Source of the DNA: Prauserella salsuginis
GTDB taxonomy: Bacteria; Actinomycetota; Actinomycetes; Mycobacteriales; Pseudonocardiaceae
Assembly (NCBI RefSeq): GCF_024648885.1
Contig: NZ_JANBBF010000010.1
Coordinates: 124,001-188,000 of the forward strand
Direction: 5' to 3'
DNA: 64,000 nt
Part shown: positions 1 through 64,000 of the stretch, piece after piece
How the letters are laid out: the number at the start of each line of letters is the position of its first letter
How positions within the stretch are numbered: position 1 is the stretch's first letter
The notes under the pieces: model-generated
Database searches by the model: none
What the model was told of the DNA's origin: nothing
What the model saw: the letters and a program-made list of their open reading frames with translations, nothing else
Position numbers and translations under genes: made by a program

Positions 1-606
1 TCGGCCACGGGCGTCGGTGCCGTCGAAGCGGCAGACGTCCTCGGCCCCGAGCGCGTCCGTCCCGGCGACGTCGTCATCGCGATGGGCTCGTCCGGCCTGC
101 ACTCCAACGGCTACTCGCTGGCGCGGCACGTGCTGCTGGACATCGCGCGGCTGCCGCTGGACGGGCACGTCGAGGAGCTCGGCCGCACCCTCGGCGAGGA
201 GCTGCTCGAACCGACCCGCATCTACGCCAAGGATTGCCTCGCGCTCGTCGCCGAGGCGGGGGTGCGCACGTTCTCGCACATCACCGGCGGCGGTCTGGAG
301 GCGAACCTCGAACGGGTGCTGCCGCAGGGCCTCGTCGCCCACCTCGACCGCGGTTCGTGGACGCCCGCGCCCGTGTTCGCGGTGATCCAGCAGCGCGGCA
401 GGGTCGAGCGGGCCGAGATGGAGAAGACGTTCAACATGGGCGTCGGCATGGTCGCGGTCGTCGCGGCCGAGGACGTCGACCGCGCACTGGCCGTGCTCAC
501 CGCGCGGCACGTGCCCGCGTGGGTGCTCGGCGAGGTCAAGACGGCCGACGGCGACACCGCCGACGGTCCGCGTGCCGTGCTGTCGGGCGACCACCCGCGA
601 TTCTGA
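1..606 (+). CDS. purM: Phosphoribosylformylglycinamidine cyclo-ligase (AIR synthetase), C-terminal part
   Basis: This is the last roughly 200 residues of PurM, which closes the imidazole ring of AIR in the fifth step of de novo purine synthesis, using ATP in the cytoplasm. The reading frame is open from base 1, so the N-terminal part lies outside the window. Visible family motifs are the HSNGYS segment, the HITGGGLEANL turn and the TFNMGVGM segment near the C-terminus. The protein ends with a short non-conserved tail and a TGA. The arfB gene follows after about 100 bases on the same strand. Identification is secure, but nothing can be said about its start or promoter. Confidence 0.95.
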   Translation, partial: SATGVGAVEAADVLGPERVRPGDVVIAMGSSGLHSNGYSLARHVLLDIARLPLDGHVEELGRTLGEELLEPTRIYAKDCLALVAEAGVRTFSHITGGGLEANLERVLPQGLVAHLDRGSWTPAPVFAVIQQRGRVERAEMEKTFNMGVGMVAVVAAEDVDRALAVLTARHVPAWVLGEVKTADGDTADGPRAVLSGDHPRF

Positions 607-703
607 TCGCTGCCGCCGTTCGGCGTGGGCCGCCACGGCCGCCGGCTGTGGGCCCCGCGTCGCCGTCGAATGCGCTCGACACATCCCGGGCGGGCAGGAC
701 ATC

Positions 704-1138
704 GTGGCTGACGTGAACGAACTGCGTGTGACGCCGGGCTTCGTCGTCCCCGAGGGGGAACTGTCGGAGCGGTTCTCGCGCGCCTCCGGCCCCGGTGGTC
801 AGGGGGTGAACACGACGTCCTCGCGCGTCGAGTTGTCGTTCGACGTGGCGCGGTCGGTCGCCGTGCCGGAGTCGTTGCGGCCACGGCTGTTGGCCCGCTT
901 GGACCGTCGCCTGGCCGCAGGGGTGCTCACGGTCGTGGCCGCCGAGCACCGGGAGCAGCTCCGCAATCGCGAGGCCGCCCGGCAGCGGTTGGCGAACGTG
1001 TTGAGCGAGGCGGCCGCGCCACCGCCGAGGAAGCGCAAGCCGACGAAACCGACACGGGGTTCGAAGGAACGCCGGATCGCCGCGAAGAAGCGCCGTTCGG
1101 ACATCAAGCGGGGCCGCCGCGCCCGCAACGACGACTGA
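704..1138 (+). CDS. arfB: Alternative ribosome-rescue peptidyl-tRNA hydrolase (ArfB/YaeJ-like)
   Basis: A 144-residue RF-1-domain protein of the size of E. coli ArfB. The family hydrolyses peptidyl-tRNA on ribosomes stalled at the end of truncated mRNA. The catalytic GGQ lies in SGPGGQGVNTTSSRVEL around residues 27-43. The C-terminal 40 residues are very rich in Lys and Arg, as expected for the tail that ArfB inserts into the empty mRNA channel. I chose the GTG start that gives the family length and has a purine-rich stretch before it. An upstream ATG in the same frame would add an unconserved extension overlapping the end of purM. Confidence 0.9.
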   Translation: MADVNELRVTPGFVVPEGELSERFSRASGPGGQGVNTTSSRVELSFDVARSVAVPESLRPRLLARLDRRLAAGVLTVVAAEHREQLRNREAARQRLANVLSEAAAPPPRKRKPTKPTRGSKERRIAAKKRRSDIKRGRRARNDD

Positions 1139-1295
1139 GTTTCCGCCGCATCCGGCGAGGTTGGCGTCACACGTCAGCTCGCGCGCACTCGGTGCGGGGT
1201 TCGGGGCTACGGACTCTTCTCGACTCGCAATGCACCCGGATCCGCAACAGCGGCCCTCAGCAGGCACTCAACGCCCACTGCTGCGCGCCAGCGCG

Positions 1296-2021
1296 TCAGT
1301 GAGGGGCGGCTGTCGGGCGACGGGCGGGAGCAACACGGCCGCCGGAGGGCGCAACACGGGCTCCGGAATCCGCAACACGGGCACCCGGATCGGCAACACG
1401 GGCCCCGGAGGACGCAACACGGGTGTCGCCACGTGTCCGGCCGTCTGTTCGGTGGGAGCCGTCTGCCCGGGCTGGGCGGCGGTGGGCGACTGGTGGGAGC
1501 ACCCCGACGTCCGGCCGCGTGATCCACGCGGCGACGGTCGCGCCGACCATCGCCCCGACGGTGTTCACCAGGACGTCGTCGACGGAGGCGACGCGTCCGA
1601 TGGCGGCGACGTACTGCAACAGTTCGATGCCGCAGGACGCGGCGAACGCCCACGCCGTGGCCCGGCGAATGCTGCGCCACCACGCCCACCGCAGCGGCAG
1701 CAACATCGCCGGCGGCAGCAGCAAGCCGAGATTGGCGGCGAACTGCCAGGCCGCCTCGTCGTCGGCGGTCACGGGGAGGAGATCTGTACCGGGGATCAGG
1801 TGCAGCCGGCTTTCGCCTGCCGTCGGCATCGCGACCAGCAGCAGGATCCAGCCGATCACCAGGCAGATCACCGTGTCGAGGCTCGCCGTCGTGACGGCCT
1901 GCCGCACCGGGAGCCGCCGGCGCCTGCGGGAGACGAGCATCAGCCACGCCGCCGAGGCCGGAATCAACATCGTCACACCGACGGGAATGAGTCGGCCGAA
2001 ATGGTGCAGCAAGAATTCCAC
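1296..2021 (-). CDS. VanZ-like membrane protein
   Basis: A 241-residue protein with four to five hydrophobic segments and the VanZ-family pattern: a helix pair followed by a small loop with CGIELLQYV and a VDDVLVNTVGAMVG segment. VanZ proteins are linked to teicoplanin resistance and cell-envelope processes, but the biochemical role is unknown. The GTG start was chosen because AAGGGGG lies eight bases before it; longer forms lack conservation. The last 60 residues are a hydrophilic Arg-rich tail containing a heptapeptide repeat encoded by exact 21-base periods. The gene converges with arfB. The family call is firm; the function of this member is unknown. Confidence 0.75.
   Translation of the reverse strand: MEFLLHHFGRLIPVGVTMLIPASAAWLMLVSRRRRRLPVRQAVTTASLDTVICLVIGWILLLVAMPTAGESRLHLIPGTDLLPVTADDEAAWQFAANLGLLLPPAMLLPLRWAWWRSIRRATAWAFAASCGIELLQYVAAIGRVASVDDVLVNTVGAMVGATVAAWITRPDVGVLPPVAHRRPARADGSHRTDGRTRGDTRVASSGARVADPGARVADSGARVAPSGGRVAPARRPTAAPH
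1330..1434 (-). repeat. Five 21-bp tandem repeats inside the VanZ-like gene
   Basis: The word GCAACACGG starts at 1330, 1351, 1372, 1393 and 1414, an exact 21-base period. Being a multiple of three, the array keeps frame and encodes repeated RVAxxGA-type heptapeptides in the C-terminal tail. Copies differ mainly between the conserved words, so the array is old enough to have drifted while keeping period and core. Confidence 0.9.
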
Positions 2022-2433
2022 GCGACGGACCCCCTTGCTTTTCGCGCGCCAAGGAAAGAATCGCAAAGGTTCCGCGAGGGTGCACACAGTCGATCGTCGT
2101 GACTTTTCAGAGCTTGCCCCGACATCGGATTCGGTGGTATCCGAGCCTCGTTTTGCCCCGATTTTCCGGCCGCTGTTTCCGTCGCGCTTTCCCGTTGTTA
2201 ACAGGGAGTTCCGGCAGGCGAACCTCGCGCCCCGTGACACCATCCGTTCGTAGGTGGTCCGGCCGGGCGAATTCGCGAGCCCCCTTTACCGGAAGTCGCG
2301 GTATCGCGGCACTCGCCCGGTATTCTCCGACGACCGGAATGTCCAGAAAGGGTATGCATGCCCGGTGTCCGCCGGTCCCCGCGGAGTTATCCCACTCCGG
2401 GTGTCCGGGGAACCGATCAGCGGCCGCGGCCGG
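2022..2433. other. Intergenic, upstream of the VanZ-like gene
   Basis: About 410 bases with no convincing coding sequence on either strand. Frames that stay open here lack family resemblance and ribosome-binding sites. It should hold the VanZ-like promoter and the 3' end region of the leftward oxidoreductase gene. I see no strong terminator hairpin. Confidence 0.5.
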
Positions 2434-3336
2434 TTATGCGGGGCTCGTTCCGGCGGCCATCAGGCATTTGCCGAGAATCCGCTGCAGGTGGACACCCCTG
2501 GCGGCGTTGCACTCGTGGTCTCGCACGCCCGTCGCGATGAGTGCCGCGAAATCATCGAGCAGTGCCGTGTACGCCTCGGCCGCGGCGCCCGCGGTGCGTG
2601 CCAGTGTCCGCAACCCGTGCTCGCCGTACACCGTGAACTCCGCCGCGGTCGGCCGCACCGGTACGCGGGTCGACATGCTGACCGTCGAGGTCGCCCCGCC
2701 GGAATGCTCGAGCACGATGTGCCACAGGTCTGCGTCGGTCCGGTGGGCGGCGACGACGTCCGTCACCCGGCCCAGCGCGGCGTCCATCAGATCGATCACG
2801 TGCGGCCCGACGTCCACCAGCACGCCGTCGGTGACGCGCCATCCCGCCGTGCCGTAGGTGTCGCCCAGCAGCGCCCCCGACAGCCACCGCGCGGCACCGC
2901 CCGTCCAGCCGCCGGCCTCGCGAATCCCGGCCAGCCACTCGCGGGTCTGCTGCGTGTAGCGCATCGTCAGCATCATCAGCGACGTCACGCCGGTCTCGTC
3001 GACAGCGGCCGCGATGCGCTCGGCCGTCTCCGGATCGCCCGCCAACGGCTTCTCGAGGATGACGTGCTTACCGGCCCGTGCGGCACGCTCGGCGAACTCG
3101 CCCTGGACCGACGGCGGAACCGCGAACGCCACCGCGTCGACCGCGTCCAGCAGTTCCTCGAACGTGCCTGCCGCCGACCCGCCGTGCGCCTCGGCGAGCT
3201 CACTCGCCACCTCGGGACGTCGCGTCCACACGGCTTCGAGCTTCGTCGCCGGATGATCCGCCAGGCCCGGTGCGTGCACGGTCCGCGCCCACGGCCCACC
3301 GCCGACCAGGCCGACGCGCAGTTGCGTGTCGTTCAT
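2434..3336 (-). CDS. Gfo/Idh/MocA-family NAD(P)-dependent oxidoreductase
   Basis: A 300-residue protein with an N-terminal Rossmann fold (VGLVGGGPWA at residues 8-17) and the family signature VILEKPLAGD around residue 92, where the Lys takes part in catalysis. The second half is the usual alpha/beta substrate domain with a DVGPHVIDLMDAALG segment. The family oxidises or reduces sugars, inositols and similar polyols; the substrate of this member cannot be read from sequence. It stands downstream of and on the same strand as a 3-hydroxyacyl-CoA dehydrogenase gene, with a gap of about 90 bases, so cotranscription is possible but not shown. Confidence 0.88.
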   Translation of the reverse strand: MNDTQLRVGLVGGGPWARTVHAPGLADHPATKLEAVWTRRPEVASELAEAHGGSAAGTFEELLDAVDAVAFAVPPSVQGEFAERAARAGKHVILEKPLAGDPETAERIAAAVDETGVTSLMMLTMRYTQQTREWLAGIREAGGWTGGAARWLSGALLGDTYGTAGWRVTDGVLVDVGPHVIDLMDAALGRVTDVVAAHRTDADLWHIVLEHSGGATSTVSMSTRVPVRPTAAEFTVYGEHGLRTLARTAGAAAEAYTALLDDFAALIATGVRDHECNAARGVHLQRILGKCLMAAGTSPA

Positions 3337-3429
3337 GTCTCGCAGCGTAGGACCCGGAGCGCGGGCGTGGGCGGCCGGTGATCACTCGTGGGAGTGCCAG
3401 GCGTCGCGACCGTGCACTCGCGCGAATGC

Positions 3430-4290
3430 TCAGCTGTAGTCGTAGAACCCGCGGCCGGACTTCTTGCCGAGCAGCCCGGCGTCGACCATGCGCATGAGCA
3501 GCGGCGGCGCCGCGTACGTCGGCTCCTTGTACTCGTCGTACATCGAGTCCGCGATGGCCTTGATCGTGTCCAGGCCGATCATGTCCGACAGCCGCAGCGG
3601 GCCCATCGGGTGCGCCGTGCCCTTCTCCATGCCCTCGTCGATGTCCTCGGCCGAGGCGAACCCGGCCTCGTACATCCGGATCGCCGACAGCAGGTACGGC
3701 ACCAGCAGCGCGTTGACGATGAAGCCCGCGCGGTCCTGGCAGTGGATCGCCGTCTTGCCGAGCGCGCCGGTGACGTGCGCTTCGGCGCGCGCGACCACGT
3801 CGTCGGCCGTGCGCACCGAGGCGACCAGCTCCACGAGCGGCAGCACCGGGACCGGGTTGAAGAAGTGCACGCCTACGACGTGCTCCGGTCGCCGGGTCGC
3901 CATGCCCAGCTTCATGATCGGGATGGAGGAGGTGTTCGAGGCCAGGATCGCGCTGTCGCTCGCCACGACCTTGTCGAGCCTGCCGAACAGTTCCGTCTTG
4001 GCCTGTTCCTGCTCGAGGATGGCCTCGACGACGAAATCACGGTCGGCGAACGTCTCGATGTCCGTGGTGAACGTCAGCCGCCCGAGCGTCGCCTCGACGT
4101 CGGCGTCGGCGATCTTGCCCGCCTTCGCCGCGCGCTGCAGCGACTTCTCGATCTTGGCCTTCCCGGCGTCCAGCGCCGACTGGCTGACCTCGTTCACCAC
4201 GACGTCCAGCCCTGCCCTCGCGTGTACCTCGGCGATACCCGAGCCCATCAGGCCCGCACCGACAACACCGATCCGCTGGATTTCCGGCAC
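3430..4290 (-). CDS. 3-hydroxybutyryl-CoA dehydrogenase
   Basis: A 286-residue single-function 3-hydroxyacyl-CoA dehydrogenase (PaaH/Hbd/FadB2 type) that interconverts 3-hydroxyacyl-CoA and 3-ketoacyl-CoA with NAD(P). The N-terminal nucleotide fold begins IGVVGAGLMGSGIA. The catalytic dyad region HFFNPVPVLPLVELV, with its His, lies near residue 140, and the C-terminal domain has the GLDTIKAIADS segment. Length is typical. The gene is preceded by a strong hairpin that terminates the DUF3073 gene upstream, so it likely has its own promoter. Whether it serves fatty-acid oxidation or butyryl-CoA/PHB metabolism is not visible here. Confidence 0.93.
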   Translation of the reverse strand: MPEIQRIGVVGAGLMGSGIAEVHARAGLDVVVNEVSQSALDAGKAKIEKSLQRAAKAGKIADADVEATLGRLTFTTDIETFADRDFVVEAILEQEQAKTELFGRLDKVVASDSAILASNTSSIPIMKLGMATRRPEHVVGVHFFNPVPVLPLVELVASVRTADDVVARAEAHVTGALGKTAIHCQDRAGFIVNALLVPYLLSAIRMYEAGFASAEDIDEGMEKGTAHPMGPLRLSDMIGLDTIKAIADSMYDEYKEPTYAAPPLLMRMVDAGLLGKKSGRGFYDYS

Positions 4291-4322
4291 GTTCTCTCCC
4301 TTGAGGTGTCATTGGGCACGCG

Positions 4323-4368
4323 GAATGCGGGGGTGGCGACCGATCCGCTCGGTGCCACCCCCGCATTC
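4323..4368 (-). terminator. Perfect 15-bp stem terminator after the DUF3073 gene
   Basis: GAATGCGGGGGTGGC (4323-4337) and its exact complement (4354-4368) flank a 16-base loop. It lies just after the stop of the leftward DUF3073 gene and before the next leftward start. No U-tract is evident, as is common in actinobacterial terminators. Confidence 0.75.
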
Positions 4369-4375
4369 GCCTGCG

Positions 4376-4564
4376 TCATCGACGATAGTCGTCGTACCCG
4401 TCGTCGTACGGGTCTTCGTACCGCTCCTCGTCCTCATGGCCGTTCTGGTCCGAGGAGTTGCTCGACAGCTCTCGCTGAAGTGCCTCGAGGTCCGTGGTGG
4501 GAACGCTGTACTTGAGCTCCCGGGCCACTTTCGTCTGCTTGGCCTTAGCTCGGCCGCGCCCCAT
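4376..4564 (-). CDS. DUF3073 small protein
   Basis: A 62-residue protein starting MGRGRAKAKQTKVARELKY, the conserved start of the actinobacterial DUF3073 family, and ending in an acidic Tyr/Asp-rich tail (DPYDDGYDDYRR). The function is unknown. The start is fixed by AAGGGGG a few bases upstream of the ATG and by the family N-terminus; longer upstream frames are artefacts. A strong terminator follows the stop, so it is probably transcribed alone. Its position close to purM is, from memory, a common actinobacterial arrangement. Confidence 0.9.
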   Translation of the reverse strand: MGRGRAKAKQTKVARELKYSVPTTDLEALQRELSSNSSDQNGHEDEERYEDPYDDGYDDYRR

Positions 4565-4773
4565 GGCTCGACCCCCTTGCGCAGGGGCGGGGCGGCCGGG
4601 GGAAATCGGCGGCCCCGCGTCGTCTCGACAACTATTTCCTAGAGGACACCGTACCGTGTCCCCCGGGCCGGACGCGACGTGGCGCGGTGTGCGGGACGCG
4701 ACACTGATGTAGATCACGTTCGGACGGGCCAGCCGATGCCCGCGCCACCCCGGCGGCGTGCCAGGATTCCGGG

Positions 4774-5661
4774 GTGCTCCGACCATTCGTCGCCTATCTG
4801 CGGGTCTACGAACCGCTCGTCGCCTTCGGTGAGCCACCGGACGAGCGGCTGTCTCGCGCGGTCGAGGAAGCCGCACTGACGCGGCCCGACGCGGGCGAGC
4901 GTGAGATGGTCATGTGGCTGAAGTCACAGGCTGGTGAGAACCCGCGGATCCTGCCCAAGGAGTCGTCCTCACTGCCGGATGTGCTGGTGCTCGATCCCGA
5001 GGAGGTGCCGACCGAGGCGAGCGCCGAGGTCGGGCCGGGGCCGCTCGTGTGCCCGCTGGAGATCCGCCCCCGGTCGGCCGCCGCGCTCGTCGGTTTCCTC
5101 GGCGAGGCGCACCCCGCGCTGCGGGGCGCCGTGGTCGACGCGCTGGGGGCGCCGGAGGACCGCATCAAGTCGCGCGCCAACTCGGCGTTGCGCGACCTCT
5201 ACGGAACGTCGATGCACGTGCTGTCGACGACGTGGACGGTGCCGCTGCCGTGGTTCTCGCTCGTCGACCCGAGGCAGTTCCGGTTGGAGCTCGGCTCGGG
5301 GCAGGGCGATCCGAAGCGGGAACTGTCGTGGCGCGCGCCGATGACCGACGCCCTGCGCCGGGTCGGCGAGGCCGAGGAGCTGGTGGGCAACGCGCTCGGC
5401 GACGACGCGGGACCGGTGCAGATCCTCAGCGAGACGCACCGGTGGCTGGGGAACTTCCACCCGGCGTCTGCGGTCGAGCTGGACTACGGCGGGCTGGTGC
5501 AGCTCGTCGACGACCTGACGCTCGAGTCGGACACTTCCGCCGACGAGGTGCACATGCTGCTCGAGGCGCTCCGCAACGGCGACGTCGACGAGGTCGGCGA
5601 GATCTTCCAGACGCTGCGCGACTACTGGGGCGAGCTGGCCGCCCGCGAACGCTTCAACTGA
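4774..5661 (+). CDS. Conserved hypothetical actinobacterial protein
   Basis: A 295-residue soluble protein with a GTG start and no signal peptide or membrane segment. It begins LRPFVAYLRVYEPLVAF and has no catalytic motif I recognise. The codon pattern is strongly actinobacterial, and the gene is bounded by a divergent DUF3073 gene and a convergent asparaginase gene, so it is certainly a real gene. I recall proteins of this type as conserved hypotheticals in Pseudonocardiaceae and relatives. No function is proposed. Confidence 0.8.
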   Translation: MLRPFVAYLRVYEPLVAFGEPPDERLSRAVEEAALTRPDAGEREMVMWLKSQAGENPRILPKESSSLPDVLVLDPEEVPTEASAEVGPGPLVCPLEIRPRSAAALVGFLGEAHPALRGAVVDALGAPEDRIKSRANSALRDLYGTSMHVLSTTWTVPLPWFSLVDPRQFRLELGSGQGDPKRELSWRAPMTDALRRVGEAEELVGNALGDDAGPVQILSETHRWLGNFHPASAVELDYGGLVQLVDDLTLESDTSADEVHMLLEALRNGDVDEVGEIFQTLRDYWGELAARERFN

Positions 5662-5679
5662 GCGCGACGCCCGCTCGTG

Positions 5680-5730
5680 CCCCCAGGGGCACTTTGGTTG
5701 CATTCAACGCAACCAAAGTGCCCCTGGGGG
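5680..5730. terminator. Perfect 22-bp palindrome between convergent genes (element copy 1)
   Basis: Arms 5680-5701 and 5709-5730 are perfect 22-base complements around a 7-base loop (ATTCAAC). It lies between the stop of the rightward hypothetical gene and the stop of the leftward asparaginase gene, three bases from the latter, so it can terminate from both sides. A related copy occurs at 9491-9540. Confidence 0.85.
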
Positions 5731-5732
5731 TG

Positions 5733-6674
5733 CTACCGCAGAGCGTCCGCCAACGCGGTGGTCACGCGGAGTGAACCGACGTCGCGGTCGGCACCCGTGA
5801 CGATCCCGGCGCCGACGGCCATGCGGTCGACGGCCTCGCCTGCCGGCGTCGCACCGAGCAGTCGCAGGGCCTCGACCAGGATCGGCTCGCGGGCGCGGGC
5901 GTTGCCGTCGGCGACCTTCAGCGCCACCGCCGTGCCGTCGGCCAGCGCGAACGCGTGTACGCCCTCGGCGCCGCCCTTCATCAGCAGTCCCGGCACGGCG
6001 TCCATCAACACCGTGTCCTCCCTGCCGGTGCCGGCGACCAGCCACGGATGCGCGCGCATGGCGTCGGCCACCCGCCGCAGGTCGTCGGAGTCCGCCGTGA
6101 CCAGGCGCCCGAACGCGCGCGCCAGGCCGGTCAGCGAGTAGGCCAGTAGCGGGGCGCCGCATCCGTCGACGCCGGTCCACGCGATCGGTTCGCCCGTCGC
6201 CTCGGACACCGTCTCCGCGATCGCGCGCTGCAGCGGGTGCTCGGGGTCGGTGTAGGTCGCCGTAGGCCACTCGGCCGACACGCAGGTCGAGAGCATCCCG
6301 GCGTGCTTGCCGGAGCAGTTCATCGCGGCCCTGCGCCGCTCGGCCGCTGGCCGGTCGCGGGGCGTGTCGGGCGGGCAGTGCAGGGTGTCCTCGTCGAGTC
6401 CGGCCTTGGCCAGCAGGGTGAGCGTACGCTCGACGTGCTCGGGCTCCCCGTTGTGCGAGGCGCACACCAGTGCCAGGTCGTCGTCGGCCACGTCCAGCCC
6501 CGCCCGCAGCATGCCGAGTGCCTGCAGCGGCTTGTTCGACGACCGCGGGTACATCGGCTCGTCGACGTCGCCGAGCGACGCGCGCACCGAGCCGTCGGGT
6601 GCGGTCACGACGACGCTGCCGTGGTGCACGCTTTCGACGAATCCGGAGCGCACCACTTCGACGAGCGCGGTCAT
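5733..6674 (-). CDS. Asparaginase (thermolabile type II-like family)
   Basis: A 313-residue enzyme of the family typified by Rhizobium etli AnsA, which hydrolyses L-asparagine to aspartate and ammonia and is unrelated to the bacterial type I/II fold. Visible conserved segments are YPRSSNKPLQALGM near residue 42, ASHNGEPEH near 72, MNCSGKHAGML near 118 and VDGCGAP near 169. There is no signal peptide, so it acts in the cytoplasm. Its ATG overlaps the stop of rsiG by four bases (ATGA), so the two are probably translated together. The 3' end abuts a perfect palindromic terminator. Confidence 0.88.
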   Translation of the reverse strand: MTALVEVVRSGFVESVHHGSVVVTAPDGSVRASLGDVDEPMYPRSSNKPLQALGMLRAGLDVADDDLALVCASHNGEPEHVERTLTLLAKAGLDEDTLHCPPDTPRDRPAAERRRAAMNCSGKHAGMLSTCVSAEWPTATYTDPEHPLQRAIAETVSEATGEPIAWTGVDGCGAPLLAYSLTGLARAFGRLVTADSDDLRRVADAMRAHPWLVAGTGREDTVLMDAVPGLLMKGGAEGVHAFALADGTAVALKVADGNARAREPILVEALRLLGATPAGEAVDRMAVGAGIVTGADRDVGSLRVTTALADALR

Positions 6675-7264
6675 GCAGGGTCCTGTTCGTTGTCGGGGCC
6701 GGACACGGAACGCTGGGAGTCGAGCAGTTCGTCGACCGACGCCGTGCCGCGGGCGTACCGGCGGGCGATCTCGGCGTTGAACGTGTCGACGACGGCCTGT
6801 ACTTCCCGCCTGCGCTGCGACACCGACCCCTCCTGCTCCCGGTAGGAGTCGAGCGTCTCGGCCAGCCGGTCGTCGGACAGCGACACGACGTCCGACAGGT
6901 TCGCGTCGCCGACCAGAGCCTCGGCCGCGCGGCGGTACTCGCCCGCACGTGTCGGCTCGAGCGTCTGGTGTCTGCCCGAACCCGTCGCGGGCCCGAGCGC
7001 GTTGTCGGCCAGGATCGCCGTGAGCCGGGCGACGACGTCCTCGTCGCCCGGGTCGTCCGAGCTCCGTCGCAGCTGCTCGGCCTTGACGATGTCGATCCGG
7101 GCGTGCAGCAGTCTGCGCAGGTAGGAGAGGTCGGTCTCCTCCTGGGCGGCCTCGTCGCGCCGCTCCCGCAAGGTCGGCAGCGGCAGTGCCTCCGGTTCGC
7201 TCGCGTAACCGGGTGCGAGGACGCGGTCGATGCGACGTCGCCCGCCGGGCCGGACTTCGATCAC
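6671..7264 (-). CDS. rsiG: RsiG-like c-di-GMP-binding anti-sigma factor
   Basis: A 197-residue helical protein. The identification rests on two copies of the RsiG c-di-GMP signature. The C-terminal copy is a perfect E-x3-S-x2-R-x3-Q-x3-D (residues 145-160), and the N-terminal copy is E-x3-S-x2-R-x3-H-x3-D (43-58), with His replacing Gln. In Streptomyces, RsiG bound to c-di-GMP sequesters sigma-WhiG and delays sporulation; homologues are often annotated as aerial mycelium formation proteins. The GTG start lies about 70 bases after the ygfZ stop, and the gene overlaps asparaginase by four bases. No whiG gene is in the window. Confidence 0.85.
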   Translation of the reverse strand: MIEVRPGGRRRIDRVLAPGYASEPEALPLPTLRERRDEAAQEETDLSYLRRLLHARIDIVKAEQLRRSSDDPGDEDVVARLTAILADNALGPATGSGRHQTLEPTRAGEYRRAAEALVGDANLSDVVSLSDDRLAETLDSYREQEGSVSQRRREVQAVVDTFNAEIARRYARGTASVDELLDSQRSVSGPDNEQDPA

Positions 7265-7333
7265 GGGTTCATCCTGCTCTACGTCGTCGATCTGGACCAG
7301 AGGCCGGACACCTCCGGGGCTCTGGTGATCATG

Positions 7334-8476
7334 TCACCCTCGCAGCCGCTGCACGGCCTCGCGGCCCGGTGCGGCGCCCTCCTGGGGCACCGAATCGGGG
7401 TCGATGGCCGCCTGCGGTCGTTCGTCGCCGGAGCCGGTGATCAGTTCGGCATCCACCGGGGTGGACCGTTTGATCAGTGCCAACGCGATCGGGCCGAGCT
7501 CGTGGTGCTGGGCGACGCTGCCGACGCGGCCGACCGTGCGGTCGCCGCGCAGCACGGGGTCGCCGGTCTCGGGGTAGACCTCCATCGACCCGTCCAGGTG
7601 CAGCAGCAGCATGTTGCGCGGCGGCCTGCCGACGTTGAACACCTTGGCGACCGTCTCCTGCCCGCGGTAGCAGCCCTTCGCGACGTGGGCGGCCGAGCCG
7701 ATCCAGCCGACCTCGTGCGGAATGGTGCGGTCGTCGGTGTCGACGCCGACGCGCGGCCGCTGGGACTCGACCCGGAGCGCGTCGAACGCCCACGAGCCCG
7801 CGGGCCGCGCGCCCGCGTCGGTGATGCGCTTCCAGACGTCGACGAGGTCGGCGCGCGGGACGAGCAGGTCGATGGCGCCCGGCCGGGGCCACGGCATGCG
7901 GCGGGCGAACCCGCCACCGGGCAGCGGGGCGATCGCGTACGGCTCGGCCGGCAGCTCGACGGGAGTGTCGCCGCCCAGGGCGGCCAACGTCTGCTCGGAG
8001 TCCGGACCGAGGAGCGTCAGCACGGCGTATTCGCCGGTGGCCTCGCGAATGTCGACGTCGGACCAGAACTTCATGGCCTGCAGGTAGTCGATCAGGGTCT
8101 GCTTGCCGCCGTTCGGCATGGCGCTCGTGGCGTGCGAGTCGGGGTCCGTGTCGAGGTGGACGACGTCGCCGGTGTATCCGACGACCATGTGCGCGTCGAT
8201 GTGGCCGTGGGCGTCGAGGACGAGCGCCTCGGTGCCGGTCTCGGCGGGCAGCTCGGACACGTGCTGCGACAGCACGAGGTGCAGCCACGACAGTCGTTCC
8301 GGACCGCCGACGGTGATCACGTGCCGGTGCGACCGATCCACGACCGCCGAGGCGCGCACGGCGGTGCGCTGTTCGGCGAACGGATCACCCCAATGCCACG
8401 GCACGCCTGCCTCGGGGTGGTCGTCGGGTGCTGCGACGGCGCCGGGCAGTTCGGACAGGGGCGAGGAGTACGTCAT
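7334..8476 (-). CDS. ygfZ: YgfZ/GcvT-like folate-binding protein
   Basis: A 380-residue tetrahydrofolate-binding protein of the GcvT fold. The diagnostic KGCYRGQE motif is at about residue 273, with the invariant Cys. In E. coli, YgfZ helps maturation or repair of certain Fe-S enzymes such as MiaB. The N-terminal domain has the GPERLSWLHLVLSQ segment of the aminomethyltransferase fold. It is divergent from the class IV aminotransferase gene, with 72 bases between starts, and upstream of rsiG on the same strand. Confident at family level; partner enzymes are not visible. Confidence 0.93.
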   Translation of the reverse strand: MTYSSPLSELPGAVAAPDDHPEAGVPWHWGDPFAEQRTAVRASAVVDRSHRHVITVGGPERLSWLHLVLSQHVSELPAETGTEALVLDAHGHIDAHMVVGYTGDVVHLDTDPDSHATSAMPNGGKQTLIDYLQAMKFWSDVDIREATGEYAVLTLLGPDSEQTLAALGGDTPVELPAEPYAIAPLPGGGFARRMPWPRPGAIDLLVPRADLVDVWKRITDAGARPAGSWAFDALRVESQRPRVGVDTDDRTIPHEVGWIGSAAHVAKGCYRGQETVAKVFNVGRPPRNMLLLHLDGSMEVYPETGDPVLRGDRTVGRVGSVAQHHELGPIALALIKRSTPVDAELITGSGDERPQAAIDPDSVPQEGAAPGREAVQRLRG

Positions 8477-8548
8477 ACCGCGATCGTATGTCGGAGTCCG
8501 GGACGATGGCCGGTAGCGTTCGCCGCGCCGCTGGGTACGGTGAAGCCC

Positions 8549-9403
8549 ATGCGCGTCCTCGCTTTCCTAGACGGTACTTTCGCCGACCCCGACCAGGCTC
8601 ACATCCGTGTCGACGACCTCGGCCTGGTGCGTGGCGACGGCATCTTCGAGACGATCCTCGTGACCAACGGAGTGCCGCGTGAGCTGGACGCGCACCTGGA
8701 CCGCTTCGCCCGGTCCGCCGCGAAGATGGACATGGCGCCGCCGGACCGCGAGGCGTGGGAGCGGGTGGTGCGCCTGGTCATCGACAACTGGCCGGCCGAC
8801 GTCGAGCTCGCGCTGAAGATCGTGCTGACCCGCGGCATCGACGGTGACCCAGACGAGAAGCCGACGGCGTTCGCGTACGGAACCGACATCCCGGAGTCGA
8901 CCAAGCAGGCGCGGCGCGACGGCATCGGCGTGGTGACGCTGAACCGCGGGTTCGAGGCGGACCTGATGGAGCGCGCGCCGTGGCTGCTGCTCGGCGCGAA
9001 GACGCTGTCGTACTCGGTGAATATGGCGGCGCAGCGGGAGGCGCGCAGGCGCGGCGCCGCGGACGTGATCTTCACGAGCACGGAGGGGTACGTGCTCGAA
9101 GGTCCGACGTCGAACGTCGTCCTGGCCCGCGGTGGGACGCTGTACACGCCGCCGCCCACGAACGGCATCCTTCCCGGTACGACCCAGGGCGATGTGTTCC
9201 GCGCGGCGGAGCGGGCCGGTTGGAAGACCGAGGTGACGCAGCTCAAGGCCGACGAACTGGTCACAGGGGACGCGCTGATGCTGGCGTCGTCGGTGCGCAA
9301 GCTGACGCGGGTGCACACGCTCGACGACGTCCGGCTGGCCGACGATCCCGCCGTGGAGATCCACGCCGAACTGGCGAAGGCCTACGACGCGCAGTACGAG
9401 TGA
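8549..9403 (+). CDS. Class IV aminotransferase (aminodeoxychorismate lyase-like)
   Basis: A 284-residue PLP enzyme of fold type IV. Its start is MRVLAFLDGTFADPDQAHI, and the catalytic Lys is in GAKTLSYSVNM near residue 151. The VLEGPTSNVV and TNGILPGTT segments are the standard family landmarks. Family members are branched-chain or D-amino-acid aminotransferases or 4-amino-4-deoxychorismate lyases (folate pathway). The length and N-terminus favour the lyase/PabC branch, but this cannot be proven here. The ATG was chosen because upstream sequence in frame is the antisense of ygfZ. The stop is followed immediately by a 16-bp hairpin. Confidence 0.85.
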   Translation: MRVLAFLDGTFADPDQAHIRVDDLGLVRGDGIFETILVTNGVPRELDAHLDRFARSAAKMDMAPPDREAWERVVRLVIDNWPADVELALKIVLTRGIDGDPDEKPTAFAYGTDIPESTKQARRDGIGVVTLNRGFEADLMERAPWLLLGAKTLSYSVNMAAQREARRRGAADVIFTSTEGYVLEGPTSNVVLARGGTLYTPPPTNGILPGTTQGDVFRAAERAGWKTEVTQLKADELVTGDALMLASSVRKLTRVHTLDDVRLADDPAVEIHAELAKAYDAQYE

Positions 9404-9450
9404 GCACCTCGCCCACCTGTGCCCTGTTGGTGCGCAGGTGGGCGAGGTGC
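9404..9450 (+). terminator. 16-bp perfect hairpin directly after the aminotransferase stop
   Basis: GCACCTCGCCCACCTG (9404-9419) pairs exactly with 9435-9450 across a 15-base loop. It begins at the first base after TGA. No clear U-tract follows. Confidence 0.8.
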
Positions 9451-9490
9451 GCAACCACGCGGAGTGACCCGCACGGCTGAGGCAGATGCT

Positions 9491-9540
9491 CCAAGGGCAC
9501 CTTGGTGGCGTTGAGTGCCGCAAAGGTGCCCCTGGGGGCA
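9491..9540. terminator. Second copy of the convergent-gene palindrome (inverted, imperfect)
   Basis: Read on the minus strand, this sequence is closely similar to the 5680-5730 element, including the loop (GCACTCAACGC here, GCATTCAACGC there) and the flanking GTGCCCCCAGGGGCAC. The stem is 13 bp with one mismatch (9491-9503 with 9523-9535). It also lies between convergent genes, so it may act as a two-way terminator. Confidence 0.75.
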
Positions 9541-9583
9541 CGCGCACGCTGGGCTGAACGGGTGTTGCTCGGAGGTGTGAGCC

Positions 9584-10204
9584 TCAGCCGACGACGCGTT
9601 CGAGGACGAGGGAGACGTGCGGGGTCTTCGGGTGGCCCACCATGGCGCGCTCCTCGACGTAGCCGAGGTTGCCGCTGCCGTCGGGCATGATCCCGTACAG
9701 CCGTTCGGCGGCCGTGACCTCCTTGGCGGTCTGCGACCGCACGACGGCGTCCGTGGCGAGCTGCCACGCCGACTGTCCACGGGTGTTGCCGTAGTACAGC
9801 TCGACGATGCCGGAGGAGTGCGACAGCACGAGCTCGATCGTGTCGTCGGCCTGCGGGCGCCAGAATCCCGTTTCGCGCGCGGCGGGACGGATGATGTTCC
9901 CGTCGGCGTCGAGCAGCCAGGACCGCGCCTCGTGGTAGAGGAACGGGCGGCCGTCGTGGGCGATGGTGAGCTGCTGCGCGACACGCACGGGCTCGTCCAT
10001 CGTCGGGTAGTTGACCTCGCCTTCGCCGCGCCACACGCCGATCAGCGGCAGCAGTGCCAGGCACGCGTCGTTGAGGTCGGCGCCCTCGCGCAGGTTGGCC
10101 GTGTCGCCGGGGATCGGCAGATCCTCCAGCTGCGGAAGGTTGCGGTGGGCCGTCTTCTCAGCGCGTTGCGCTGCGGCCTCGATGGCCTCGTCGCCGCTCG
10201 ACAT
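9584..10204 (-). CDS. Nitrobindin-like heme-binding beta-barrel protein (FABP-like)
   Basis: A 206-residue protein whose C-terminal 160 residues are the nitrobindin/THAP4-like beta-barrel. The diagnostic GVWRGEGEVNYP segment (GxWxGxG) lies at about residues 56-67, and further strands include YHEARSWLLD and ERAMVGHPKTPHVSLVLERVVG. The family binds ferric heme in the barrel and reacts with nitric oxide or isomerises peroxynitrite. The first 50 residues are a variable charged helix. It converges with the aminotransferase gene across the palindromic element. The cellular role in actinobacteria is not settled. Confidence 0.85.
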   Translation of the reverse strand: MSSGDEAIEAAAQRAEKTAHRNLPQLEDLPIPGDTANLREGADLNDACLALLPLIGVWRGEGEVNYPTMDEPVRVAQQLTIAHDGRPFLYHEARSWLLDADGNIIRPAARETGFWRPQADDTIELVLSHSSGIVELYYGNTRGQSAWQLATDAVVRSQTAKEVTAAERLYGIMPDGSGNLGYVEERAMVGHPKTPHVSLVLERVVG

Positions 10205-10262
10205 CGGAGTAAGCCCTACTCAGCGTTGGTGACAGGTGCTGTTGCTGCCGGACCGTGTCGGC

Positions 10263-10358
10263 TCAGCTGTCGGTGTACAGCCGGTAGACGACGTAGCCCG
10301 CGAACCACATCGAGGCGACGATGGCCAGGATCAGCAGCGTCGTAAACAGAATCTCCAC
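10263..10358 (-). CDS. 31-residue single-span membrane protein
   Basis: A reading frame of 31 codons starting GTG encodes MEILFTTLLILAIVASMW followed by FAGYVVYRLYTDS. It is a single hydrophobic helix with a YxxYRLY cytosolic end. The composition is too regular for chance, and the frame ends cleanly. No ribosome-binding site is obvious. It lies just upstream of the nitrobindin-like gene on the same strand, 58 bases away. Function is unknown; small membrane proteins of this form are common in actinobacteria but rarely annotated. Confidence 0.6.
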   Translation of the reverse strand: MEILFTTLLILAIVASMWFAGYVVYRLYTDS

Positions 10359-10499
10359 GCGCGGAAGGATAGCGCCCACGCTCCGGTTCGCCCGAGTCCA
10401 GGTGCCGCCTCGTGAGCATGGTCACCGGTTCGAGGGGGCTGCTTCGCCGAGTTCGCCGGGGGTGCGGCGGCGCCGCAGCGCCGCAGTCTGCGCCGGTCG

Positions 10500-11207
10500 T
10501 CACGGCGAGCGGAGCCGGTCGAGGATCGCGGCGGAGGTCCAGGAGGCGAAGTCGTCGTGGGGCCAGCCGCAGACGGTCACCAGGTGGTCGTAGGCGTCGT
10601 GCGAGGTGAGCAGCCCGAGCATGTCGGCGAGGCGTGCTCGGGACGTGGCGTCCCGGGTCGGCAGCATGCCCGCGCTCTCGGGCGCCTCGAGCCACGTGGT
10701 GATCTCCCTTCGGCGCAGGCCGGCAAGTTCCGCCCGCGCGGCGGCAACCGTCTCGTCGGCAGCCGCGGCGACCGTGAACGCACGCCAGATGCCCAGCGAG
10801 TCGCGCAGCCCGTCGGCCAGCCGGGCCGTTGCGGTCGTGATCGCCTCGACCAGGTCGGTGCCGCCGCCCGCTCCAGCGCTGCCCGGTTCTGTGTGGCCCG
10901 GTTCTGCGCCGCCGGGGAAGCCGCCGATGAGCGCGGTGATGTCGACGGCGTCCGGATCGCCCGCGAAGCCGGAGCGGAACGCGGCGAGCAGCAGGTTGGC
11001 TTTCCGCCCGGTCTGCGTCACCGTTTCGAGTCCGACCTCTGCCTCGGCGGCGATCCGCCGCATGCTCGTGGCCGCGTAGCCGTGCTCGGCGAACAGTCGT
11101 CCGGCGGTGGCGATCACGTGCGCGCGGGTGCGCTCGGCGCGTTCCTGTCGTACCGGGGACTCGTACTGCCGACGAGGGCGGCGCGATGCGTCGGATTCGG
11201 CTACCAT
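10500..11207 (-). CDS. TetR-family transcriptional regulator
   Basis: A 235-residue regulator. The N-terminal DNA-binding domain covers about residues 20-65 (TRAHVIATAGRLFAEHGYAA, then TSMRRIAAEAEVGLETV); the rest is the variable ligand-binding domain. The ATG at 11207 gives a normal 20-residue lead before the HTH. Upstream in-frame codons would cross the divergent glycosyltransferase start. A 25-bp palindrome covers its start region, so it probably represses itself and the divergent glycosyltransferase gene. The ligand is unknown, though a glycosylated or glycosylatable toxic compound is a reasonable guess. Confidence 0.9.
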   Translation of the reverse strand: MVAESDASRRPRRQYESPVRQERAERTRAHVIATAGRLFAEHGYAATSMRRIAAEAEVGLETVTQTGRKANLLLAAFRSGFAGDPDAVDITALIGGFPGGAEPGHTEPGSAGAGGGTDLVEAITTATARLADGLRDSLGIWRAFTVAAAADETVAAARAELAGLRRREITTWLEAPESAGMLPTRDATSRARLADMLGLLTSHDAYDHLVTVCGWPHDDFASWTSAAILDRLRSP

Positions 11208-11212
11208 CGAAA

Positions 11213-11237
11213 TTCGACGATACAGCGTATCGACGAA
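11213..11237. promoter_or_regulatory. 25-bp palindromic operator between tetR-type and glycosyltransferase genes
   Basis: Arms TTCGACGATAC and GTATCGACGAA surround a 3-base centre and match at 10 of 11 positions. The site is 5 bases from the TetR start and 35 bases before the glycosyltransferase ATG, the classic position for a TetR operator controlling both genes. Confidence 0.75.
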
Positions 11238-11271
11238 ATGTCGCCAGCGAGGTAGCCCGCGGAGGTCTGTC

Positions 11272-12504
11272 ATGTCTTCGGTTCTCGTATGTGTGCAGCC
11301 CGCACGAGGGCATGTCGGGCCGACGAAACCGCTCGTCGCCGCGCTCCTCGCCGCGGGCCACGACGTCGCGGTGGTCACCGGCGCGCGCTACGAGCAGGCG
11401 TTCGCCGACATCGGCGCCGACGTGACCGTGCTCGACGACGAGGTCGACTTCGACGAGACCGACCTGAACGGCTCGATCCCCGGGAGGGCGGGACTGCGCG
11501 GCCCGAAACTGGGCCGGTTCGACCTCGCCACGTTCGCGGGCGCGATGCCGGGGCAGCTGCGGGCGGTCGACGAGGTGCTGGCCCGCGGAGTCGACGTCGT
11601 GCTCTGCGATCCGCTGTTCGCCGCCGGTATGGCACTCGTCCTCCGTCGGGACGCGCCGCGGGTCCTGGTGCTCGGGTTCGTGCCGTTGACGCAGCCGACG
11701 CCGTATCGGCCCGCGCCGCGCGGGCTCGGCGAGCGCCTGCACGGCGCGGCGCTGCGACGGTTCATGGGCTGGATGACCGCACCGGCGAGGGCGACCGCGC
11801 GACGGCACATCCGTGAGCTCGTCGGTGTGGACACCGATCTGTCCTTCATGGACTGGCCCATGCGCAGCGACGGCGTACTGCAGATGACGAGCCCTGGATT
11901 CGAGTATCCGCGCCCGCTGCCCGCGCCGGTCCACTTCATCGGCCCGACCACGACCAGCTCGGCGCGCGAGTACGCACTGCCGGAGTGGTGGGACGAGCTC
12001 GGCGGGGAGCGGCCGGTGGTGCACGTGACGCAGGGGACGATCGCGAACGGCGACCTCGGACGTCTCGTCGCCCCCGCCATCGAGGCGCTCGCCGACGACG
12101 ACGTGCTCGTGGTCGTCACGACCGGAGGAGCCGAGCCCGACGTCGATCCGCTGCCCGCCAACGTGCGCGTGGCCGATTTCCTGCCGTACGACGAACTGCT
12201 GCCCCGGTGCGACCTGATGATCACCAACGGCGGCTACGGCGGCGTCAACCACGCGCTGCGCCACGGCGTGCCACTGGTCGTCGTGGGCGCGAGTGAGGAC
12301 AAGTCGGAGGTGGCGGCGCGTGTGACGTGGTCGGGTGCGGGCCTCGGCTACGCGCGGGGTTCGATCCCGGTGCCCGCCCTGCGGTCGGCCGCTCGCCGCG
12401 TGCTCAGCGGCCCGTCGTACCGCCGCCGCGCAGGCGAACTGGCTGCCGAGGTCGCCGCGGGCCCGGCGATCGACGACGTGGTCAAGCTGATCGTCGACGG
12501 CTGA
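11272..12504 (+). CDS. UGT/MGT-family glycosyltransferase
   Basis: A 410-residue GT1-family (GT-B fold) glycosyltransferase with the macrolide-glycosyltransferase layout. The N-terminal acceptor domain has VQPARGHVGPTKPLVAALLAAGH. The C-terminal nucleotide-sugar domain has VHVTQGTIAN, the VADFLPYDELLPRCDLMI segment and the donor motif TNGGYGGVNHALRHGVP. GGAGG sits six bases before the ATG. Members transfer sugars to macrolides and other small molecules, often for detoxification. Divergence from a TetR gene with a shared operator fits an inducible detoxification unit. The last 45 bases of the gene are repeated after brnA. Confidence 0.9.
   Translation: MSSVLVCVQPARGHVGPTKPLVAALLAAGHDVAVVTGARYEQAFADIGADVTVLDDEVDFDETDLNGSIPGRAGLRGPKLGRFDLATFAGAMPGQLRAVDEVLARGVDVVLCDPLFAAGMALVLRRDAPRVLVLGFVPLTQPTPYRPAPRGLGERLHGAALRRFMGWMTAPARATARRHIRELVGVDTDLSFMDWPMRSDGVLQMTSPGFEYPRPLPAPVHFIGPTTTSSAREYALPEWWDELGGERPVVHVTQGTIANGDLGRLVAPAIEALADDDVLVVVTTGGAEPDVDPLPANVRVADFLPYDELLPRCDLMITNGGYGGVNHALRHGVPLVVVGASEDKSEVAARVTWSGAGLGYARGSIPVPALRSAARRVLSGPSYRRRAGELAAEVAAGPAIDDVVKLIVDG
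12460..12504 (+). repeat. 45-bp direct repeat, left copy (3' end of the glycosyltransferase gene)
   Basis: Identical over 45 bases to 13048-13092. This copy encodes the last codons and stop of the glycosyltransferase. The two copies bracket the brnTA module with an offset of 588 bases. Confidence 0.95.
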
Positions 12505-12529
12505 AGTGTGGCGCGCTGACCCACATATG

Positions 12530-12546
12530 GGTATAGTTTCTATACC
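12530..12546. promoter_or_regulatory. Palindromic operator upstream of brnT
   Basis: GGTATAG-TTT-CTATACC is a perfect 7+3+7 palindrome 14 bases before the brnT start. BrnA antitoxins are known to repress their own operon, so this is the natural autoregulatory site. It probably overlaps the promoter. Confidence 0.7.
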
Positions 12547-12560
12547 AAGTCGAGGGAGCC

Positions 12561-12821
12561 GTGGACTTCGAATTCGATCCGCGCAAGAGCGGAGTTAACC
12601 GGGTTAAGCACGGCATCGACTTCGATGCAGCGCAGGCGTTGTGGTCGGATCCGATGCTCGTGGAGGTGCCGGCCCGTGCCACCGACGAACCTCGGTGGCT
12701 CGTCATCGGCATGATCGACGGAAAGCACTGGTCGGCGGTCGTGACGTATCGAGGTGGCCGAACGAGGATCATTTCAGTGCGCCGAGCGCGCAACGAGGAG
12801 GTAGCGCTCTATGAAGGCTGA
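12561..12821 (+). CDS. brnT: BrnT-family toxin
   Basis: An 86-residue RelE-fold toxin. It shows the family landmarks FEFDPRKSGVNRVKHGIDF near the N-terminus, the LWSDP segment, RWLVIGMIDGKHW, and the RIISVRRARNEE strand near the C-terminus. BrnT is a ribonuclease-like toxin that halts translation and is neutralised by BrnA. The GTG start has GAGGGA six bases upstream and follows a palindromic operator. The gene overlaps brnA by 11 bases. Its module lies between two copies of a 45-bp repeat, suggesting recent acquisition. Confidence 0.88.
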   Translation: MDFEFDPRKSGVNRVKHGIDFDAAQALWSDPMLVEVPARATDEPRWLVIGMIDGKHWSAVVTYRGGRTRIISVRRARNEEVALYEG

Positions 12822-13047
12822 GGAGTTCGACGAGCGTTTCGACCGTGGCGAGGACGTGACCGGGGACCTCGATCTGTCCGGGATCAGGCGTCCGAACGCC
12901 GAGCAGCGGCGGGTCAACGTCGACTTCCCGGCGTGGATGATCGAATCGCTGGACAGAGAGGCCAAGCGGCTGGGTGTGACTCGGCAGTCAGTCATCAAGG
13001 TCTGGATCGCGGACCGGCTGGAAAATCAGGGTCACCGTGCGGCATGA
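12811..13047 (+). CDS. brnA: BrnA-family antitoxin
   Basis: A 78-residue antitoxin. The C-terminal half has a ribbon-helix-helix type DNA-binding region (VNVDFPAWMIESLDREAKRL, then GVTRQSVIKVWIADRLE), which also drives operon repression. The N-terminal half is acidic and should bind BrnT. The ATG lies inside the end of brnT, giving coupled translation. The stop codon touches the right-hand copy of the 45-bp repeat, so the module fills the interval between repeats almost exactly. Confidence 0.88.
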   Translation: MKAEEFDERFDRGEDVTGDLDLSGIRRPNAEQRRVNVDFPAWMIESLDREAKRLGVTRQSVIKVWIADRLENQGHRAA

Positions 13048-13092
13048 GGCCCGGCGATCGACGACGTGGTCAAGCTGATCGTCGACGGCTGA
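13048..13092 (+). repeat. 45-bp direct repeat, right copy
   Basis: Exact copy of the glycosyltransferase 3' end. It begins one base after the brnA stop and runs into a heptanucleotide array that is absent after the left copy. This copy is therefore probably the original junction, and the left copy came with the insertion. Confidence 0.9.
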
Positions 13093-13138
13093 CGGCTGAC
13101 GGCTGACGGCTGACGGCTGACGGCTGACGGCTGACGGC
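13084..13138. repeat. GACGGCT heptanucleotide tandem array
   Basis: Seven full GACGGCT units plus GACGGC, all exact. Because each unit contains TGA and the period is seven, every frame meets a stop. The array could slip during replication. It starts within the last bases of the right 45-bp repeat. Confidence 0.9.
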
Positions 13139-13167
13139 GGTGCGGTAGGTCGGAACGCGGTGTTACG

Positions 13168-13833
13168 TCAGTCGTCGTGGCGGCCCGGCGCGACGAGGCC
13201 GGTCTCGTAGGCCAGCGCGACGAGTTGTGAGCGGTCGCGGGCGTCGAGTTTGGTCAACAGTCTGCCGACATGCGTGCGCGCGGTGGCCGGGCTCATGAAA
13301 AGGCGCTCGGCGATCTCCCCGTTGGAACGGCCCGCGCCGACCTCGGCCAGCACCTCGCGTTCCCGCCCGGTGAGCACCTCCAGCCGGCCGGCCGCTACGG
13401 GGGCCGGTCCCTCCGCGGCGGCACGCATGACGCGCCGGGTCACGGCCGGGGACAACAGGGCGTCGCCGCGCGCGGCGATCCGCACCGCGTCGCGCAGCTC
13501 GTCCGGCGTCGCGTCCTTGAGCAGGAATCCCGCCGCACCGACGCGGATCGCCTGCAGGATGTTCTCGTCGGTGTCGAACGTGGTGAGCACGACGACCTGC
13601 ACGGCGCGCAGCCGCGGGTCGGCGACGATGCGCCGGGTGGCGTCCAGCCCGTCGGCGCCGGGCATGCGGATGTCCATCAGCACCACGTCGGGACGCTCCG
13701 TGGCGACGACGGCGACGCCGGTGTCCGCGCTGTCGGCCTCTCCCACGACGTCGATGTCGGCAGCCCGTTCGAGCAGGGTCCGCAGTCCTGCGCGGATCAG
13801 GTGCTGATCATTGACGAGCACGACCCGAATCAC
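13168..13833 (-). CDS. NarL/LuxR-family response regulator
   Basis: A 221-residue two-component regulator. The receiver domain (residues 1-120) has the phosphoacceptor Asp in DVVLMDIRMPG and the conserved Lys in FLLKDATPDE. The C-terminal LuxR HTH starts at LTGREREVLAEV and continues SNGEIAERLFMSPATARTH. Its GTG overlaps the histidine-kinase stop (GTGA), so it is cotranslated with its cognate kinase, and GGAGGA precedes it. The target is not evident; systems of this kind often control the neighbouring membrane protein or an envelope stress response. Confidence 0.93.
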   Translation of the reverse strand: MIRVVLVNDQHLIRAGLRTLLERAADIDVVGEADSADTGVAVVATERPDVVLMDIRMPGADGLDATRRIVADPRLRAVQVVVLTTFDTDENILQAIRVGAAGFLLKDATPDELRDAVRIAARGDALLSPAVTRRVMRAAAEGPAPVAAGRLEVLTGREREVLAEVGAGRSNGEIAERLFMSPATARTHVGRLLTKLDARDRSQLVALAYETGLVAPGRHDD

Positions 13834-15044
13834 GAGTCCTCCCGCGCAGGAATGCGTGCTGTCACGTCGAAGCCCTCTCCCAGCCGGGTTCGGATCCGCA
13901 GGGTGCCGCCGAGCAGCGTCAGGCGTTCGCGCATGCCGGTGATGCCCCAGCCGCCGGCAGGGTCCGCGGCAGCTGCGCCCCGGCCGTCGTCGCTCACCCG
14001 CACCGTCACCACGTCCTCGCCGTAATCCACGGCCACGGTCGCCGTGGTGGCGTCGGCGTGCCGCAGCACGTTGCTCAAGGCCTCCTGCACGACACGATAG
14101 GCCGTCACGTCCGAGACGACCGGCAGTGTGCGCGGGGTGCCGGCGGTGTGCACGTCGACGTGCAGCCCTCCGACGGTGGCGGTGTCGACGAGTTCCTCGA
14201 GACGGTTCAGCCCTGGACGTGCGTCTGCGCTTCCCGGCTCGCTGTTCTCGGCGTCCGGGGCGCGGAGCGCGTCGACCGTCGCGCGCAGTTCCCTGCCGGC
14301 GTCCCGGCAGGCCGTGCGCGCCGCGACGAGTGACCGCTCCGCGGTGGCGGGCTCGTCGTGCAATGTCTCCCTGGCGACGTCGGTGTGCAGCGAGATCACC
14401 GACACGGTGTGGGCGAGCAGATCGTGCAGATCGCGGGCGATGCGCACGCGCTCCTCTTCGACCCGGCGGGTCGCCTCGGTCTCCTGTTCCAGGGCGGCCG
14501 CGGCGGCCTGTCTGTCCAATTCGGCCCGCCAGCCACGGCGGGATCGCACGCTGTCGCCGAGCGCGATCACGGCGAGCATCAGGGTCGCGGAGGTCGGGGT
14601 TTCGAGGCCGAGCACGTACGACAGGTCGTCGCCCTGGCCGATTCGAACGGCCGTGGACACGCCGAGCAGCGCCAGCGCCGTGCCGCACGCCCAGTAGAGC
14701 CGGCCGCATTCCGCGGCGGAGTAGAGCGCCGCGGCCACGGGAACGGCCAACCCGATGGGCGGATAGGAGAGCATGTAGTAGCCGAGCAGCGCGACGGCGG
14801 TCACGATCAGCACCGTGACCGGCAGGCGGCGGCGCACGAGCATCAGCGCACCGAAGAGCGCCCCGAACGCGTACGCGGCGGGACTCACGGTGCCGTCACC
14901 GCCGACGTTCGCCGTGACGGCCGTCCCCACGACGATCAGCACCACCACACCCAGGGCGGTGTCGATCACGAGCTGGCTGCGGTCGTCCGGCGGCGCCGCT
15001 TCCCTGCCCCGTGCGATGCTGCTGCGTGGTCCGATGTGGATCAT
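13830..15044 (-). CDS. NarL-type sensor histidine kinase
   Basis: A 404-residue kinase. The N-terminal half holds five to six membrane helices with short loops, so it senses in or at the membrane. The HisKA_3 dimerisation helix has the phospho-His in RIARDLHDLLAHTVSVISLH, and the ATP-binding domain shows VVQEALSNVLRHA (N box) and GGWGITGMRERL (G box). The ATG at 15044 is chosen because earlier codons overlap the upstream gene. It is translationally coupled to the response-regulator gene and lies 19 bases after a membrane-protein gene in the same operon. Confidence 0.9.
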   Translation of the reverse strand: MIHIGPRSSIARGREAAPPDDRSQLVIDTALGVVVLIVVGTAVTANVGGDGTVSPAAYAFGALFGALMLVRRRLPVTVLIVTAVALLGYYMLSYPPIGLAVPVAAALYSAAECGRLYWACGTALALLGVSTAVRIGQGDDLSYVLGLETPTSATLMLAVIALGDSVRSRRGWRAELDRQAAAAALEQETEATRRVEEERVRIARDLHDLLAHTVSVISLHTDVARETLHDEPATAERSLVAARTACRDAGRELRATVDALRAPDAENSEPGSADARPGLNRLEELVDTATVGGLHVDVHTAGTPRTLPVVSDVTAYRVVQEALSNVLRHADATTATVAVDYGEDVVTVRVSDDGRGAAAADPAGGWGITGMRERLTLLGGTLRIRTRLGEGFDVTARIPAREDS

Positions 15045-15063
15045 CTCCCGGTTTCGGCCGGCG

Positions 15064-15585
15064 TCACTGTGGCCGGAATCCGGGGACCATTCTGGACAGC
15101 AGCCAGGCCACGGCGCCCGTCGCCACACCGGTGAGCAGTCCGGTCAGGACACTGCTGCCGAAGGCGGCCGAGCGGAGCACGACGGCCTCGAGCGCGGGCG
15201 ACAGGGCGCCGGCGAGATTGCCGCCGAGTTCAGGGGCTTCGGCGTGGGCCACATGCCACAGGGCCTGGTGCACCACGCCCAGCACGACGCCGTAGACCGC
15301 CCCGACGGCCGAGAGCGTCAGCAGTGGGGACGGGACGCGCCGCCAGAGGACGAACGCGACCCACACGGCGAGTGGCACGAACACGAGCAGCCCGTTCAGC
15401 ACCGGGGCGACGGGCCCGAGGTCGTGCACGATCGCCCGCGGCGCGCCGAGCATCGCCAGGGCGACGATCGTGAGCGGGGCGAGGCCGAGCCGCTCGCGCA
15501 GGCGGGCGGTCACGACCGCGCCCCTGCGGTGCTGCGGGCTCGGTGCCGCGGTGGGAACGGGCGCATCCTCATGGCGTGACTCCAC
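15064..15585 (-). CDS. Hypothetical four-helix membrane protein
   Basis: A 173-residue protein with a hydrophilic N-terminal 28 residues and about four hydrophobic helices, for example LTIVALAMLGAPRAIVHDL and VLNGLLVFVPLAVWVAFVLW. No known domain is recognised. It is the first gene of an operon with the histidine kinase (19-base gap) and response regulator, so it may be an accessory sensor component. The actual start could be the internal GTG at the second coding block, but the first ATG is kept. Confidence 0.65.
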   Translation of the reverse strand: MESRHEDAPVPTAAPSPQHRRGAVVTARLRERLGLAPLTIVALAMLGAPRAIVHDLGPVAPVLNGLLVFVPLAVWVAFVLWRRVPSPLLTLSAVGAVYGVVLGVVHQALWHVAHAEAPELGGNLAGALSPALEAVVLRSAAFGSSVLTGLLTGVATGAVAWLLSRMVPGFRPQ

Positions 15586-15765
15586 ATCGATCCGAACGGG
15601 CGGTTACCAACGGAACGTTAGGCCGCCGGTGCCGGTCGCCGCGTCCGTCACAGCGCGCTTCCGTACTACGCGTTTCGACGTACCGCGCCCGCGCTGCGAA
15701 CCCCGGCCCGCGAACCCCGGCCCGCGGGTGACCCCCCCCCGCCCGCGGGTCGAGTGGTGTGCACT

Positions 15766-15800
15766 GCCCGCCGGCGGCATGGGTGTGGCCGCCGGCGGGC
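15766..15800 (-). terminator. 13-bp GC-rich hairpin after the acyl-CoA dehydrogenase operon
   Basis: GCCCGCCGGCGGC (15766-15778) pairs exactly with 15788-15800 around a 9-base loop, nine bases after the stop of the leftward acyl-CoA dehydrogenase gene. It is the likely end of the three-gene operon. Confidence 0.7.
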
Positions 15801-15808
15801 AGGCGGGC

Positions 15809-16984
15809 TCACGCCGTGACGGCGCCGGAGTTGTTGAGCAGCGCGCTCGGCGCCCGCAGTGCGGACTCCGACGCCACGGCCCTGCGCCTGGCGGCGGCCA
15901 CGCCCCCGAAGCTCTCGGTGATCGCGGTCAGGCGTGCGGCCTGGTGCGCGACCTCGGCCTCGTAGGTCATGCCGATACCGCCGTGCAGCTGAACGGCTTC
16001 CTCCGCCACGGCGGTGGCGGTGTCGCCGACGAACACGAAGGCGTCGTCGGCGATCGCGGCGAGGTCGACGTCGGCACCTCCGTCGGCGGCTTCGACGGTC
16101 GCGGTGGCCCACAGTGCCATGGACCGTGCCAGCTCCACGTGGGCGTAGAGGTCGGCGGCCCGGTGAACGAGTGCCTGGAACGTCGACAGGGGAACGCCGA
16201 ACTGCTTGCGGTTCTTCAGGTACTCGACGGTGAGGGTGAGTGCGGATTCCATCAGCCCGACGGCTTCGGCCAGCACGGCCACCCGTGCCCGTGCGAACGC
16301 CGCAGCCAGCGCCGCGGCCACGTCGGCGCCCGCGGTGCCGAGCGGAGTGGCGGGGGTGTCGACGAAGGTGACCTGCGAGGCGCGGCTCCAGTCCGCGCTG
16401 CGCCCGTCGGCGCGTGTGATGCCCTCCGCGCCTGCTTCGACGACGTAGACGCCGGTTGTGCCGTCGCTGTCGGAGGCGGTCACCAACAGGGACGAGGCCT
16501 GGTCTGCGTGCCGTACCGGCGCCTTGACCCCGGCGAGTGTCACGGAGCCGTCGGCGCGGCGGGTCGCCGTGACCGACGGGGTGGCGTTCCAGGGCCTGCC
16601 CGGTTCGGCGTGGGCGACCGCGACAGTCTGCGTGCCCTCGGCGAGCGCGGGCAGCAGCTGTTTGGCCTGCTCGTCGGTGCCGACCGCGGTGATCAGCCAC
16701 GACGGCAGGAACACGCCGTCGAGCAGTGGCTCGGCTGCGGCGTGCTTGCCCAGCGCCTCGAGCGTCGCGTACACCTCGACCGGTCCGGCATCGGCTCCGC
16801 CGTGTTCGCCGGTGATGGTCAGCCCGGTGATGCCCATCTCGGCCAGGGTGCGCCACACGCCCTCGTTCCAGCCGAGCTCCGAGCCGGTCGCCTCGGCCCG
16901 GCCGCCGGCCGCGTAGCCACGGCCGACCGCCGAATCGACGGTCTCGAACAGCAGTGCCTGGTCCTCGTTGAATTCCAGATTCAT
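15809..16984 (-). CDS. Acyl-CoA dehydrogenase family protein (second of a pair)
   Basis: A 391-residue flavoprotein of the acyl-CoA dehydrogenase fold. The N-terminal helical domain has GITGLTITGEHGGAD and the C-terminal region has VQLHGGIGMTYEAEVAHQAAR, the usual end signature. It is somewhat divergent in the middle domain. It lies 22 bases after another acyl-CoA dehydrogenase gene. In actinobacterial steroid and fatty-acid catabolism, adjacent divergent pairs often form alpha2-beta2 enzymes in which only one subunit is catalytic; this pair could be such a case (inference). A hairpin terminator follows. Confidence 0.85.
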   Translation of the reverse strand: MNLEFNEDQALLFETVDSAVGRGYAAGGRAEATGSELGWNEGVWRTLAEMGITGLTITGEHGGADAGPVEVYATLEALGKHAAAEPLLDGVFLPSWLITAVGTDEQAKQLLPALAEGTQTVAVAHAEPGRPWNATPSVTATRRADGSVTLAGVKAPVRHADQASSLLVTASDSDGTTGVYVVEAGAEGITRADGRSADWSRASQVTFVDTPATPLGTAGADVAAALAAAFARARVAVLAEAVGLMESALTLTVEYLKNRKQFGVPLSTFQALVHRAADLYAHVELARSMALWATATVEAADGGADVDLAAIADDAFVFVGDTATAVAEEAVQLHGGIGMTYEAEVAHQAARLTAITESFGGVAAARRRAVASESALRAPSALLNNSGAVTA

Positions 16985-17006
16985 GGCCGTGCCCTCTTTC
17001 GCCTTC

Positions 17007-18176
17007 TCACAGTCCCAGGATGGTCTTGGCGATCACGCCGCGCTGGATCTCGTTGGAGCCACCGAAGATCGACAGCTTGCGCTGGTTCAGATACTGCGCG
17101 GCCGCGACCGCGGACGCCTCGTCTGCCACCACCGCTTCGGTGTCGAGCAGCATGCTGTCCTGGCTCGCTGCCTCCTTGCGCAGTTTGCTCAGTTCCTGCA
17201 GCGCCTTCGTTCCCTCCATCTTCAGCAGCGAGGACACCGGGCTGGCCTGGCCGTTCTCCGACGCACCGGTCACCCGCAGCTGCGTGGCCTCGAGCGCCAG
17301 CAGCGTCGTCCGTGAGCGGTGCATCGACGCGCGGAACTGCGGGTCGTCGGCCAGCGCGCCCGTCTCGGTCGGAATGCCGCCCGCGGCCTCGGCCAGGTCG
17401 GCGAAGACCCGCTGGCTCGTGCCGATCTGCGCGATGCCGTTGCGCTCGTTGCCGAGCAGGAACTTGGCGTAGCTCCAGCCCTTGTTCTCCTCCCCGACCA
17501 GGTTCTCGACCGGGATGCGCACGTTGTCGAAGAAGAACTCGTTCACCTCGGCACTGCCGTCGACGAGCGTGATCGGGCGGCGCTCGATCCCCGGCGTGGT
17601 CATGTCCAGCAGCAGGAACGACAGGCCCTGCTGCTTGCGCGGCGCGTCGGGATCGGTGCGGGCCAGCACGAACATCCAGTCGCCGTACTGCCCGAGCGTG
17701 GTCCACGTCTTCTGGCCGTTGAGCACGTAGACGTCACCCTCACGGCGTGCGGTGGTGCGCAGCGACGCGAGATCGGATCCCGCCTCCGGCTCCGAGAAGC
17801 CCTGCGACCACCAGATGTCCAGGTTCGCCGTCGCGGGCAGGAACGTGCGCTTCTGCTCCTCGGTGCCGAACTCGGCGATGATCGGGCCGATCATGCTCAC
17901 GTTGAACGCCAACGGCTGCGGAACGGAGCCTCGTTGCAGTTCCGAGGCGTAGATGTGCGACTGGGTCGGTGTCCAGTCCTTGCCGCCCCATTCGACGGGC
18001 CAGTGCGGCACCGCGAGCCCGTGGGAGTTGAGGATGCGCTGGGTGGTGACGATGTCCTCGCGCGTGATCCGGCTCAGCGCGTTGCGCCTGCGGATCTCCT
18101 CGGGGATCTCGCGCAGGAACACCTCCCGCAAGCCGTCCCGGAACTCGATGTCCTCACTCGACAGTTCCAGATCCAT
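17007..18176 (-). CDS. Acyl-CoA dehydrogenase (first of a pair)
   Basis: A 389-residue acyl-CoA dehydrogenase. Motifs in order are HWPVEWGGKDWTP, WWSQGFSEPEAGSDLASL, GQKTWTTLGQYGDWMFVLAR and the C-terminal SIFGGSNEIQRGVIAKTILG. FAD-dependent alpha,beta-desaturation of an acyl-CoA is expected; chain type is unknown. The ATG at 18176 was chosen by family N-terminus. It is the middle gene of an operon with the CoA-transferase upstream (26 bases) and the second dehydrogenase downstream (22 bases), so it likely acts on the CoA ester made by that transferase. Confidence 0.93.
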   Translation of the reverse strand: MDLELSSEDIEFRDGLREVFLREIPEEIRRRNALSRITREDIVTTQRILNSHGLAVPHWPVEWGGKDWTPTQSHIYASELQRGSVPQPLAFNVSMIGPIIAEFGTEEQKRTFLPATANLDIWWSQGFSEPEAGSDLASLRTTARREGDVYVLNGQKTWTTLGQYGDWMFVLARTDPDAPRKQQGLSFLLLDMTTPGIERRPITLVDGSAEVNEFFFDNVRIPVENLVGEENKGWSYAKFLLGNERNGIAQIGTSQRVFADLAEAAGGIPTETGALADDPQFRASMHRSRTTLLALEATQLRVTGASENGQASPVSSLLKMEGTKALQELSKLRKEAASQDSMLLDTEAVVADEASAVAAAQYLNQRKLSIFGGSNEIQRGVIAKTILGL

Positions 18177-18202
18177 GGCGTCGGTATCCTTTCGACGACG
18201 GT

Positions 18203-19639
18203 TCAACGGTCCGCGCGTGTGGCGGCGAGGACCTCGGCCGTGCTCTGTCCGGCCCGCTCGGCGTGCCGGCGGAAGCCTACGGGTGTTGCCGAGAAGTGCA
18301 GCGGGCTTTCCACGACCCGGATCGTGCCCTCCGTCGGGTGTTCCCGTTCCTTGATCAACTCGACTTCCCGAACATAGGGGTCGTCGGGCAGTTCCGCTAT
18401 GTCGACCACGCGGGCGTAGGGAACGTCGTGGGCGGTGAGGTACTCCTCCCACTCCGCGGTGGTCCGATGCGTCGAGTTGGCCAGCACCTTCTCGACACCC
18501 GCCGTGAACACCTCGCGGTCGATCACCGGGGAGTCCCACGCCGGGTCGGCGGCCGCGTCGTCCAGCCCCGCGCCCTTGAGCAGGATGCGGACACCCTCGT
18601 TGGTGTAGGGGACGGCGGCGATCGCGCCGCCGTCGGCGGTGCGCATGGCCGCGTGCGTGTCCGAGAGCGAGAGCGGGTTGCCCACCTCGCCCGCAGGCGG
18701 GACGAACAGCTCGCCCGCGAGGTGCTCGACGAGGTTGACGGCGATCATCGCGTCGGCCATCGCCAGCGTGATCTCCTGCCCCTCGCCGGTGCGCTGCTGG
18801 TGGTACAGCGCGGCCAGCACGCCGCCCAACAGGTACAGCGCCGCGGTCTTGTCCGCGATCAGCGTGGGCACGAACTGCATGCTGCCCGCCGCTCGGTTCT
18901 GCAGGCTGACCAGGCCCGACGACGCCTGGATCACCTCGTCGTAGGCGGGCCGGTCGCCGCGGGAGGAGTCGGCGGCGAATCCCTGGGCGTGGGCGTAGAT
19001 CAGGTGTGGCAGCCGTTCGGCGACCTCGGCGTAGCCGAGTCCGAGTCGTTCGAGTGCTCCCGCGCGCATGTTGGTGACCAGTACGTGGGCGTCGGCGAGC
19101 AGGGCGAAGAGATCCTCGCGGCCCGCCGGGTCCTTCAAATCGATGGTGACGCTGCGCTTGTTGCGGTTCACCTGCAGATGCAGCGGAGCCATGCCGGGAC
19201 TGCGGCCGATGTTGGCCGGCGAGTGCCTCGCGACGTCGCGCACTGGTTCGACCCGGATGACGTCGGCGCCGAAGTCCCCGAGGAGCTGGGTCGCGAGGGG
19301 GCCCATGACCGCGGACGAGAGGTCGACGACCGTCACGCCGTCGAGTGGTCCCTTGCCGGTGGTGGTGCCGGCTGGGCCTGCGGCGTCGGCTGAGACTGCG
19401 GTGCCGGCTGAGGCTGCGGTGCCGGCTGGGCCTGCGGCGTCGGCTGAGGCTGCGGTGCCGGCTGAGGCTGCGGTGCCGGCTGCGGCTGTGCTGCCGGTCG
19501 AGGCCGGGTGGCCGGTGGAGGTGTCGGTCTCGGCGGAGAGTGCGGTGTCCGCGGCTCCGGCTCCGGTGTCCGCGTCGCTCGGCGAGGGTGCGCCGGTGGC
19601 GGTGTCGGTGTCGGGACCCGAACGGTTGGGCGAGGTCAT
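18203..19639 (-). CDS. CaiB/BaiF-family (class III) CoA-transferase with repetitive N-terminal extension
   Basis: A 478-residue protein, about 90 residues longer than the family norm. The core starts near residue 96 with GPLDGVTVVDLSSAVMGP, followed by LLGDFGADVIRVEP, VNRNKRSVTIDLKDP and a conserved Asp in RPAYDEVIQASSG. The family moves CoA between carboxylic acids without free intermediates. The N-terminal extension is almost only Ala, Gly, Thr, Ser and Asp and contains 18-residue repeats. A good GAGGGAAGGA site before the ATG supports translation from this start. It heads an operon with two acyl-CoA dehydrogenases and is divergent from a LysR gene. Confidence 0.88.
   Translation of the reverse strand: MTSPNRSGPDTDTATGAPSPSDADTGAGAADTALSAETDTSTGHPASTGSTAAAGTAASAGTAASADAAGPAGTAASAGTAVSADAAGPAGTTTGKGPLDGVTVVDLSSAVMGPLATQLLGDFGADVIRVEPVRDVARHSPANIGRSPGMAPLHLQVNRNKRSVTIDLKDPAGREDLFALLADAHVLVTNMRAGALERLGLGYAEVAERLPHLIYAHAQGFAADSSRGDRPAYDEVIQASSGLVSLQNRAAGSMQFVPTLIADKTAALYLLGGVLAALYHQQRTGEGQEITLAMADAMIAVNLVEHLAGELFVPPAGEVGNPLSLSDTHAAMRTADGGAIAAVPYTNEGVRILLKGAGLDDAAADPAWDSPVIDREVFTAGVEKVLANSTHRTTAEWEEYLTAHDVPYARVVDIAELPDDPYVREVELIKEREHPTEGTIRVVESPLHFSATPVGFRRHAERAGQSTAEVLAATRADR
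19374..19481 (-). repeat. Two near-identical 54-bp repeats in the CoA-transferase N-terminus
   Basis: Bases 19374-19427 and 19428-19481 are nearly identical, and each is built from 18-base subunits. The repeat encodes two 18-residue blocks of the form TAASAGTAxSADAAGPAG. The period keeps frame, so copy number can change without breaking the enzyme. Confidence 0.85.
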
Positions 19640-19760
19640 CGCGGTCCTTCCCTCGGGTGATCAGCTCACCTTCGACGTTAGAAAGCCGAGAGTGACGAGG
19701 GAATGACCGACTGCCTCACGCTGGTATGTCCACAGCGGCAACACCACATAGGCTGCAGGC

Positions 19761-20633
19761 GTGGAGATGCACCACCTGCGCTACTTCCTCGCCGTCGCGC
19801 GTGAACTCAACTTCACCCGCGCGGCGCGGTCACTGAACATGTCTGTGCCGCCGCTGAGCCGCCGGATCCGCGACCTGGAACGCGAACTCGGCGAGACCCT
19901 GTTCGACCGCTCGACCCACCACACGCGGCTGTCATCGGCAGGGCACGCCCTGCTGCCGCTGGCCGAATCCGTGGTGTCGAACTTCGACGCGATCCCCGGG
20001 CTCGTCGGCGCACGCGACCGGCGGTGCGACGTGCGACTGGCGGTGCCCGACGTGCTGAACCCTACGCACCGGCGCAACCTGAGTGAGTCGATCCGCTCGC
20101 TGGAGGAGCACTACCGCGTCACCATCCGGCAGTTGCCGTCGCTGGACATGCAGTCGGCTCTGCTGAGCAGCTCGCTCGACGTCGCCGTGTCCCACGTCGG
20201 CACCAGCGACGAGCGGCTGGCGGCGCTCGTGCTCTACCGCGAGCCGCTCGGCGCCGTGGTCGACTCCGGCCGCTTCCCGGGACGCACCTCGCTCACCCTC
20301 GCCGACCTGCGCGGATTCACCTACATCCAGGGCCCGCGGCACTGGGATCTGGGCTCGCACCGCGCCGACCGGCTGGCCGCGCACGGCGTGGTGGTCGACA
20401 AGGACGCGCAGTTCACCGACACGTCCGGGCTGCTGGTCCTGCTGCGCAGCACGAAGGGTTTCAGCCTCGCACCGCTGGAGTCGGCGACGGTGCTCGCGCT
20501 GGACCCCGAGTCGACGATCCTGCCGGTCGACGACCTCGGCGCCACGCTCACGACCTATTTGTTGTGGCGCAACGCGGACATCTGGATCGACCCGGTCGTG
20601 GACGTGCTCCGGCACGCTCGCGACCCGCGGTGA
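19761..20633 (+). CDS. LysR-family transcriptional regulator (divergent from CoA-transferase operon)
   Basis: A 290-residue LysR regulator. The winged HTH covers residues 1-60 (LRYFLAVARELNFTRAARSL, then PPLSRRIRDLERELG), followed by a periplasmic-binding-like effector domain. The GTG start is used; an ATG two codons later is equally possible. It is transcribed away from the CoA-transferase/acyl-CoA dehydrogenase operon across about 120 bases, the standard layout for a regulator of a divergent catabolic operon, with an organic acid or its CoA ester as likely effector. Confidence 0.92.
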   Translation: MEMHHLRYFLAVARELNFTRAARSLNMSVPPLSRRIRDLERELGETLFDRSTHHTRLSSAGHALLPLAESVVSNFDAIPGLVGARDRRCDVRLAVPDVLNPTHRRNLSESIRSLEEHYRVTIRQLPSLDMQSALLSSSLDVAVSHVGTSDERLAALVLYREPLGAVVDSGRFPGRTSLTLADLRGFTYIQGPRHWDLGSHRADRLAAHGVVVDKDAQFTDTSGLLVLLRSTKGFSLAPLESATVLALDPESTILPVDDLGATLTTYLLWRNADIWIDPVVDVLRHARDPR

Positions 20634-20670
20634 ACCGTCCCGGCCCGCGAGCGGCGCCGGTGCGGGCGCC

Positions 20671-22242
20671 TCAGGTGAGCGAAGGGAACGGCGGTGGGGT
20701 CGGCACGGTCGGCACCCACACGGCCTTGGTCTGGGTGTACTCGTCCAGCACACCGGGTCCCGAGGAACGTCCCCAACCGGAGTCGCCGACGCCGCCGAAC
20801 GGCACGGCGACGTGGATGGTCTTGTAGGAGTTGATCCAGAACGTGCCCGCGTCGACCGCGTGCGCGACGCGGTGCGCACGCGAGACGTCCGCCGTCCACA
20901 CGGCGCCCGCGAGGCCGAAGCCGGTCCCGTTGGCCCTCGCGACGGCCTCGGCCTCGTCGGTGAAGGTGCCGACCGACAGCACCGGTCCGAACACCTCGGT
21001 CCGTTCGAGCGTGTGCTCCGGGCCGACGCCGTCCAGCACGGTCGGCATCACCCAGTTGCCGCACTGCCACGGGGATTCGCGCAGGTGCGGACTCAGTTCG
21101 TGCCCGGCGACCCGGTCGGCGCCGTCGGACATACCGGTGTCGATGAGTGAGCACACCGTGTCGTACTGCGCCCGCGTGACGATCGGGCCGATCTCGGTCC
21201 GTGGATCGAGTGGGTCGCCGAGCCGGAGGTGCCGGACTCCTTCCCGGATCCGTGCGATCAGCGCGTCGTGGATGTCCCGGTGGACGAGCAATCGCGAACC
21301 GGCGACGCACGACTGGCCGGCCGCGGCGAAGATGCCCGCGATCGCTCCGTGCGCGGCGCGGTCCAGGTCGGCGTCGTCGAAGACGATGTTGGCGCTCTTG
21401 CCGCCGAGTTCGAGCAGCGTGGGCGTTCCGACCGCGGCAGCGGCGCTCGCGACCGCGCGCCCCGTGGGCACCGAGCCGATGAACGCGATCTTGCCGACCC
21501 TCGGATCACCGGTGAGCGCGGCACCGAGCGTGCCGCCGAGACCGGGCGCGACCGTGAGGACACCGGGCGGCAGGCCGGCGTCCTCGGCCAGCGCGGCGAG
21601 CCGCAGCGAGGTCACGGGGGTGAACTCGCTGGGCTTGACGATGACCGCGTTCCCCGTGGCCAGTGCGGGTGCCGCGTTCCAGGCCGCGGTGAACAGCGGT
21701 GCATTCCACGGCGTCACGGCGACGACGACCCCCCACGGCACCTTGCGGGTGTAGGTCGCCCACTCGCCCGGCACCGGGATGGTCTCCCCGATGATCTTGT
21801 CGGCCCAGCCCGCGAAATAGGCGAACATCTCGGCCGCCTTCGCCGCTTCGACCCGGGTGTCCCGCAGCGGCTTTCCGGTGGTGGCGCTCTCCAGCACGGC
21901 CAGTTCCTCGGCGTTGTCCGACACGGCCGCCGCGACGTCCCGCAGGATCCGCGCGCGCTCGAACGGATTCGCCGCACCCCACGTCGCGGCGCCCCGCCGT
22001 GCCGCGTCCACCGCGACGGCGGCTCCTTCGGCGCCGGGATCCGCCCAGGTCGTCACGAGCGCGCCGGTCGCGGGGTCGCGCAGTTCGATCGGCTCGCCCG
22101 AGCCCGGATGCGTCACGCCCGCGGCACGGACGCCGATGCCGTCGGGCAGGTGACGGTCGAGGAGTACGCGCGCCCGCTCGCCCGGATCCCGGTCGGCGAG
22201 CATGGTGAGGTCCGGTGTGCCGCTCGTCGGTGTCACGCTCAT
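20671..22242 (-). CDS. NAD(P)-dependent aldehyde dehydrogenase
   Basis: A 523-residue aldehyde dehydrogenase. The catalytic Cys is in GQSCVAGSRLLV and the general-base Glu in LLELGGKSANIVF; the N-terminal cofactor domain has VVVAVTPWNAPLFTAAW. About 30 extra N-terminal residues precede the usual domain. The ATG overlaps the stop of the upstream dehydrogenase by four bases. Last gene of a LysR-linked operon that also encodes a membrane pair and a beta-hydroxyacid dehydrogenase. A route that oxidises an imported hydroxy compound to an aldehyde and then an acid is the simplest reading, but the substrate is not known. Confidence 0.93.
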   Translation of the reverse strand: MSVTPTSGTPDLTMLADRDPGERARVLLDRHLPDGIGVRAAGVTHPGSGEPIELRDPATGALVTTWADPGAEGAAVAVDAARRGAATWGAANPFERARILRDVAAAVSDNAEELAVLESATTGKPLRDTRVEAAKAAEMFAYFAGWADKIIGETIPVPGEWATYTRKVPWGVVVAVTPWNAPLFTAAWNAAPALATGNAVIVKPSEFTPVTSLRLAALAEDAGLPPGVLTVAPGLGGTLGAALTGDPRVGKIAFIGSVPTGRAVASAAAAVGTPTLLELGGKSANIVFDDADLDRAAHGAIAGIFAAAGQSCVAGSRLLVHRDIHDALIARIREGVRHLRLGDPLDPRTEIGPIVTRAQYDTVCSLIDTGMSDGADRVAGHELSPHLRESPWQCGNWVMPTVLDGVGPEHTLERTEVFGPVLSVGTFTDEAEAVARANGTGFGLAGAVWTADVSRAHRVAHAVDAGTFWINSYKTIHVAVPFGGVGDSGWGRSSGPGVLDEYTQTKAVWVPTVPTPPPFPSLT

Positions 22243-23102
22243 CGGTTCTGGGTCCTCTCCGGCTGTGCCATGCGGTTGAAGTCCTCTGCTGCGCCGAGTC
22301 GGTCGCGGGTGTCGCGCCACGCCGCGGACACCACGTCGGCGAGTGGTGACGGCGTGCCGAGCGAACGCGCGGTCTCGGTCGCCAACGCGACGTCGCGCGC
22401 CATCAGCCCGAGCGGGAAACCCGAGTCGAACGTCTCCGACAGCACCCAGCGGGGCAGGTTGACCTCGGTCACGGCGCTGCGTCCGGATGCTCCGTTGACG
22501 GCTTCGACGACCCGTGCCGGGTCGATGTCGGCCGCTTCCGCCAGCCGGAGGGCCTCGCCCGCGATCTGCAGATGAGTGGCGCAGAGCAGGTTGTTCACGA
22601 GCTTGGCGACGTTGCCGGCGCCGGGGCCGCCGACATGGACCACGCGCTGGGCGATCGCGGCCAACACGTCCTCGGCCTCCGCCACTGCGTCGTCGCGTCC
22701 GCCGAGGAACACCGTGAGCGAGCCGCTCTGTGCCCCGGCGGGACCGCCGCTGACGGGGGCGTCCAGCAGGCTGTGGCCGTGCCGGGTGAGCCGTTGCTCG
22801 AGCGCCCGGGTCGAGACCGGACTGCTCGTGGAGGTGTCGACGACGAGCCGGTGTCCCGGTTCGGCCTCGAGCAGGCGGTCCACGAGCTGTTCGACCTGTT
22901 CGGATCCCGGCAGCGACAGGACGAGTACGTCCGCGTCCGCCACGGCCTTGTCGAGGTCCACGACCGGGAGGAGGTCGTCGACGCGTGCTGCCGCCTCGGG
23001 CGCGGGGTCCACACCGAGGACGGAACGGCCTGTCTGCGCGAGGGTTCGCGCGATGCCGGCACCCATGTTGCCGAGGCCGATCACGGCCACGGAGTCGTGC
23101 AT
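22239..23102 (-). CDS. 3-hydroxyisobutyrate dehydrogenase-like (beta-hydroxyacid) dehydrogenase
   Basis: A 287-residue NAD(P)-dependent beta-hydroxyacid dehydrogenase. The family signatures are AVIGLGNMGAGIA at the start, the substrate loop DAPVSGGPAGAQSGSLTV near residue 116, and the catalytic Lys in AKLVNNLLCATHLQ near 167. Members oxidise 3-hydroxyisobutyrate, tartronate semialdehyde partners, serine-like acids and related compounds. It is translationally coupled to the aldehyde dehydrogenase and follows the DUF3100 membrane genes by about 20 bases, so it probably acts on the imported compound. Confidence 0.92.
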   Translation of the reverse strand: MHDSVAVIGLGNMGAGIARTLAQTGRSVLGVDPAPEAAARVDDLLPVVDLDKAVADADVLVLSLPGSEQVEQLVDRLLEAEPGHRLVVDTSTSSPVSTRALEQRLTRHGHSLLDAPVSGGPAGAQSGSLTVFLGGRDDAVAEAEDVLAAIAQRVVHVGGPGAGNVAKLVNNLLCATHLQIAGEALRLAEAADIDPARVVEAVNGASGRSAVTEVNLPRWVLSETFDSGFPLGLMARDVALATETARSLGTPSPLADVVSAAWRDTRDRLGAAEDFNRMAQPERTQNR

Positions 23103-23122
23103 CTGGTTCTCTCCTTATCCGG

Positions 23123-23617
23123 TCAGCCGGTGATGCGAAGGACGATGTCGGCGACGACGGCCGAACCGATGTAGGTGGACGCGAGCACGAACACCGCGAT
23201 CAGCAGCAGTTTCCAGCCGGACTTCTTGACGACGTCGATCTCGCGTTCGGTGAGCGCCAACCCGGCGTAGGCCAGTGCGGGCACGCTCAGTGCGAGGAAG
23301 TCGATGTCGGCCACGAGCGCCGTGACGGCGCTTCCCCATGGCGTGAACGGGAGCGTGGCGGCGATGCCGAGCAGGGAGATCCACGCGATGCTCGGCAGGT
23401 AGAACGGGGCGAAGCGCGTCAGCACGATGCCGCCGGCGCAGATCAGGTACAGCCCGGCCATGCCGCCGACGGCGGCCAGCGCGGAGATGTCCGTCGCCAG
23501 CAGCTGCAACGCCCAGCCGAGCACGCTGACCAGAGCCAGATCGCGCAACGTCGGGACCACGGCGATCTTCTCGCGCGGGATCCGGGTGCTCCCGCTCGCG
23601 GTGTCTTCTGCGCTCAC
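23123..23617 (-). CDS. Membrane protein, partner of DUF3100
   Basis: A 164-residue protein with about five hydrophobic segments after a 25-residue hydrophilic N-terminus. The start is the GTG preceded by GGAGAG; the frame is open further upstream, but that part overlaps the DUF3100 gene. It begins two bases after the DUF3100 stop, and both proteins are highly hydrophobic, so they probably form a two-component carrier. No catalytic or binding motif is recognised. The substrate is presumably the compound oxidised by the downstream dehydrogenases. Confidence 0.75.
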   Translation of the reverse strand: MSAEDTASGSTRIPREKIAVVPTLRDLALVSVLGWALQLLATDISALAAVGGMAGLYLICAGGIVLTRFAPFYLPSIAWISLLGIAATLPFTPWGSAVTALVADIDFLALSVPALAYAGLALTEREIDVVKKSGWKLLLIAVFVLASTYIGSAVVADIVLRITG

Positions 23618-23619
23618 GG

Positions 23620-24444
23620 TCAGCTCTCCTTCCGTGCCGCCGACGCCTCGCCGGGGCGTGCCTTCTTGTACAGCCATTCGACGACGGGAAGTGCGACGAA
23701 CAAGCTGACGTACAGCCCGGTGGCGTAGGTGAGCAGATTGCTGGCTCCGGCCAGCGCGACGACGGTGTCCTCCATTCCCGGCCACATCCCGGAAAGCGCG
23801 CCGCTGCACGCCGCCAGCATGGACCCGCTGCCGACCCCGCAGGCCATCGCCAGCGCCTCGGGCGTGAAGATCCCCAGCGAAGCCATCAGTGAGGCCAGAA
23901 CCGAGAAGATCAGCGTGCCGAACAGGGTGCCGACGACGTAGACGACCATGACCCCGGTGCCTTCCGGGCTTTTCAGGCCGTAGCGGTCGACGATGATGGC
24001 CAGGTTCGGCTCACGGGCGACGGAGAAGGTCGCGCCGATCGCCTCCCGGTGGAGTTTGAAAGCCCAGATCGCGAGTGGGAAGGCGAATGCGACCGTGGCG
24101 AGGTTTCCGATTTCCTGCAGCAGAAGTGCGGGCCCCGCCTCGATCAGTTCCTCAAAGGACGGTCCGATGGTGGTGCCGAATTTCGCGATGAACGGCATGA
24201 TCGCGATGACGATCATCGGCGAAGCCGCTTTCACTTCCCGTTTTCGGATGAACTTCGACGCGGCCCGGACGACGTGCGGATTGATCAGCACGCTGAGAAG
24301 GAACGCGTAGAGCAACGGAAGCAGCAGAATCGCGGCGGGGCCGATCGGAATCTCCCGCACGTCGATCAGCTGCGCGACGACGGCGACGACGAGCACGGCG
24401 ACGTGCAGTCGCCACATGTCCAACACGCTGCCCGGTGCACGCAT
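23620..24444 (-). CDS. DUF3100 family membrane protein (putative transporter subunit)
   Basis: A 274-residue protein with roughly eight hydrophobic segments. Conserved-looking stretches are GPAAILLLPLLYAFLLSVL, IAKFGTTIGPSFEELIEAGP and a Gly/Ser-rich loop ACGVGSGSMLAACSGALSG near residue 218, of the kind seen in substrate sites of secondary carriers. I recall this pattern as DUF3100, without an established function. It heads the operon under a LysR gene and precedes a second membrane gene by two bases. Transport of a small carboxylate is inference from context. Confidence 0.75.
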   Translation of the reverse strand: MRAPGSVLDMWRLHVAVLVVAVVAQLIDVREIPIGPAAILLLPLLYAFLLSVLINPHVVRAASKFIRKREVKAASPMIVIAIMPFIAKFGTTIGPSFEELIEAGPALLLQEIGNLATVAFAFPLAIWAFKLHREAIGATFSVAREPNLAIIVDRYGLKSPEGTGVMVVYVVGTLFGTLIFSVLASLMASLGIFTPEALAMACGVGSGSMLAACSGALSGMWPGMEDTVVALAGASNLLTYATGLYVSLFVALPVVEWLYKKARPGEASAARKES

Positions 24445-24545
24445 GGCGGCTCCTGCTGATGAGGGGTTCGGCGACGGAACTCTCGATGGCAGGCGACGCT
24501 ACGTTCACGGCAGGTGGTGCACAAGAAGACAATTTTCGGACCAGG

Positions 24546-24566
24546 GTGTTGCCATTCGGGCAACAC
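24546..24566. promoter_or_regulatory. LysR-type box upstream of the DUF3100 operon
   Basis: GTGTTGCC-ATTCG-GGCAACAC is a perfect 8+5+8 palindrome containing TTGCC-N5-GGCAA, the T-N11-A form of LysR binding sites. It lies about 100 bases upstream of the DUF3100 start and directly after the LysR stop codon. A role as a weak terminator of the LysR gene is the alternative. Confidence 0.55.
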
Positions 24567-25475
24567 TCACCGGGGGTTCAGCGAGTCGAGCTGTTCCGAG
24601 CAGTGTTCGAGGAGCCGCGATGCGGCGAACGACGGAGTGCGCCCACCCCGCGTCAGCAACTGGGCGTGGACCCGGCCGCTGTCCGCGTCACCGAGGGGAA
24701 TCGCCCGCAGCCGCCCGCTCGTCAGGTGCCTGCCGACGGCGAACCGCGGCAGCAGCGTGATGCCGAGACCCGCCAGTACGAAGCCGGTCATCGCGTGGAT
24801 GGAATTGCTGACGAGCCGGATGTCGAGCAGAACGCCGTGGGTGCGCTGAATCTGATCGGTCAGCGCGCGCAACCCGAAACGTGCCGGCAGTACGGTCGCC
24901 GGTTCGTCGGCCAGCCGCTGCGGCGTGACCTCGTCGAGGTCGGCGAGCGGGTGGTCCGGCGCGCAGATGACGTGCAGCGGCTGCGGGGCCTGCCGGACGA
25001 CGGTGAGCTCGCGGTGCGGCGTCGTGTGCAGCGCGAGGGCGAGGTCGACCTCGTCGGCGAGCAGCAGGTCGCGGATCTCGTCGGTGCCGCCGGTGCTCAG
25101 CTCCACCGACACCCCGGGGTAGTTCGCGAGGAAGCTGTTGAGCCCGTGTTCCACCAGGTCGTCGATGAACCCTTCGCCCGCCGCCACGCGCACTCGGCCT
25201 CGGCGCAGGTCGTGCAGTTCGTCGAGGTTCTCGGTGAGCAGCTCTTCGAGGTGGGCGCGGTCCTTGGCGAAGCGCAGCAGCAGTTCGCCCGCTTCGGTGG
25301 GGCGCACGCCGCGGGCGCTGCGTTCGAGCAGCGTCGTCCGTAGCCGTCGTTCGAGCGCCCCGATCGCTCGGCTCACCGCGGAAGGGGCGAGGCCGAGCTG
25401 CTCGGCGGCCGACCGGATCGACCCGGTCTCACAGACGGCGCCGTAGTAGCGCAGCGTCCGGTCGTCGAGGGACAT
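24567..25475 (-). CDS. LysR-family transcriptional regulator
   Basis: A 302-residue LysR regulator. The N-terminal HTH spans residues 1-62 (LRYYGAVCETGSIRSAAEQL, then APSAVSRAIGALERRL), and the effector domain follows with the FIDDLVEHGLNSFLANYPGVSVEL segment. It is in the same orientation as the DUF3100-dehydrogenase operon and 122 bases upstream of it. The interval contains a LysR-type palindrome, so this protein probably regulates that operon. The unidirectional rather than divergent arrangement is less usual for LysR. Confidence 0.92.
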   Translation of the reverse strand: MSLDDRTLRYYGAVCETGSIRSAAEQLGLAPSAVSRAIGALERRLRTTLLERSARGVRPTEAGELLLRFAKDRAHLEELLTENLDELHDLRRGRVRVAAGEGFIDDLVEHGLNSFLANYPGVSVELSTGGTDEIRDLLLADEVDLALALHTTPHRELTVVRQAPQPLHVICAPDHPLADLDEVTPQRLADEPATVLPARFGLRALTDQIQRTHGVLLDIRLVSNSIHAMTGFVLAGLGITLLPRFAVGRHLTSGRLRAIPLGDADSGRVHAQLLTRGGRTPSFAASRLLEHCSEQLDSLNPR

Positions 25476-25554
25476 GGCGCGACCCTAGCGGGCCCGTGGC
25501 GAGCAGGCCTGTGCGAACGACGGTGTCGTGGGAGGCCTGCCGTGCCGGTTGCGG

Positions 25555-26019
25555 TCAGTTGTCGGCGTCGACGGTGGCGCGCGGCTTTCCGTTGCGGCAC
25601 TCCACCGAGACGTCCACGTCGCGATCCTCCGATTCGAAGGTCAACTCCACCTCGTCGTCGGGTCCGTCCTCGATATCGTCGGCGTGGAACCCCTGGGCGG
25701 GACTCCACGACAGCAGCGAGGCCTGGCCGTCCCGGTCGCAGGCTGCCACCACGGTCCCGCCCGGCGTGTGCTCGACGTGACGTGTCCGTGGCCGGTCGCC
25801 GGGGCCTTCGGGGCCTTCCCGGTCTGCCGCGGCCGACGAGGCAGGGCTGCTCAGCTCCGCCTCGACCTCGGCAGGTTCGGCCATCGGCGGGCCGGGGGCG
25901 AGGATGCCGCGGCCGAGCGCGGACACGGCGACGAGACCGACCGCGACCGCGACCCCGGCCGCGGCCAGCCAACCCGCCACAGCGAGGGCGGTGCGCGCGG
26001 CGCGGTTCGGGCGAGCCAT
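25555..26019 (-). CDS. Hypothetical membrane-anchored protein
   Basis: A 154-residue protein with one N-terminal hydrophobic segment (about residues 10-35, VAGWLAAAGVAVAVGLVAV) followed by an acidic, Pro/Ser-rich linker and a small extracellular domain. The domain contains ACDRDGQASLLSWSPAQG and a single later Cys in SVECRNGK, so a disulfide is possible. The ATG is fixed by the start of the signal anchor. It is divergent from the response-regulator gene, so it may be a target of that system. No family is recognised. Confidence 0.7.
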   Translation of the reverse strand: MARPNRAARTALAVAGWLAAAGVAVAVGLVAVSALGRGILAPGPPMAEPAEVEAELSSPASSAAADREGPEGPGDRPRTRHVEHTPGGTVVAACDRDGQASLLSWSPAQGFHADDIEDGPDDEVELTFESEDRDVDVSVECRNGKPRATVDADN

Positions 26020-26073
26020 GCGACCCACTATGCCAAGCCGCTTCCGGCGGGCGCGCGGGCTACGGTGCGGTGC

Positions 26074-26769
26074 GTGGCGCAAGTGTTGTTGGTCGAGGAC
26101 GACGCGACCATTCGTAGCTCGCTGAGCAGGGCCCTGCACGACCTCGGGCACGCCGTCACCTCGGCGGGGACGGCCATGGACGGACTGAACCAGGTCGTGG
26201 CGCAGCGTCCGGACGTGGTGGTGCTCGACATCGGCCTGCCCGATCTGGACGGGCGGGAGATGCTGCGGATGCTCCGCGCGGTCAGCCACGTCCCGGTCGT
26301 CGTGGCCACCGCGCGCGGTGCGGAAGAGGAAATCGTGGACGTGCTGAACTCGGGGGCCGACGACTACGTGGTCAAACCGTTCGGGGCCGGTCAGCTGGAC
26401 GCGCGGATTCGCGCGGTACTGCGGCGCGGCGGGCAGCGTTCGGAGCCCGAGACGCTCGTCGTGGACGGACTGCGGCTCGACCCGGCCGCCCGAACGGCCA
26501 CATTGGACGGTGAGCCGCTCGAACTGACCCCGCGCGAATTCGACGTGCTGCACTATCTCGCCCGACGTCCCGGTCAGGTGGTGAGCAAGCGGGAACTGCT
26601 CACCGAGGTGTGGCAGCTGCCCTACGGCGGGGCCGACAAGACCGTGGACGTGCACGTGTCCTGGCTGCGCCGCAAACTCGGCGAGACCGCCAAGAACGCG
26701 CGGTACCTGCACACGGTGCGCGGTGTGGGGGTGCGGCTCGGCGGGGCCGAGGAACCGGGGAACTCCTGA
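26074..26769 (+). CDS. OmpR/PhoB-family response regulator
   Basis: A 231-residue regulator. The receiver domain has the acidic pair in LLVEDDA, the phosphoacceptor Asp in DVVVLDIGLPD and Lys in YVVKPFG. The winged HTH covers the last 95 residues (LELTPREFDVLHYLARRPGQ, then VSKRELLTEVW and TVDVHVSWLRRKLGE). The GTG start is the one that fits the receiver N-terminus. It overlaps the kinase gene by one base (TGATG). A tandem array of half-sites at 28091-28128, upstream of a PepSY-like gene, is a candidate target. Confidence 0.95.
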   Translation: MAQVLLVEDDATIRSSLSRALHDLGHAVTSAGTAMDGLNQVVAQRPDVVVLDIGLPDLDGREMLRMLRAVSHVPVVVATARGAEEEIVDVLNSGADDYVVKPFGAGQLDARIRAVLRRGGQRSEPETLVVDGLRLDPAARTATLDGEPLELTPREFDVLHYLARRPGQVVSKRELLTEVWQLPYGGADKTVDVHVSWLRRKLGETAKNARYLHTVRGVGVRLGGAEEPGNS

Positions 26770-28084
26770 TGCGGCGGCGGATCGCCCTGCTAGTCGTCGC
26801 CACCACGGTCCTGGTCGTGGTGGCGTTCCTGATCCCGTTGGCCGTGCTCGCGCGCACGGTGGCGTTCGACAGGGCGGTCAACGACGCGACCGTCCAGGCG
26901 CAGGCGCTCACGTCGGTCGTGTCCACAGCGGATCCGCGAGTGCTCGAGCTGAGCGTCCAGCAGGCGAACGCCGAGGGACGCTTCCCGGTCACGGTCTTCC
27001 TCGGCGACGGCACGAGAATCGGCGCGGACGCCGACCGCACGTCCGCGGTTCGGCTGGCCGAGCGGGGTCGCAGCCTGACCGTGGACACCGAGAACGGCGT
27101 CGAAGTGGTGGTGTCGGTGGGCGACGCCTCCGGCGGTCAGGCGGTCATCCGCACCGCCGTCAGCGAGGAGGAGCTGATGCGCGGGGTGCACCGCGCATGG
27201 TTGCTGCTGGGCGCGCTGGGGGTGGCGCTGGCTGCGCTGAGCGTGCTCGTCGCCGACCGTATGGCGCGTGGCCTGGTGCGCCCGACACGGGAACTCGCCG
27301 CGGTGTCGCACCGGCTGGCCGCCGGGGTGAGCTGGACGCGCGGGCCCACGTGGCGGCGCCGCGGGAGATGCGTGATGTCGCCACCGCCCTGAACCACCTG
27401 GCAGGCCGCATTCGCGAACTGCTCGCCGAGGAGCGCGAACGAGCGGCCGACCTGTCGCACCGGCTGCGCACACCGCTGATGTCGCTGCGGTTGGACGCCG
27501 AAGCGCTGTCCGATCCGGTGGAATCACAGCGGATCACCGGTCACGTGGACGCGTTGCAGCGCGCCGTCACCCGCATCATCGACGAGGCGGGGCGCCGCAG
27601 CGGTACGTCCACCGGCGACGTCGCCGAGCACTGCGACGCGGCCACGGTCGTGTCGGAGCGGGTGGCGTTCTGGTCGGTGCTCGCCGAGGACACCGACCGT
27701 GAGGTGCGCACCGACCTCGCCGAGGGACCGTTGCCGGTCGCCGTCAGCGAGGCGGACCTGGCCGCGTGCGTCGACGCGCTGCTCGGCAACGTCTTCGGGC
27801 ACACCGTGGACGGCGTCGGTTTCTCCGTGACCCTGGAGCGGGGTGACGACCTGGTGCGACTCGTGGTCGACGACGAGGGAACGGGCTTTCCCGAGACGAG
27901 CACCGGTCCGCTGCGGCGCGGCGCCAGCGGAAGCGGGTCGAGCGGTCTCGGGTTGGACATCGTGCGCCGCGCGGCCGCCGATTCGGGTGGTGGCGTGACC
28001 TTGGAACGGGCCCCGGGCGGCGGCGCCCGGGTGGTCGTCGAACTCGGGTACGCGAACCCGTCAACCCGCCCCGAACTGCGGTGA
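26769..28084 (+). pseudogene. Sensor histidine kinase with frameshift in the HAMP domain
   Basis: The first part encodes a signal anchor, an extracellular domain of about 125 residues, a second membrane helix (LLLGALGVALAALSVLVADR) and the start of HAMP, then runs out of frame and stops at 27392. The remaining HAMP, the His box DLSHRLRTPLMSLRLDAEAL and the ATP-binding domain (VVDDEGTGFP, GSGSSGLGLDIVRRAA) continue in another frame to 28084. The switch falls at the GGGG run 27324-27327; one extra or two fewer G would restore the normal LAAGELDAR sequence. It may be a sequencing homopolymer error or a real inactivation. All kinase motifs are otherwise intact. Confidence 0.85.
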
Positions 28085-28090
28085 TGCGCT

Positions 28091-28128
28091 TTAGCCTCGC
28101 CTTAACGTTCGAGTAGCGCCCGGTTAGT
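28091..28128 (+). promoter_or_regulatory. Four half-sites at exact 11-bp spacing upstream of the PepSY-like gene
   Basis: TTAGC (28091), TTAAC (28102), GTAGC (28113) and TTAGT (28124) recur every 11 bases, one helical turn, the form bound by tandem OmpR/PhoB-type regulators. The array ends about 80 bases before the start of the secreted protein gene and follows the two-component operon. Confidence 0.55.
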
Positions 28129-28206
28129 TCCTCCGCTGGGAACGTCGTGCTCGACGGCGGCGCCGATGCCGCCCGAGCATCACGGAAACGCACAGGAGGA
28201 TTCGAC

Positions 28207-28722
28207 GTGTTGGGCAAGAAGAAGCTGGTCGGAGCGATTGCGGTCGCAGGTGGCGTCCTGGCCATGAGTGGCACGGCCGTTGCGTTCGCGGCCGACGGCG
28301 GCCAGTCCGGGGACTCGCGTCCGGCATCGGCCCAGCAGCAGTCCGAGCGGCCCTACACCGGTCCGGACCCCGAGGACATCTACACCGGACCCGGCGACCA
28401 CTACACGGGTCCTGGCGACCACTACACCGGTCCCGACTCCGACGACATCCACACGGGCCCGAAGGGCGAGCAGGCGCCGTCCCACTGGGGCAACCCGTGG
28501 CCGGAGCACTGCTCGAGCGAGCAGCCGGCCGTCGGCGCGCAGCAGGCCGAGCGGATCGCGCTGCAGCGGGTGCCCGGCGCGAGCGTGATCGAGATCGACC
28601 TCGACCGCTGCTACGGCTTGGAATGGGAGGTCGACCTCCGCAAGGGCGCTGCGGAGTACGAGATCGAGATCGACGCGGACAACGGGAAGATCGTCTCGTT
28701 CGAGCAGGATCGGGACGACTGA
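28207..28722 (+). CDS. Secreted PepSY-like protein with YTGP repeats
   Basis: A 171-residue exported protein. Residues 1-30 are a signal peptide (KKKLVGAIAVAGGVLAMSG, cleaved near AFAADG). Residues 48-85 carry five TGP units (YTGPDPEDI, YTGPGDH twice, YTGPDSDD, HTGP). The C-terminal 70 residues form a PepSY-like alpha/beta unit (ERIALQRVPGASVIEIDLD, then WEVDLRK). Two Cys may form a disulfide. The GTG is preceded by AGGAGGA. PepSY domains often inhibit proteases or sense envelope stress. The gene follows a two-component operon with a half-site array between, so it is the likely output gene. Confidence 0.85.
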   Translation: MLGKKKLVGAIAVAGGVLAMSGTAVAFAADGGQSGDSRPASAQQQSERPYTGPDPEDIYTGPGDHYTGPGDHYTGPDSDDIHTGPKGEQAPSHWGNPWPEHCSSEQPAVGAQQAERIALQRVPGASVIEIDLDRCYGLEWEVDLRKGAAEYEIEIDADNGKIVSFEQDRDD

Positions 28723-28739
28723 CGGAGCATCGCGTCCCC

Positions 28740-28779
28740 GGCCCCCGCATTCGGCCCGCCCGGACCGGGTGCGGGGGCC
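28740..28779. terminator. 10-bp hairpin between convergent PepSY-like and DUF1772-like genes
   Basis: GGCCCCCGCA (28740-28749) pairs exactly with 28770-28779 across a 20-base loop that is itself GC-rich. It lies 17 bases after the PepSY-like stop. Confidence 0.65.
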
Positions 28780-28849
28780 GTTCCGTTCGGCGGCCGCACC
28801 GCCGCGGCAGCCGCCGCATCGTGGCGGACGTGGCCGTGGGCGTCGGCTG

Positions 28850-29362
28850 TCACGCTCGCGGTTCCGAGGTGATCCGGTCGCGGTGCAGCCGCTGCAACCC
28901 TACGAAGGCGAGTGTTGCGGTCACCGCGCTCATGCCGAGCCGGAACCAGTGGCCGACCTCGAACTCGACGGCGGTGCTCCGCAGCAGTTCCGCGGTGTGC
29001 ATCGCCGCCCCCTCGTCGAACATGATCTCGTTGCGGGGCCAGAAGTACAGCACCGAGAACAGGAATTCGCCGAGTGCGAGCGATGCGAGGCTTGCCGCGA
29101 TCCACCACCGTGCGGCCCGAACCTTCCTGACGAGCAACAACGTGACCACGGCGACGATCAGTGTGGCCGCGCCCATCGGCGGGAAGAAGTCGGCGGGTCC
29201 GGTGACGTCGAAGAACTCGCTGGCCTCGGTCAACGACCGCGGAACGTCGTGGAAGACGTTGGGATAGATGACGATCGTCTCGACCGCGATGCCGCCGAAG
29301 GCCACCATGGCCAACCAGACATACACGGCGGAGACGGGAAATCCGAGTCGGTGAACCGACAT
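28850..29362 (-). CDS. Four-helix membrane protein, DUF1772-like
   Basis: A 170-residue protein with four hydrophobic helices spaced as in the DUF1772 (anthrone-oxygenase-like) family. The second half has ALGEFLFSVLYFWPRNEIMF and a conserved-looking amphipathic segment VEFEVGHWFRLGMSAVTATL, with Trp-Phe-Arg before the last helix. The function of such proteins in actinobacteria is unknown. The nearest rightward gene is a PucR regulator in the opposite orientation. The assignment is by helix pattern and motif memory only. Confidence 0.65.
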   Translation of the reverse strand: MSVHRLGFPVSAVYVWLAMVAFGGIAVETIVIYPNVFHDVPRSLTEASEFFDVTGPADFFPPMGAATLIVAVVTLLLVRKVRAARWWIAASLASLALGEFLFSVLYFWPRNEIMFDEGAAMHTAELLRSTAVEFEVGHWFRLGMSAVTATLAFVGLQRLHRDRITSEPRA

Positions 29363-29626
29363 GGCGTGACTCCGTATCGGACGGAAGGGAACTGACCCCG
29401 GGAACGCTAGGGCGGTGTGACCCGACGGCGCGTCCGTCGCAGCGCCCTCGCCGGCTACGCGTTCCGGCGTACGCCGGAAGGTGGCGAGCTACGTCCGGCG
29501 GTTGCGTGTGCACGCTCCGGCGCAGCCGGCGGCGGCCGCGACGACCGCGCCGGTCGGCGGGCAGTCCGAGGCGCCGCCGCGGGCGGCTGTCTCGACGCGG
29601 CGGGCAGCCTGGGGGATGCTCGGCTC

Positions 29627-31582
29627 ATGGCCGTGCGGAACGATCGGCAGGACTCGATGCTCTCCGTGTCCGAAGTCCTGGAACTGCTGGATGCGGTCGT
29701 GGCGGAATCCGACACGTCGGAACCCGCCACGACCGTCGGTACGGCCCTGCCCGCCGACGACGCTGCTGCGCTGGAGGGACGCATCCGCAACGTGCGTGCC
29801 TCGATGGCGCGGTGGCGTCGCCGCGGACAAGAGCTGTCGGCCCTGTTCTCGAGCGCTCACGAACTCGCCGAGCTGCGCGACACCGACACCTTGCTGGACC
29901 GCCTGGTCGAGCGGGCCCATGACCTACTGGGTACCGACGTGACCTACCTGTCCGAGTTCCACGAGGGCAGGGACGAACTTCGGGTCCGGTCGACGTCGGG
30001 GGCGATCGACTCGTCGTTTCGCCGGTTGCGGGTCCCACCGGGCATGGGGCTGGCCAGCAAGGTCGTGCACACCCGACTTCCACAGTGGACTTCCACGTAT
30101 CAGCAGAACGACGACATCCCGCACGAACCCGGGATCGACGCGGCCGTGGCGGCCGAGGGTCTGGTCTCGTTGCTGGGGGTGCCGCTGATCGCGGGCGACC
30201 GCGTGCTCGGCGTCCTGTTCGCCGCGAACCGCAGTGGCCACACGTTCACGCCGGACGAAGTGGCGCTGCTGAGCGCGTTCGCGAATCATGCCGCTGTGGT
30301 GCTGCAGACGACGTCGTTGCTGGAGCAGGCGCGGTTGGCGGCCCACGAGGCCGACCGTGCCCGAGCCGTGCTGGCCGACAACGTGACGGCGATGGAACGG
30401 GCGAGCGCGGTGCACGAGGACCTGACGGCGGTGGTGCTGAAAGGCGGGAGCGCCGAGGGTGTGGCGGACACACTGAGCGGAGCCCTGAACCGGCCCGTGA
30501 CGATCCTCGACCGGGACTGGGAGCCGATCGCGGATGCGCGGGCCGGGGCTCGCGGTCTCGCCGCGGCGGACGGACTGTCCGGCCGGGTGCGGGAGGCGAT
30601 CGCCGAGAGCCGGCCGTCGGGGCGGTGCGTGTTCGTCGACGGCGGTGCCCCGGAACCCGAGGTGGTGGTCGCCGTGGTGGCCGGCGACGTCTTTCTGGGA
30701 GCCGTCCTCGTCGGACACGGTGAGCTGGAGCTCGGGGCCGTGGAGCAGCGCACCATCGAGCGTACGGCCCAGATCGCGGCCCTGGTCGCCGTGCAGCAGG
30801 ACGCGGTGGCTGAAGCCGAGGACCGGGTCAGGGGAGAACTCGTCTCCGACATTCTGCGGGGCGATGTGCTGCAACGGCCCGACCTGGTCCGCCGCGCGCG
30901 AGCTCGGGACGTGCGGCTCGACGAGCTGCGGTCGGTCGTCGTCGTGGCCGTGCCGGCCGAGGCCCGTCGAACCGTGTCGGTGGCCCTGCGGCGGGCCGGT
31001 TCGGGGGCGCTGGTGGGCGAGCGCGACGGGGTCCTCACGGTGCTTTCGCCGCGACCGGAACCGAACGACGTCGCGCACGAGGTGTGGGCAACCGCCCGCC
31101 GGGCAGCGGAAACCCCGGTGCTGGCGGTCGCGGGGCCGCCGGCACCGGCGGCTGCCGCGCTGGGGGAATCCTTCGAGGCGGCGCGCCGCTGTGCGCAGCT
31201 GTTACAGAGCTGGCAGGCGCCGGACGGCGCCGTGGATGCGCAGGCCTACGAGCCGTATCTGGCGGTGTTCGGCTCGCGCCCGCGTGACCTGTCCCGGTTC
31301 ATCGACTCGGTCATCGGGCCGGTTCTGCGGTGGGACGAGGAGCGCGGTACCGACCTGTTCGCGACCCTGTCGGCGTTCGCCGAGTCACAGGCCAGTCCGA
31401 CCCGCACGGCGCGGGCACTGCATGTGCACATCAACACCGTCACCCAGCGACTCGAACGGATCACGGCGCTGCTGGGAGAGGGCTGGCGGGAACCCGAGCC
31501 GTTGTTCCGGATCTCGCTGGCGACGCGCATGCGCTCGCTGATCCGCCGGCACGCCATGGACGGACCTGCCGACACGCGGTGA
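29627..31582 (+). CDS. PucR/CdaR-type transcriptional regulator with GAF domain
   Basis: A 651-residue regulator. An N-terminal helical lead is followed by a GAF sensor domain around residues 75-225 (LLGTDVTYLSEFHEG, PQWTSTYQQNDDIPHEPG, LLGVPLIAGDRVLGVLFAAN). A coiled linker and a GGDEF-like middle domain follow, and a C-terminal PucR HTH at about 580-635 (ARALHVHINTVTQRLERITA). Such regulators usually activate catabolic genes in response to the substrate. It lies in the same direction upstream of the HMG-CoA reductase and TctA-type genes, about 270 bases away, so it is the obvious regulator of that locus. The ATG fits the conserved start better than upstream codons. Confidence 0.9.
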   Translation: MAVRNDRQDSMLSVSEVLELLDAVVAESDTSEPATTVGTALPADDAAALEGRIRNVRASMARWRRRGQELSALFSSAHELAELRDTDTLLDRLVERAHDLLGTDVTYLSEFHEGRDELRVRSTSGAIDSSFRRLRVPPGMGLASKVVHTRLPQWTSTYQQNDDIPHEPGIDAAVAAEGLVSLLGVPLIAGDRVLGVLFAANRSGHTFTPDEVALLSAFANHAAVVLQTTSLLEQARLAAHEADRARAVLADNVTAMERASAVHEDLTAVVLKGGSAEGVADTLSGALNRPVTILDRDWEPIADARAGARGLAAADGLSGRVREAIAESRPSGRCVFVDGGAPEPEVVVAVVAGDVFLGAVLVGHGELELGAVEQRTIERTAQIAALVAVQQDAVAEAEDRVRGELVSDILRGDVLQRPDLVRRARARDVRLDELRSVVVVAVPAEARRTVSVALRRAGSGALVGERDGVLTVLSPRPEPNDVAHEVWATARRAAETPVLAVAGPPAPAAAALGESFEAARRCAQLLQSWQAPDGAVDAQAYEPYLAVFGSRPRDLSRFIDSVIGPVLRWDEERGTDLFATLSAFAESQASPTRTARALHVHINTVTQRLERITALLGEGWREPEPLFRISLATRMRSLIRRHAMDGPADTR

Positions 31583-31856
31583 TCGTGTCCGCTGCGGGAC
31601 TGGACGCGCGCGGCCACCGGGTGGGGCGTCGCGCTCTCCAGTGGCGCTGTGCCGGGCCGGGGTTGTGGGTGAACTACACGTGGCCACCGGTCCGAATGTG
31701 GGTTCTTCGCCCGTATGGACGCGGTCCGTGACGGCCTAACGTTCCTGGTCAACCGGAACGGCAGTGCGGCCGACCCTCGTCGTGCCGCCTGCCTGCCGGG
31801 TGTGAACTGTCGTCGTCGCCGGTGCCCGGTGACGCAGTACGGCGTGGGAGGTCCGC

Positions 31857-33134
31857 GTGTCCGTGTACAGCAGGTTGTCCGGGTTCCGGGACGTGCCGCC
31901 GGCCGCTCGGCGAGCGCAGCTCGCCGAGCACACCGGCCGCGCCCCGGACGAACTCAGCGCGCTGGATCCCTCCGAAGGGCTCACCGTCGAGCAGGCCGAC
32001 CACATGATCGAGAACGTCGTGGGCGTGCTCGGCGTACCACTCGGTGTCGCCACCAACTTCACGATCAACGGTGACGACGTCCTCGTCCCCATGGCGACCG
32101 AGGAGCCTTCCGTGGTCGCGGCCGCCAGCAATGCCGCCCGAATCGCCAGGGTCGCCGGCGGCTTCCACACGTCGAGTTCCCGGCCCGTCATGCAAGCGCA
32201 GATCCAGGTCGTGGACGTCGAAGATCCGGAGGGTGCCCGGCTGCGCCTGCTCGACGCGCGTGCCGAGCTGTTGCGGATGGCCGACGAACAGGATCCGCAA
32301 CTGGTCGAACTCGGCGGCGGGGCCAGGGAACTGTCGGTGCGAGTGGTCGAGGCCAGGCCCGGCAGGTACGTCGTGCTGCACCTGATGGTCGACGTCCGCG
32401 ACGCGATGGGGGCGAACGCCGTCAACTCGATGGCCGAGGCCGTCGCGACGCGGGTCGGGGAGATCGCTCGCGGGCGGGTGCTGCTGCGGATCCTGACCAA
32501 CAAGGCCGATACGCGACTGGCGCGTGCGAATGCCGTGTTCGACGCCGCGACCCTCGGCGGTGCGGACGTCGTGCGGGACATCGTGCACGCCGGCGCGCTG
32601 GCCGAAGCCGACCCGTACCGCGCGGCGACGCACAACAAGGGAATCCTGAACGGCATCACGGCCGTGGTGCTCGCGACCGGCAACGACACTCGCGCCGTCG
32701 AATCCGGTGCGCATTCACACGCCGTCGGTGCGGACGGCCGCTACACCGCTCTCTCGCGCTTCGAAACCGACGCCGACGGCAACCTGACAGGAACGCTGGA
32801 GCTGCCGATGCCGGTCGGGCTGGTCGGCGGGGCCACGAAGGTGCATCCCGCGGCGCAGTCGGCCGTCCGGCTGCTCGGCGTCGCCACGGCCCAGCAGCTG
32901 GCCGAGGTGATCACAGCCGTCGGACTCGCGCAGAACCTCGCGGCGTTGCGCGCGCTGGCGACGGAGGGCATCCAACGCGGCCACATGTCGTTGCACGCGC
33001 GCAATGTGGCGGTGTCCGCGGGAGCCAGCGCCACCGAGCTTCCGCAGGTCGTGTCGCGCCTCGTTGCCGACCGGGCCGTCCGTGCCGACCACGCCGAGCG
33101 GGTGCTTGCCGAACTCAGAGCAGGCCGGCCGTGA
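31857..33134 (+). CDS. mvaA: Class II (degradative-type) HMG-CoA reductase
   Basis: A 425-residue class II hydroxymethylglutaryl-CoA reductase. Motifs are ENVVGVLGVPLGVATNF, the catalytic Glu in MATEEPSVVAAASNAA, GANAVNSMAE, the catalytic Lys in HNKGILNGI, Asp in ATGNDTRAVE and the His in GHMSLHARNVA, so the full catalytic set of the Pseudomonas mevalonii enzyme is present. Class II enzymes can run toward HMG-CoA from mevalonate. No mevalonate kinase or HMG-CoA synthase is nearby. A PucR regulator lies before it and a TctA-type permease after it, which fits mevalonate uptake and breakdown. The start is GTG. Confidence 0.92.
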   Translation: MSVYSRLSGFRDVPPAARRAQLAEHTGRAPDELSALDPSEGLTVEQADHMIENVVGVLGVPLGVATNFTINGDDVLVPMATEEPSVVAAASNAARIARVAGGFHTSSSRPVMQAQIQVVDVEDPEGARLRLLDARAELLRMADEQDPQLVELGGGARELSVRVVEARPGRYVVLHLMVDVRDAMGANAVNSMAEAVATRVGEIARGRVLLRILTNKADTRLARANAVFDAATLGGADVVRDIVHAGALAEADPYRAATHNKGILNGITAVVLATGNDTRAVESGAHSHAVGADGRYTALSRFETDADGNLTGTLELPMPVGLVGGATKVHPAAQSAVRLLGVATAQQLAEVITAVGLAQNLAALRALATEGIQRGHMSLHARNVAVSAGASATELPQVVSRLVADRAVRADHAERVLAELRAGRP

Positions 33135-33289
33135 CGAACCGGCCGCCGGGCGCCACCCGCGCCGGGGTCGTGCCCGGCAGGAACGCCCGCGTCGTCGGCG
33201 CCGGTTCCCGTCGGAGATCGGCGTCGCGCCCCGCATGCGACGAGCCGCAACACCGGAACCGCCCACCAGGTACGACGCGGGAGTGAGCA

Positions 33290-33772
33290 ATGAGTGGCAA
33301 CGAACGTACGGTTTCCGGGGAACCCGTTCCCGACCCGGCGAACGAGCAGTTCCCCGAACACGACGACGATTCTCGGCCCTATCTCGTGTTGTGGGGCGAC
33401 GCGGTGGCGCCTAAGGAGCTGGGCCGGTCCTTGCTGCTGGCCGTGCCGGTCGCGCTGGCCGCATTTCTGCTGGCACAGCAGGTTCTGTCCGGAGCGGGAA
33501 ACGAACAGGTCGTCGACGGATACGCACTCCTCGTCGGGCTCGCCGCGTGCGTCGCTACGGGCGCGCTCTGCGCGAAGTTGTTCACCCCGAAACGGGTGTT
33601 CGCCGAAAGCCGGTCCGATGGCATCCGCTCCGGCCTTCCTCCCGAATTCTCCACGCCCGAAGCCGTCTCCGGGCTGCCCGACGAGTACATCGAGGAAATG
33701 CGGGAGATCGGACTGTACGAACCCGGAACCTCGCCTGCCGGTGACACGGCGAGAAAGGGAGTTCAACAATGA
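33290..33772 (+). CDS. TctB-like small membrane component
   Basis: A 160-residue protein with a hydrophilic N-terminal 45 residues, two clear membrane helices (LLLAVPVALAAFLLAQQVLSG-type segment and YALLVGLAACVATGALC) and an acidic C-terminal tail. TctB subunits of tripartite tricarboxylate transporters are small membrane proteins but usually have four helices, so this is an atypical member or a functional replacement. Its stop overlaps the TctA ATG (ATGA), which makes it a subunit by context. GGGAG lies before the ATG. Confidence 0.6.
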   Translation: MSGNERTVSGEPVPDPANEQFPEHDDDSRPYLVLWGDAVAPKELGRSLLLAVPVALAAFLLAQQVLSGAGNEQVVDGYALLVGLAACVATGALCAKLFTPKRVFAESRSDGIRSGLPPEFSTPEAVSGLPDEYIEEMREIGLYEPGTSPAGDTARKGVQQ

Positions 33773-35127
33773 TCGTGGATCTGCTCTGGGCTCTCGGGAT
33801 GGGCCTGACGGGCGCTGTGGTGTTCGGCGCCATCGGCCTCGTTTCGGGTACCGACGAGACCGCGACGCTCGGGCCGTTGACGTTGATCGTCGTGCTTGCC
33901 GGAGTTCCGCCCGTCGGGGTGTTCACGTTCTTCATCGCCGCGGCGGTGTCCAAGCACATGACACACGCGATTCCGACCACGCTGCTCGGAATTCCGGGTG
34001 ACACCATGGCGGTGCCGCTCATGGAGGATGCGGACGGAATGCGGCGGCTCGGCGCACCGCACGTCGCGTTGCGCAAGGCGCTCGCGGGCGCGCTGCTGTC
34101 GGCTGTCATCGCCGTACCGGTCGCGGTGGGAATCGCAACCGCGTTGGCGCCCTTGTCCGAAACCGTGGAGGCTGTCGCACCGTGGCTGTTCGCGGCCGCC
34201 GCGATCTTCGTGGGCTATTTCTCGCCGGGCCGCTGGGCCAGCATCGTGGGAATCATTCCGTTCACCCTGGCCATCGCCGCGTTGCACGGATTCACCGAGC
34301 AACACCTCGGGGACTCGCTGAGCATATCGTTCTTCCTCGGTATCGCGATCGGCCCACTGTTGGCGGACCTGGTGAGGGCGACGTCCCGCACCGGGCGTGC
34401 GGGTATGGAGCGCAGCGGTGTCCGGGAGTTTCATCTCGCGCCGGACCTGTCGGACGGCAGGGGCCCCTTCCCCAACCCGTTTCGCGTGCTCACCCGACAG
34501 CAGATCGGCTACACCGCGGGTTCGGCCGTCGTCACCTCGTCCACATTCGTGTTCAGTCCGGTGGCGACGACCGTCATCGTGGGTGAAGCGGTGGGTGCAC
34601 GGCTGAAACATCCCTACCAACGTCTGAGCTCGCTGATGGCGGTCAAGAACGGCACGACGGAGTCGACCTATCTGGCTGAGACGATCATTCCGCTGGTGGC
34701 GTTCGGCCTGCCGTTGAGTCCCGTCGCCGCCGGCCCCGCCGCCGCGTTGTTCAACGCCCCGCCGGTCTACTCGGTGGATTCGGGACAGAATCTGCACTCG
34801 ATGCTGTCGTCGTGGCAGTTCCTGTTCTTCGGGTTGCTGGGGGTGCTCGTCGCGGCCGTGGTCGTCTATCCCGTCGCGATGAAGTATGCGCGTGTGGCCA
34901 GCGCATGGGTGATCACGCGCGTCAGCCACGAAGCGCTCATCGCCGCGTTCGCCGGGTTGATCGTCGTCGTGTCCTGGTACGAAGGCGGAGCGCTGGGACT
35001 GTTCACGTCGCTGACCGTCGGGTTGCTGGGCGGTCTGTGCAACCGGGCCTTCGGTATGAACGCGGGCGTGCAGTTCATGTGTTTCTACACCGCGACGATG
35101 TTCGTCCCGATCCTGTTGGCGGCATGA
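33769..35127 (+). CDS. tctA: TctA-family tripartite tricarboxylate transporter permease
   Basis: A 452-residue membrane permease with about eleven helices. TctA landmarks include LVSGTDETATLGPLTLIV near the N-terminus, IPTTLLGIPGDTMAVPLME around residue 65, FSPGRWASIVGIIPFTLAIA and a later AVKNGTTESTYLAETIIPL. TctABC systems import carboxylates with the help of a periplasmic TctC receptor; no tctC gene is seen here. It is coupled to the small TctB-like gene and follows HMG-CoA reductase, so mevalonate or a related hydroxy acid is a sensible substrate guess. It is the last gene before the tRNA-fragment boundary. Confidence 0.88.
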   Translation: MIVDLLWALGMGLTGAVVFGAIGLVSGTDETATLGPLTLIVVLAGVPPVGVFTFFIAAAVSKHMTHAIPTTLLGIPGDTMAVPLMEDADGMRRLGAPHVALRKALAGALLSAVIAVPVAVGIATALAPLSETVEAVAPWLFAAAAIFVGYFSPGRWASIVGIIPFTLAIAALHGFTEQHLGDSLSISFFLGIAIGPLLADLVRATSRTGRAGMERSGVREFHLAPDLSDGRGPFPNPFRVLTRQQIGYTAGSAVVTSSTFVFSPVATTVIVGEAVGARLKHPYQRLSSLMAVKNGTTESTYLAETIIPLVAFGLPLSPVAAGPAAALFNAPPVYSVDSGQNLHSMLSSWQFLFFGLLGVLVAAVVVYPVAMKYARVASAWVITRVSHEALIAAFAGLIVVVSWYEGGALGLFTSLTVGLLGGLCNRAFGMNAGVQFMCFYTATMFVPILLAA

Positions 35128-35316
35128 GCGACCGCCGACGGCACTGGTGGACCGCCGGTTGTCGCCCGTGGGACGACCAGCACTTGGCTTCGCCGGCATC
35201 CGCACGGATCCCGCGGGTCGGCGTCCGGAGGCAGGCCGTGCGGGCCGTCGACCCGCGGCGGTACAACGGCACCATGGCCGTCGTGACGAGCCGACAACCC
35301 GGCTGAACTGGGATTT

Positions 35317-35361
35317 TGGTGGGCCGCCCGGGGCTCGAACCCGGAACCCGAGGATTAAAAG
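35317..35361 (-). pseudogene. 3' fragment of a tRNA-Lys(UUU) gene (probable att remnant)
   Basis: On the minus strand this runs from the anticodon loop CTTTTAA through a 3' anticodon strand, variable loop GGGTT, a perfect T arm (CCGGG, TTCGAGC, CCCGG), the acceptor strand GCGGCCC and ACCA. The expected 5' anticodon strand is missing: the bases before the loop (GCGGG) do not pair with TCCTC. No D arm is present. A tRNA 3' half of 45 bases is the usual duplicated core left at the far end of an integrated element. It marks the left border of the biosynthetic region. Confidence 0.8.
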
Positions 35362-35381
35362 CCCGCGGGTTCGAACGCGGT

Positions 35382-35441
35382 GATCTTGAAACAGGCTTCG
35401 ATTGCAGTGCTTCTACCTGCACTTTTGGCAGTATCAAGATC
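35382..35441. repeat. Nested inverted repeats beside the tRNA fragment
   Basis: GATCTTGA (35382-35389) and its complement TCAAGATC (35434-35441) enclose a second small hairpin AGTGC/GCACT. The stretch is clearly richer in A+T than the surroundings. It could be an integrase arm-binding region or a terminator; no integrase gene remains in view. Confidence 0.4.
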
Positions 35442-35677
35442 ATATTTGCGATGGCTAACGACTAGTCTGGCCTCCGTTATGTCTCCGTTCTTCCTGCAGC
35501 GCTCAGGTGGGCCTCGAGATGATCCGACCTGGGGTTTTGTCTCGCTAACGCACGGATTCGAGGGCTGGCATCATCGTAAGCCGAGCGAGGGGGCGCTGGG
35601 GCGAAGGACGTCCGTCCGATGGACCTGCGGCAGGCCCTCCCTCGGGCTTCCTGTCCGCGTGGGTGGACCGCGCCTTG

Positions 35678-36925
35678 TCATGGCGCAATCTCGCCCTTCT
35701 TCACATCGGGATTCCGGCGTTGGCCCAGTAGAAAGACGACCGGGACTATCGCAAACACAAGGGCAGCGACGACGGTGTTGGGCACAAAGGAGGGCGACCA
35801 GCCAAACAGCGGCGCGGCGACGGCGGCCGCTGATGCTGCCGCCACTTGGTAGCCGGCATTGAGTGCAGTGTTGACTCCGCTGAGCCGGTCGTCACCTGCC
35901 GCAAGATTAGCCCGCCCGCGCAGCAGCGGGAAGGCCAGCGCCTGAGCAAAGGTCAACGATGCGTACAGCATGGCCTGGGCGATGAGGGAATCCGCGAGCA
36001 GCGGCAGCGCGAGCACAAGCGGCACCGGCACCGCCAGCAATGCGGCGAGCCACGGGTTCGGCAGCTTCGCTACGACGCCGGTGAGCGATGCACCCACGAC
36101 TGCGACGACGCCGGCCGCGACGAAGACGAGGGTCACGGTGTTGACGTCACGGGTTGCGCCGGTGGTGTCCGTCAGTACCCAACTGGGGTAGAAGGAGATG
36201 ACGGTGAACAATGCGAAGGTGAACAGCCAGAACGCCATAACCGGCTCGCGAATTCCGGGCCTGGCGGCGTGCAGCAGTACTCGCAGCCCGCGGTTCGCCC
36301 GGCCGTTCGTGTGCCGGGGTGCCGCAGGGAACGCGAACAGCACCGCCACCGCGACTGCCGCGGCGAGGAGCGCAAGTGCCGCGAAGCTCCACCGCCATGA
36401 TAGATGCCCGGCGACGAACAGTGCGCCGGGCACGGTAACCAGCTGCGCCAGTGAGCCACCGGCTACCACCTGACCGGTGACTGCCATGCGTCGCTCCTGT
36501 GGCACGTAATCAGCAATGCATGGAAACACCGCCACGCCGATGAGGGGCATGAACAAGCCGGTGGCGACCCGCAGCCCGATCGCGAGCACACCTGAGTCGA
36601 CCATTGCAGTGCCGAGCAACAGCAGCGCGACGACCGAGCTGCCGATGACGACCGAGCGCCGCCGTCCGATCACGTCGACGAACGGCCCGAAGATCAGGTT
36701 ACCCGCGAAGCTCGCCAGTGGCAGTGCGGCGACGACCGCCCCACGTTGCCACTCGGACATGAACATCTCGTCGGCCATGAACACGACCAGCGGCGGCACC
36801 AGCGCGATGTTCGCGGCGACGATGAACCACGCCGCGCCGAGTAGTACTGCAACCAGCCACCCGGGGACGGGACGGCGCTCGGCCAGTGTGCGAAAACGGT
36901 TGTCGACATCAGCCGAAGTCGTCAC
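35678..36925 (-). CDS. Major facilitator superfamily transporter
   Basis: A 415-residue MFS protein with twelve hydrophobic helices. The loop 2-3 signature appears as GPFVDVIGRRRSVVIGSS, and VASGLF-type small-residue helices follow. The GTG start overlaps the ATP-grasp stop (GTGA), so it is made with the biosynthetic enzymes. It is probably the export or self-protection pump for the cluster product. It is the last gene of the leftward operon. Substrate is not predictable from sequence. Confidence 0.9.
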   Translation of the reverse strand: MTTSADVDNRFRTLAERRPVPGWLVAVLLGAAWFIVAANIALVPPLVVFMADEMFMSEWQRGAVVAALPLASFAGNLIFGPFVDVIGRRRSVVIGSSVVALLLLGTAMVDSGVLAIGLRVATGLFMPLIGVAVFPCIADYVPQERRMAVTGQVVAGGSLAQLVTVPGALFVAGHLSWRWSFAALALLAAAVAVAVLFAFPAAPRHTNGRANRGLRVLLHAARPGIREPVMAFWLFTFALFTVISFYPSWVLTDTTGATRDVNTVTLVFVAAGVVAVVGASLTGVVAKLPNPWLAALLAVPVPLVLALPLLADSLIAQAMLYASLTFAQALAFPLLRGRANLAAGDDRLSGVNTALNAGYQVAAASAAAVAAPLFGWSPSFVPNTVVAALVFAIVPVVFLLGQRRNPDVKKGEIAP

Positions 36926-38226
36926 GCCACCGGCTCCGCCTGGTGTGGCCAGTTGATCATCTCGATATCCGTGCGATCGCCCAGCTCCCGCACCGTCGAG
37001 ACGCACGTCGTGACGACCTCTTCCCGGCTGTTCCCGACACCGAGCACGTGGCCCAGGTAGTGCAGATTGCTCTCGGCCCTCCGCACGTCCTGGCCGGGAC
37101 GGGAGCGCAGCACCCAGTCACGGATATTCTCGTTATCGCGTAGGAACGACAGGTCCGCGTCCACGCGGTGCACCGCGTTACGGACAGGCGCGAGCACGTG
37201 GGCGCCTCCGTGTCGCATAGGTTGAATCGATGGTTCCGGAACTGGCAGTCCCAAGTGGACGGCGATCAACGCCTCGTGCACGTCGACGCCCCAGCACTCC
37301 TTTATGAGCAACGGGTTCGGACCACCCACGATTCGCGGATTCGGGTCGATGAGGCACGGGCCAGTGTCAGTCATGATCACCTCCATATGGAACAATCCGA
37401 GGTCAAGTTCGAGTGCCCGCGCCGCGGCAGCCGTGTACTCTCGCACCTCCCGATCGCGTTCGATGGACAGAGCGGCGGGCACGATCGAGCCCAGCTCCAT
37501 CGTGCGATCGTGCTGGTACTGCTGGCGTTCCAGCACGGCCAGTGGCACGTGGACTCCGCGGCCAGCTGCGATCTCGACCGACATCAGCGCGCCTTCGAGA
37601 TAGGTCTCAACGATGAGATCGGTGCCGAACGCCGCACGCTGTGCCGGGGTCATCCAAGCTACCGAGTTGCTGATCTTGCTCTGCGCGACTGCGATGTCGG
37701 CGTGCTCTCGAACGATGCTCGCACCAATACTCGCACTACCTGCCGCGGGCTTGACGACAGCGGGCAGTCCGACCTTGTCCAATGCCGCCGGAATGCCCTC
37801 CGGTGCATCTACGACGGCGTACTCAACGGTACGTAGTCCGGCTTCGGCTAGGCAGTCGCGAGCCAGCGCCTTATTGCGTGCGTTCTCAACCCCGGCAGGG
37901 CTCGTGAACGGAATGTCCAGCGACCTGGCGGCGGGGGCGAGGCTCTGCACAACCTCATCGTGCATGCCGATCACCGCATCGACCGGGTGTTTCTGGTCGA
38001 TCTGTGCCAGCACCGCGTGCACCGCGTGCACCGCGTGCTCGTCCCCTGAGCTTGTGAGCGGTACCACCCGGTCGACCGCCTGCCGCATCGTGTCGAACTC
38101 GGCGCCCTGGTACGCGGACGCATAGCTCTCGGACGCCACGAAGGTCACGTCGTGGCCGAGCCGCGTCGCTGTGAGCACGGCACGGAACCCGTACGGACGG
38201 CTATCAACGAAGACAACGTGCGCCAT
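36922..38226 (-). CDS. ATP-grasp carboxylate-amine ligase
   Basis: A 434-residue ATP-grasp enzyme. The N-terminal preATP domain has VVFVDSRPYGFRAVLTATRL, followed by GMHDEVVQSLAPAARSLDIP. The ATP-binding lobes show PAVVKPAAGSASIGASIV with its catalytic Lys, ELDLGLFHMEVIMTDTGPCL and the metal-binding IDPNPRIVGGPNP. The family activates a carboxylate as acyl phosphate and joins it to an amine (peptide or amide bond). AAGGAAA precedes the ATG. Within a diaminopropionate cluster that lacks any NRPS, it is the probable bond-forming enzyme, either dipeptide ligation or ring closure. Confidence 0.9.
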   Translation of the reverse strand: MAHVVFVDSRPYGFRAVLTATRLGHDVTFVASESYASAYQGAEFDTMRQAVDRVVPLTSSGDEHAVHAVHAVLAQIDQKHPVDAVIGMHDEVVQSLAPAARSLDIPFTSPAGVENARNKALARDCLAEAGLRTVEYAVVDAPEGIPAALDKVGLPAVVKPAAGSASIGASIVREHADIAVAQSKISNSVAWMTPAQRAAFGTDLIVETYLEGALMSVEIAAGRGVHVPLAVLERQQYQHDRTMELGSIVPAALSIERDREVREYTAAAARALELDLGLFHMEVIMTDTGPCLIDPNPRIVGGPNPLLIKECWGVDVHEALIAVHLGLPVPEPSIQPMRHGGAHVLAPVRNAVHRVDADLSFLRDNENIRDWVLRSRPGQDVRRAESNLHYLGHVLGVGNSREEVVTTCVSTVRELGDRTDIEMINWPHQAEPVA

Positions 38227-38401
38227 GTATTTCCTTTCCTTTACGTGACCGCTCGGCCCACGCGGCTACGTATCTAGTAATCGAATCAGGGACCGTGGGA
38301 CGATGGATAAGTACAGTTGCACCCGGCACTCCGTGCATCTGCCCGCGCCCAGCCTGCTGCACGTCAACACCGGGCACAACTTCGCCTAAGTCGTTGAGCA
38401 C
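38204..38401 (-). CDS. Possible short or degenerate gene upstream of the ATP-grasp ligase
   Basis: A frame of 65 codons can start with GTG and ends 23 bases inside the ATP-grasp gene. The same frame is open further upstream to a stop near 38473, about 90 codons in all, and reads like a real protein in places (DRIAVLNDLGEVVPGVDV, TVPDSITRYVAAWAERS). A separate GTG overlapping the cysC stop opens a different frame that stops after 27 codons. It may therefore be a small unknown protein or a remnant broken by a frameshift. No family is recognised. Confidence 0.3.
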   Translation of the reverse strand: MLNDLGEVVPGVDVQQAGRGQMHGVPGATVLIHRPTVPDSITRYVAAWAERSRKGKEIHGARCLR

Positions 38402-38483
38402 CGCTATACGGTCCGCCCCCAGTAAGCCGAGTTGGTCGGTGGCGGGGACGGGTGTGATCGCCGCGTGTCACAAGCGAAACGGA

Positions 38484-39095
38484 TCACCGCAGACCCCAGA
38501 CCTTCATCGCCGCCAGAACGCGGTCTACGGAACCCTCTACGGTTTCCTCCTGCGTGTGCAGCCGCAGGTCGGGGTTGCTCGGCGTCTCGTAGGGATCGTC
38601 TACTCCGGTCAGGCCGGTAATCTCACCGGTGCGCTGCTTGGCATACAGACCTTTGACGTCCCGCTCGGCGCAGACCTCCAGCGGTGTGGCTACGTGGACC
38701 TCGCGGTAGGATGTGCCCGCGCCAAGGTGCTGTTCCTTGATCACCGCCCGTGCATCGGCGTACGGCGCAATGACAGGAACCATGACCTTGACCCCGTTGC
38801 GCGCCAACAGCTGCGCTACCCAGCCGACGCGGTAGACGTTGATGGTCCGGTCTTCGCGGGAGAATCCGAGGCCGTTCGAGAGTTTGGCGCGGAACTCGTC
38901 GCCGTCCAGCACTTCGACGCGATGACCGACGGCGCGGAGTTCGCTGGCTACCATGCGGGCGATCGTGGTCTTGCCCGAGCTCGGTAGACCGGTCAGCCAT
39001 ACCGTCGCGCCGTGTTCCTGTCCGGGTGTGGTGCGGTACGCGTCGTGCTCGACCAGTGCCGTCTTTCTGTGTGGTGGTCCCATATCAGCGTTCAT
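38484..39095 (-). CDS. cysC: Adenylylsulfate (APS) kinase
   Basis: A 203-residue APS kinase, which phosphorylates adenylyl sulfate to PAPS, the sulfate donor for sulfotransferases. It has the P-loop WLTGLPSSGKTTIA near residue 33, the APS site VLDGDEFRAKLSNGLGFSRE, VMVPVIAPYADARAVIKEQH and EVCAERDVKGLYAKQRTGEI. It stands alone, without the sulfurylase genes cysDN usual for assimilation. Its neighbour 1.1 kb away is a sulfotransferase. This is a PAPS supply gene dedicated to product sulfation. A second ATG five codons in is possible. Confidence 0.95.
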   Translation of the reverse strand: MNADMGPPHRKTALVEHDAYRTTPGQEHGATVWLTGLPSSGKTTIARMVASELRAVGHRVEVLDGDEFRAKLSNGLGFSREDRTINVYRVGWVAQLLARNGVKVMVPVIAPYADARAVIKEQHLGAGTSYREVHVATPLEVCAERDVKGLYAKQRTGEITGLTGVDDPYETPSNPDLRLHTQEETVEGSVDRVLAAMKVWGLR

Positions 39096-39135
39096 AGTTA
39101 TCTACCCCAATAGCAGAGCGAAGCTGAAACAGTCA

Positions 39136-40128
39136 TCAGACGAACGTCTTCTGCAGCTCTTGACGACGCGTGCGTGCCATAGGCGACAGACAGCCCGGGA
39201 ACCGTTCCTCCACCCACGACCGGTCGTAGAGCGTGTCGAGGTACCGGTCACCGAGGTCGGGCGAGATAGCCACGGCGGTGACGTCGTCCGGAATGTCTTT
39301 CAGGTATCGTTCGGCCGCGCTCAGTACGGTGCCGGTCGACCCGCCGAACAGGAACCCGCGCTCCGCGAGCCGGTAGCACATCTGCACAGCTCCCCGTTCG
39401 TCCTGCATGATCACTTCGTCCACCATCGACTCGTCGACGAGTTCGGGACGCCTGCTGGCACCGAGGCCAGGCAGGAACCGGGGTCCTGGTGCGCTACCGA
39501 AGGTGACCGATCCGATGCTGTCGACCGCTATGACTTTCGCCTTATGTTCGTGGTCCCGCATGTAGCGCGCGCAGCCCATGAGCGTGCCTGTGGTGCCCGC
39601 GCCTATGAACACGTAGTCCACCGACGGAAATTGTCGGATCAGTGCAGGTGCGGTGTGGCGGTAGTGGGCCCGCCAGTTCTCGTCGTTCGCGTACTGGTTC
39701 AACCAGACGTAGTTCGGGCTGACCTCGCACAGCTCTTGCACGGCACGCATGCGGCTACCGAGATACCCGCCCGTCTCGTCGAGCTGGGTGACCACAACGA
39801 CCTCGCCGCCCATGCTCTCCACAAGGCGGTGGACGCCGGGGTTCGCCCGAGGATCGATAACGCAGACGAACCGGTATCCACGGCTTGCGGCGAGAATCGC
39901 CAGCGCAATGCCGAGGTTTCCCGACGAGGACTCGACGATCACGGAGTCTGGAGTGATGCGGCCGGAGCGTTCCGCCTCATCCAACATGGAGCGAGCGGCC
40001 TTCAGCTTCACCGATCCGGCGAAGTTGAAGTTCTCACACTTGAGATAGAGCTCGCGACCGAGGAACGGGCGCAGATTGACGTAGACGTCGTCGACGACGA
40101 GGTCTTCGGCGGCGGTCACGATGGGCAC
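39136..40128 (-). CDS. SbnA-like PLP enzyme, diaminopropionate pathway step 1
   Basis: A 330-residue fold-type II PLP protein of the cysteine-synthase family. The PLP Lys is in NFAGSVKLKAARSML, the phosphate loop in FIGAGTTGTLMGCARYM, and SSGNLGIALAILAASRGY is the usual helix. It most resembles SbnA, which joins O-phospho-L-serine and L-glutamate into N-(2-amino-2-carboxyethyl)-glutamate. The SbnB-like partner lies in the same cluster, which supports this over plain cysteine synthesis. AGGGGGAA precedes the GTG start. The gene stands between cysC and the sulfotransferase in one orientation. Confidence 0.88.
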   Translation of the reverse strand: MPIVTAAEDLVVDDVYVNLRPFLGRELYLKCENFNFAGSVKLKAARSMLDEAERSGRITPDSVIVESSSGNLGIALAILAASRGYRFVCVIDPRANPGVHRLVESMGGEVVVVTQLDETGGYLGSRMRAVQELCEVSPNYVWLNQYANDENWRAHYRHTAPALIRQFPSVDYVFIGAGTTGTLMGCARYMRDHEHKAKVIAVDSIGSVTFGSAPGPRFLPGLGASRRPELVDESMVDEVIMQDERGAVQMCYRLAERGFLFGGSTGTVLSAAERYLKDIPDDVTAVAISPDLGDRYLDTLYDRSWVEERFPGCLSPMARTRRQELQKTFV

Positions 40129-40164
40129 AACGATTCCCCCTGTTTACTGTGGTGACGGGCCACG

Positions 40165-40953
40165 TCATCCGTATGTGACTTCTTCGCTTGCCGCGTGCAC
40201 GAACTGGGGCGCGTTCCGCAGGCGTTCGTACTGCTCCGTTGCCCAGCGCACGTGGTCGCGGAGACCGTTGGTCTCTGGGAAGTCTTCTACTGGGATGGGT
40301 ACCTCTACGGGCATTTCGAGGCCCTTGCTGTTCAGCACCCTGGTAAAGAAGTGGTCGACGCCGCCGACTCGGTAGTTGCTCAACTGCAACTCGGGCTGCG
40401 GCTGCCACCTCAGTTGAGACTCGTCGAAGTACAGTCCCCACGCCGTGAACATCTGGTCGAACACTTGTGGAGGGTTCGACCGGAAGTCGTAGCTGTCCAT
40501 GACTATATGGGGGACGTCGTGCTGTTGGCATTGGTCTATTTGCTCGATCAGTGCGTTCCAGCCCGTTTCCGCCAGTGGGAAGTCGAGCGGCTGCTCCTGG
40601 AGCTGCCTAACCCGGCGGCGCGAGCTGATAGTCAACCGCGGGTCGCGCAGCAGGAACACAACTGGGTGCGCGGTCTTCGACAGCAACTGAGGTAGGTGTG
40701 GGCCAATTTGGAAGCTGATCTCTTTGACCAGCACGCCCTCGCCGACCTTGGCACCGACCACCGGCTGAAGGTCGACTGGGCTGTCGATAGCGGCTTCAGC
40801 CGCTGCGGCGTCGAGGCCCTTGAAATAGGTGGACTCATACGGTTCGTGCGAGTAATAGCGTATGGCGGGGTTGTTCCAGATGACACGGGACAGCGCGGTG
40901 GACGCGCTACGAGGAGGTCCGATCACCAAGTAGGTGTTTCGCGGATCAGCCAC
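40165..40953 (-). CDS. PAPS-dependent sulfotransferase (Stf0-like)
   Basis: A 262-residue sulfotransferase. The 5'-phosphosulfate loop is YLVIGPPRSASTALSRVIW near the N-terminus, and the 3'-phosphate-binding segment is LLRDPRLTISSRRRVRQ near the middle. GTG at 40953 is chosen because AAAGGA lies eight bases before it; an in-frame GTG five codons earlier is possible. The enzyme should move a sulfo group from PAPS to a hydroxyl or amine of the pathway intermediate. The APS kinase gene in the same operon supplies PAPS. Acceptor identity is unknown. Confidence 0.88.
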   Translation of the reverse strand: MADPRNTYLVIGPPRSASTALSRVIWNNPAIRYYSHEPYESTYFKGLDAAAAEAAIDSPVDLQPVVGAKVGEGVLVKEISFQIGPHLPQLLSKTAHPVVFLLRDPRLTISSRRRVRQLQEQPLDFPLAETGWNALIEQIDQCQQHDVPHIVMDSYDFRSNPPQVFDQMFTAWGLYFDESQLRWQPQPELQLSNYRVGGVDHFFTRVLNSKGLEMPVEVPIPVEDFPETNGLRDHVRWATEQYERLRNAPQFVHAASEEVTYG

Positions 40954-41034
40954 GGAAAATCCTTTCACAAGAGGTTGACTCTGCGGAATTAATCGAAGCG
41001 CAGGGCTTATGCGGCTCCTTTATTGCAGGTGATC

Positions 41035-42813
41035 TCAGATGAGAGTCAATTTGTTCAAGTGCGAACTACTAGTCGAGTTAGAAGTAGACAAGAACGACCG
41101 GACCGCGCGATCTGCGTCATTGGTTGCCCGCGATTTGGAACCGGGTGAGGTTACGTAGTGATTGTAATAGCTGGACCCCTCAGCCAGCGGTCCGAAAACG
41201 GCCAGAGTTGGTTGCGGATTTCCCTGCGCATCGATTGCGAACCCGTTCTCATCGACCTGTGCGCCGAGCTCCGTGCGACCTGCGATGACCGGGCGCAACC
41301 TGTCCGAGGTGTACAGGTGCTGCACCACCGGATTTGTCGAATAAGTGATCGTCGGTGAAGGGGAGAACCCGTACACCACGCGATTTAGCTCCGTCGTGCG
41401 GGGTTTCGTTAGAGCGGTGGACTCGAGCAGCCATCGTCCGTCCGACCAGGTGAGCCCGCATTTCGGGCCGAGGCCGGGTGAGAGCACACCGGCTCGAACC
41501 AAAGCGACGAGCTCCTCGTTGCGTTCGAGCTGAGGGCAGATGACATTACGGTTGATTTCGCTGGCGAATGGGCCGAAGAACTCCGCCAGCGACAGCTCGG
41601 TCATTCCCACCCCGTCCACTGCGTGGCGTAGCACTTCGCGTAGATCGCGAAGCGTCTCGAACGCGGCCTTGATTGGGCTGCGGTCCAGTCCTCGGCGCGC
41701 TTCAGTCAGGTCTTGCTCGACCTGATCGACGAACCAGACGCCGTAAGAATCTGCCGAATACAGGGCGGAGGCGGGGACCTCGGCAGTCCAGGTCGCGGTG
41801 ACTTGGGCCGTGAGTCGGGCCGCTACAACAGGGTCAGGTTCCATCACGCTGATCCGGTGCCGCATCTCGGCGTTCACCAGCGGGAGTACGTCGCGGTGGA
41901 AATCCAGCCTGCCGTCCGCCGTACGCGCCCTGGCCTCCTGTAGCGCGGATAGGGTTAGGTGCTGCGGGGCCATGGGCTCTGACCGGTAGGGACGTGGTCG
42001 TGCGCGGGCCGGCAGACCTCTGCGCGTGATGAGCACGATCTTCGGCTCGTCGCCGCTCGCTACGTATCTCAGCTGTCCAGCAGCCTCGTAGCGGCCGCCG
42101 CGACCGACCGTGAGTTCGGCGATCACGTCCATAGCCGTCAACCCGCTACCGAGCACGCCGATTGTCTCGCCCGCGCCGATGTGGGCTAGTGCACCAGGCA
42201 TCGGGTACGGGTTGCCGATCACGGCGGTACCGGGAACTTCCTGACCCAGGAGCCGTGGAACCGGCGTGCCAGTGTGGCCGACGCACAGAACCACGCCGTC
42301 CACTTTCACGGACGTGCCGTTGTCGAGCGCAACCTCTTCGCGCCCGTCTATCAGCCGACGCACCTCGAACGCCGCGCTATTGTGCAGGCGGATGTCCAGC
42401 CAGGGCGGGGCGACGTCGAGCAGCTGTCCGAACGCCCACCGCAGGTACTCTCCGAGCAGACGGCGCGGCAAGTGGTCGATGGGCTCGACCCTGCGGACCT
42501 CGCCGGTGTTTGACGTAACTCGAACACCACGCCGTAACGACCACTCGTAGAGCGACGGCCCGCGGACGCCACCATCCTCAACCATAACGTCATCCACGAA
42601 GGTGGTCAGCTGCGAGGCGATCGTGTTTAGTAGCAGGTGGTCCGACTGAGCGCCGTGGATGCCGCCGCCCGCCGCCTCGGGATCGATTATGTGGAGCACG
42701 ATCGGTCGCTGCTGCAGATCACGACTCACGTGGAACACAAACCGTTCGAGGACGTTCATTCCGCGGGGGCCACAACCGATTAGCGCGTAAGCGGCGGCGT
42801 ACCGATTGTTCAC
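41035..42813 (-). CDS. FAD/NAD(P)-binding protein (FAD-NAD(P)-binding family, PF13454 type)
   Basis: A 592-residue flavoprotein. The N-terminal dinucleotide site is YALIGCGPRGMNVLERFV. A second site, ETIGVLGSGLTAMDVIAEL near residue 218, follows a central VDGVVLCVGHTGTPVP strand, so two nucleotides are bound, as in N-hydroxylating or Baeyer-Villiger monooxygenase-like folds. The end is a hydrophilic Ser/Asn-rich tail. Its GTG overlaps the SbnB-like stop (GTGA). A redox step on the diaminopropionate-derived intermediate is likely; whether it is N-oxidation or a dehydrogenation cannot be told from sequence. Confidence 0.8.
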   Translation of the reverse strand: MNNRYAAAYALIGCGPRGMNVLERFVFHVSRDLQQRPIVLHIIDPEAAGGGIHGAQSDHLLLNTIASQLTTFVDDVMVEDGGVRGPSLYEWSLRRGVRVTSNTGEVRRVEPIDHLPRRLLGEYLRWAFGQLLDVAPPWLDIRLHNSAAFEVRRLIDGREEVALDNGTSVKVDGVVLCVGHTGTPVPRLLGQEVPGTAVIGNPYPMPGALAHIGAGETIGVLGSGLTAMDVIAELTVGRGGRYEAAGQLRYVASGDEPKIVLITRRGLPARARPRPYRSEPMAPQHLTLSALQEARARTADGRLDFHRDVLPLVNAEMRHRISVMEPDPVVAARLTAQVTATWTAEVPASALYSADSYGVWFVDQVEQDLTEARRGLDRSPIKAAFETLRDLREVLRHAVDGVGMTELSLAEFFGPFASEINRNVICPQLERNEELVALVRAGVLSPGLGPKCGLTWSDGRWLLESTALTKPRTTELNRVVYGFSPSPTITYSTNPVVQHLYTSDRLRPVIAGRTELGAQVDENGFAIDAQGNPQPTLAVFGPLAEGSSYYNHYVTSPGSKSRATNDADRAVRSFLSTSNSTSSSHLNKLTLI

Positions 42814-43808
42814 CAGCGTTTCTCCTCGCCGATGAAGTTCTCGATCTCGACCGCTTTTCCGGCATCCCTTGCCTGTTTCAGAACGAACGAGCCGACTGCA
42901 ATGTCGAGAACGCCGAGACCGAACGGGGAGAAGATGGTCGCTCGGTCAGAACGCAATTCGATTTCTCCACGAAGTACATCGCCGATTGTTCCGTCGATGA
43001 ATTCCCGCCCGTCCGAAAGGCGTTCGGCAAGATGCGCTGATGTTTCTGCCTTGAGGCAATGGTCGACATCGTCGAGAACATTGTTCGACCGAAGTAAGAT
43101 CTCCGGTGCGATGTCCCGCAACGAAATGTTAAGTACCAATTGTCCGGGATGGAACTCCGTAGCCGGAGTGACATAAGGCGTCGGTGCGGTAGTGGCGAAG
43201 ACGACGATGTCAGATTCCAACGCCTCGTTGAGAGTGTCGACGAACTTCGCGGTGATCGGGTATTCTTCCGAGATGTATCGGACGAGATTCGCCCCGCTGG
43301 CGGGAACCAGATCGTGGACGACGGCCTCGCTAATACCCTGAACGGCCACCAGGAGATAGTCGGCAATGGTGCGAGCGATGATGCCGGACCCGATAAACGA
43401 CACCGTCCGCGTTTCAGCAGGCTTCAGCCGTGCCGCCGCCAGCGTCGCTGAGGCGGCGGTGCGTGCTGCGCTGATGCCAGCGGACTCCAGGCACGCGATC
43501 GGGGACCCGGTTGCGTAGTCGTTGAGGAGCAGTGCGGCGGACGCACGTGGCCTGCCCGACGCAACATTGTCCGGGAAGCTGGCGATCCACTTCATGCCGA
43601 TCTTGTCGAAAGTTCCGCCGAGGTATCCAGGTAATGCTATTACCCTGGAGTTGGGTTTATCCGGGAATCTTAGAAAGTAACTATCCGGGTTGATGCTCGC
43701 GCCAGCCTCGTGCAACAAGTATGTCTCATGCACCAATTCCAGTACGGTGGTACGAGAGGTTCTCAGAATGTCGTCGGCCACTTCTCCGGGTACGACAAAA
43801 AAACTCAA
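42810..43808 (-). CDS. SbnB-like dehydrogenase, diaminopropionate pathway step 2
   Basis: A 332-residue protein of the ornithine cyclodeaminase/mu-crystallin family. Motifs are GTFDKIGMKWIASFPDN, ACLESAGISAARTAASATLA, the Rossmann SFIGSGIIARTIADYLL and ISLRDIAPEI. SbnB oxidatively cleaves the SbnA product with NAD to L-2,3-diaminopropionate and 2-oxoglutarate; both halves of that pathway are here. The start is a TTG with GGGGGA upstream, which is unusual and may keep expression low. It is the first gene of the leftward operon, facing a 480-base divergent region. Confidence 0.9.
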   Translation of the reverse strand: MSFFVVPGEVADDILRTSRTTVLELVHETYLLHEAGASINPDSYFLRFPDKPNSRVIALPGYLGGTFDKIGMKWIASFPDNVASGRPRASAALLLNDYATGSPIACLESAGISAARTAASATLAAARLKPAETRTVSFIGSGIIARTIADYLLVAVQGISEAVVHDLVPASGANLVRYISEEYPITAKFVDTLNEALESDIVVFATTAPTPYVTPATEFHPGQLVLNISLRDIAPEILLRSNNVLDDVDHCLKAETSAHLAERLSDGREFIDGTIGDVLRGEIELRSDRATIFSPFGLGVLDIAVGSFVLKQARDAGKAVEIENFIGEEKRW

Positions 43809-44289
43809 CAGAAAAATCCCCCAGTTTTAGAATTTGTGAAACGACGCAAGAAGAGTGTCTATCGTGTACTTATCGTCAGTCCTGTGTCAGTCTTGATGCG
43901 ACTGGGTGAATTTTAGGTGGCCAGTCCTTGTTGTCTCGGAAAATAAGTTGATACCTTCGGTGGTGCGACGTGGCAATTCTCGCCGCTGGGTGTACGGGTG
44001 TATTCCAATTTCTCCAAATCCCCTCATTTCACCGTGAATGCTCCCATGGAACGCGCTGCTATTCGCAATACTCCAATAGGTTGAACCTCGACGGGGTGCT
44101 CGGAGGGTTTGTTGCACGCGGTGGTCAGTTGTCGGCTCCGACTTTGTGGTGTGATGTGCCTCATGCCACAGTCGAAGTGGATTCAACAATATTCCGTGTG
44201 CTGCCTTGTAGCGTTACGGTTTCGTCGTACGCAAGCGCATCGCGGCGGCACGCCGTCAGTAGTGTCGGAGACATTGGGGAAGTTGAAAA
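43809..44289. other. Divergent promoter region of the biosynthetic cluster
   Basis: About 480 bases between the leftward SbnB-like and rightward oxidase genes. It is visibly richer in A+T than the flanking genes, and short open frames within it show no protein-like character. It should hold both promoters, including a long leader for one or both operons. No regulator gene is in the cluster, so the region may be read by a remote regulator. I see no clear riboswitch. Confidence 0.6.
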
Positions 44290-45327
44290 ATGGTTGCAGA
44301 TTCGACCATGGTCGTCCGCGTGGAGGACCTCGTTGAGCGGGTCATACTTGGCGAAGGCGACGTGGTGCGGACGATGATCCGCGGCAGTGGCGGTGCGACG
44401 GAGCTGGGTTGGCAGCTGCGTCGATCCGCGTACGAACTCGCGCAACAGGCAGACCGAGACAGTGACGCGTTCGCCCGCCTGCATCGGACCTTGGAGCTGA
44501 TGCACAGCCTGTACTTCACCAAGCCCAGGCCCGGCGAGGCGGACATCAACCGCCGCGCCATCATCGACCCGGCACAGGCCGTGCTGGACGACTTCGCAGT
44601 CGGATTCGAGGACCAGTGGATCGACTCCACGCGATGCCCGGACACGTCGGACCCGGACGAGTTCGTACGAGAACTCAAAGATCAGGTTCGAGCGCACCCG
44701 GCGAATCGGCACCCGTTCTACGTCGACTTCCTGCCCAACACCGCTACCGTCGAGCACATCCGGTACTACCTGGCTCAGGAGACGGCACTGGACCCGCGGT
44801 TCGACGACTTCATCGCGCTAATGCAGCTAGGGTGCGACCCGCAGCAGAAGCTGGAACTGGCGGGCAACTACTGGGACGAGATGGGCAACGGCGACCACAC
44901 ACGAGTCCACACGAACATGTTCAGTCAAGCGATGCACGAGGTCGGCGCCACCGAGGAATTCGTCGCCAACAACAGGCTCACCGAGACGCTGGTGTGCGGG
45001 AACCTGTCCGCGGCGTTGGCCGTGAATCCGCGGTTCTACTACCGGTCCATCGGCAGCTTCGCCGTCACCGAATTCCTGTTCCCGCGCCGCTGCGCTCAAC
45101 TGCTGGAGGCGTGGAACCGCAACGATCTACCGGCCGCCAGCGGCGAGTACCACCGGGAACACATCGGCGTCGACGCCCGACACGCCAGCGGCTTCTTCCG
45201 CAACGTCATCAAGCCCGAACTGGCCAAGAACCCGGCCAGCGGCCCGGACATCTACTGGGGAGCGATGGCCCGCATGAACTCCTCGCACCGCTACCTGGAC
45301 TGCCTGCTGACAGAGGTTACCCGGTGA
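44290..45327 (+). CDS. Heme-oxygenase-like diiron oxidase (iron-containing redox enzyme family)
   Basis: A 345-residue protein whose C-terminal 220 residues form the heme-oxygenase-like diiron (HDO) fold. Candidate metal ligands are Glu in YYLAQETALDPRFDDF, Glu and His in NYWDEMGNGDHTRVHTNM, and His/Asp/His in EYHREHIGVDARHASGF. The HDO family (BesC, UndA, SznF central domain) does N-oxygenation, C-C cleavage or desaturation on amino or fatty acids. The first 100 residues are a distinct helical domain. GGGGAAG lies before the ATG. The gene overlaps the next by GTGA. Confidence 0.88.
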   Translation: MVADSTMVVRVEDLVERVILGEGDVVRTMIRGSGGATELGWQLRRSAYELAQQADRDSDAFARLHRTLELMHSLYFTKPRPGEADINRRAIIDPAQAVLDDFAVGFEDQWIDSTRCPDTSDPDEFVRELKDQVRAHPANRHPFYVDFLPNTATVEHIRYYLAQETALDPRFDDFIALMQLGCDPQQKLELAGNYWDEMGNGDHTRVHTNMFSQAMHEVGATEEFVANNRLTETLVCGNLSAALAVNPRFYYRSIGSFAVTEFLFPRRCAQLLEAWNRNDLPAASGEYHREHIGVDARHASGFFRNVIKPELAKNPASGPDIYWGAMARMNSSHRYLDCLLTEVTR

Positions 45328-45617
45328 GGCTGACCGTCACACGCGGCGACGAAGTGGCGTCGTTCGACGTCGATACCGTCGACGACCCTGACTTTGAGCG
45401 GTGGTGTCGCACAGTCACCATGATGTCTGAACACATCCACGCCGCCTGCCCCAAGATCCTTGACGACACCGTGGGGAGGATGCTGGCCGCAGTGTCGGAG
45501 ATCGCGGACGCGTTCGACGTCGAATGCCGGATCGACACCCACTCTGCCGGCCAGCGTGAACAGGTCGAGGCGTTGCCATTGGAAGATGCGTTCGTGACGG
45601 TGCGGGTGCGGTTGTGA
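45324..45617 (+). CDS. Small orphan protein of the biosynthetic cluster
   Basis: A 97-residue acidic soluble protein, VRLTVTRGDEVASFDVDTVD at the start, with two Cys and one long central helix (HIHAACPKILDDTVGRMLAA). It overlaps both neighbours by GTGA junctions, first with the diiron oxidase and then with the permease, so its synthesis is tied to both. No family is recognised. It may be an accessory or chaperone for the oxidase, or a carrier. Coding certainty comes from the coupled overlaps. Confidence 0.75.
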   Translation: MRLTVTRGDEVASFDVDTVDDPDFERWCRTVTMMSEHIHAACPKILDDTVGRMLAAVSEIADAFDVECRIDTHSAGQREQVEALPLEDAFVTVRVRL

Positions 45618-46819
45618 CGTTCGCCCGCTGTCTCGCGCTGTACGTCACCTCCATCGTCGGCGTCGGTGTGCTCGGTTTGCCCGCGCTGGCCTACCGACAA
45701 GCCGGCGTGTGGTCGTTGGTGGCGTGGCTGGTCATGATCGTCCTCGGTGCGGCTGTCGGATATTTCTTCCTGCAGTTGGCACTGCACCACGCCAGCGGCG
45801 GCGGGGTGGCCGACTACGCACGCGCCGCGTTCGGCGACCCTCTCGGCCGCTTGTGCGGTTACCTGTTCTACTTCGCCATCCCTTTCGGGGCACCCGCCAC
45901 CGCCCACATTGCCGCACTCATGCTCGGCGAATATCAGTCGTGGCAGTACTGGACCGCGTTCGGGATCATCCTGGTCGGAGCGGTCATCGCCAACGCCGCC
46001 GGTACGACCGTCGCGTTCCGCGTTCAGCTCGTGGGAGCTGTGGTGCTCGCCGTCGCGCTCGCCGTCGCCGTCGGGGGTGCGATCACCCATGTCGAGCCCG
46101 CCAATTTCACGACCGGTCCCGAACACGGCCCATTGTCGGCGCTGGGCGCATTGTTGATCGTGTTCTTCGCGTTCGCCGGCTGGGAGGCTGTCACCGGCTT
46201 CGCCCACGAAGCGCTCACCGCCGGAGTCAACCTCCGCCGCGTTACCGCCATCACCGTCGCGATCATCGCGGTCCTGTACACCGGATTCGCGGTCACCTCT
46301 ATCGGCGCTATCGGACCCGACCTGGCGACGACACCCAACGCGCTCGGCACACTCCTGTCCACCACCTTCGGCCCTCACGCCGTCTGGGTCTCACGAGCAC
46401 TCAGCCTGCTGCTCGGTCTGCTCGCGGTGAACGCGTTCGTCGGATCCGTCGCACGGCTTGGCGCCGACCTAACCCGCCGACGGCACCTCCCGCAGCCGCT
46501 CGCCCGCGCCACTGTGCGCACCCACAGCCTCCAACTCGGCATCCTCGGAGCCGTTGTCACCGCCGTGTTCGCGCCGACGGCGCTCGGGATGGACACGACC
46601 GTCGAGATCGCGTCAGGAATGTTCGCCGCTGTCACCATCATCGGCCTACTCGCCGCCGCGCGGCTTCTCACACTGTCCAAACCGGCGCTGCTCGTGCTCT
46701 TCGTCACGTGTGCTCTGTTCGCATCGGCGATTCTGTCCAACCTTGCGGCCATCGTCACGATCACGGCCGTGGCGGCAGCGACGGTCGTCTTCGTGCGCAA
46801 TCGCGCTGGGTCAACCTGA
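45614..46819 (+). CDS. APC-superfamily amino acid permease
   Basis: A 401-residue membrane protein with about twelve helices. The first helix carries the APC signature SIVGVGVLGLPALAYRQAG, and helix 6 has ALGALLIVFFAFAGWEAVTG. Such proteins exchange or import amino acids and amines. The GTG start overlaps the small protein gene. Within a diaminopropionate cluster it could supply a precursor amino acid or export the product. It is the last gene of the rightward operon. Confidence 0.9.
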   Translation: MTFARCLALYVTSIVGVGVLGLPALAYRQAGVWSLVAWLVMIVLGAAVGYFFLQLALHHASGGGVADYARAAFGDPLGRLCGYLFYFAIPFGAPATAHIAALMLGEYQSWQYWTAFGIILVGAVIANAAGTTVAFRVQLVGAVVLAVALAVAVGGAITHVEPANFTTGPEHGPLSALGALLIVFFAFAGWEAVTGFAHEALTAGVNLRRVTAITVAIIAVLYTGFAVTSIGAIGPDLATTPNALGTLLSTTFGPHAVWVSRALSLLLGLLAVNAFVGSVARLGADLTRRRHLPQPLARATVRTHSLQLGILGAVVTAVFAPTALGMDTTVEIASGMFAAVTIIGLLAAARLLTLSKPALLVLFVTCALFASAILSNLAAIVTITAVAAATVVFVRNRAGST

Positions 46820-47032
46820 CAGGAGCTATCCCGGTCGCGGAGATCGAAGCGTGGGCAAATGCGCGGCAGCTGGCTGCCGCCCACCAGCGGCTCGGCGGGA
46901 GGCCAATAGGATCACCCCCACCACAGTCGACCGAGGCCTCACCAAGAGCCAGGGCGACCTCTGCCTCCAACTGTTCCTCTCGGCTGGACGGCCTGGTCTC
47001 GCCAGCCGGAGGCGGGCGGTATCGCCCGCGGT

Positions 47033-47950
47033 GTGGAGCTCCACGAGCTCGCGGACCGGCTCCGCCCGTACCTGGGCGCGACGTTCCCCGGTTCCGAGGT
47101 CGGCCGTGTCAGCGTGGAGGGCGACCGGGAGGTTCTGTTCGTCATCGGGCTGCCACCCGAGGACGGCCAACCGATCTATCCTTGCCACAAGGCGCACGGC
47201 GTGCCCGGAGAGGACCAGCTGGCCGATGGTGCGATCTATGTTCGCGACCACAGCAACACTCGGACCGCGAACGCCGGCGAGATTATGGGGCTCATGGAGC
47301 GGGCCCGCGGTGTCCCGCGGCATCCGATTACCCTCGACATCGACCTCCTCGGCACGATCCACCGGGTGGACCGAGTCTCCGAGACGCTCGACCGCCTGTA
47401 TGACCTCGAAGAGCAGCGGTATATCGAGTCGTCATCGAAGGAGAAGAGGCCGCCGCTGCCCGGCTACATTCCTTCGGGGCTCTTCGGCGACACGGTAATG
47501 CCGACGACAGAGGATCGGGCAACGCGGCTGGATGTGTGGAAGCAAGCGCGCCCGGAGCACATCGAGGCAGGCCGTGCACGCCTGCTCGGCGTGGCCCTCG
47601 GGGGCGTGGGACCGTGCGTGGTCAGCCGAGATCGGTTCGTCGCCAGGCCGGAGATCATCTTGACTTTCCACGATTGTGAGGTCGGCTACCCGGTGGGCTG
47701 GGGCCAGCGCGGAAAGAATGGCGAGGTAACGCTGACGCCGGAGTCGTTACGGCCGAACGTGGAGTGGCGCACCGACGTGGACGACTACGTGGTGGTGGCC
47801 CGCGACCCCCAGGCCACGTCCGTGCTCGTCACCTGGGTGCTCACCGAAGACAGCAGCGACCTGACAACCCGGGGCGAGATCGTCGTCCCCGCCGGCACGC
47901 TGGTGGACGCCGCCGAACTGGTCACGAGGACCTTCCTGAACGAGGACTGA
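47033..47950 (+). CDS. AlbA/Schlafen-like domain protein, probably N-terminally truncated
   Basis: A 305-residue frame whose first 90 residues resemble the end of the AlbA_2/Schlafen DNA-binding-type domain: EVLFVIGLPPEDGQPIY, HKAHGVPGEDQLADGAIYV, then RTANAGEIMGLMERA. Such domains normally start about 90 residues earlier. The reading frame stays open upstream to about 46920 but loses protein character, so the N-terminal part has probably been lost. The C-terminal half (EIILTFHDCEVGYPVGWGQ) is not recognised. It lies between the biosynthetic cluster and the tRNA gene, a place where mobile-element remnants collect. Confidence 0.55.
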   Translation: MELHELADRLRPYLGATFPGSEVGRVSVEGDREVLFVIGLPPEDGQPIYPCHKAHGVPGEDQLADGAIYVRDHSNTRTANAGEIMGLMERARGVPRHPITLDIDLLGTIHRVDRVSETLDRLYDLEEQRYIESSSKEKRPPLPGYIPSGLFGDTVMPTTEDRATRLDVWKQARPEHIEAGRARLLGVALGGVGPCVVSRDRFVARPEIILTFHDCEVGYPVGWGQRGKNGEVTLTPESLRPNVEWRTDVDDYVVVARDPQATSVLVTWVLTEDSSDLTTRGEIVVPAGTLVDAAELVTRTFLNED

Positions 47951-48240
47951 CACTCGATCCACGCGCGGACCTGCATCCACCGGTCCGAATCTCGGACGGA
48001 CGCCGCCGGGTAGTGGACGATCATCGCGCCCGGTCGGATGGTGGCATCGAACACTTGTGCTGGGATCTGGGTCCGCGTGTGTGGGCGTCACGTCCGTCGA
48101 GGTCGAGCTGGTCGACCAGCCAGCGCTGGTGGGCGGCGAGAGTAGGTCATCGTCGATGGGAGGAGGTGCCGCACCACGGCCTGCTGCAGACGTGCATGCA
48201 CGTCCATCAACACGCCGCCGAGCTGCTGATTGTCAGGAAG

Positions 48241-48535
48241 TGGTGGGCCCCGTGGGACTCGAACCCACAACCCGCGGATTAACCTGCCACTACGCCTTTC
48301 GGCGCCGCCCTGGGCGTTTGTGGTCTGGACTGTCCCTTCACCGTGGCGCTGGTGCGCTGTAGGTGCCACCCGTCCAGTCTCTACACCTTCCGGAGCGCTG
48401 CTCCGGCTTGGCTCGGGATTGCCATGCCAGCGAGCTGGCGAAGGGTTCCCCGACTTTGGGTGGTGTCATCCTGATCGTTTCCGACCAGGCGCTCCTATTC
48501 GAAGTCCGCTGCTCTGCCAATTGAGCTAGAGGCCC
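48241..48535 (-). tRNA. tRNA-Lys(UUU) interrupted by a group I intron
   Basis: Exon 1 is 48502-48535 (positions 1-34) and exon 2 is 48241-48282 (positions 35-76, CCA encoded). Joined, they fold as a perfect 76-base tRNA: acceptor GGGCCTC with GGGGCCC (one G-U), D stem GCTC/GAGC, anticodon stem GCGGA/TCCGC, loop CTTTTAA, variable GGGTT, T stem GTGGG/CCCAC, discriminator A. The anticodon is TTT. The gene would not be called by a plain tRNA search because of the 219-base insertion in the anticodon loop. Confidence 0.9.
48283..48501 (-). ncRNA. Group I self-splicing intron, Azoarcus-like (IC3 type)
   Basis: A 219-nt insertion between U34 and U35. It begins after exon-terminal U and ends in G, as group I introns must. 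A 3-nt guide GAG (for exon CUU) is followed by P2 CCTGGTC-GGAAAC-GATCAGG. Core words match the Azoarcus tRNA-Ile intron almost exactly: ATGGCAATCCCGAGCCAAGC, GGAAGGTGTAGAGACTGGAC, then GGTGAAGG, CAGTCC and CACAAAC. P3 pairs ACACC with GGTGT. There is no open frame for a homing endonuclease. Confidence 0.92.
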
Positions 48536-48931
48536 TAGCTGCCCACAGTGTACTCGGTCGGAGTTTCGCCGCGTTATGTGCCACCCCGCGCTGCAGATCG
48601 GAGGCAGCGGTGGGGGGTGCGCTACCCGTCCGAGTGTCATTGCACTGGGAACGCGGAGTGTGGCGCTTCGCTCGAGGTCTGCGCCGACGGTGCCGCGACG
48701 GGTTGGCTTCGCCACAGGTCAAGCTAAGTGGCGGAAATCACTCTTGTCCGTGGTACTTCGTCGATGACTCTGACGGTCGCCTTAGCGGCGGGGTCGTAGG
48801 ACCTGCGGCACGGGTCCGTTGCATACGTCGTCGGAGGCCGATCGATGGCCACGAGACGCCCAGTAACGTCGATTCGTCCCCCGAGGTGCGGCGAGCCTGC
48901 CTTGATCGCCTACCCAGACGTCGCGGACGTC

Positions 48932-49042
48932 CTACCCCCGGTCAATCCTCTGTTCCTCGATGGCGGCTTCGTAGAAGGCGTCGGCGAGTGCCGTCTTGAT
49001 GGTGTCGATGGCGGGACCGTCGCTGAAGTAGTAGCTGGCCAT
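48932..49042 (-). pseudogene. C-terminal fragment of an unknown gene
   Basis: On the minus strand a short frame reads MASYYFSDGPAIDTIKTALA then DAFYEAAIEEQRIDRG and stops. The preceding codons continue the protein-like pattern (RVDSQDARNT) before losing it near 49090. It looks like the tail of a real gene cut off by the arrival of hsdM from the right. The family is not recognised. Confidence 0.35.
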
Positions 49043-49173
49043 GGTGTTGCGGGCGTCTTGGCTGTCGACACGCTGGGGTGCGCGTCTGCCCAAGCCCCTC
49101 GAAATAGGGTGTCTCGGTGGAGGCGCAACGGCCTACCCGTCCCCGCCCTCTTACGAGTAAGGACACCCGACTG

Positions 49174-50748
49174 ATGGCAGTGACTCAGCAGGAGATCGAG
49201 AGCCGACTGTGGGACGCCGCAGACGAGTTGCGTGTGGCGATGCCCGAAGCGCAGTACTCGTCGGTGATGTTTCCCCTGATGTTCTGGAAGTACTTGTCGG
49301 ACACCTGGGAACATCACCACCAGGAGTTCTTGGCCGACAACGAGGGCCTGGACGACCTCTCCCCCGAGGAAGCCCACGAGATCGAGTTCCGCGACTACCA
49401 GTCGTTCGAGATCCCGTTCATCCACCCGGGCACGGTCCGGGAGCGTCGCGCCTCCTGGTCGTCCATCCTTGCCACCGTCACCCAGCCGGGCCTCGGCAAG
49501 CGGGTCCGCGCGTCCCTGCAGGCCATCGAGACGGCTAACCCCGATAAATTCTCCCGCCTGTTCGGAGCCATGACCTGGACCTCCGACGAGGTGCTGCCAG
49601 AAGAGGTGTTGGCGGCAGTCATGCAAGCGATGGACCGCACTCCCAGGATGCACGAGGGCAACATGTCCCACGACGTGCTCGGCGGGGCGTACGAGTACCT
49701 GCTGAAGCGGTTCTCCGACGGGGCCGGCACCCGCGCCGGCCAGTTCTTCACCCCACGCGAGGTCGTCGAACTGATCGTCGAAGTCCTGGACCCCAAGAAC
49801 TTCGAGTCGGTGTACGACCCGACCTGCGGATCGGGCGGGATGCTCATCGCCTCCGCGAACCTACTGAAGGCCCGCGGTGGGCGCGGCTACACGCTCAAGC
49901 TGCGTGGGCAGGAGTCCGTACCGGACACTGCGGGTGTGGCGCGCATGAACCTGTTCATGCACAACCTCACCCAGTTTCAGATCGAAGTCGGCGACACCCT
50001 GAAGGACCCGCGCTTCAAGAAGCCGGACGGGTCCGTCGCGCAGTTCGATGTGATCGTCGCCAACCCACCCTTCAGCTCTAAATGGAAGCCCTGGACCCAG
50101 GACCCACGCGCCATCGGCGGGGTAGCGCCACAGTCGGCAGCGGACTGGGCGTTCGTGCAACACATGATCGCCAGCATGCATCCCAAGAAGGGCCGGGCCG
50201 GTGTCGTCCTGCCGCACGGTGTGCTGTTCCGCGGTGGCCAGGAGGCAGCCATCCGCCAGCGCGTCCTGGACGATGACCTCCTGGAGGCCGTGATCGGGTT
50301 GCCAGCGAACCTCTTCTACTCGACTTCCATCCCGACCTGCATCCTCGTGTTTCGCGCTCCCGGCACCAAGATTGAGGAGCGCCGGGACGGGGTGCTGTTC
50401 CTCGACGCCTCCACACGATTCATCAAGGGCAAGAACCGCAACGTCCTCACGGAGGAAGACATCGCCGATGTGGTGACCGCTTACCATTCGAACTTCGATC
50501 CCGACGGCAACCCCGTCGACCCTGACGGCGACGAAGGACTTGCGGCGCGGTTCGTCCCTACCACGGCGATCGCAGCGAACGGCTACGATCTCAACATCGG
50601 CAGGTACATCAAGCAGGCCGAAGCTAAGCAGGAGGACCTCGGCTCGCTCATCGATGCCTACAACGTTGCCCGTGCCGAACGTCAGAAGACCGAGCAGCAC
50701 ATGCTCGCCGTCCTCGCCGATGCTGGGATCGAGGGCCTCAGTGAGTGA
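49174..50748 (+). CDS. hsdM: Type I restriction-modification N6-adenine methyltransferase subunit
   Basis: A 524-residue HsdM. After the N-terminal helical HsdM domain (ESRLWDAADELRVAMPEAQY) comes the methyltransferase domain with the SAM motif DPTCGSGGMLIASANL and the catalytic NPPF in FDVIVANPPFSSKW. It methylates adenine within the sequence read by HsdS and is also part of the restriction complex. The ATG at 49174 has AAGGA 12 bases before it. It overlaps hsdS by eight bases. A first gene of a complete hsdMSR operon. Confidence 0.96.
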   Translation: MAVTQQEIESRLWDAADELRVAMPEAQYSSVMFPLMFWKYLSDTWEHHHQEFLADNEGLDDLSPEEAHEIEFRDYQSFEIPFIHPGTVRERRASWSSILATVTQPGLGKRVRASLQAIETANPDKFSRLFGAMTWTSDEVLPEEVLAAVMQAMDRTPRMHEGNMSHDVLGGAYEYLLKRFSDGAGTRAGQFFTPREVVELIVEVLDPKNFESVYDPTCGSGGMLIASANLLKARGGRGYTLKLRGQESVPDTAGVARMNLFMHNLTQFQIEVGDTLKDPRFKKPDGSVAQFDVIVANPPFSSKWKPWTQDPRAIGGVAPQSAADWAFVQHMIASMHPKKGRAGVVLPHGVLFRGGQEAAIRQRVLDDDLLEAVIGLPANLFYSTSIPTCILVFRAPGTKIEERRDGVLFLDASTRFIKGKNRNVLTEEDIADVVTAYHSNFDPDGNPVDPDGDEGLAARFVPTTAIAANGYDLNIGRYIKQAEAKQEDLGSLIDAYNVARAERQKTEQHMLAVLADAGIEGLSE

Positions 50749-51940
50749 CGGCTATCCACTTCGTCCGCTCGGAGAGGTGATGCGCCTCGACATCCAGCGC
50801 ACACCGATGAAGCCTGCAACCACCTACCGCCTGGCCGGCGTCCTGAATGCAGGACAGGGACTTGTCACTAAAGGCGAATTCGACGGTGGCGAGACAGAGT
50901 ACACGACAATGAACGTGCTACACGTCGACCAGGTCGTGATGCGAAAACTGACCGCGTGGGAAGGTCCGATCACCGTAGTATCTGCCGAGTTCGATGGATT
51001 CGTCGTCAGCAACGAGTTTCCCACGTTCACGCTTGGCCCAGAACTGATGCCCGACTGGATGAGGCACGTATGTCGCTCACCGCGACTGTGGACAGAAATG
51101 AAGAACCGGGTGAGCGGGACAGTCCAGCGGCGCAAGCGTCTCAACCCAGAGCAACTCTTGCAGATCCAAGTGCCGATCCCACCCCGCCAGGTACAAGCGC
51201 GGATCGTCGAGATACTCGACGCGATCGACAACCAGATCACCGCACTCGACACCGAAGCGGATGCGATCCAAGCAGTTCTTCGTCGACTTCGTGCCGACTC
51301 GATGACCGACGGGGCTGTCGATGAAGTCCGCGCAGACGAGGCTTTCACTATCACTATGGGCCGCCAGCGTTCACCGCAACGCTCGACTGGTCCGTACATG
51401 ACTCCCTACCTTCGGTCTGCCAATGTCGGATACGGAACCTTCAACTTCTCCGACGTACTTGAGATGGATTTCACCCCGGCCGAGCGCGAGAGCTTCGGCC
51501 TCCGGTACGGGGACGTCCTAGTCTCCGAGGGGAGCGCGAGTGAGACCGCAGTGGGAATGCCAGCGATGTGGCGGGACGAGATTCCCGCTCCGATCTGTTT
51601 CCAGAACACTCTGCTTCGCTACCGCGCCGTCGACGGTGTCACCATTCCGGCGTTCGTCAACCACTGGTGCCAGTGGGCGTACGAGTCTGGGCAATTCCGA
51701 GAGGTCGCTGGCGGAACCAACATCAAGCACATCGGGTCCAAGCGAGCGGCACGCATGCCAGTGCGCCTCCCGAGCATCGAGCACCAGGCGCGCATCGCGG
51801 CGGAACTCGACACGATGAGCGAGGTCGTAGCAGCGACCCGCGCTGAGGCTGTTCAGCTCCGCGAGGTTCGTGCCGCTCTGCTTTCAGGCCTGCTGGACGG
51901 GACCATCAGCATCGACGCTGCCGAACTGGAGGTTGCCTAA
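50741..51940 (+). CDS. hsdS: Type I restriction-modification specificity subunit
   Basis: A 399-residue HsdS with two target-recognition domains separated and followed by the conserved helical repeats: IPPRQVQARIVEILDAIDNQ then ITALDTEADAIQ at the centre, and LPSIEHQARIAAELDTMSEV near the C-terminus. HsdS sets the bipartite DNA target and bridges HsdM and HsdR. The GTG is inside the end of hsdM. The domains show no obvious truncation, so the system should be active. The target sequence cannot be predicted from sequence alone. Confidence 0.95.
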   Translation: MSDGYPLRPLGEVMRLDIQRTPMKPATTYRLAGVLNAGQGLVTKGEFDGGETEYTTMNVLHVDQVVMRKLTAWEGPITVVSAEFDGFVVSNEFPTFTLGPELMPDWMRHVCRSPRLWTEMKNRVSGTVQRRKRLNPEQLLQIQVPIPPRQVQARIVEILDAIDNQITALDTEADAIQAVLRRLRADSMTDGAVDEVRADEAFTITMGRQRSPQRSTGPYMTPYLRSANVGYGTFNFSDVLEMDFTPAERESFGLRYGDVLVSEGSASETAVGMPAMWRDEIPAPICFQNTLLRYRAVDGVTIPAFVNHWCQWAYESGQFREVAGGTNIKHIGSKRAARMPVRLPSIEHQARIAAELDTMSEVVAATRAEAVQLREVRAALLSGLLDGTISIDAAELEVA

Positions 51941-54900
51941 TGGCAAAAGGCGTGCGGGAGCGTGAGTTCCAGAACCTGATGATCCAGTGGTCCCTCCCGA
52001 TGGGCTGGCGTTTCACAGCTGGCAGGTCACTTCCGCGCGAGACAACGCAGGCGGTGATCGCGGGTCAACTGCGGGAGGCGATCGTTCGGCTCAACCCCGG
52101 GGTGATCGACGGGTTCGACGTGGACGCCGTCGTCGAGGAGATCGTCGCCACGGTCAACGCCGTCGACGGCGGGCTGGTGCGAGCCAACGAGCAGGTGCTG
52201 CGCCTGCTGCGCGGACTCAGGGAATTCCGGGATGCCGACGGCGTGTGGCATGCCCTGAAGGTCATCGACTTTGAACACCCGACCGACCCGACTGCGAACA
52301 CGCTGGTTGTGTCGGACGAGGTGAGCATCTCAGTTCCCGGCAAGCCCTCCCGCCGGTTCGACCTCGTGTACTGGGTCAACGGCCTTCCTCTGGTCGTGGT
52401 CGAGATGAAATCACCGACCTCGAAGTCAGGGTGGGTCGACGCCGCCCGTGAGATCAACGACGTCTACGCCACCGAGTACCCGTGGTTCTTCACCCCTAAT
52501 GTCTTCTCTCTCGCCTCCGACGGCCTGAAGCTACGGTTCGGCGCCGCCGGTGCGCCCACGAACCTGTGGCAGCCGTTCCGGTCCACCGCCGACGACGAGC
52601 ACCTGTCCGGGCAGGCCGACGTGCAGCGCACCGTCGAGCTGTTGATGAACCCGACCACGATCCTGGACATGCTCGCCAACTTCGCCCTCTTCGACACTTC
52701 CGGGGGCGGGGCCGACATGAAGTACCTGCCCCGCTACCCGCAGATGGAGGCCGCCCACCTGATCCACGAGCGCGTCCTGGCGGGCGGCTCGAAGGGTTTG
52801 GTCTGGCACCACCAGGGCTCCGGGAAGACGCTGCTAATGGTGTTCGCCGCATCCCTACTGCTGGCCGACACCCGCACCGACTCTCCCACGATCATCCTGC
52901 TCTCGGACCGGACCCAGCTCGTTCGGCAGACCTCCGGGGTATACACCTCCGCCATGGGGGACGCCTACTTCCACCAACCTGCTACGAGCCAGGAGCTGCG
53001 TTCCCTGTTGGCCGACGACGTGCGCGGCGTCATCTCCACGACCGTCCACAAGTTCGCCGACGCCGGCAAGAACCTCTCGACCCGGGGCAACATCATCGTG
53101 CTGGTCGACGAGGCGCACCGCACGCAGTCATCCCGGCCGAAGTCCCTGGCCGGGCAGATGCGGGCAGCGTTGCCGCACGCGAAGTTTTTCGGCATGACTG
53201 GCACGCCGGTCCGCAACCTGGCCACCGACACCTTTGCCCTCTTCGGCGACGAGTCTGATCCAGGCAGGGTCCTGCACCGGTACTCGGTGTCCCGGTCTCT
53301 GATGGACGAGGCGACCGTTCCGGTCTTGCTGGACCCACACCCGGTCGCCTTCGAGATGAACGACCAGGAGTTGCAAGCCGAGTTCGACCAATTTGCCGAC
53401 GACTTCGATCTCGACGACCCCGACCGCGAGGCCCTGTCCCGCAAGTTCGGGCGCCTCACCTCGGTGTTCTCAAATCCCGATCGCATCGAAGCGGTGTGCC
53501 AGGACATCGTGGACCACTACCTGGCCGGTACCTACCGCAACGGCCTCAAGGCGCAAGTCGTTACGTATAACCGTGAGCTCGCCGTGGCCTACACGGACAA
53601 AATCAACGAGTTGTTGGCCGGATTCGAAGTGTCACAAGTACTCACCGAGGTTGGGAAGCACGACCGTATCACCGCTGAGGTGAACGTCTTCGTTGCTGAC
53701 TCCAAAGACGAAGACCCCAACATGCGCCCGTTCCGACTGTCAGAAGCCGAGGAGGAGGAGCAGAAGCGACGGTTCCTCGCCCCGGACGACCCACTGTGTT
53801 TCCTCGTGGTTACGGCGAAGCTGATGACAGGATTCGATGCCCCCAACGAGGGTGTCCTCTACCTGGACAAGCCATTGAAGGCGCACACCTTATTCCAGAC
53901 GATCACTCGGACGAACCGCACCTGGGTGGCCCCGACCGGGTTCGAGAAGACCTCCGGAGTGGTAGTGGACTACATCGGCCTGGCCGAAGAGGTTCAGAGA
54001 GCCGTGGTCGACCCCACCACGGCGGAGACCGGTAAGGGCGGAGGGTTCGTCACCGACCTGACCGAGTTGGTGGTCGAGTTCCGCACCACCTTCGCCCGCA
54101 TCGAAGACCTCCTTGCGGACGTCGATGACCTGGACCTCACGGTCCACGGGTACGAGTCCGTACGAGCCATCAACCTCTTCCTTGACTCCGACCCTCACGC
54201 CGCGGCGGTATTCGCCAAGGACTATCGGCTCCTGGCTCGCCTATATCCACTAATCAACACCGACAATCGGATCGCCAAATACCGAGACGGCTTCGGACTG
54301 TTCGGGTCCGTGTACACGACCCTGTTCAAGAAGTCCTCCGACGAGGAAAGAAGGGAACGGCTGAGCGAGCTGGGGCCCATGGTCTTGGAGATCATCAACG
54401 CCCACGTCCACTCCTTCTCAGTGGTCGCCGCCCAGGAAAAAGCCCTCGTCCTGGACACCCAGGGTATCGCCGTGCTCAAAGAACTGCTGGCACTCGTCCG
54501 TTCCAAGACCGACAAGGACGACGAGGACACCACACCGCCGTCCGCCGCGGAGATCCTCGATCGGATCAAGGCATCCCTGGACCACGGCGTCGATCCGGGG
54601 TCCGCGAAATACACCGCCCTCGCGGAGCGGATCAGACTGCTGCGGGACCGGATCATCCAAAACGCCCAGGATGCACTGGAGTTCCTGTCCGAGGCACTCA
54701 GGGTCGCTCGCGCCATCGTGGACGCCGAGAAGCATCCCGACGAAGCCGTAGTCGTCGTGGACGACGACCACGTGGGTGTCCTAACGCGAATCATCCACGA
54801 CCATGCACCGCCCGGCCTCACAGTTACAGAGAGGAACCTGGCCGAGGAGATCGACCAGGTGGTCACCCGGACCCTCGCTGCCTCATGGGATAACGCCGAA

Positions 54901-55023
54901 GCTCGCAACCGCGGCGTCCGCCGCGCAACCGCTGCAGTTTTCCGCCGATACCAGTTAAAACCAGTTGGCGAACCGTTCGACTCGACCGTTTCCTACATCG
55001 AGGCCCACTATCTCGTTGACTGA
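51940..55023 (+). CDS. hsdR: Type I restriction-modification endonuclease/translocase subunit
   Basis: A 1027-residue HsdR. An N-terminal PD-(D/E)XK nuclease domain has the Asp in RRFDLVYWVNG and the EMK motif in LVVVEMKSPT. The SF2 translocase follows with Walker A in HHQGSGKTLLMVFAAS, the DEAH box in IVLVDEAHRTQSS, motif III FFGMTGTPVRN and later FLVVTAKLMTGFDAP. The C-terminal helical domain contacts the methylase. The ATG overlaps the hsdS stop by one base (TAATG). The enzyme cuts DNA distant from unmodified sites after ATP-driven translocation. Confidence 0.96.
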   Translation: MAKGVREREFQNLMIQWSLPMGWRFTAGRSLPRETTQAVIAGQLREAIVRLNPGVIDGFDVDAVVEEIVATVNAVDGGLVRANEQVLRLLRGLREFRDADGVWHALKVIDFEHPTDPTANTLVVSDEVSISVPGKPSRRFDLVYWVNGLPLVVVEMKSPTSKSGWVDAAREINDVYATEYPWFFTPNVFSLASDGLKLRFGAAGAPTNLWQPFRSTADDEHLSGQADVQRTVELLMNPTTILDMLANFALFDTSGGGADMKYLPRYPQMEAAHLIHERVLAGGSKGLVWHHQGSGKTLLMVFAASLLLADTRTDSPTIILLSDRTQLVRQTSGVYTSAMGDAYFHQPATSQELRSLLADDVRGVISTTVHKFADAGKNLSTRGNIIVLVDEAHRTQSSRPKSLAGQMRAALPHAKFFGMTGTPVRNLATDTFALFGDESDPGRVLHRYSVSRSLMDEATVPVLLDPHPVAFEMNDQELQAEFDQFADDFDLDDPDREALSRKFGRLTSVFSNPDRIEAVCQDIVDHYLAGTYRNGLKAQVVTYNRELAVAYTDKINELLAGFEVSQVLTEVGKHDRITAEVNVFVADSKDEDPNMRPFRLSEAEEEEQKRRFLAPDDPLCFLVVTAKLMTGFDAPNEGVLYLDKPLKAHTLFQTITRTNRTWVAPTGFEKTSGVVVDYIGLAEEVQRAVVDPTTAETGKGGGFVTDLTELVVEFRTTFARIEDLLADVDDLDLTVHGYESVRAINLFLDSDPHAAAVFAKDYRLLARLYPLINTDNRIAKYRDGFGLFGSVYTTLFKKSSDEERRERLSELGPMVLEIINAHVHSFSVVAAQEKALVLDTQGIAVLKELLALVRSKTDKDDEDTTPPSAAEILDRIKASLDHGVDPGSAKYTALAERIRLLRDRIIQNAQDALEFLSEALRVARAIVDAEKHPDEAVVVVDDDHVGVLTRIIHDHAPPGLTVTERNLAEEIDQVVTRTLAASWDNAEARNRGVRRATAAVFRRYQLKPVGEPFDSTVSYIEAHYLVD

Positions 55024-55358
55024 ACGATACACGGAATGGTTCAAATGTAAAGCGAAACCTTGCCGTCAGAACAAAGGCGTGAGCGTCGTGGCAGTGGTTA
55101 AGCCGCGGCGGATTGCAGAACATTATTCTCTAGATCGAGCTACCGGTTCCTGGGCAGTTCAGCGCAGCTGACGCCGAGGGCCTCGCCAGACGCGGTGACC
55201 TGTTTCTCACCCAGGCGAGCCCGGGTGACGGCTCACTGATGGAACTCAAGCTGCTGCGGTGCAGACATCCTGTCGTAGTCCATGACAACCAACGATCATC
55301 TCCGACTAGGAGCCCGAGAAACCGAGGATGCTCGGCAGGCTGGACGAGTCGTTCCACT
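55024..55358. other. Intergenic between the converging hsd and PIWI-RE operons
   Basis: About 335 bases with no convincing gene on either strand. It is somewhat richer in A+T than its neighbours. Both operons end here. I do not see a strong hairpin. Confidence 0.5.
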
Positions 55359-58151
55359 CTAGCCATCGTTGCCTGGCGCTTGCTCATCGTCAGGAAAGCC
55401 GCACAGATCGTCGGTGTCGGTTGGTTCGTCGTCGTGAGGCAGGCCGTATTGGGAGGTGAGTTGTGCGATGTGCTGGATGAGTGGGAGTGCGAGTGCGTCA
55501 CGGTAGTCCTCGGCGAAACGTTGTTGGTGCAGGAACATGGCCCAGCGCTCGGCTTCCTGTGCGTCGGGGCATCCGAGCACCGTAATCTCGAGAAGTTCGG
55601 GGTTCCAGGCGTTCTTTCCGGGGCGCCGGTCGAGTTTTCCCACCGTGTTGATCCGATGTGTCAGTTTGGTCGCTTCGACGGGAATTGAGTGATTCGAAGA
55701 TTTTTCGCTAGTGCTGTAGAATACTCGTTTCTGACCATCGCCGCCCGGCAGCTTCCAGAGGCCTTTGCTAATCCCTCCGGAATCATTGTCTTTTGGCGCC
55801 CACCATTGGGGGGTTTCGTCCCGGTCACTGGTGGCGACGCGAGCGAAGCGGAGGTTGTTTCCCAAGAACCTGATGCGCTGGGCCGGGTTGTCAGCGCCTC
55901 CGAGTCGAATGCGGTCGGACATGAGTCCGGGGTTGGTCAGCCAGGGCCAACGGCTTCGGGTGTTGTGGGCGTGTGTGACGACCAGGGTCGGTGTGCCGCG
56001 CAAGGTGTACAGGATGTTCTGGACGAACGCCGCGACGGACTTGGTCTGCTGCTCCTTGGTTGATAAGTGTTCTGGGCGCACTTGACCGGTGAGCGCGATG
56101 AGTAGCTGTGGGTAGGGGACCCATTCGGTCATGTCGGGCGTGCGACCGAGGATGCCTTTTCGGCCGGGGCGAATGAGTACTGCCACCGGCGTGAACTGCG
56201 CTTTTCCTGTTTCGCCGGTTACTTGTCGTTTGACGAGCCAGAATGCGAGTTGGTTGAGGTCTTCGGGGATCGTGTCGCACACGGTGTGTGTTGGGATGAG
56301 TCGCATGCCGAGTTGTCGGAGCCCGTCGGCCCACGCTGCGGCGGCGCGAAACGGCGAGTCGTCATCGTCGTCACCGGGATTGGGTTCGGCGGGGGCGAAG
56401 AACTGGCTGACCATACCGGCGTCGGCGCAGCCGAGTCGGATGGCGAATTTGGGGTCGGTGGTGCGGTGCTTGAATTTGTCTCGTCCGTCGAGTTCTACGA
56501 AGGTGATGGCGGTGGTGTCGCCGAGCTCGCTTGCCAGGTCTCGGAGATGAGAGGCGACGGCAGCTCGGCGGTCGCTGATCGCGGTGAGGTGCTCGTTGCC
56601 CTTTCTGGGAGGCTGATCACCGGTACTGAGCGGTGCACCGAGCGAGCCTAGTGCGCGGGCGTGGATGCGAACCTCGAGGTCGGGTGTGTTCCAGCTCCAC
56701 AGCTGCGGCCCGGTTGCCTCGCGGTACTCGGTCAGCCCAAGGTTGGCTTCGGCGGCGCTGATGAGCTGGTCGCGCATGTGGGTGGACTGGTAGAGCAGGA
56801 CGGCGGTAAGGGCTGGTCCGTCTAGTGCCAGTGCGGCGAACTCACGCCGGCGCACGGCGTTGTTCATGTCGACGCGCTCATTAGTTGCGGCTGCGGCCGC
56901 AACTCGCTCATCGGTGGCGTGCTTCTTGGGAACCGACACCTTCGGTTCCAGCACTTTGGCTGGGTTCTGCTTGAGGGCGCTGCGGACCAGCGGTGGCGCT
57001 GGCACGAACTCAGGCGCAAGTGCTGCGCCAGCCCATTCGGTCAATCGGCGTCGTTCCGCAGGCATGATGCCGGCGCCGACCCCGTGCCAACCCATCATGG
57101 TGTGGTAATTAGCGCCGCCTTCGATACCGTCTCGGCCGTCGAGCCACGTGTCAGGTTCTTTGGCGAAGACGCCCGCGGCGGGCAGGTTGTCGATGGCGCC
57201 GACGCGGGCGAGCATGCCGCCAGGACCGCTCTGCGCCCATTCGATCTGGCGGGTTTGCCGGTTCCACGCGAACTGCGCGACGGCGAATCTGCCGGGTTGC
57301 TGGCCGTCCTCGACGAAGGGCTGCTGGGTCAGTAGATAGGCCGACACGTTTCGTGTTCCGGACATGAATACTTCCCCGGCGACCCAGCGTCGAATTCGGG
57401 TGCTGATGTGGATCCGGGGTGTTGGTGAGAACGGCACTGTGCGGAGCGACACGTTGATCACTGCGGAGTAGCGCCACTCACGAACGCCCCCATAGCTCTT
57501 CTGTGCCTCTTCATCTTTGACCTTGGTGCTGTGTTTGAGGGGTGGCCAGGACATGAGCTCGGCACCGTTAGCGCCGGCGTCGACGGCGACGCGGTGAAAG
57601 CGGACTTGCTCGCCGCAGAACTCATAGGGCGGTTGTGCAGCGATACGGTCGGCGAGGATCTCCGGCAGGATTCGGTAGAGCCGCGCAGCGGGCTCGCAGG
57701 TTCCTCCAGGTGAGAGGGTGTGTTCAAGAAGATCGACGGTTTCCGGTGTCCAGTGCAGCTGTTCCGGGTCGACAGCGCCGGCAGTGTCACGGAAGCGTTC
57801 CCACGCCTCAGGGGTGGGCGCCAAGTTGCGCAGCCAAGCGCGCACGAGCCGGGTCAGCGGGCGCATCGGGTAGTCGGTGCGGGTGTATAGCCAGGGCCGG
57901 GTGTCGTCGAAGGAAGCGTTGGCGTCGACAGTGACCAGATCAGGAGCGACGGTGCGAATCAGGGAGTTCAGCCGCTTGATCGGCACCTCCTTGATCCAGG
58001 GCCGTGAGCGTTCGGAACGGGCGGACCGGTAGAGATCGAGGACGGGTTCACGCCAGTGCGCGGGGAAAGTCAGCGTGTGCAGGTCGACCGTGAATGTCTT
58101 GTTGTCGGGGTTTGGGATGAACGCAGCGGTCTGCAGTTCTGGAAAGGCCAT
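55359..58151 (-). CDS. PIWI-RE family protein (pPIWI_RE module with N-terminal X domain)
   Basis: A 930-residue prokaryotic PIWI-RE protein. The N-terminal third fits the pPIWI_RE X region, and the C-terminal half is an RNase H-like PIWI module: ITFVELDGRDKFKHR then DPKFAIRLGCADAGMVSQFF, PVAVLIRPGRKGILGR, TLVVTHAHNTRSRWPWL near the end. Its genomic partners, a DinG-like helicase and an REase in one operon, are the diagnostic context of the PIWI-RE systems described by Burroughs, Iyer and Aravind. A role in RNA- or R-loop-guided defence against plasmids and phages is predicted for the family. The ATG has AGGA before it. Confidence 0.85.
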   Translation of the reverse strand: MAFPELQTAAFIPNPDNKTFTVDLHTLTFPAHWREPVLDLYRSARSERSRPWIKEVPIKRLNSLIRTVAPDLVTVDANASFDDTRPWLYTRTDYPMRPLTRLVRAWLRNLAPTPEAWERFRDTAGAVDPEQLHWTPETVDLLEHTLSPGGTCEPAARLYRILPEILADRIAAQPPYEFCGEQVRFHRVAVDAGANGAELMSWPPLKHSTKVKDEEAQKSYGGVREWRYSAVINVSLRTVPFSPTPRIHISTRIRRWVAGEVFMSGTRNVSAYLLTQQPFVEDGQQPGRFAVAQFAWNRQTRQIEWAQSGPGGMLARVGAIDNLPAAGVFAKEPDTWLDGRDGIEGGANYHTMMGWHGVGAGIMPAERRRLTEWAGAALAPEFVPAPPLVRSALKQNPAKVLEPKVSVPKKHATDERVAAAAATNERVDMNNAVRRREFAALALDGPALTAVLLYQSTHMRDQLISAAEANLGLTEYREATGPQLWSWNTPDLEVRIHARALGSLGAPLSTGDQPPRKGNEHLTAISDRRAAVASHLRDLASELGDTTAITFVELDGRDKFKHRTTDPKFAIRLGCADAGMVSQFFAPAEPNPGDDDDDSPFRAAAAWADGLRQLGMRLIPTHTVCDTIPEDLNQLAFWLVKRQVTGETGKAQFTPVAVLIRPGRKGILGRTPDMTEWVPYPQLLIALTGQVRPEHLSTKEQQTKSVAAFVQNILYTLRGTPTLVVTHAHNTRSRWPWLTNPGLMSDRIRLGGADNPAQRIRFLGNNLRFARVATSDRDETPQWWAPKDNDSGGISKGLWKLPGGDGQKRVFYSTSEKSSNHSIPVEATKLTHRINTVGKLDRRPGKNAWNPELLEITVLGCPDAQEAERWAMFLHQQRFAEDYRDALALPLIQHIAQLTSQYGLPHDDEPTDTDDLCGFPDDEQAPGNDG

Positions 58152-58175
58152 GGGCTGGTCCTGTTCAGTCTGTGA

Positions 58176-61100
58176 TCAGTCGAGGTCGGCAAGTGCTTGG
58201 TAAAGCGGTTCGTAGAGCGCTTGCACGAGCGAGCGGTCGAGCGGGGTGCTGGCCGGGTCGGCGGTGAAGTAGGGCTCGAGGACGGCGCGCATGCTGGCCA
58301 GCAGGCTGGTCTCGGGGGTATCTACGGCCTGCAGTCCGGCTTGGCGAGGCGCGAACGCGGCGTCAACACAGACAACGCGGGCCGGCACGCCGCCGCGGAC
58401 CAGCCGTCCGATGACCTGCCACATGACCACGAGCTGGTCCCAGGTGAAGCTGACCTTCTCGTCCGGCGTGAGGCTGCTCCATGCCATCTGGCGGGTGAGG
58501 AAGCGGTTCCACTCTTTGCTGGCTCGACGGCGAAATGCCAATGCGGCGCTATCCGGGGCTCCAGCGGCGAGAGCGTCCCGGTGGAAGGTTCGGGCCGGGC
58601 CTCGAAGTTGACGTACCGCCCAGTCGTTGATCGCGTGGATCGCGAGCGCGATGTCGTCGGGTCTTGGGTGGGGCCTGGCGAGGAAGTAGACACTGCCGAT
58701 AGCCGCCTTACCGCCAGGTAGGACGATGTTGTGGCCGCGCTCTACGGCGAGTAGGGGCGCGACCAGGATCTCGCTGCCACTGTCGGGGAACTTCGTCAGT
58801 TCGCCGCGGCGCAACACCATCCAGCTGTTATCCAGGTCAGCGTCGTCGGATACCAGTTGGGTGACCCGGCCGGTCCATTCCGGGATGCGGTCGAGGTGAC
58901 GGGCGGCATGTTTGGCCTCGGCGTAGCTGCCCACCAGCAGCAGGATCCGGCGCCGGTCCGGGTCCTCGATGTCGGCGAGTTCGGCATCGAGCATGCTCGG
59001 CGCGTCACCCAGGCTGCGGTCAGGGACGGCGAGCTGGTTGAGCATCTGCTCCAGGATTTTCTCGCGGTCGCCCGGACCGCTGCCGGACAGTTTGAGCGGC
59101 AGCGGTGGGGAGGTTCCCGGCCAGTAGAGGAACTCGGTGCGCAGGGTGGTGTCCAGGATCGCGGTGACTTCGTCGTCGTGTGGCCGCAGGACCGCGTCAA
59201 CCGGTGTGTGGACGTGGTAACGAGTCGAGGTTCCCGCCCAGCTGGTGGCCGACATGAGCAGTACGTGCGGGCCGGGCCGGTCATCCACGGCGGGAAGGTG
59301 TGGCAGGCTGAGTAACAGCTCGCGTCCGACTCCGCTGCAGCGGAAGAACCGCAGCTCTCCGCTCTGGTCACCATCGCTGGTGCGTTCGCCGAGCTGGAAC
59401 TGAAATCCCAGGACGTTACCCATGGGGGATTCCGGGATGACCGGCTCGTAGTCCTTGGGCGGGCGCCGCGATAGTACGTTCGAGGTCGCTTCCAGGTTGA
59501 GCGCGGCTTCGACCCGTGGCCACAGGATCGTCATCCGGTCCAGACGATCGTGCAACGCGGCCAGGATGAGGGTGAGTTCGAAACGTTGGGCGTGGGTTTC
59601 CAGGTCATCGGCGATCGTGGGATCGTCTCCCACGAGATCGAGCAGAACGTCGCGAAGTCGGCGGCGGATCATCGACTCGCGGTGCGCATGGAGCAGCTGC
59701 AGGGTGAGGTGCACCAACGCGTTGGCCGCCGGTGTCACGCGATCGGTGTCGTTCTTTGGTTCGTGTTCCTCGAGAGGCTCGTCGCGGAACTTGTTGAGCA
59801 CGGCCTCGACGTGCTCCATGCGCTCCCGCCGCTGTGCCAGCACAGCCGGATCGCCGGTAGGAGCAGTGTCGTCGGGACCGGTGAGGTCGGGAAACCAGGA
59901 CCGGATCAGCCATTGGTGCAGCGTCATCGCGCTGAAGTAGTCCTCGGTGATCCACGTCCGCAGTGGTGGGATGCCGATCAACAGTGCATACAGCCGGTCG
60001 GTTGCTGCCGAGACGGTGTCCACAGCGCTGGTCCAGTCGTCGACGTCCTGCTCGGACAGTTGCAAACGGCCCCGGCGTGCCAGCTCGCTGACCTTGTGAC
60101 CGGCGACCTCGTCCAGCCACGAGTTCGGTGACTGTCCCACCAACGTCGTTGCGGGAGCAAACGCGCGGTCGAGCTGCATCTGCACGCGGTCAGCCTCGTC
60201 AACGATCACGAGGTCACTCATCCGGCACGCGAGCTCCAGGTGTCGCAGCCGCTCGTCCTGCAATGCCGGAGGGACACCGCTGTGTACCAGGCTGGCCGGG
60301 TTCGCCACCCACACCTGCGCGTCCACGAGCTTGCGGGAGGCATGATGACGTGGACACGCTGTCCACAGCGGACAGCCGTGACGCTTGCGTCGTTTCCGGT
60401 CGGGCGAGCGGTCGGCTGCGTGGTTGTTGTCGCCGAACAGGTTGTCCGAAGCCGACGTGGCAGGCTGAACCTCATATAGTGCGTTGCACGGGGCTTCCCC
60501 GATTCTGAGTGGCTGGCTCGCGTTCACCCCACGGAGGGCGTCCAGCGGGCACGCGCTGCTGAGAAAGTTGAAACTGGCGTGCTCGTGACCGAGCATTGTC
60601 TCCGCGCCGGTCGAGGCCATGCGCCGGTGCAACCGTTCGAGATGTCGCTCGCGCGTCGAGTGCCCCACCACGGGAGCGGCATCGATTCCCAGCCGGTTGA
60701 ACAGATCGACGATCGCCAGAGTTTCGGCCACGTCGCCGACCACGATGGTGACGCGCTGGCCGGTCTCCGTCGCAGCCCAAAAGGTCAAGATGTCGCGCAA
60801 CGTCGATTTGCCGGCGCCGACCATGCCGACCAGGTTCATCAACCGGTCAACACGCATCCGTTCGGCCTCGACGTACTCGCCCTGGGCGTCATCCCGGATC
60901 AGCAGCTTGACCCGGCCGAGTCGGCGGGTCCATTCGTTGGATCGACCCGGCAGATTCTGCTCGAGTGCATCCATCTTGGCCGCGGCTTCCTCCAACTCGG
61001 TCCACGTGACCTCCACCGGGGCACCTGCGCTGAGCGGCTGCGTGGCGAGGTCGTGCCCGACCGGTGCTGGAATGTCGGCGAGCAGCTCGGCCGGAAACGT

Positions 61101-61604
61101 CACCGAGTACCGCCGATCGCGGACGTAGAACTCATATTCACCTGCCGTTGCGGCGGGCAGTCGCTGGCGGGCGAACGCCGGCGCCGCGGTCAACAGCGTC
61201 TCGTAGACCTCGAATCGGTGAGCCGCCCGGCTGGGCTCGCGCCGCTGGGGCACACCGTCGACGTCCTCCAGCAGGAAGCCGCGTAGTTCCTCGGGAACCT
61301 GCAGATACTTCTCGACCGCCGAGAGCCACTCCCGGCGGCGCCGCATGTCCCACAGATAGTGCCGGCCCCGCGTCACCCGCATCGGTGCTTCGACCGTGTC
61401 TGCGCCGAACACTTCGCTGTACGGGTAACCGCCGAACAGCGTCCACGCATCCTGCGCGGAGTGCTCGGACATCACCGACCGGAGCAGATACAGCCCCAGT
61501 TCCACATCGAGCATCTGCCCTGGCGAGAAGTCACGAAGCCACTCGGGCCAGACCGGGTTAAGCTGCCCCAGCAGCTGGGTGTGCCATCCACTCCGATCAC
61601 GCAT
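58176..61604 (-). CDS. DinG-like Fe-S helicase of the PIWI-RE system
   Basis: A 1142-residue superfamily 2 helicase. Walker A is MNLVGMVGAGKSTLRDIL near residue 258, and the DEAD box is in LVIVDEADRVQMQ near 465. Between them four Cys (ACPLDAL, EAPCNALY, HGCPLWTACPRHH) form the XPD/DinG-type Fe-S site, followed by VWVANPASLVH. The C-terminal helicase motif includes LVVMWQVIGRLVRGGVPARV. The N-terminal 250 residues are specific to the PIWI-RE helicases. It likely unwinds duplexes for the PIWI protein. The gene overlaps the REase gene by eight bases and precedes PIWI-RE by 24. Confidence 0.88.
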   Translation of the reverse strand: MRDRSGWHTQLLGQLNPVWPEWLRDFSPGQMLDVELGLYLLRSVMSEHSAQDAWTLFGGYPYSEVFGADTVEAPMRVTRGRHYLWDMRRRREWLSAVEKYLQVPEELRGFLLEDVDGVPQRREPSRAAHRFEVYETLLTAAPAFARQRLPAATAGEYEFYVRDRRYSVTFPAELLADIPAPVGHDLATQPLSAGAPVEVTWTELEEAAAKMDALEQNLPGRSNEWTRRLGRVKLLIRDDAQGEYVEAERMRVDRLMNLVGMVGAGKSTLRDILTFWAATETGQRVTIVVGDVAETLAIVDLFNRLGIDAAPVVGHSTRERHLERLHRRMASTGAETMLGHEHASFNFLSSACPLDALRGVNASQPLRIGEAPCNALYEVQPATSASDNLFGDNNHAADRSPDRKRRKRHGCPLWTACPRHHASRKLVDAQVWVANPASLVHSGVPPALQDERLRHLELACRMSDLVIVDEADRVQMQLDRAFAPATTLVGQSPNSWLDEVAGHKVSELARRGRLQLSEQDVDDWTSAVDTVSAATDRLYALLIGIPPLRTWITEDYFSAMTLHQWLIRSWFPDLTGPDDTAPTGDPAVLAQRRERMEHVEAVLNKFRDEPLEEHEPKNDTDRVTPAANALVHLTLQLLHAHRESMIRRRLRDVLLDLVGDDPTIADDLETHAQRFELTLILAALHDRLDRMTILWPRVEAALNLEATSNVLSRRPPKDYEPVIPESPMGNVLGFQFQLGERTSDGDQSGELRFFRCSGVGRELLLSLPHLPAVDDRPGPHVLLMSATSWAGTSTRYHVHTPVDAVLRPHDDEVTAILDTTLRTEFLYWPGTSPPLPLKLSGSGPGDREKILEQMLNQLAVPDRSLGDAPSMLDAELADIEDPDRRRILLLVGSYAEAKHAARHLDRIPEWTGRVTQLVSDDADLDNSWMVLRRGELTKFPDSGSEILVAPLLAVERGHNIVLPGGKAAIGSVYFLARPHPRPDDIALAIHAINDWAVRQLRGPARTFHRDALAAGAPDSAALAFRRRASKEWNRFLTRQMAWSSLTPDEKVSFTWDQLVVMWQVIGRLVRGGVPARVVCVDAAFAPRQAGLQAVDTPETSLLASMRAVLEPYFTADPASTPLDRSLVQALYEPLYQALADLD

Positions 61605-62706
61605 CAGCCGCCCCTCCTACAGTGTCACGGTCTGCCGTGTTCCGCTGGCTTCGCGCGAGCTCCCGATCGACTCGCGCGAGCAACTCGGTGTCGGAGATCA
61701 AGTCCGGGACACCTGGCGCATCGGTGCGGTGGCGCGCGTACACGCGGCCGTAGTCTTCGCGCTCGTCGAATCGGTACTGCGGGGCCACCAAGAAGCCCTC
61801 GTCATAGAGTGGGTCGCTGCGCAGCGGCAGCGCACTGCGACCCAGTAGCGCCGGATTCGCGCGGTCCTTGACATCAACGGCCCAGACCCGGCCGCGCGGT
61901 AGCGTGATCCGCAGATCGTAGGCGTCGAAGTTGGGCCACATCTCCACGCGCACCCCGCGACGGGAGAGCTCGGCCTCGAGATCGGTCTCGGCCAAACCGG
62001 GCCCGGTGATGAACATGCGCAGCGGGCGGTTCAGCTGATACAAGCCGCTGCGGCGTGCCTCGACCCGCCGCCCCACCCGCGTATGCTGGTCACGGCGACA
62101 CCGGTCCAGCTCGCATACGTAGCGATCACGCCCGATCGGTACCAGCAAGCATCCGCACCGCGCGCACACCGCGTACACACCCTCGCGAACATACGACGCG
62201 GGAACTGGATCGTAGCAGCGCTTGATCACGTCGTGCAGCAACTCGAGATCCAGGTCATCGCCCAGCGCGACGCGCTCGGCGTCGGTCAGCACCGGCTTGC
62301 TGATCAACAGCTTGCGAAACGCGGTGTAGGACGCCGGGGCACGTGCGGCGCGGCATTCGGAGATTGCTTCCAGCATCAACTGGTTCTCGACCTGCTCGGC
62401 GGCGACGTCGCGGGCGGCAATCCGCCATTCCCAGCACTGCTGCGTCGGCGTCCGCGTCAGCTCGTCTACCAAGAACGCCGATGCGCCATCGAAGTCCTCC
62501 GGCAACGTCCACGGCCACTCCCCAATCGAACGCTCCGCCGCCCACCGGACCATCTCCGGCACACTGCCCGGCGGTGCATGTCCCTTGCCCAGGCACAGCA
62601 GCACCAGCTGGTTATAGGTGTTCTGCACCGTCGCGTCGTACACCGGGTCACCCGGTCCGGATTGCTGCGACAACCGCACGATGGCGCTAGCCACCATCCG
62701 CAGCAT
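61597..62706 (-). CDS. REase-superfamily nuclease of the PIWI-RE system
   Basis: A 369-residue protein. The central four-Cys zinc ribbon is VCARCGCLLVPIG then VCELDRCRRDQ, and the C-terminal domain has a PD-(D/E)XK-like core with Asp in NFDAYDLRITLP and DVK in VWAVDVKDRANP. This is the third standard member of PIWI-RE operons, thought to cleave target DNA. I chose the ATG with GAAGG seven bases upstream. Open TTG and GTG starts up to 31 codons earlier would overlap the nuclease gene by up to 71 bases. The C-terminus overlaps the helicase start. Confidence 0.8.
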   Translation of the reverse strand: MLRMVASAIVRLSQQSGPGDPVYDATVQNTYNQLVLLCLGKGHAPPGSVPEMVRWAAERSIGEWPWTLPEDFDGASAFLVDELTRTPTQQCWEWRIAARDVAAEQVENQLMLEAISECRAARAPASYTAFRKLLISKPVLTDAERVALGDDLDLELLHDVIKRCYDPVPASYVREGVYAVCARCGCLLVPIGRDRYVCELDRCRRDQHTRVGRRVEARRSGLYQLNRPLRMFITGPGLAETDLEAELSRRGVRVEMWPNFDAYDLRITLPRGRVWAVDVKDRANPALLGRSALPLRSDPLYDEGFLVAPQYRFDEREDYGRVYARHRTDAPGVPDLISDTELLARVDRELARSQRNTADRDTVGGAADA

Positions 62707-62728
62707 GTTCTCGCCTTCGAAGAAGCCG

Positions 62729-64000
62729 TCAGCCTTCGGCTGAGGCGGCCGCTGGTCCTGGCTCAGCACTGGTCTCGTCGTCCTTCTGCTCGGGGCCAAC
62801 CCCTGGGTAGCTAGGGCACCACTGAGATACCGGACACCACTGACATTCTTTGCCGGGGCGCGCGTCGAAGACGCTGTCCTCCCGCCATGGACCAGCCCAT
62901 TCGCGCAGAACCCGCCGCGCGGTTTTCACCCGTTCGGAGTCGGTCGGGTCAATCGGGACAATCTCCGCCCCGGATGGGCGCAGGATCTCCAACTCGACTC
63001 GGCCCGCACCGCCAGGACCGAGAGCATCCCCGGCCAGCGCCGTAACGCCCAGGGCGAGCTGCGGGTACTCCTCCAGCGGGTCGGAGAAGGACGACCTGGG
63101 CTTCTGCGTGGTCTTGAGTTCGCGCCACACCCACCGACCCTCCTCCCGGTACACCAGATCGGGTTTGGCCACCACGACGGCGCGGGCCACCAGGTCCAGG
63201 AAAGTCAGCTGCGGCTCCACCCGGACCGAGTCCACCTCGGGCGCGTCCCGAAACGGACACACCTCCACGTGGCGGGCCAGCATCCGCGCACCGGCCGCGG
63301 CGTCCTCGCCCGTCACCCGCCAATCGCCGGCCGACCAATCTGAAACAGCATCCGGCATCGCGTCCAAGTCGCAGCCGTCACGCTGTTGATCGTGCACCTT
63401 CTCCAGCCAGGCATGCACCGCCTGCCCAAGCGCGGCCTCCTGGCTGTACTCGTAAGAACGCGGCAGATGCACCGCCCTCAGATACGCCTGGGCCGGACAC
63501 TTGCGGTGGTATCGAAGTCCACTGATCGACACCGTTCGCAGAGGCCCCTGCCCGGACTCGACACCAAGCAGCCCCGGCGTACGCACCGGTCCACGGCACA
63601 CTGCGACCCGCTTACACTCTCCACACCCAAACCCCGGCTCCAACGCTTCGCCATGCGCGATCTCAACGACCTGGGTCCGACCATGCGTCGCGAAGTACTC
63701 CTCCACCTCCTGCGCCGTCGCGTCTAGGAGCTCTTTCACTGATCCGTCGGCCAACCCGACCTCGATTACCCGGACCCGCTCAGCACCCTCACGCCCAGAC
63801 GGGCGGAACGGTTCCGACCACGGCTGCGGCCACGATGCAGGGGCCCCGAACGCAGCAACGAACGCCGCGATCGCGACCTCCGAGGGGCCGCGTTCACGAG
63901 CTTCGCCCAGTCGTAGGAACCGAAACTCACGCAGCGCGCCATCCCCAGACTCATACCGCCGCCCCCACGCGTACAACTCCCACACCATCGACGGCAGAAT
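62729..64000 (-). CDS. Cas4/RecB-like PD-(D/E)XK nuclease with Fe-S cysteines (may extend beyond window)
   Basis: At least 419 residues. The nuclease core has the Asp in VVAKPDLVYREEGRW and E-x-K in WVWRELKTTQKP. Four Cys suit a Cas4/AddB-type Fe-S cluster: one pair in FGCGECKRVAVC at the N-terminal side, and CQWCPVSQWCPSYPG at the C-terminal end. A candidate ATG exists at 63988, but the frame remains open to the window edge, so the start is not certain. It is in the same operon as the PIWI-RE genes, 22 bases before the REase start, and is probably a fourth component. Confidence 0.82.
   Translation of the reverse strand: MLPSMVWELYAWGRRYESGDGALREFRFLRLGEARERGPSEVAIAAFVAAFGAPASWPQPWSEPFRPSGREGAERVRVIEVGLADGSVKELLDATAQEVEEYFATHGRTQVVEIAHGEALEPGFGCGECKRVAVCRGPVRTPGLLGVESGQGPLRTVSISGLRYHRKCPAQAYLRAVHLPRSYEYSQEAALGQAVHAWLEKVHDQQRDGCDLDAMPDAVSDWSAGDWRVTGEDAAAGARMLARHVEVCPFRDAPEVDSVRVEPQLTFLDLVARAVVVAKPDLVYREEGRWVWRELKTTQKPRSSFSDPLEEYPQLALGVTALAGDALGPGGAGRVELEILRPSGAEIVPIDPTDSERVKTARRVLREWAGPWREDSVFDARPGKECQWCPVSQWCPSYPGVGPEQKDDETSAEPGPAAASAEG

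What the first reader, a model, noticed from the sequence alone, without database searches (positions are those of the whole stretch)
35678..46819. Compact NRPS-free cluster predicted to make a sulfonated diaminopropionate product
Seen: adjacent SbnA-like and SbnB-like genes, APS kinase, PAPS sulfotransferase, ATP-grasp ligase, FAD/NAD(P) enzyme, diiron oxidase, MFS and APC transporters, in two divergent operons joined by GTGA overlaps. Known: SbnA/SbnB make L-2,3-diaminopropionate (staphyloferrin B); ATP-grasp ligases build dapdiamides from it without an NRPS; monobactams such as sulfazecin carry an N-sulfonated diaminopropionate. Inference: this cluster joins all three ideas and may give a sulfamate, N-sulfonated or monobactam-like small molecule by a route that needs no NRPS. 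I do not recall a characterised cluster with this exact set, but absence cannot be shown here.
Basis: partly seen in the sequence, partly recalled or inferred. Interest (0 to 1): 0.88.

Follow-up and report, generated by a model that had tools for sequence, protein, structure and literature searches.

The report
Cluster for N-oxygenated, sulfated diaminopropionate
A small gene cluster in an actinomycete appears to make the amino acid 2,3-diaminopropionate, put oxygen on one of its nitrogens, attach sulfate and join it to another amino acid without a peptide-synthetase assembly line, which would be an unusual kind of natural product.

Summary
The gene set is real and correctly placed. One key gene was under-read: the "FAD/NAD(P) enzyme" is an N-hydroxylating monooxygenase (NMO) related to L-aspartate N-hydroxylase (PDB 8cp2, E 1e-57). 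It belongs to a separate clade whose genes sit directly beside SbnB in 22 of 23 fetched loci. An aspartate-contacting Asn of 8cp2 is acidic in 22 of 24 SbnB-linked NMOs, the window included; a published Asn-to-Glu mutant there largely loses aspartate hydroxylation. The likely substrate is therefore diaminopropionate (Dap), not aspartate.

The block SbnB-NMO-sulfotransferase-SbnA-CysC recurs in order in one Actinokineospora and two genomes of one other genus (one is Amycolatopsis). Two distant sulfotransferase relatives sit beside NMOs of another Pfam family, one after a diaminobutyrate transaminase. Best reading: PAPS-dependent O-sulfation of an N-hydroxy-diamino acid, then ATP-grasp ligation. 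The diiron oxidase resembles HrmI (lysine to nitro) and was not found in the seven genomes with sulfotransferase relatives. No product is known and no chemistry was tested. My searches of an open-licence paper library found no described pathway with this set.

The parts
35678..36925 (-). MFS exporter (ORF to 37006; likely start GTG 36925, overlapping the ATP-grasp stop)
   Evidence: PF07690 E 4.5e-28; starts listed
36922..38226 (-). ATP-grasp L-amino acid ligase
   Evidence: PF13535 E 2e-16, PF18603 LAL_C2 E 5e-8; nearest solved 3vot, L-amino acid ligase BL00235, E 1e-15
38484..39095 (-). APS kinase (CysC), one of two in the genome
   Evidence: TIGR00455 192 > 139 bits; 2 APS kinase matches in the genome
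39136..40128 (-). SbnA, Dap biosynthesis PLP enzyme
   Evidence: TIGR03945 398.5 > 350; 5d87 SbnA E 5e-67
40165..40968 (-). PAPS sulfotransferase (divergent)
   Evidence: PF19798 E 1e-4, just under cut-off; motifs invariant in 8 of 8 family rows; Sulfotransfer_5 in 6 of 8 rows
41035..42813 (-). FAD/NADPH N-hydroxylating monooxygenase, Dap-linked clade
   Evidence: PF13454 E 2e-30; 8cp2 E 1e-57; residues; tree
42810..43808 (-). SbnB, Dap biosynthesis dehydrogenase
   Evidence: TIGR03944 368 > 327
44290..45327 (+). heme-oxygenase-like diiron oxidase, HrmI/BelK-like amine N-oxygenase
   Evidence: PF14518 E 3e-34; HrmI 9n1a E 5e-70 over 288 residues
45324..45617 (+). 97-aa protein of unknown family
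   Evidence: no Pfam or NCBIfam match; 4-base overlaps with both neighbours; single-sequence model too weak to use
45614..46819 (+). APC-family amino acid transporter
   Evidence: PF13520 E 5e-18; NF008245-like below cut-off

Best explanation
An NRPS-free biosynthetic cluster for a small peptide that carries an N-oxygenated, O-sulfated diaminopropionate. SbnA and SbnB make L-Dap (family membership shown; reaction from established SbnA/SbnB knowledge). The NMO hydroxylates an amine of Dap or of its immediate precursor (inferred from clade, neighbours and active-site change). CysC makes PAPS and the sulfotransferase puts sulfate on the N-hydroxy group, giving N-O-SO3 (inferred from the repeated pairing of the sulfotransferase with N-hydroxylases). 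The ATP-grasp ligase joins this unit to another amino acid and the MFS protein exports it (inferred). The HrmI-like diiron oxidase with the 97-aa and APC genes is an addition not found in the related loci and probably N-oxygenates the partner amino acid (inferred). Whether the sulfate stays in the product or is a leaving group that makes the nitrogen electrophilic is undecided.
For: SbnB lies within 100 bp of the NMO in 22 of 23 loci fetched with the NMO alignment. The 24 SbnB-linked NMOs form one group and the 16 canonical rows (8cp2 included) another, both 100/100. The 8cp2 Asn413 position is Asp/Glu in 22 of 24 SbnB-linked NMOs and Asn in 15 of 15 canonical ones; Arg577 is kept in 0 of 24 and in 15 of 15. 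The N413E mutant of 8cp2 made no detected hydroxylated product and kept only a 4-fold response of NADPH use to aspartate (PMC10404684, section read; its Table 2, seen, prints N413A). A nitrosuccinate-lyase-like gene adjoins, or in L080 shares the ORF of, 11 of 15 canonical NMOs and was found in none of the window and the other 33 loci. The block SbnB-NMO-SulfT-SbnA-CysC recurs in order in L041, L042 (SbnB partial) and L100. Of 8 distinct sulfotransferase loci, 6 have an NMO directly beside it; in L104 and L105 that NMO is PF13434, and in L104 it follows a diaminobutyrate transaminase (TIGR00709 430 > 402). L041 also carries CysD, CysN, TauE and a CysQ-like gene.
Against: L102 (55% sulfotransferase) and L103 (35%) have SbnA, SbnB and CysC but no NMO seen in 20 kb (tblastn with the window NMO; ORF list read by eye; PF13434 not scanned there); the two genomes hold only more distant NMO homologues elsewhere (32-37%). 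The two Pseudomonas SbnB-linked NMOs keep Asn at 413. Arg276, changed in the window protein, is kept in many other SbnB-linked NMOs, so it is no marker. The 23 loci were fetched with patterns built from five SbnB-linked NMOs, so that set is biased toward this clade. PF13434 and PF13454 are not fully separate: the L105 NMO also matches PF13454 weakly (31 bits). The sulfotransferase model was poor (pLDDT 44), so its fold is unproved. The oxidised nitrogen (alpha or beta), the oxidation level and the acceptor of the sulfo group are not shown.
Confidence: 0.5

Rival explanations
1. The sulfotransferase N-sulfonates an amine of Dap directly (sulfamate); the NMO acts on the other nitrogen or on a different substrate.
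For: L102 and L103 pair the sulfotransferase with SbnA/SbnB/CysC without a nearby NMO found. Sulfazecin is known to carry N-sulfonated Dap (recalled).
Against: 6 of 8 sulfotransferase loci have an NMO directly beside it, of two Pfam families. L104 pairs it with a diaminobutyrate transaminase and an NMO, not with Dap genes.
Confidence: 0.25
2. The sulfate is transient (a sub-case of the best explanation; its odds overlap with it): N-O-sulfation makes the nitrogen electrophilic, and it is then used for N-N bond, aziridine or azirine formation, so the final product has no sulfur.
For: Related SbnB-NMO genes share loci with a cupin plus MetRS-like pair in L051, L060 and L062; such pairs are recalled as hydrazine synthetases. 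Sulfate elimination as an aziridine-forming step in natural product pathways is recalled; only lists a review in which the term occurs (PMC9570651, not read).
Against: No cupin or MetRS-like protein is among the ten genes.
Confidence: 0.2
3. The NMO is an ordinary aspartate N-hydroxylase that supplies nitrous acid, as in the cremeomycin, fosfazinomycin, triacsin or alanosine pathways.
For: Overall similarity to 8cp2. The genome has a lyase homologue elsewhere (48% over its match), not examined further.
Against: Separate clade, changed aspartate-contact residues and no lyase of this kind in the window.
Confidence: 0.05

Closest known systems
L-aspartate N-hydroxylases (FzmM, CreE, AlnM, Tri21; structure 8cp2)
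   Same: Homologous over nearly the whole length; Arg13, Asn62, Arg266, Arg409, Arg412 and Arg416 kept
   Different: Asn413 to Glu, Arg577 to Ser, Val571 to Tyr; beside SbnB, with no nitrosuccinate-lyase-like gene in the window; separate clade
Sulfazecin-type monobactam pathway
   Same: Dap, a sulfotransferase and a sulfo group on or next to nitrogen are expected (sulfazecin details recalled)
   Different: No NRPS or thioesterase domain among the ten genes; an N-hydroxylase is present; homology to SulN was not tested
L-alanosine pathway (aln/ala)
   Same: Starts from Dap and involves nitrogen oxidation (PMC11705231 and PMC7347517, passages read)
   Different: Alanosine is described with carrier-bound Dap, an acyl-CoA-dehydrogenase-like N-oxygenase (AlnG) and a cupin/AraC protein; none is among the ten genes
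Dapdiamide and other ATP-grasp dipeptide pathways
   Same: Dap plus an ATP-grasp ligase, no NRPS domains among the ten genes
   Different: DdaF model 49 bits against a cut-off of 840; N-hydroxylase and sulfotransferase added
HrmI/BelK diiron N-oxygenases (hormaomycin, belactosin)
   Same: HDO with E 5e-70 to HrmI; HrmI makes a nitro group from the lysine side-chain amine (PMC13108848, section read)
   Different: Different cluster; substrate unknown

Membership tests
SbnA/SbnB Dap synthesis | NCBIfam equivalog scores over cut-off for both | tested here: met
   398.5 > 350 and 368 > 327
L-aspartate N-hydroxylase (nitrous acid pathway) | Aspartate-contact residues Arg13, Arg276, Asn413, Arg416 and Arg577 of 8cp2 | tested here: not met
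   Arg13 and Arg416 kept; Arg276, Asn413 and Arg577 are Pro, Glu and Ser in the window protein (the place of 276 is uncertain in the alignment)
L-aspartate N-hydroxylase (nitrous acid pathway) | Partner nitrosuccinate lyase beside the NMO | tested here: not met
   none in the window at E 1e-10; present with 11 of 15 canonical NMOs
PAPS-dependent sulfotransferase | 5'-PSB and 3'-PB motifs and sulfotransferase fold | tested here: inconclusive
   PPR..STA and DPRL...SR invariant in 8 of 8 rows (motif names recalled); Sulfotransfer_5 in 6 of 8 rows, window protein itself 21.8 against 23.2 bits; fold model too poor
HrmI/BelK-type amine N-oxygenase | Sequence homology to HrmI | tested here: met
   E 5e-70, 288 residues
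HrmI/BelK-type amine N-oxygenase | Lysine side-chain oxidation to nitro | not testable with these tools
   needs an enzyme assay
Monobactam (sulfazecin-like) | NRPS with beta-lactam-forming thioesterase | tested here: not met
   no NRPS or thioesterase domain among the ten proteins
Dapdiamide | DdaF equivalog | tested here: not met
   49.1 bits against 840
Staphyloferrin B siderophore | IucA/IucC-type NIS synthetases | tested here: not met
   no such Pfam match among the ten proteins (family requirement recalled)
ATP-grasp L-amino acid ligase | ATP-grasp domain with LAL C-terminal domain | tested here: met
   PF13535 60 > 27 and PF18603 33.6 > 29.4 bits

The most novel reading that the evidence does not exclude
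A biosynthetic logic not described in the papers I could search: a diamino acid (Dap here, 2,4-diaminobutyrate in L104) is N-hydroxylated by a monooxygenase of one of two Pfam families and then O-sulfated with PAPS, giving an N-O-sulfate amino acid. This is either a natural counterpart of synthetic monosulfactam-like N-oxysulfonates or an enzymatic hydroxylamine-O-sulfonate that donates electrophilic nitrogen.
Probability: 0.45. Interest if true: 0.9.

Novelty: new variant of a known kind. Interest (0 to 1): 0.72.

Why it matters
It defines a Dap-linked clade of N-hydroxylases, separable by tree, neighbours and an active-site position, which would help to predict products of uncharacterised clusters (Streptomyces, Frankia, Pseudomonas and Roseobacteraceae loci). 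If the N-O-sulfate is real, it adds a sulfation-based way to activate nitrogen in biology, with possible antibiotic warheads or N-N chemistry, from a compact cluster that can be tested in laboratory hosts.

Tried and rejected
Considered and rejected: staphyloferrin-type siderophore, dapdiamide, sulfazecin-type monobactam and ascamycin- or phaseolotoxin-type sulfation (defining genes absent, or different gene sets; for the last two, passages of PMC9113183, PMC4257720 and PMC5453526 read). A plasmid tblastn for the sulfotransferase gave nothing. A sulfotransferase search of the sampled class found only the own genome (1 of 394 at E 1e-8); a profile search found 11 of 389, own included, the others weak (best E 2e-14), and I did not examine their neighbours. 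The AlphaFold models of the sulfotransferase (pLDDT 44) and the 97-aa protein (65, single sequence) were too weak to search with.

An error of mine: the L041 'CysQ' query (17430-18170) was out of frame; redo it in frame (17431-18171; PF00459 E 4e-25; CysQ models match below cut-off; a homologue also in L102). The CysQ entries printed are to be ignored.

Full report
Observation. The region holds ten genes in two divergent groups. On the minus strand, in order of transcription, lie SbnB, FAD monooxygenase, sulfotransferase, SbnA, APS kinase, ATP-grasp ligase and MFS exporter. On the plus strand lie a heme-oxygenase-like diiron oxidase, a 97-aa protein and an APC transporter. SbnA, SbnB and APS kinase pass curated cut-offs. 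Overlaps of four bases occur at four of eight same-strand junctions, one of them only if the MFS gene starts at GTG 36925.

Host and setting. The genome is 5.64 Mb in 15 contigs, with the window at C3:124001-188000. So the host is very probably of that family, genus unknown. None of six same-genus genomes has the sulfotransferase. In 2-kb windows GC is 0.67-0.73 up to about 35 kb and 0.58-0.68 after it. A tRNA 3'-half fragment lies at 35.3 kb, found once in the genome with up to 3 mismatches. The cluster thus looks like part of an acquired island; this is an inference.

The FAD enzyme. Its only match in the PDB sequence search is 8cp2, which the paper identifies as an L-aspartate N-hydroxylase that makes nitrosuccinate by three rounds of oxidation (PMC10404684; abstract, part 1 of the results, and the substrate-site section read). 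In a sample of 394 genomes of the class, 61 (own included) have an NMO homologue at E 1e-20. I fetched neighbourhoods of 24 of those places (4, 20), 23 loci from named genomes and one plasmid record. SbnB lies within 100 bp of the NMO in 22 of the 23 (SbnB of L042 is partial); L043 lacks SbnB. SbnA at 43% identity or more is present in 21 of 23; L043 has a 32% match and L051 none. The 23 loci were fetched with two peptide patterns taken from five SbnB-linked NMOs, so they over-represent this clade.

Specificity. Aligned to 8cp2, the window protein keeps Arg13, Asn62, Arg266, Arg409, Arg412 and Arg416 but has Glu for Asn413, Pro for Arg276, Tyr for Val571 and Ser for Arg577. Over 24 distinct SbnB-linked NMOs (window included) position 413 is Asp or Glu in 22; the exceptions are the two Pseudomonas loci L060 and L062 (Asn). 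Over 15 canonical NMOs (48-68% identical to 8cp2) it is Asn in 15, and no SbnA or SbnB match was found in those loci. Arg577 is kept in 0 of 24 and 15 of 15. Arg276 is kept in many SbnB-linked NMOs and is no marker. Position 413 is also acidic in four NMOs without SbnB (L040, L043, L064, L066); three further rows (L069, L077, L079) fit neither pattern. The text of the 8cp2 paper reports that N413E gave no detected 3-nitropropionate or other hydroxylated product, keeping a limited 4-fold response to aspartate; its Table 2 prints the mutant as N413A. A lyase of the kind expected for the nitrous acid pathway adjoins 10 of the 15 canonical NMOs and shares an ORF with an eleventh (L080); it was found in none of the window and the other 33 loci. 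L043 holds a gene of the broad lyase family PF00206 that those queries did not match. A maximum-likelihood tree of 47 rows makes the 24 and the 16 (8cp2 included) each one group with 100/100 support when the seven ungrouped rows are left aside; four of these (L040, L043, L064, L066) lie on the SbnB side. The tree output warns of long branches at L059 with the Pseudomonas rows. I infer that the NMO oxidises Dap or a Dap precursor. Which nitrogen, and how far, is not shown.

The sulfotransferase. A search of 346 genomes of the family found it in 8, own included (E 1e-8); 60 relatives gave 3 of 60, own included and two weak, and the class 1 of 394. Two of the eight are the same as named loci already fetched, so there are eight distinct loci including the window. 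Window, L041, L042 and L100 carry SbnB-NMO-SulfT-SbnA-CysC in this order (SbnB of L042 lacks internal parts). L102 has SbnB-SulfT-SbnA-CysC-CysD-CysN-TauE, and L103 has SulfT, SbnA, SbnB, CysC, CysD and CysN. In neither was an NMO seen within 20 kb (tblastn with the window NMO, and ORF lists read by eye; PF13434 was not scanned), and their genomes hold only more distant NMO homologues elsewhere. L104 has a diaminobutyrate transaminase, SulfT, a PF13434 NMO, CysD, CysN, CysC and an ATP-grasp ligase. L105 has SulfT beside a PF13434 NMO, with an SbnB-like gene below cut-off and NRPS domains. So an NMO adjoins the sulfotransferase in 6 of 8 loci, and these NMOs fall in two Pfam families, although the L105 protein also matches PF13454 weakly, so a distant kinship is possible. 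That pattern is what an N-hydroxy O-sulfotransferase would show. The two NMO-free loci are what a direct N-sulfotransferase would show. I weigh the first about two to one.

Accessory genes. An ATP-grasp ligase is in window, L041, L042, L100 and L104 (5 of 8). The diiron oxidase has HrmI as its closest solved relative by sequence; HrmI oxidises the lysine side-chain amine to nitro by way of N6-hydroxylysine (PMC13108848, section read). No other homologue was detected in the genome. It is found in 4 of 394 class genomes at E 1e-30, own included, and in 0 of 7 genomes with sulfotransferase relatives at E 1e-10. It therefore looks like an addition in this strain, perhaps for the partner amino acid.

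Related clusters. In Streptomyces loci that I inspected or grouped by similarity, a Cys/Met-type PLP enzyme and a BenE-type permease often follow SbnA-SbnB-NMO. L051, L060 and L062 also carry a cupin plus methionyl-tRNA-synthetase-like pair, recalled as a hydrazine-forming pair, and L062 a lysine/ornithine N-hydroxylase. This places the SbnB-NMO module in N-O and perhaps N-N chemistry.

Novelty. Searches of the open-licence library aimed at this gene set listed no paper that I could recognise, from titles, abstract starts and the passages read, as describing Dap synthesis, an N-hydroxylase and a sulfotransferase in one cluster. One search gave one paper; its passage concerns staphyloferrin-like clusters. 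Subscription journals and MIBiG were not available, so absence from print is not shown. The parts are known families; the combination and the Dap-linked NMO clade are new to me.

Verdict. A real, rare, conserved biosynthetic core with a strong case for N-oxygenated Dap, a moderate case for its sulfation at oxygen, and no proof of product.

Noticed in passing
window 49117-63988: A defence region right of the cluster: type I restriction-modification genes (49117-55020) followed by a pPIWI-RE system (PIWI-RE, DinG-like, REase and PDDEXK genes, 55362-63988).
   Followed up: partly
window 35317-35362 (-): 3' half of a lysine-type tRNA (type read by eye), one copy in the genome, at the point where GC falls; possible integration edge. 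Further tRNA-like pieces by eye at about 48250-48550; ARAGORN found no tRNA in the window and Rfam none in 34900-49200.
   Followed up: partly
L044, L045, L046, L053, L057 and other loci: SbnA-SbnB-NMO followed by a Cys/Met-type PLP enzyme and often a BenE permease; might release nitrite from an oxidised Dap, a Dap-based counterpart of the aspartate nitrous acid pathway.
   Followed up: partly
L060, L062, L051: SbnB-NMO genes share loci with a cupin plus MetRS-like pair, L062 also with a Lys/Orn N-hydroxylase; suggests N-N chemistry using Dap.
   Followed up: partly
L043 and L040: NMO of the acidic-413 type without SbnB but with a cysteine-synthase-like PLP enzyme, an ATP-grasp, a lyase-family gene (PF00206 in L043) and, by eye, GHMP-kinase-like and AlaX-like genes; may be another Dap route.
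   Followed up: no
L042 9573-9968: SbnB of Amycolatopsis sp. CA-126428 lacks internal stretches while L100 has an intact relative; degeneration or assembly fault.
   Followed up: no
L104: A cluster with diaminobutyrate transaminase, sulfotransferase, PF13434 NMO, TauD-like dioxygenase, ATP-grasp and CysD/N/C genes: an apparent diaminobutyrate version of the same logic.
   Followed up: partly
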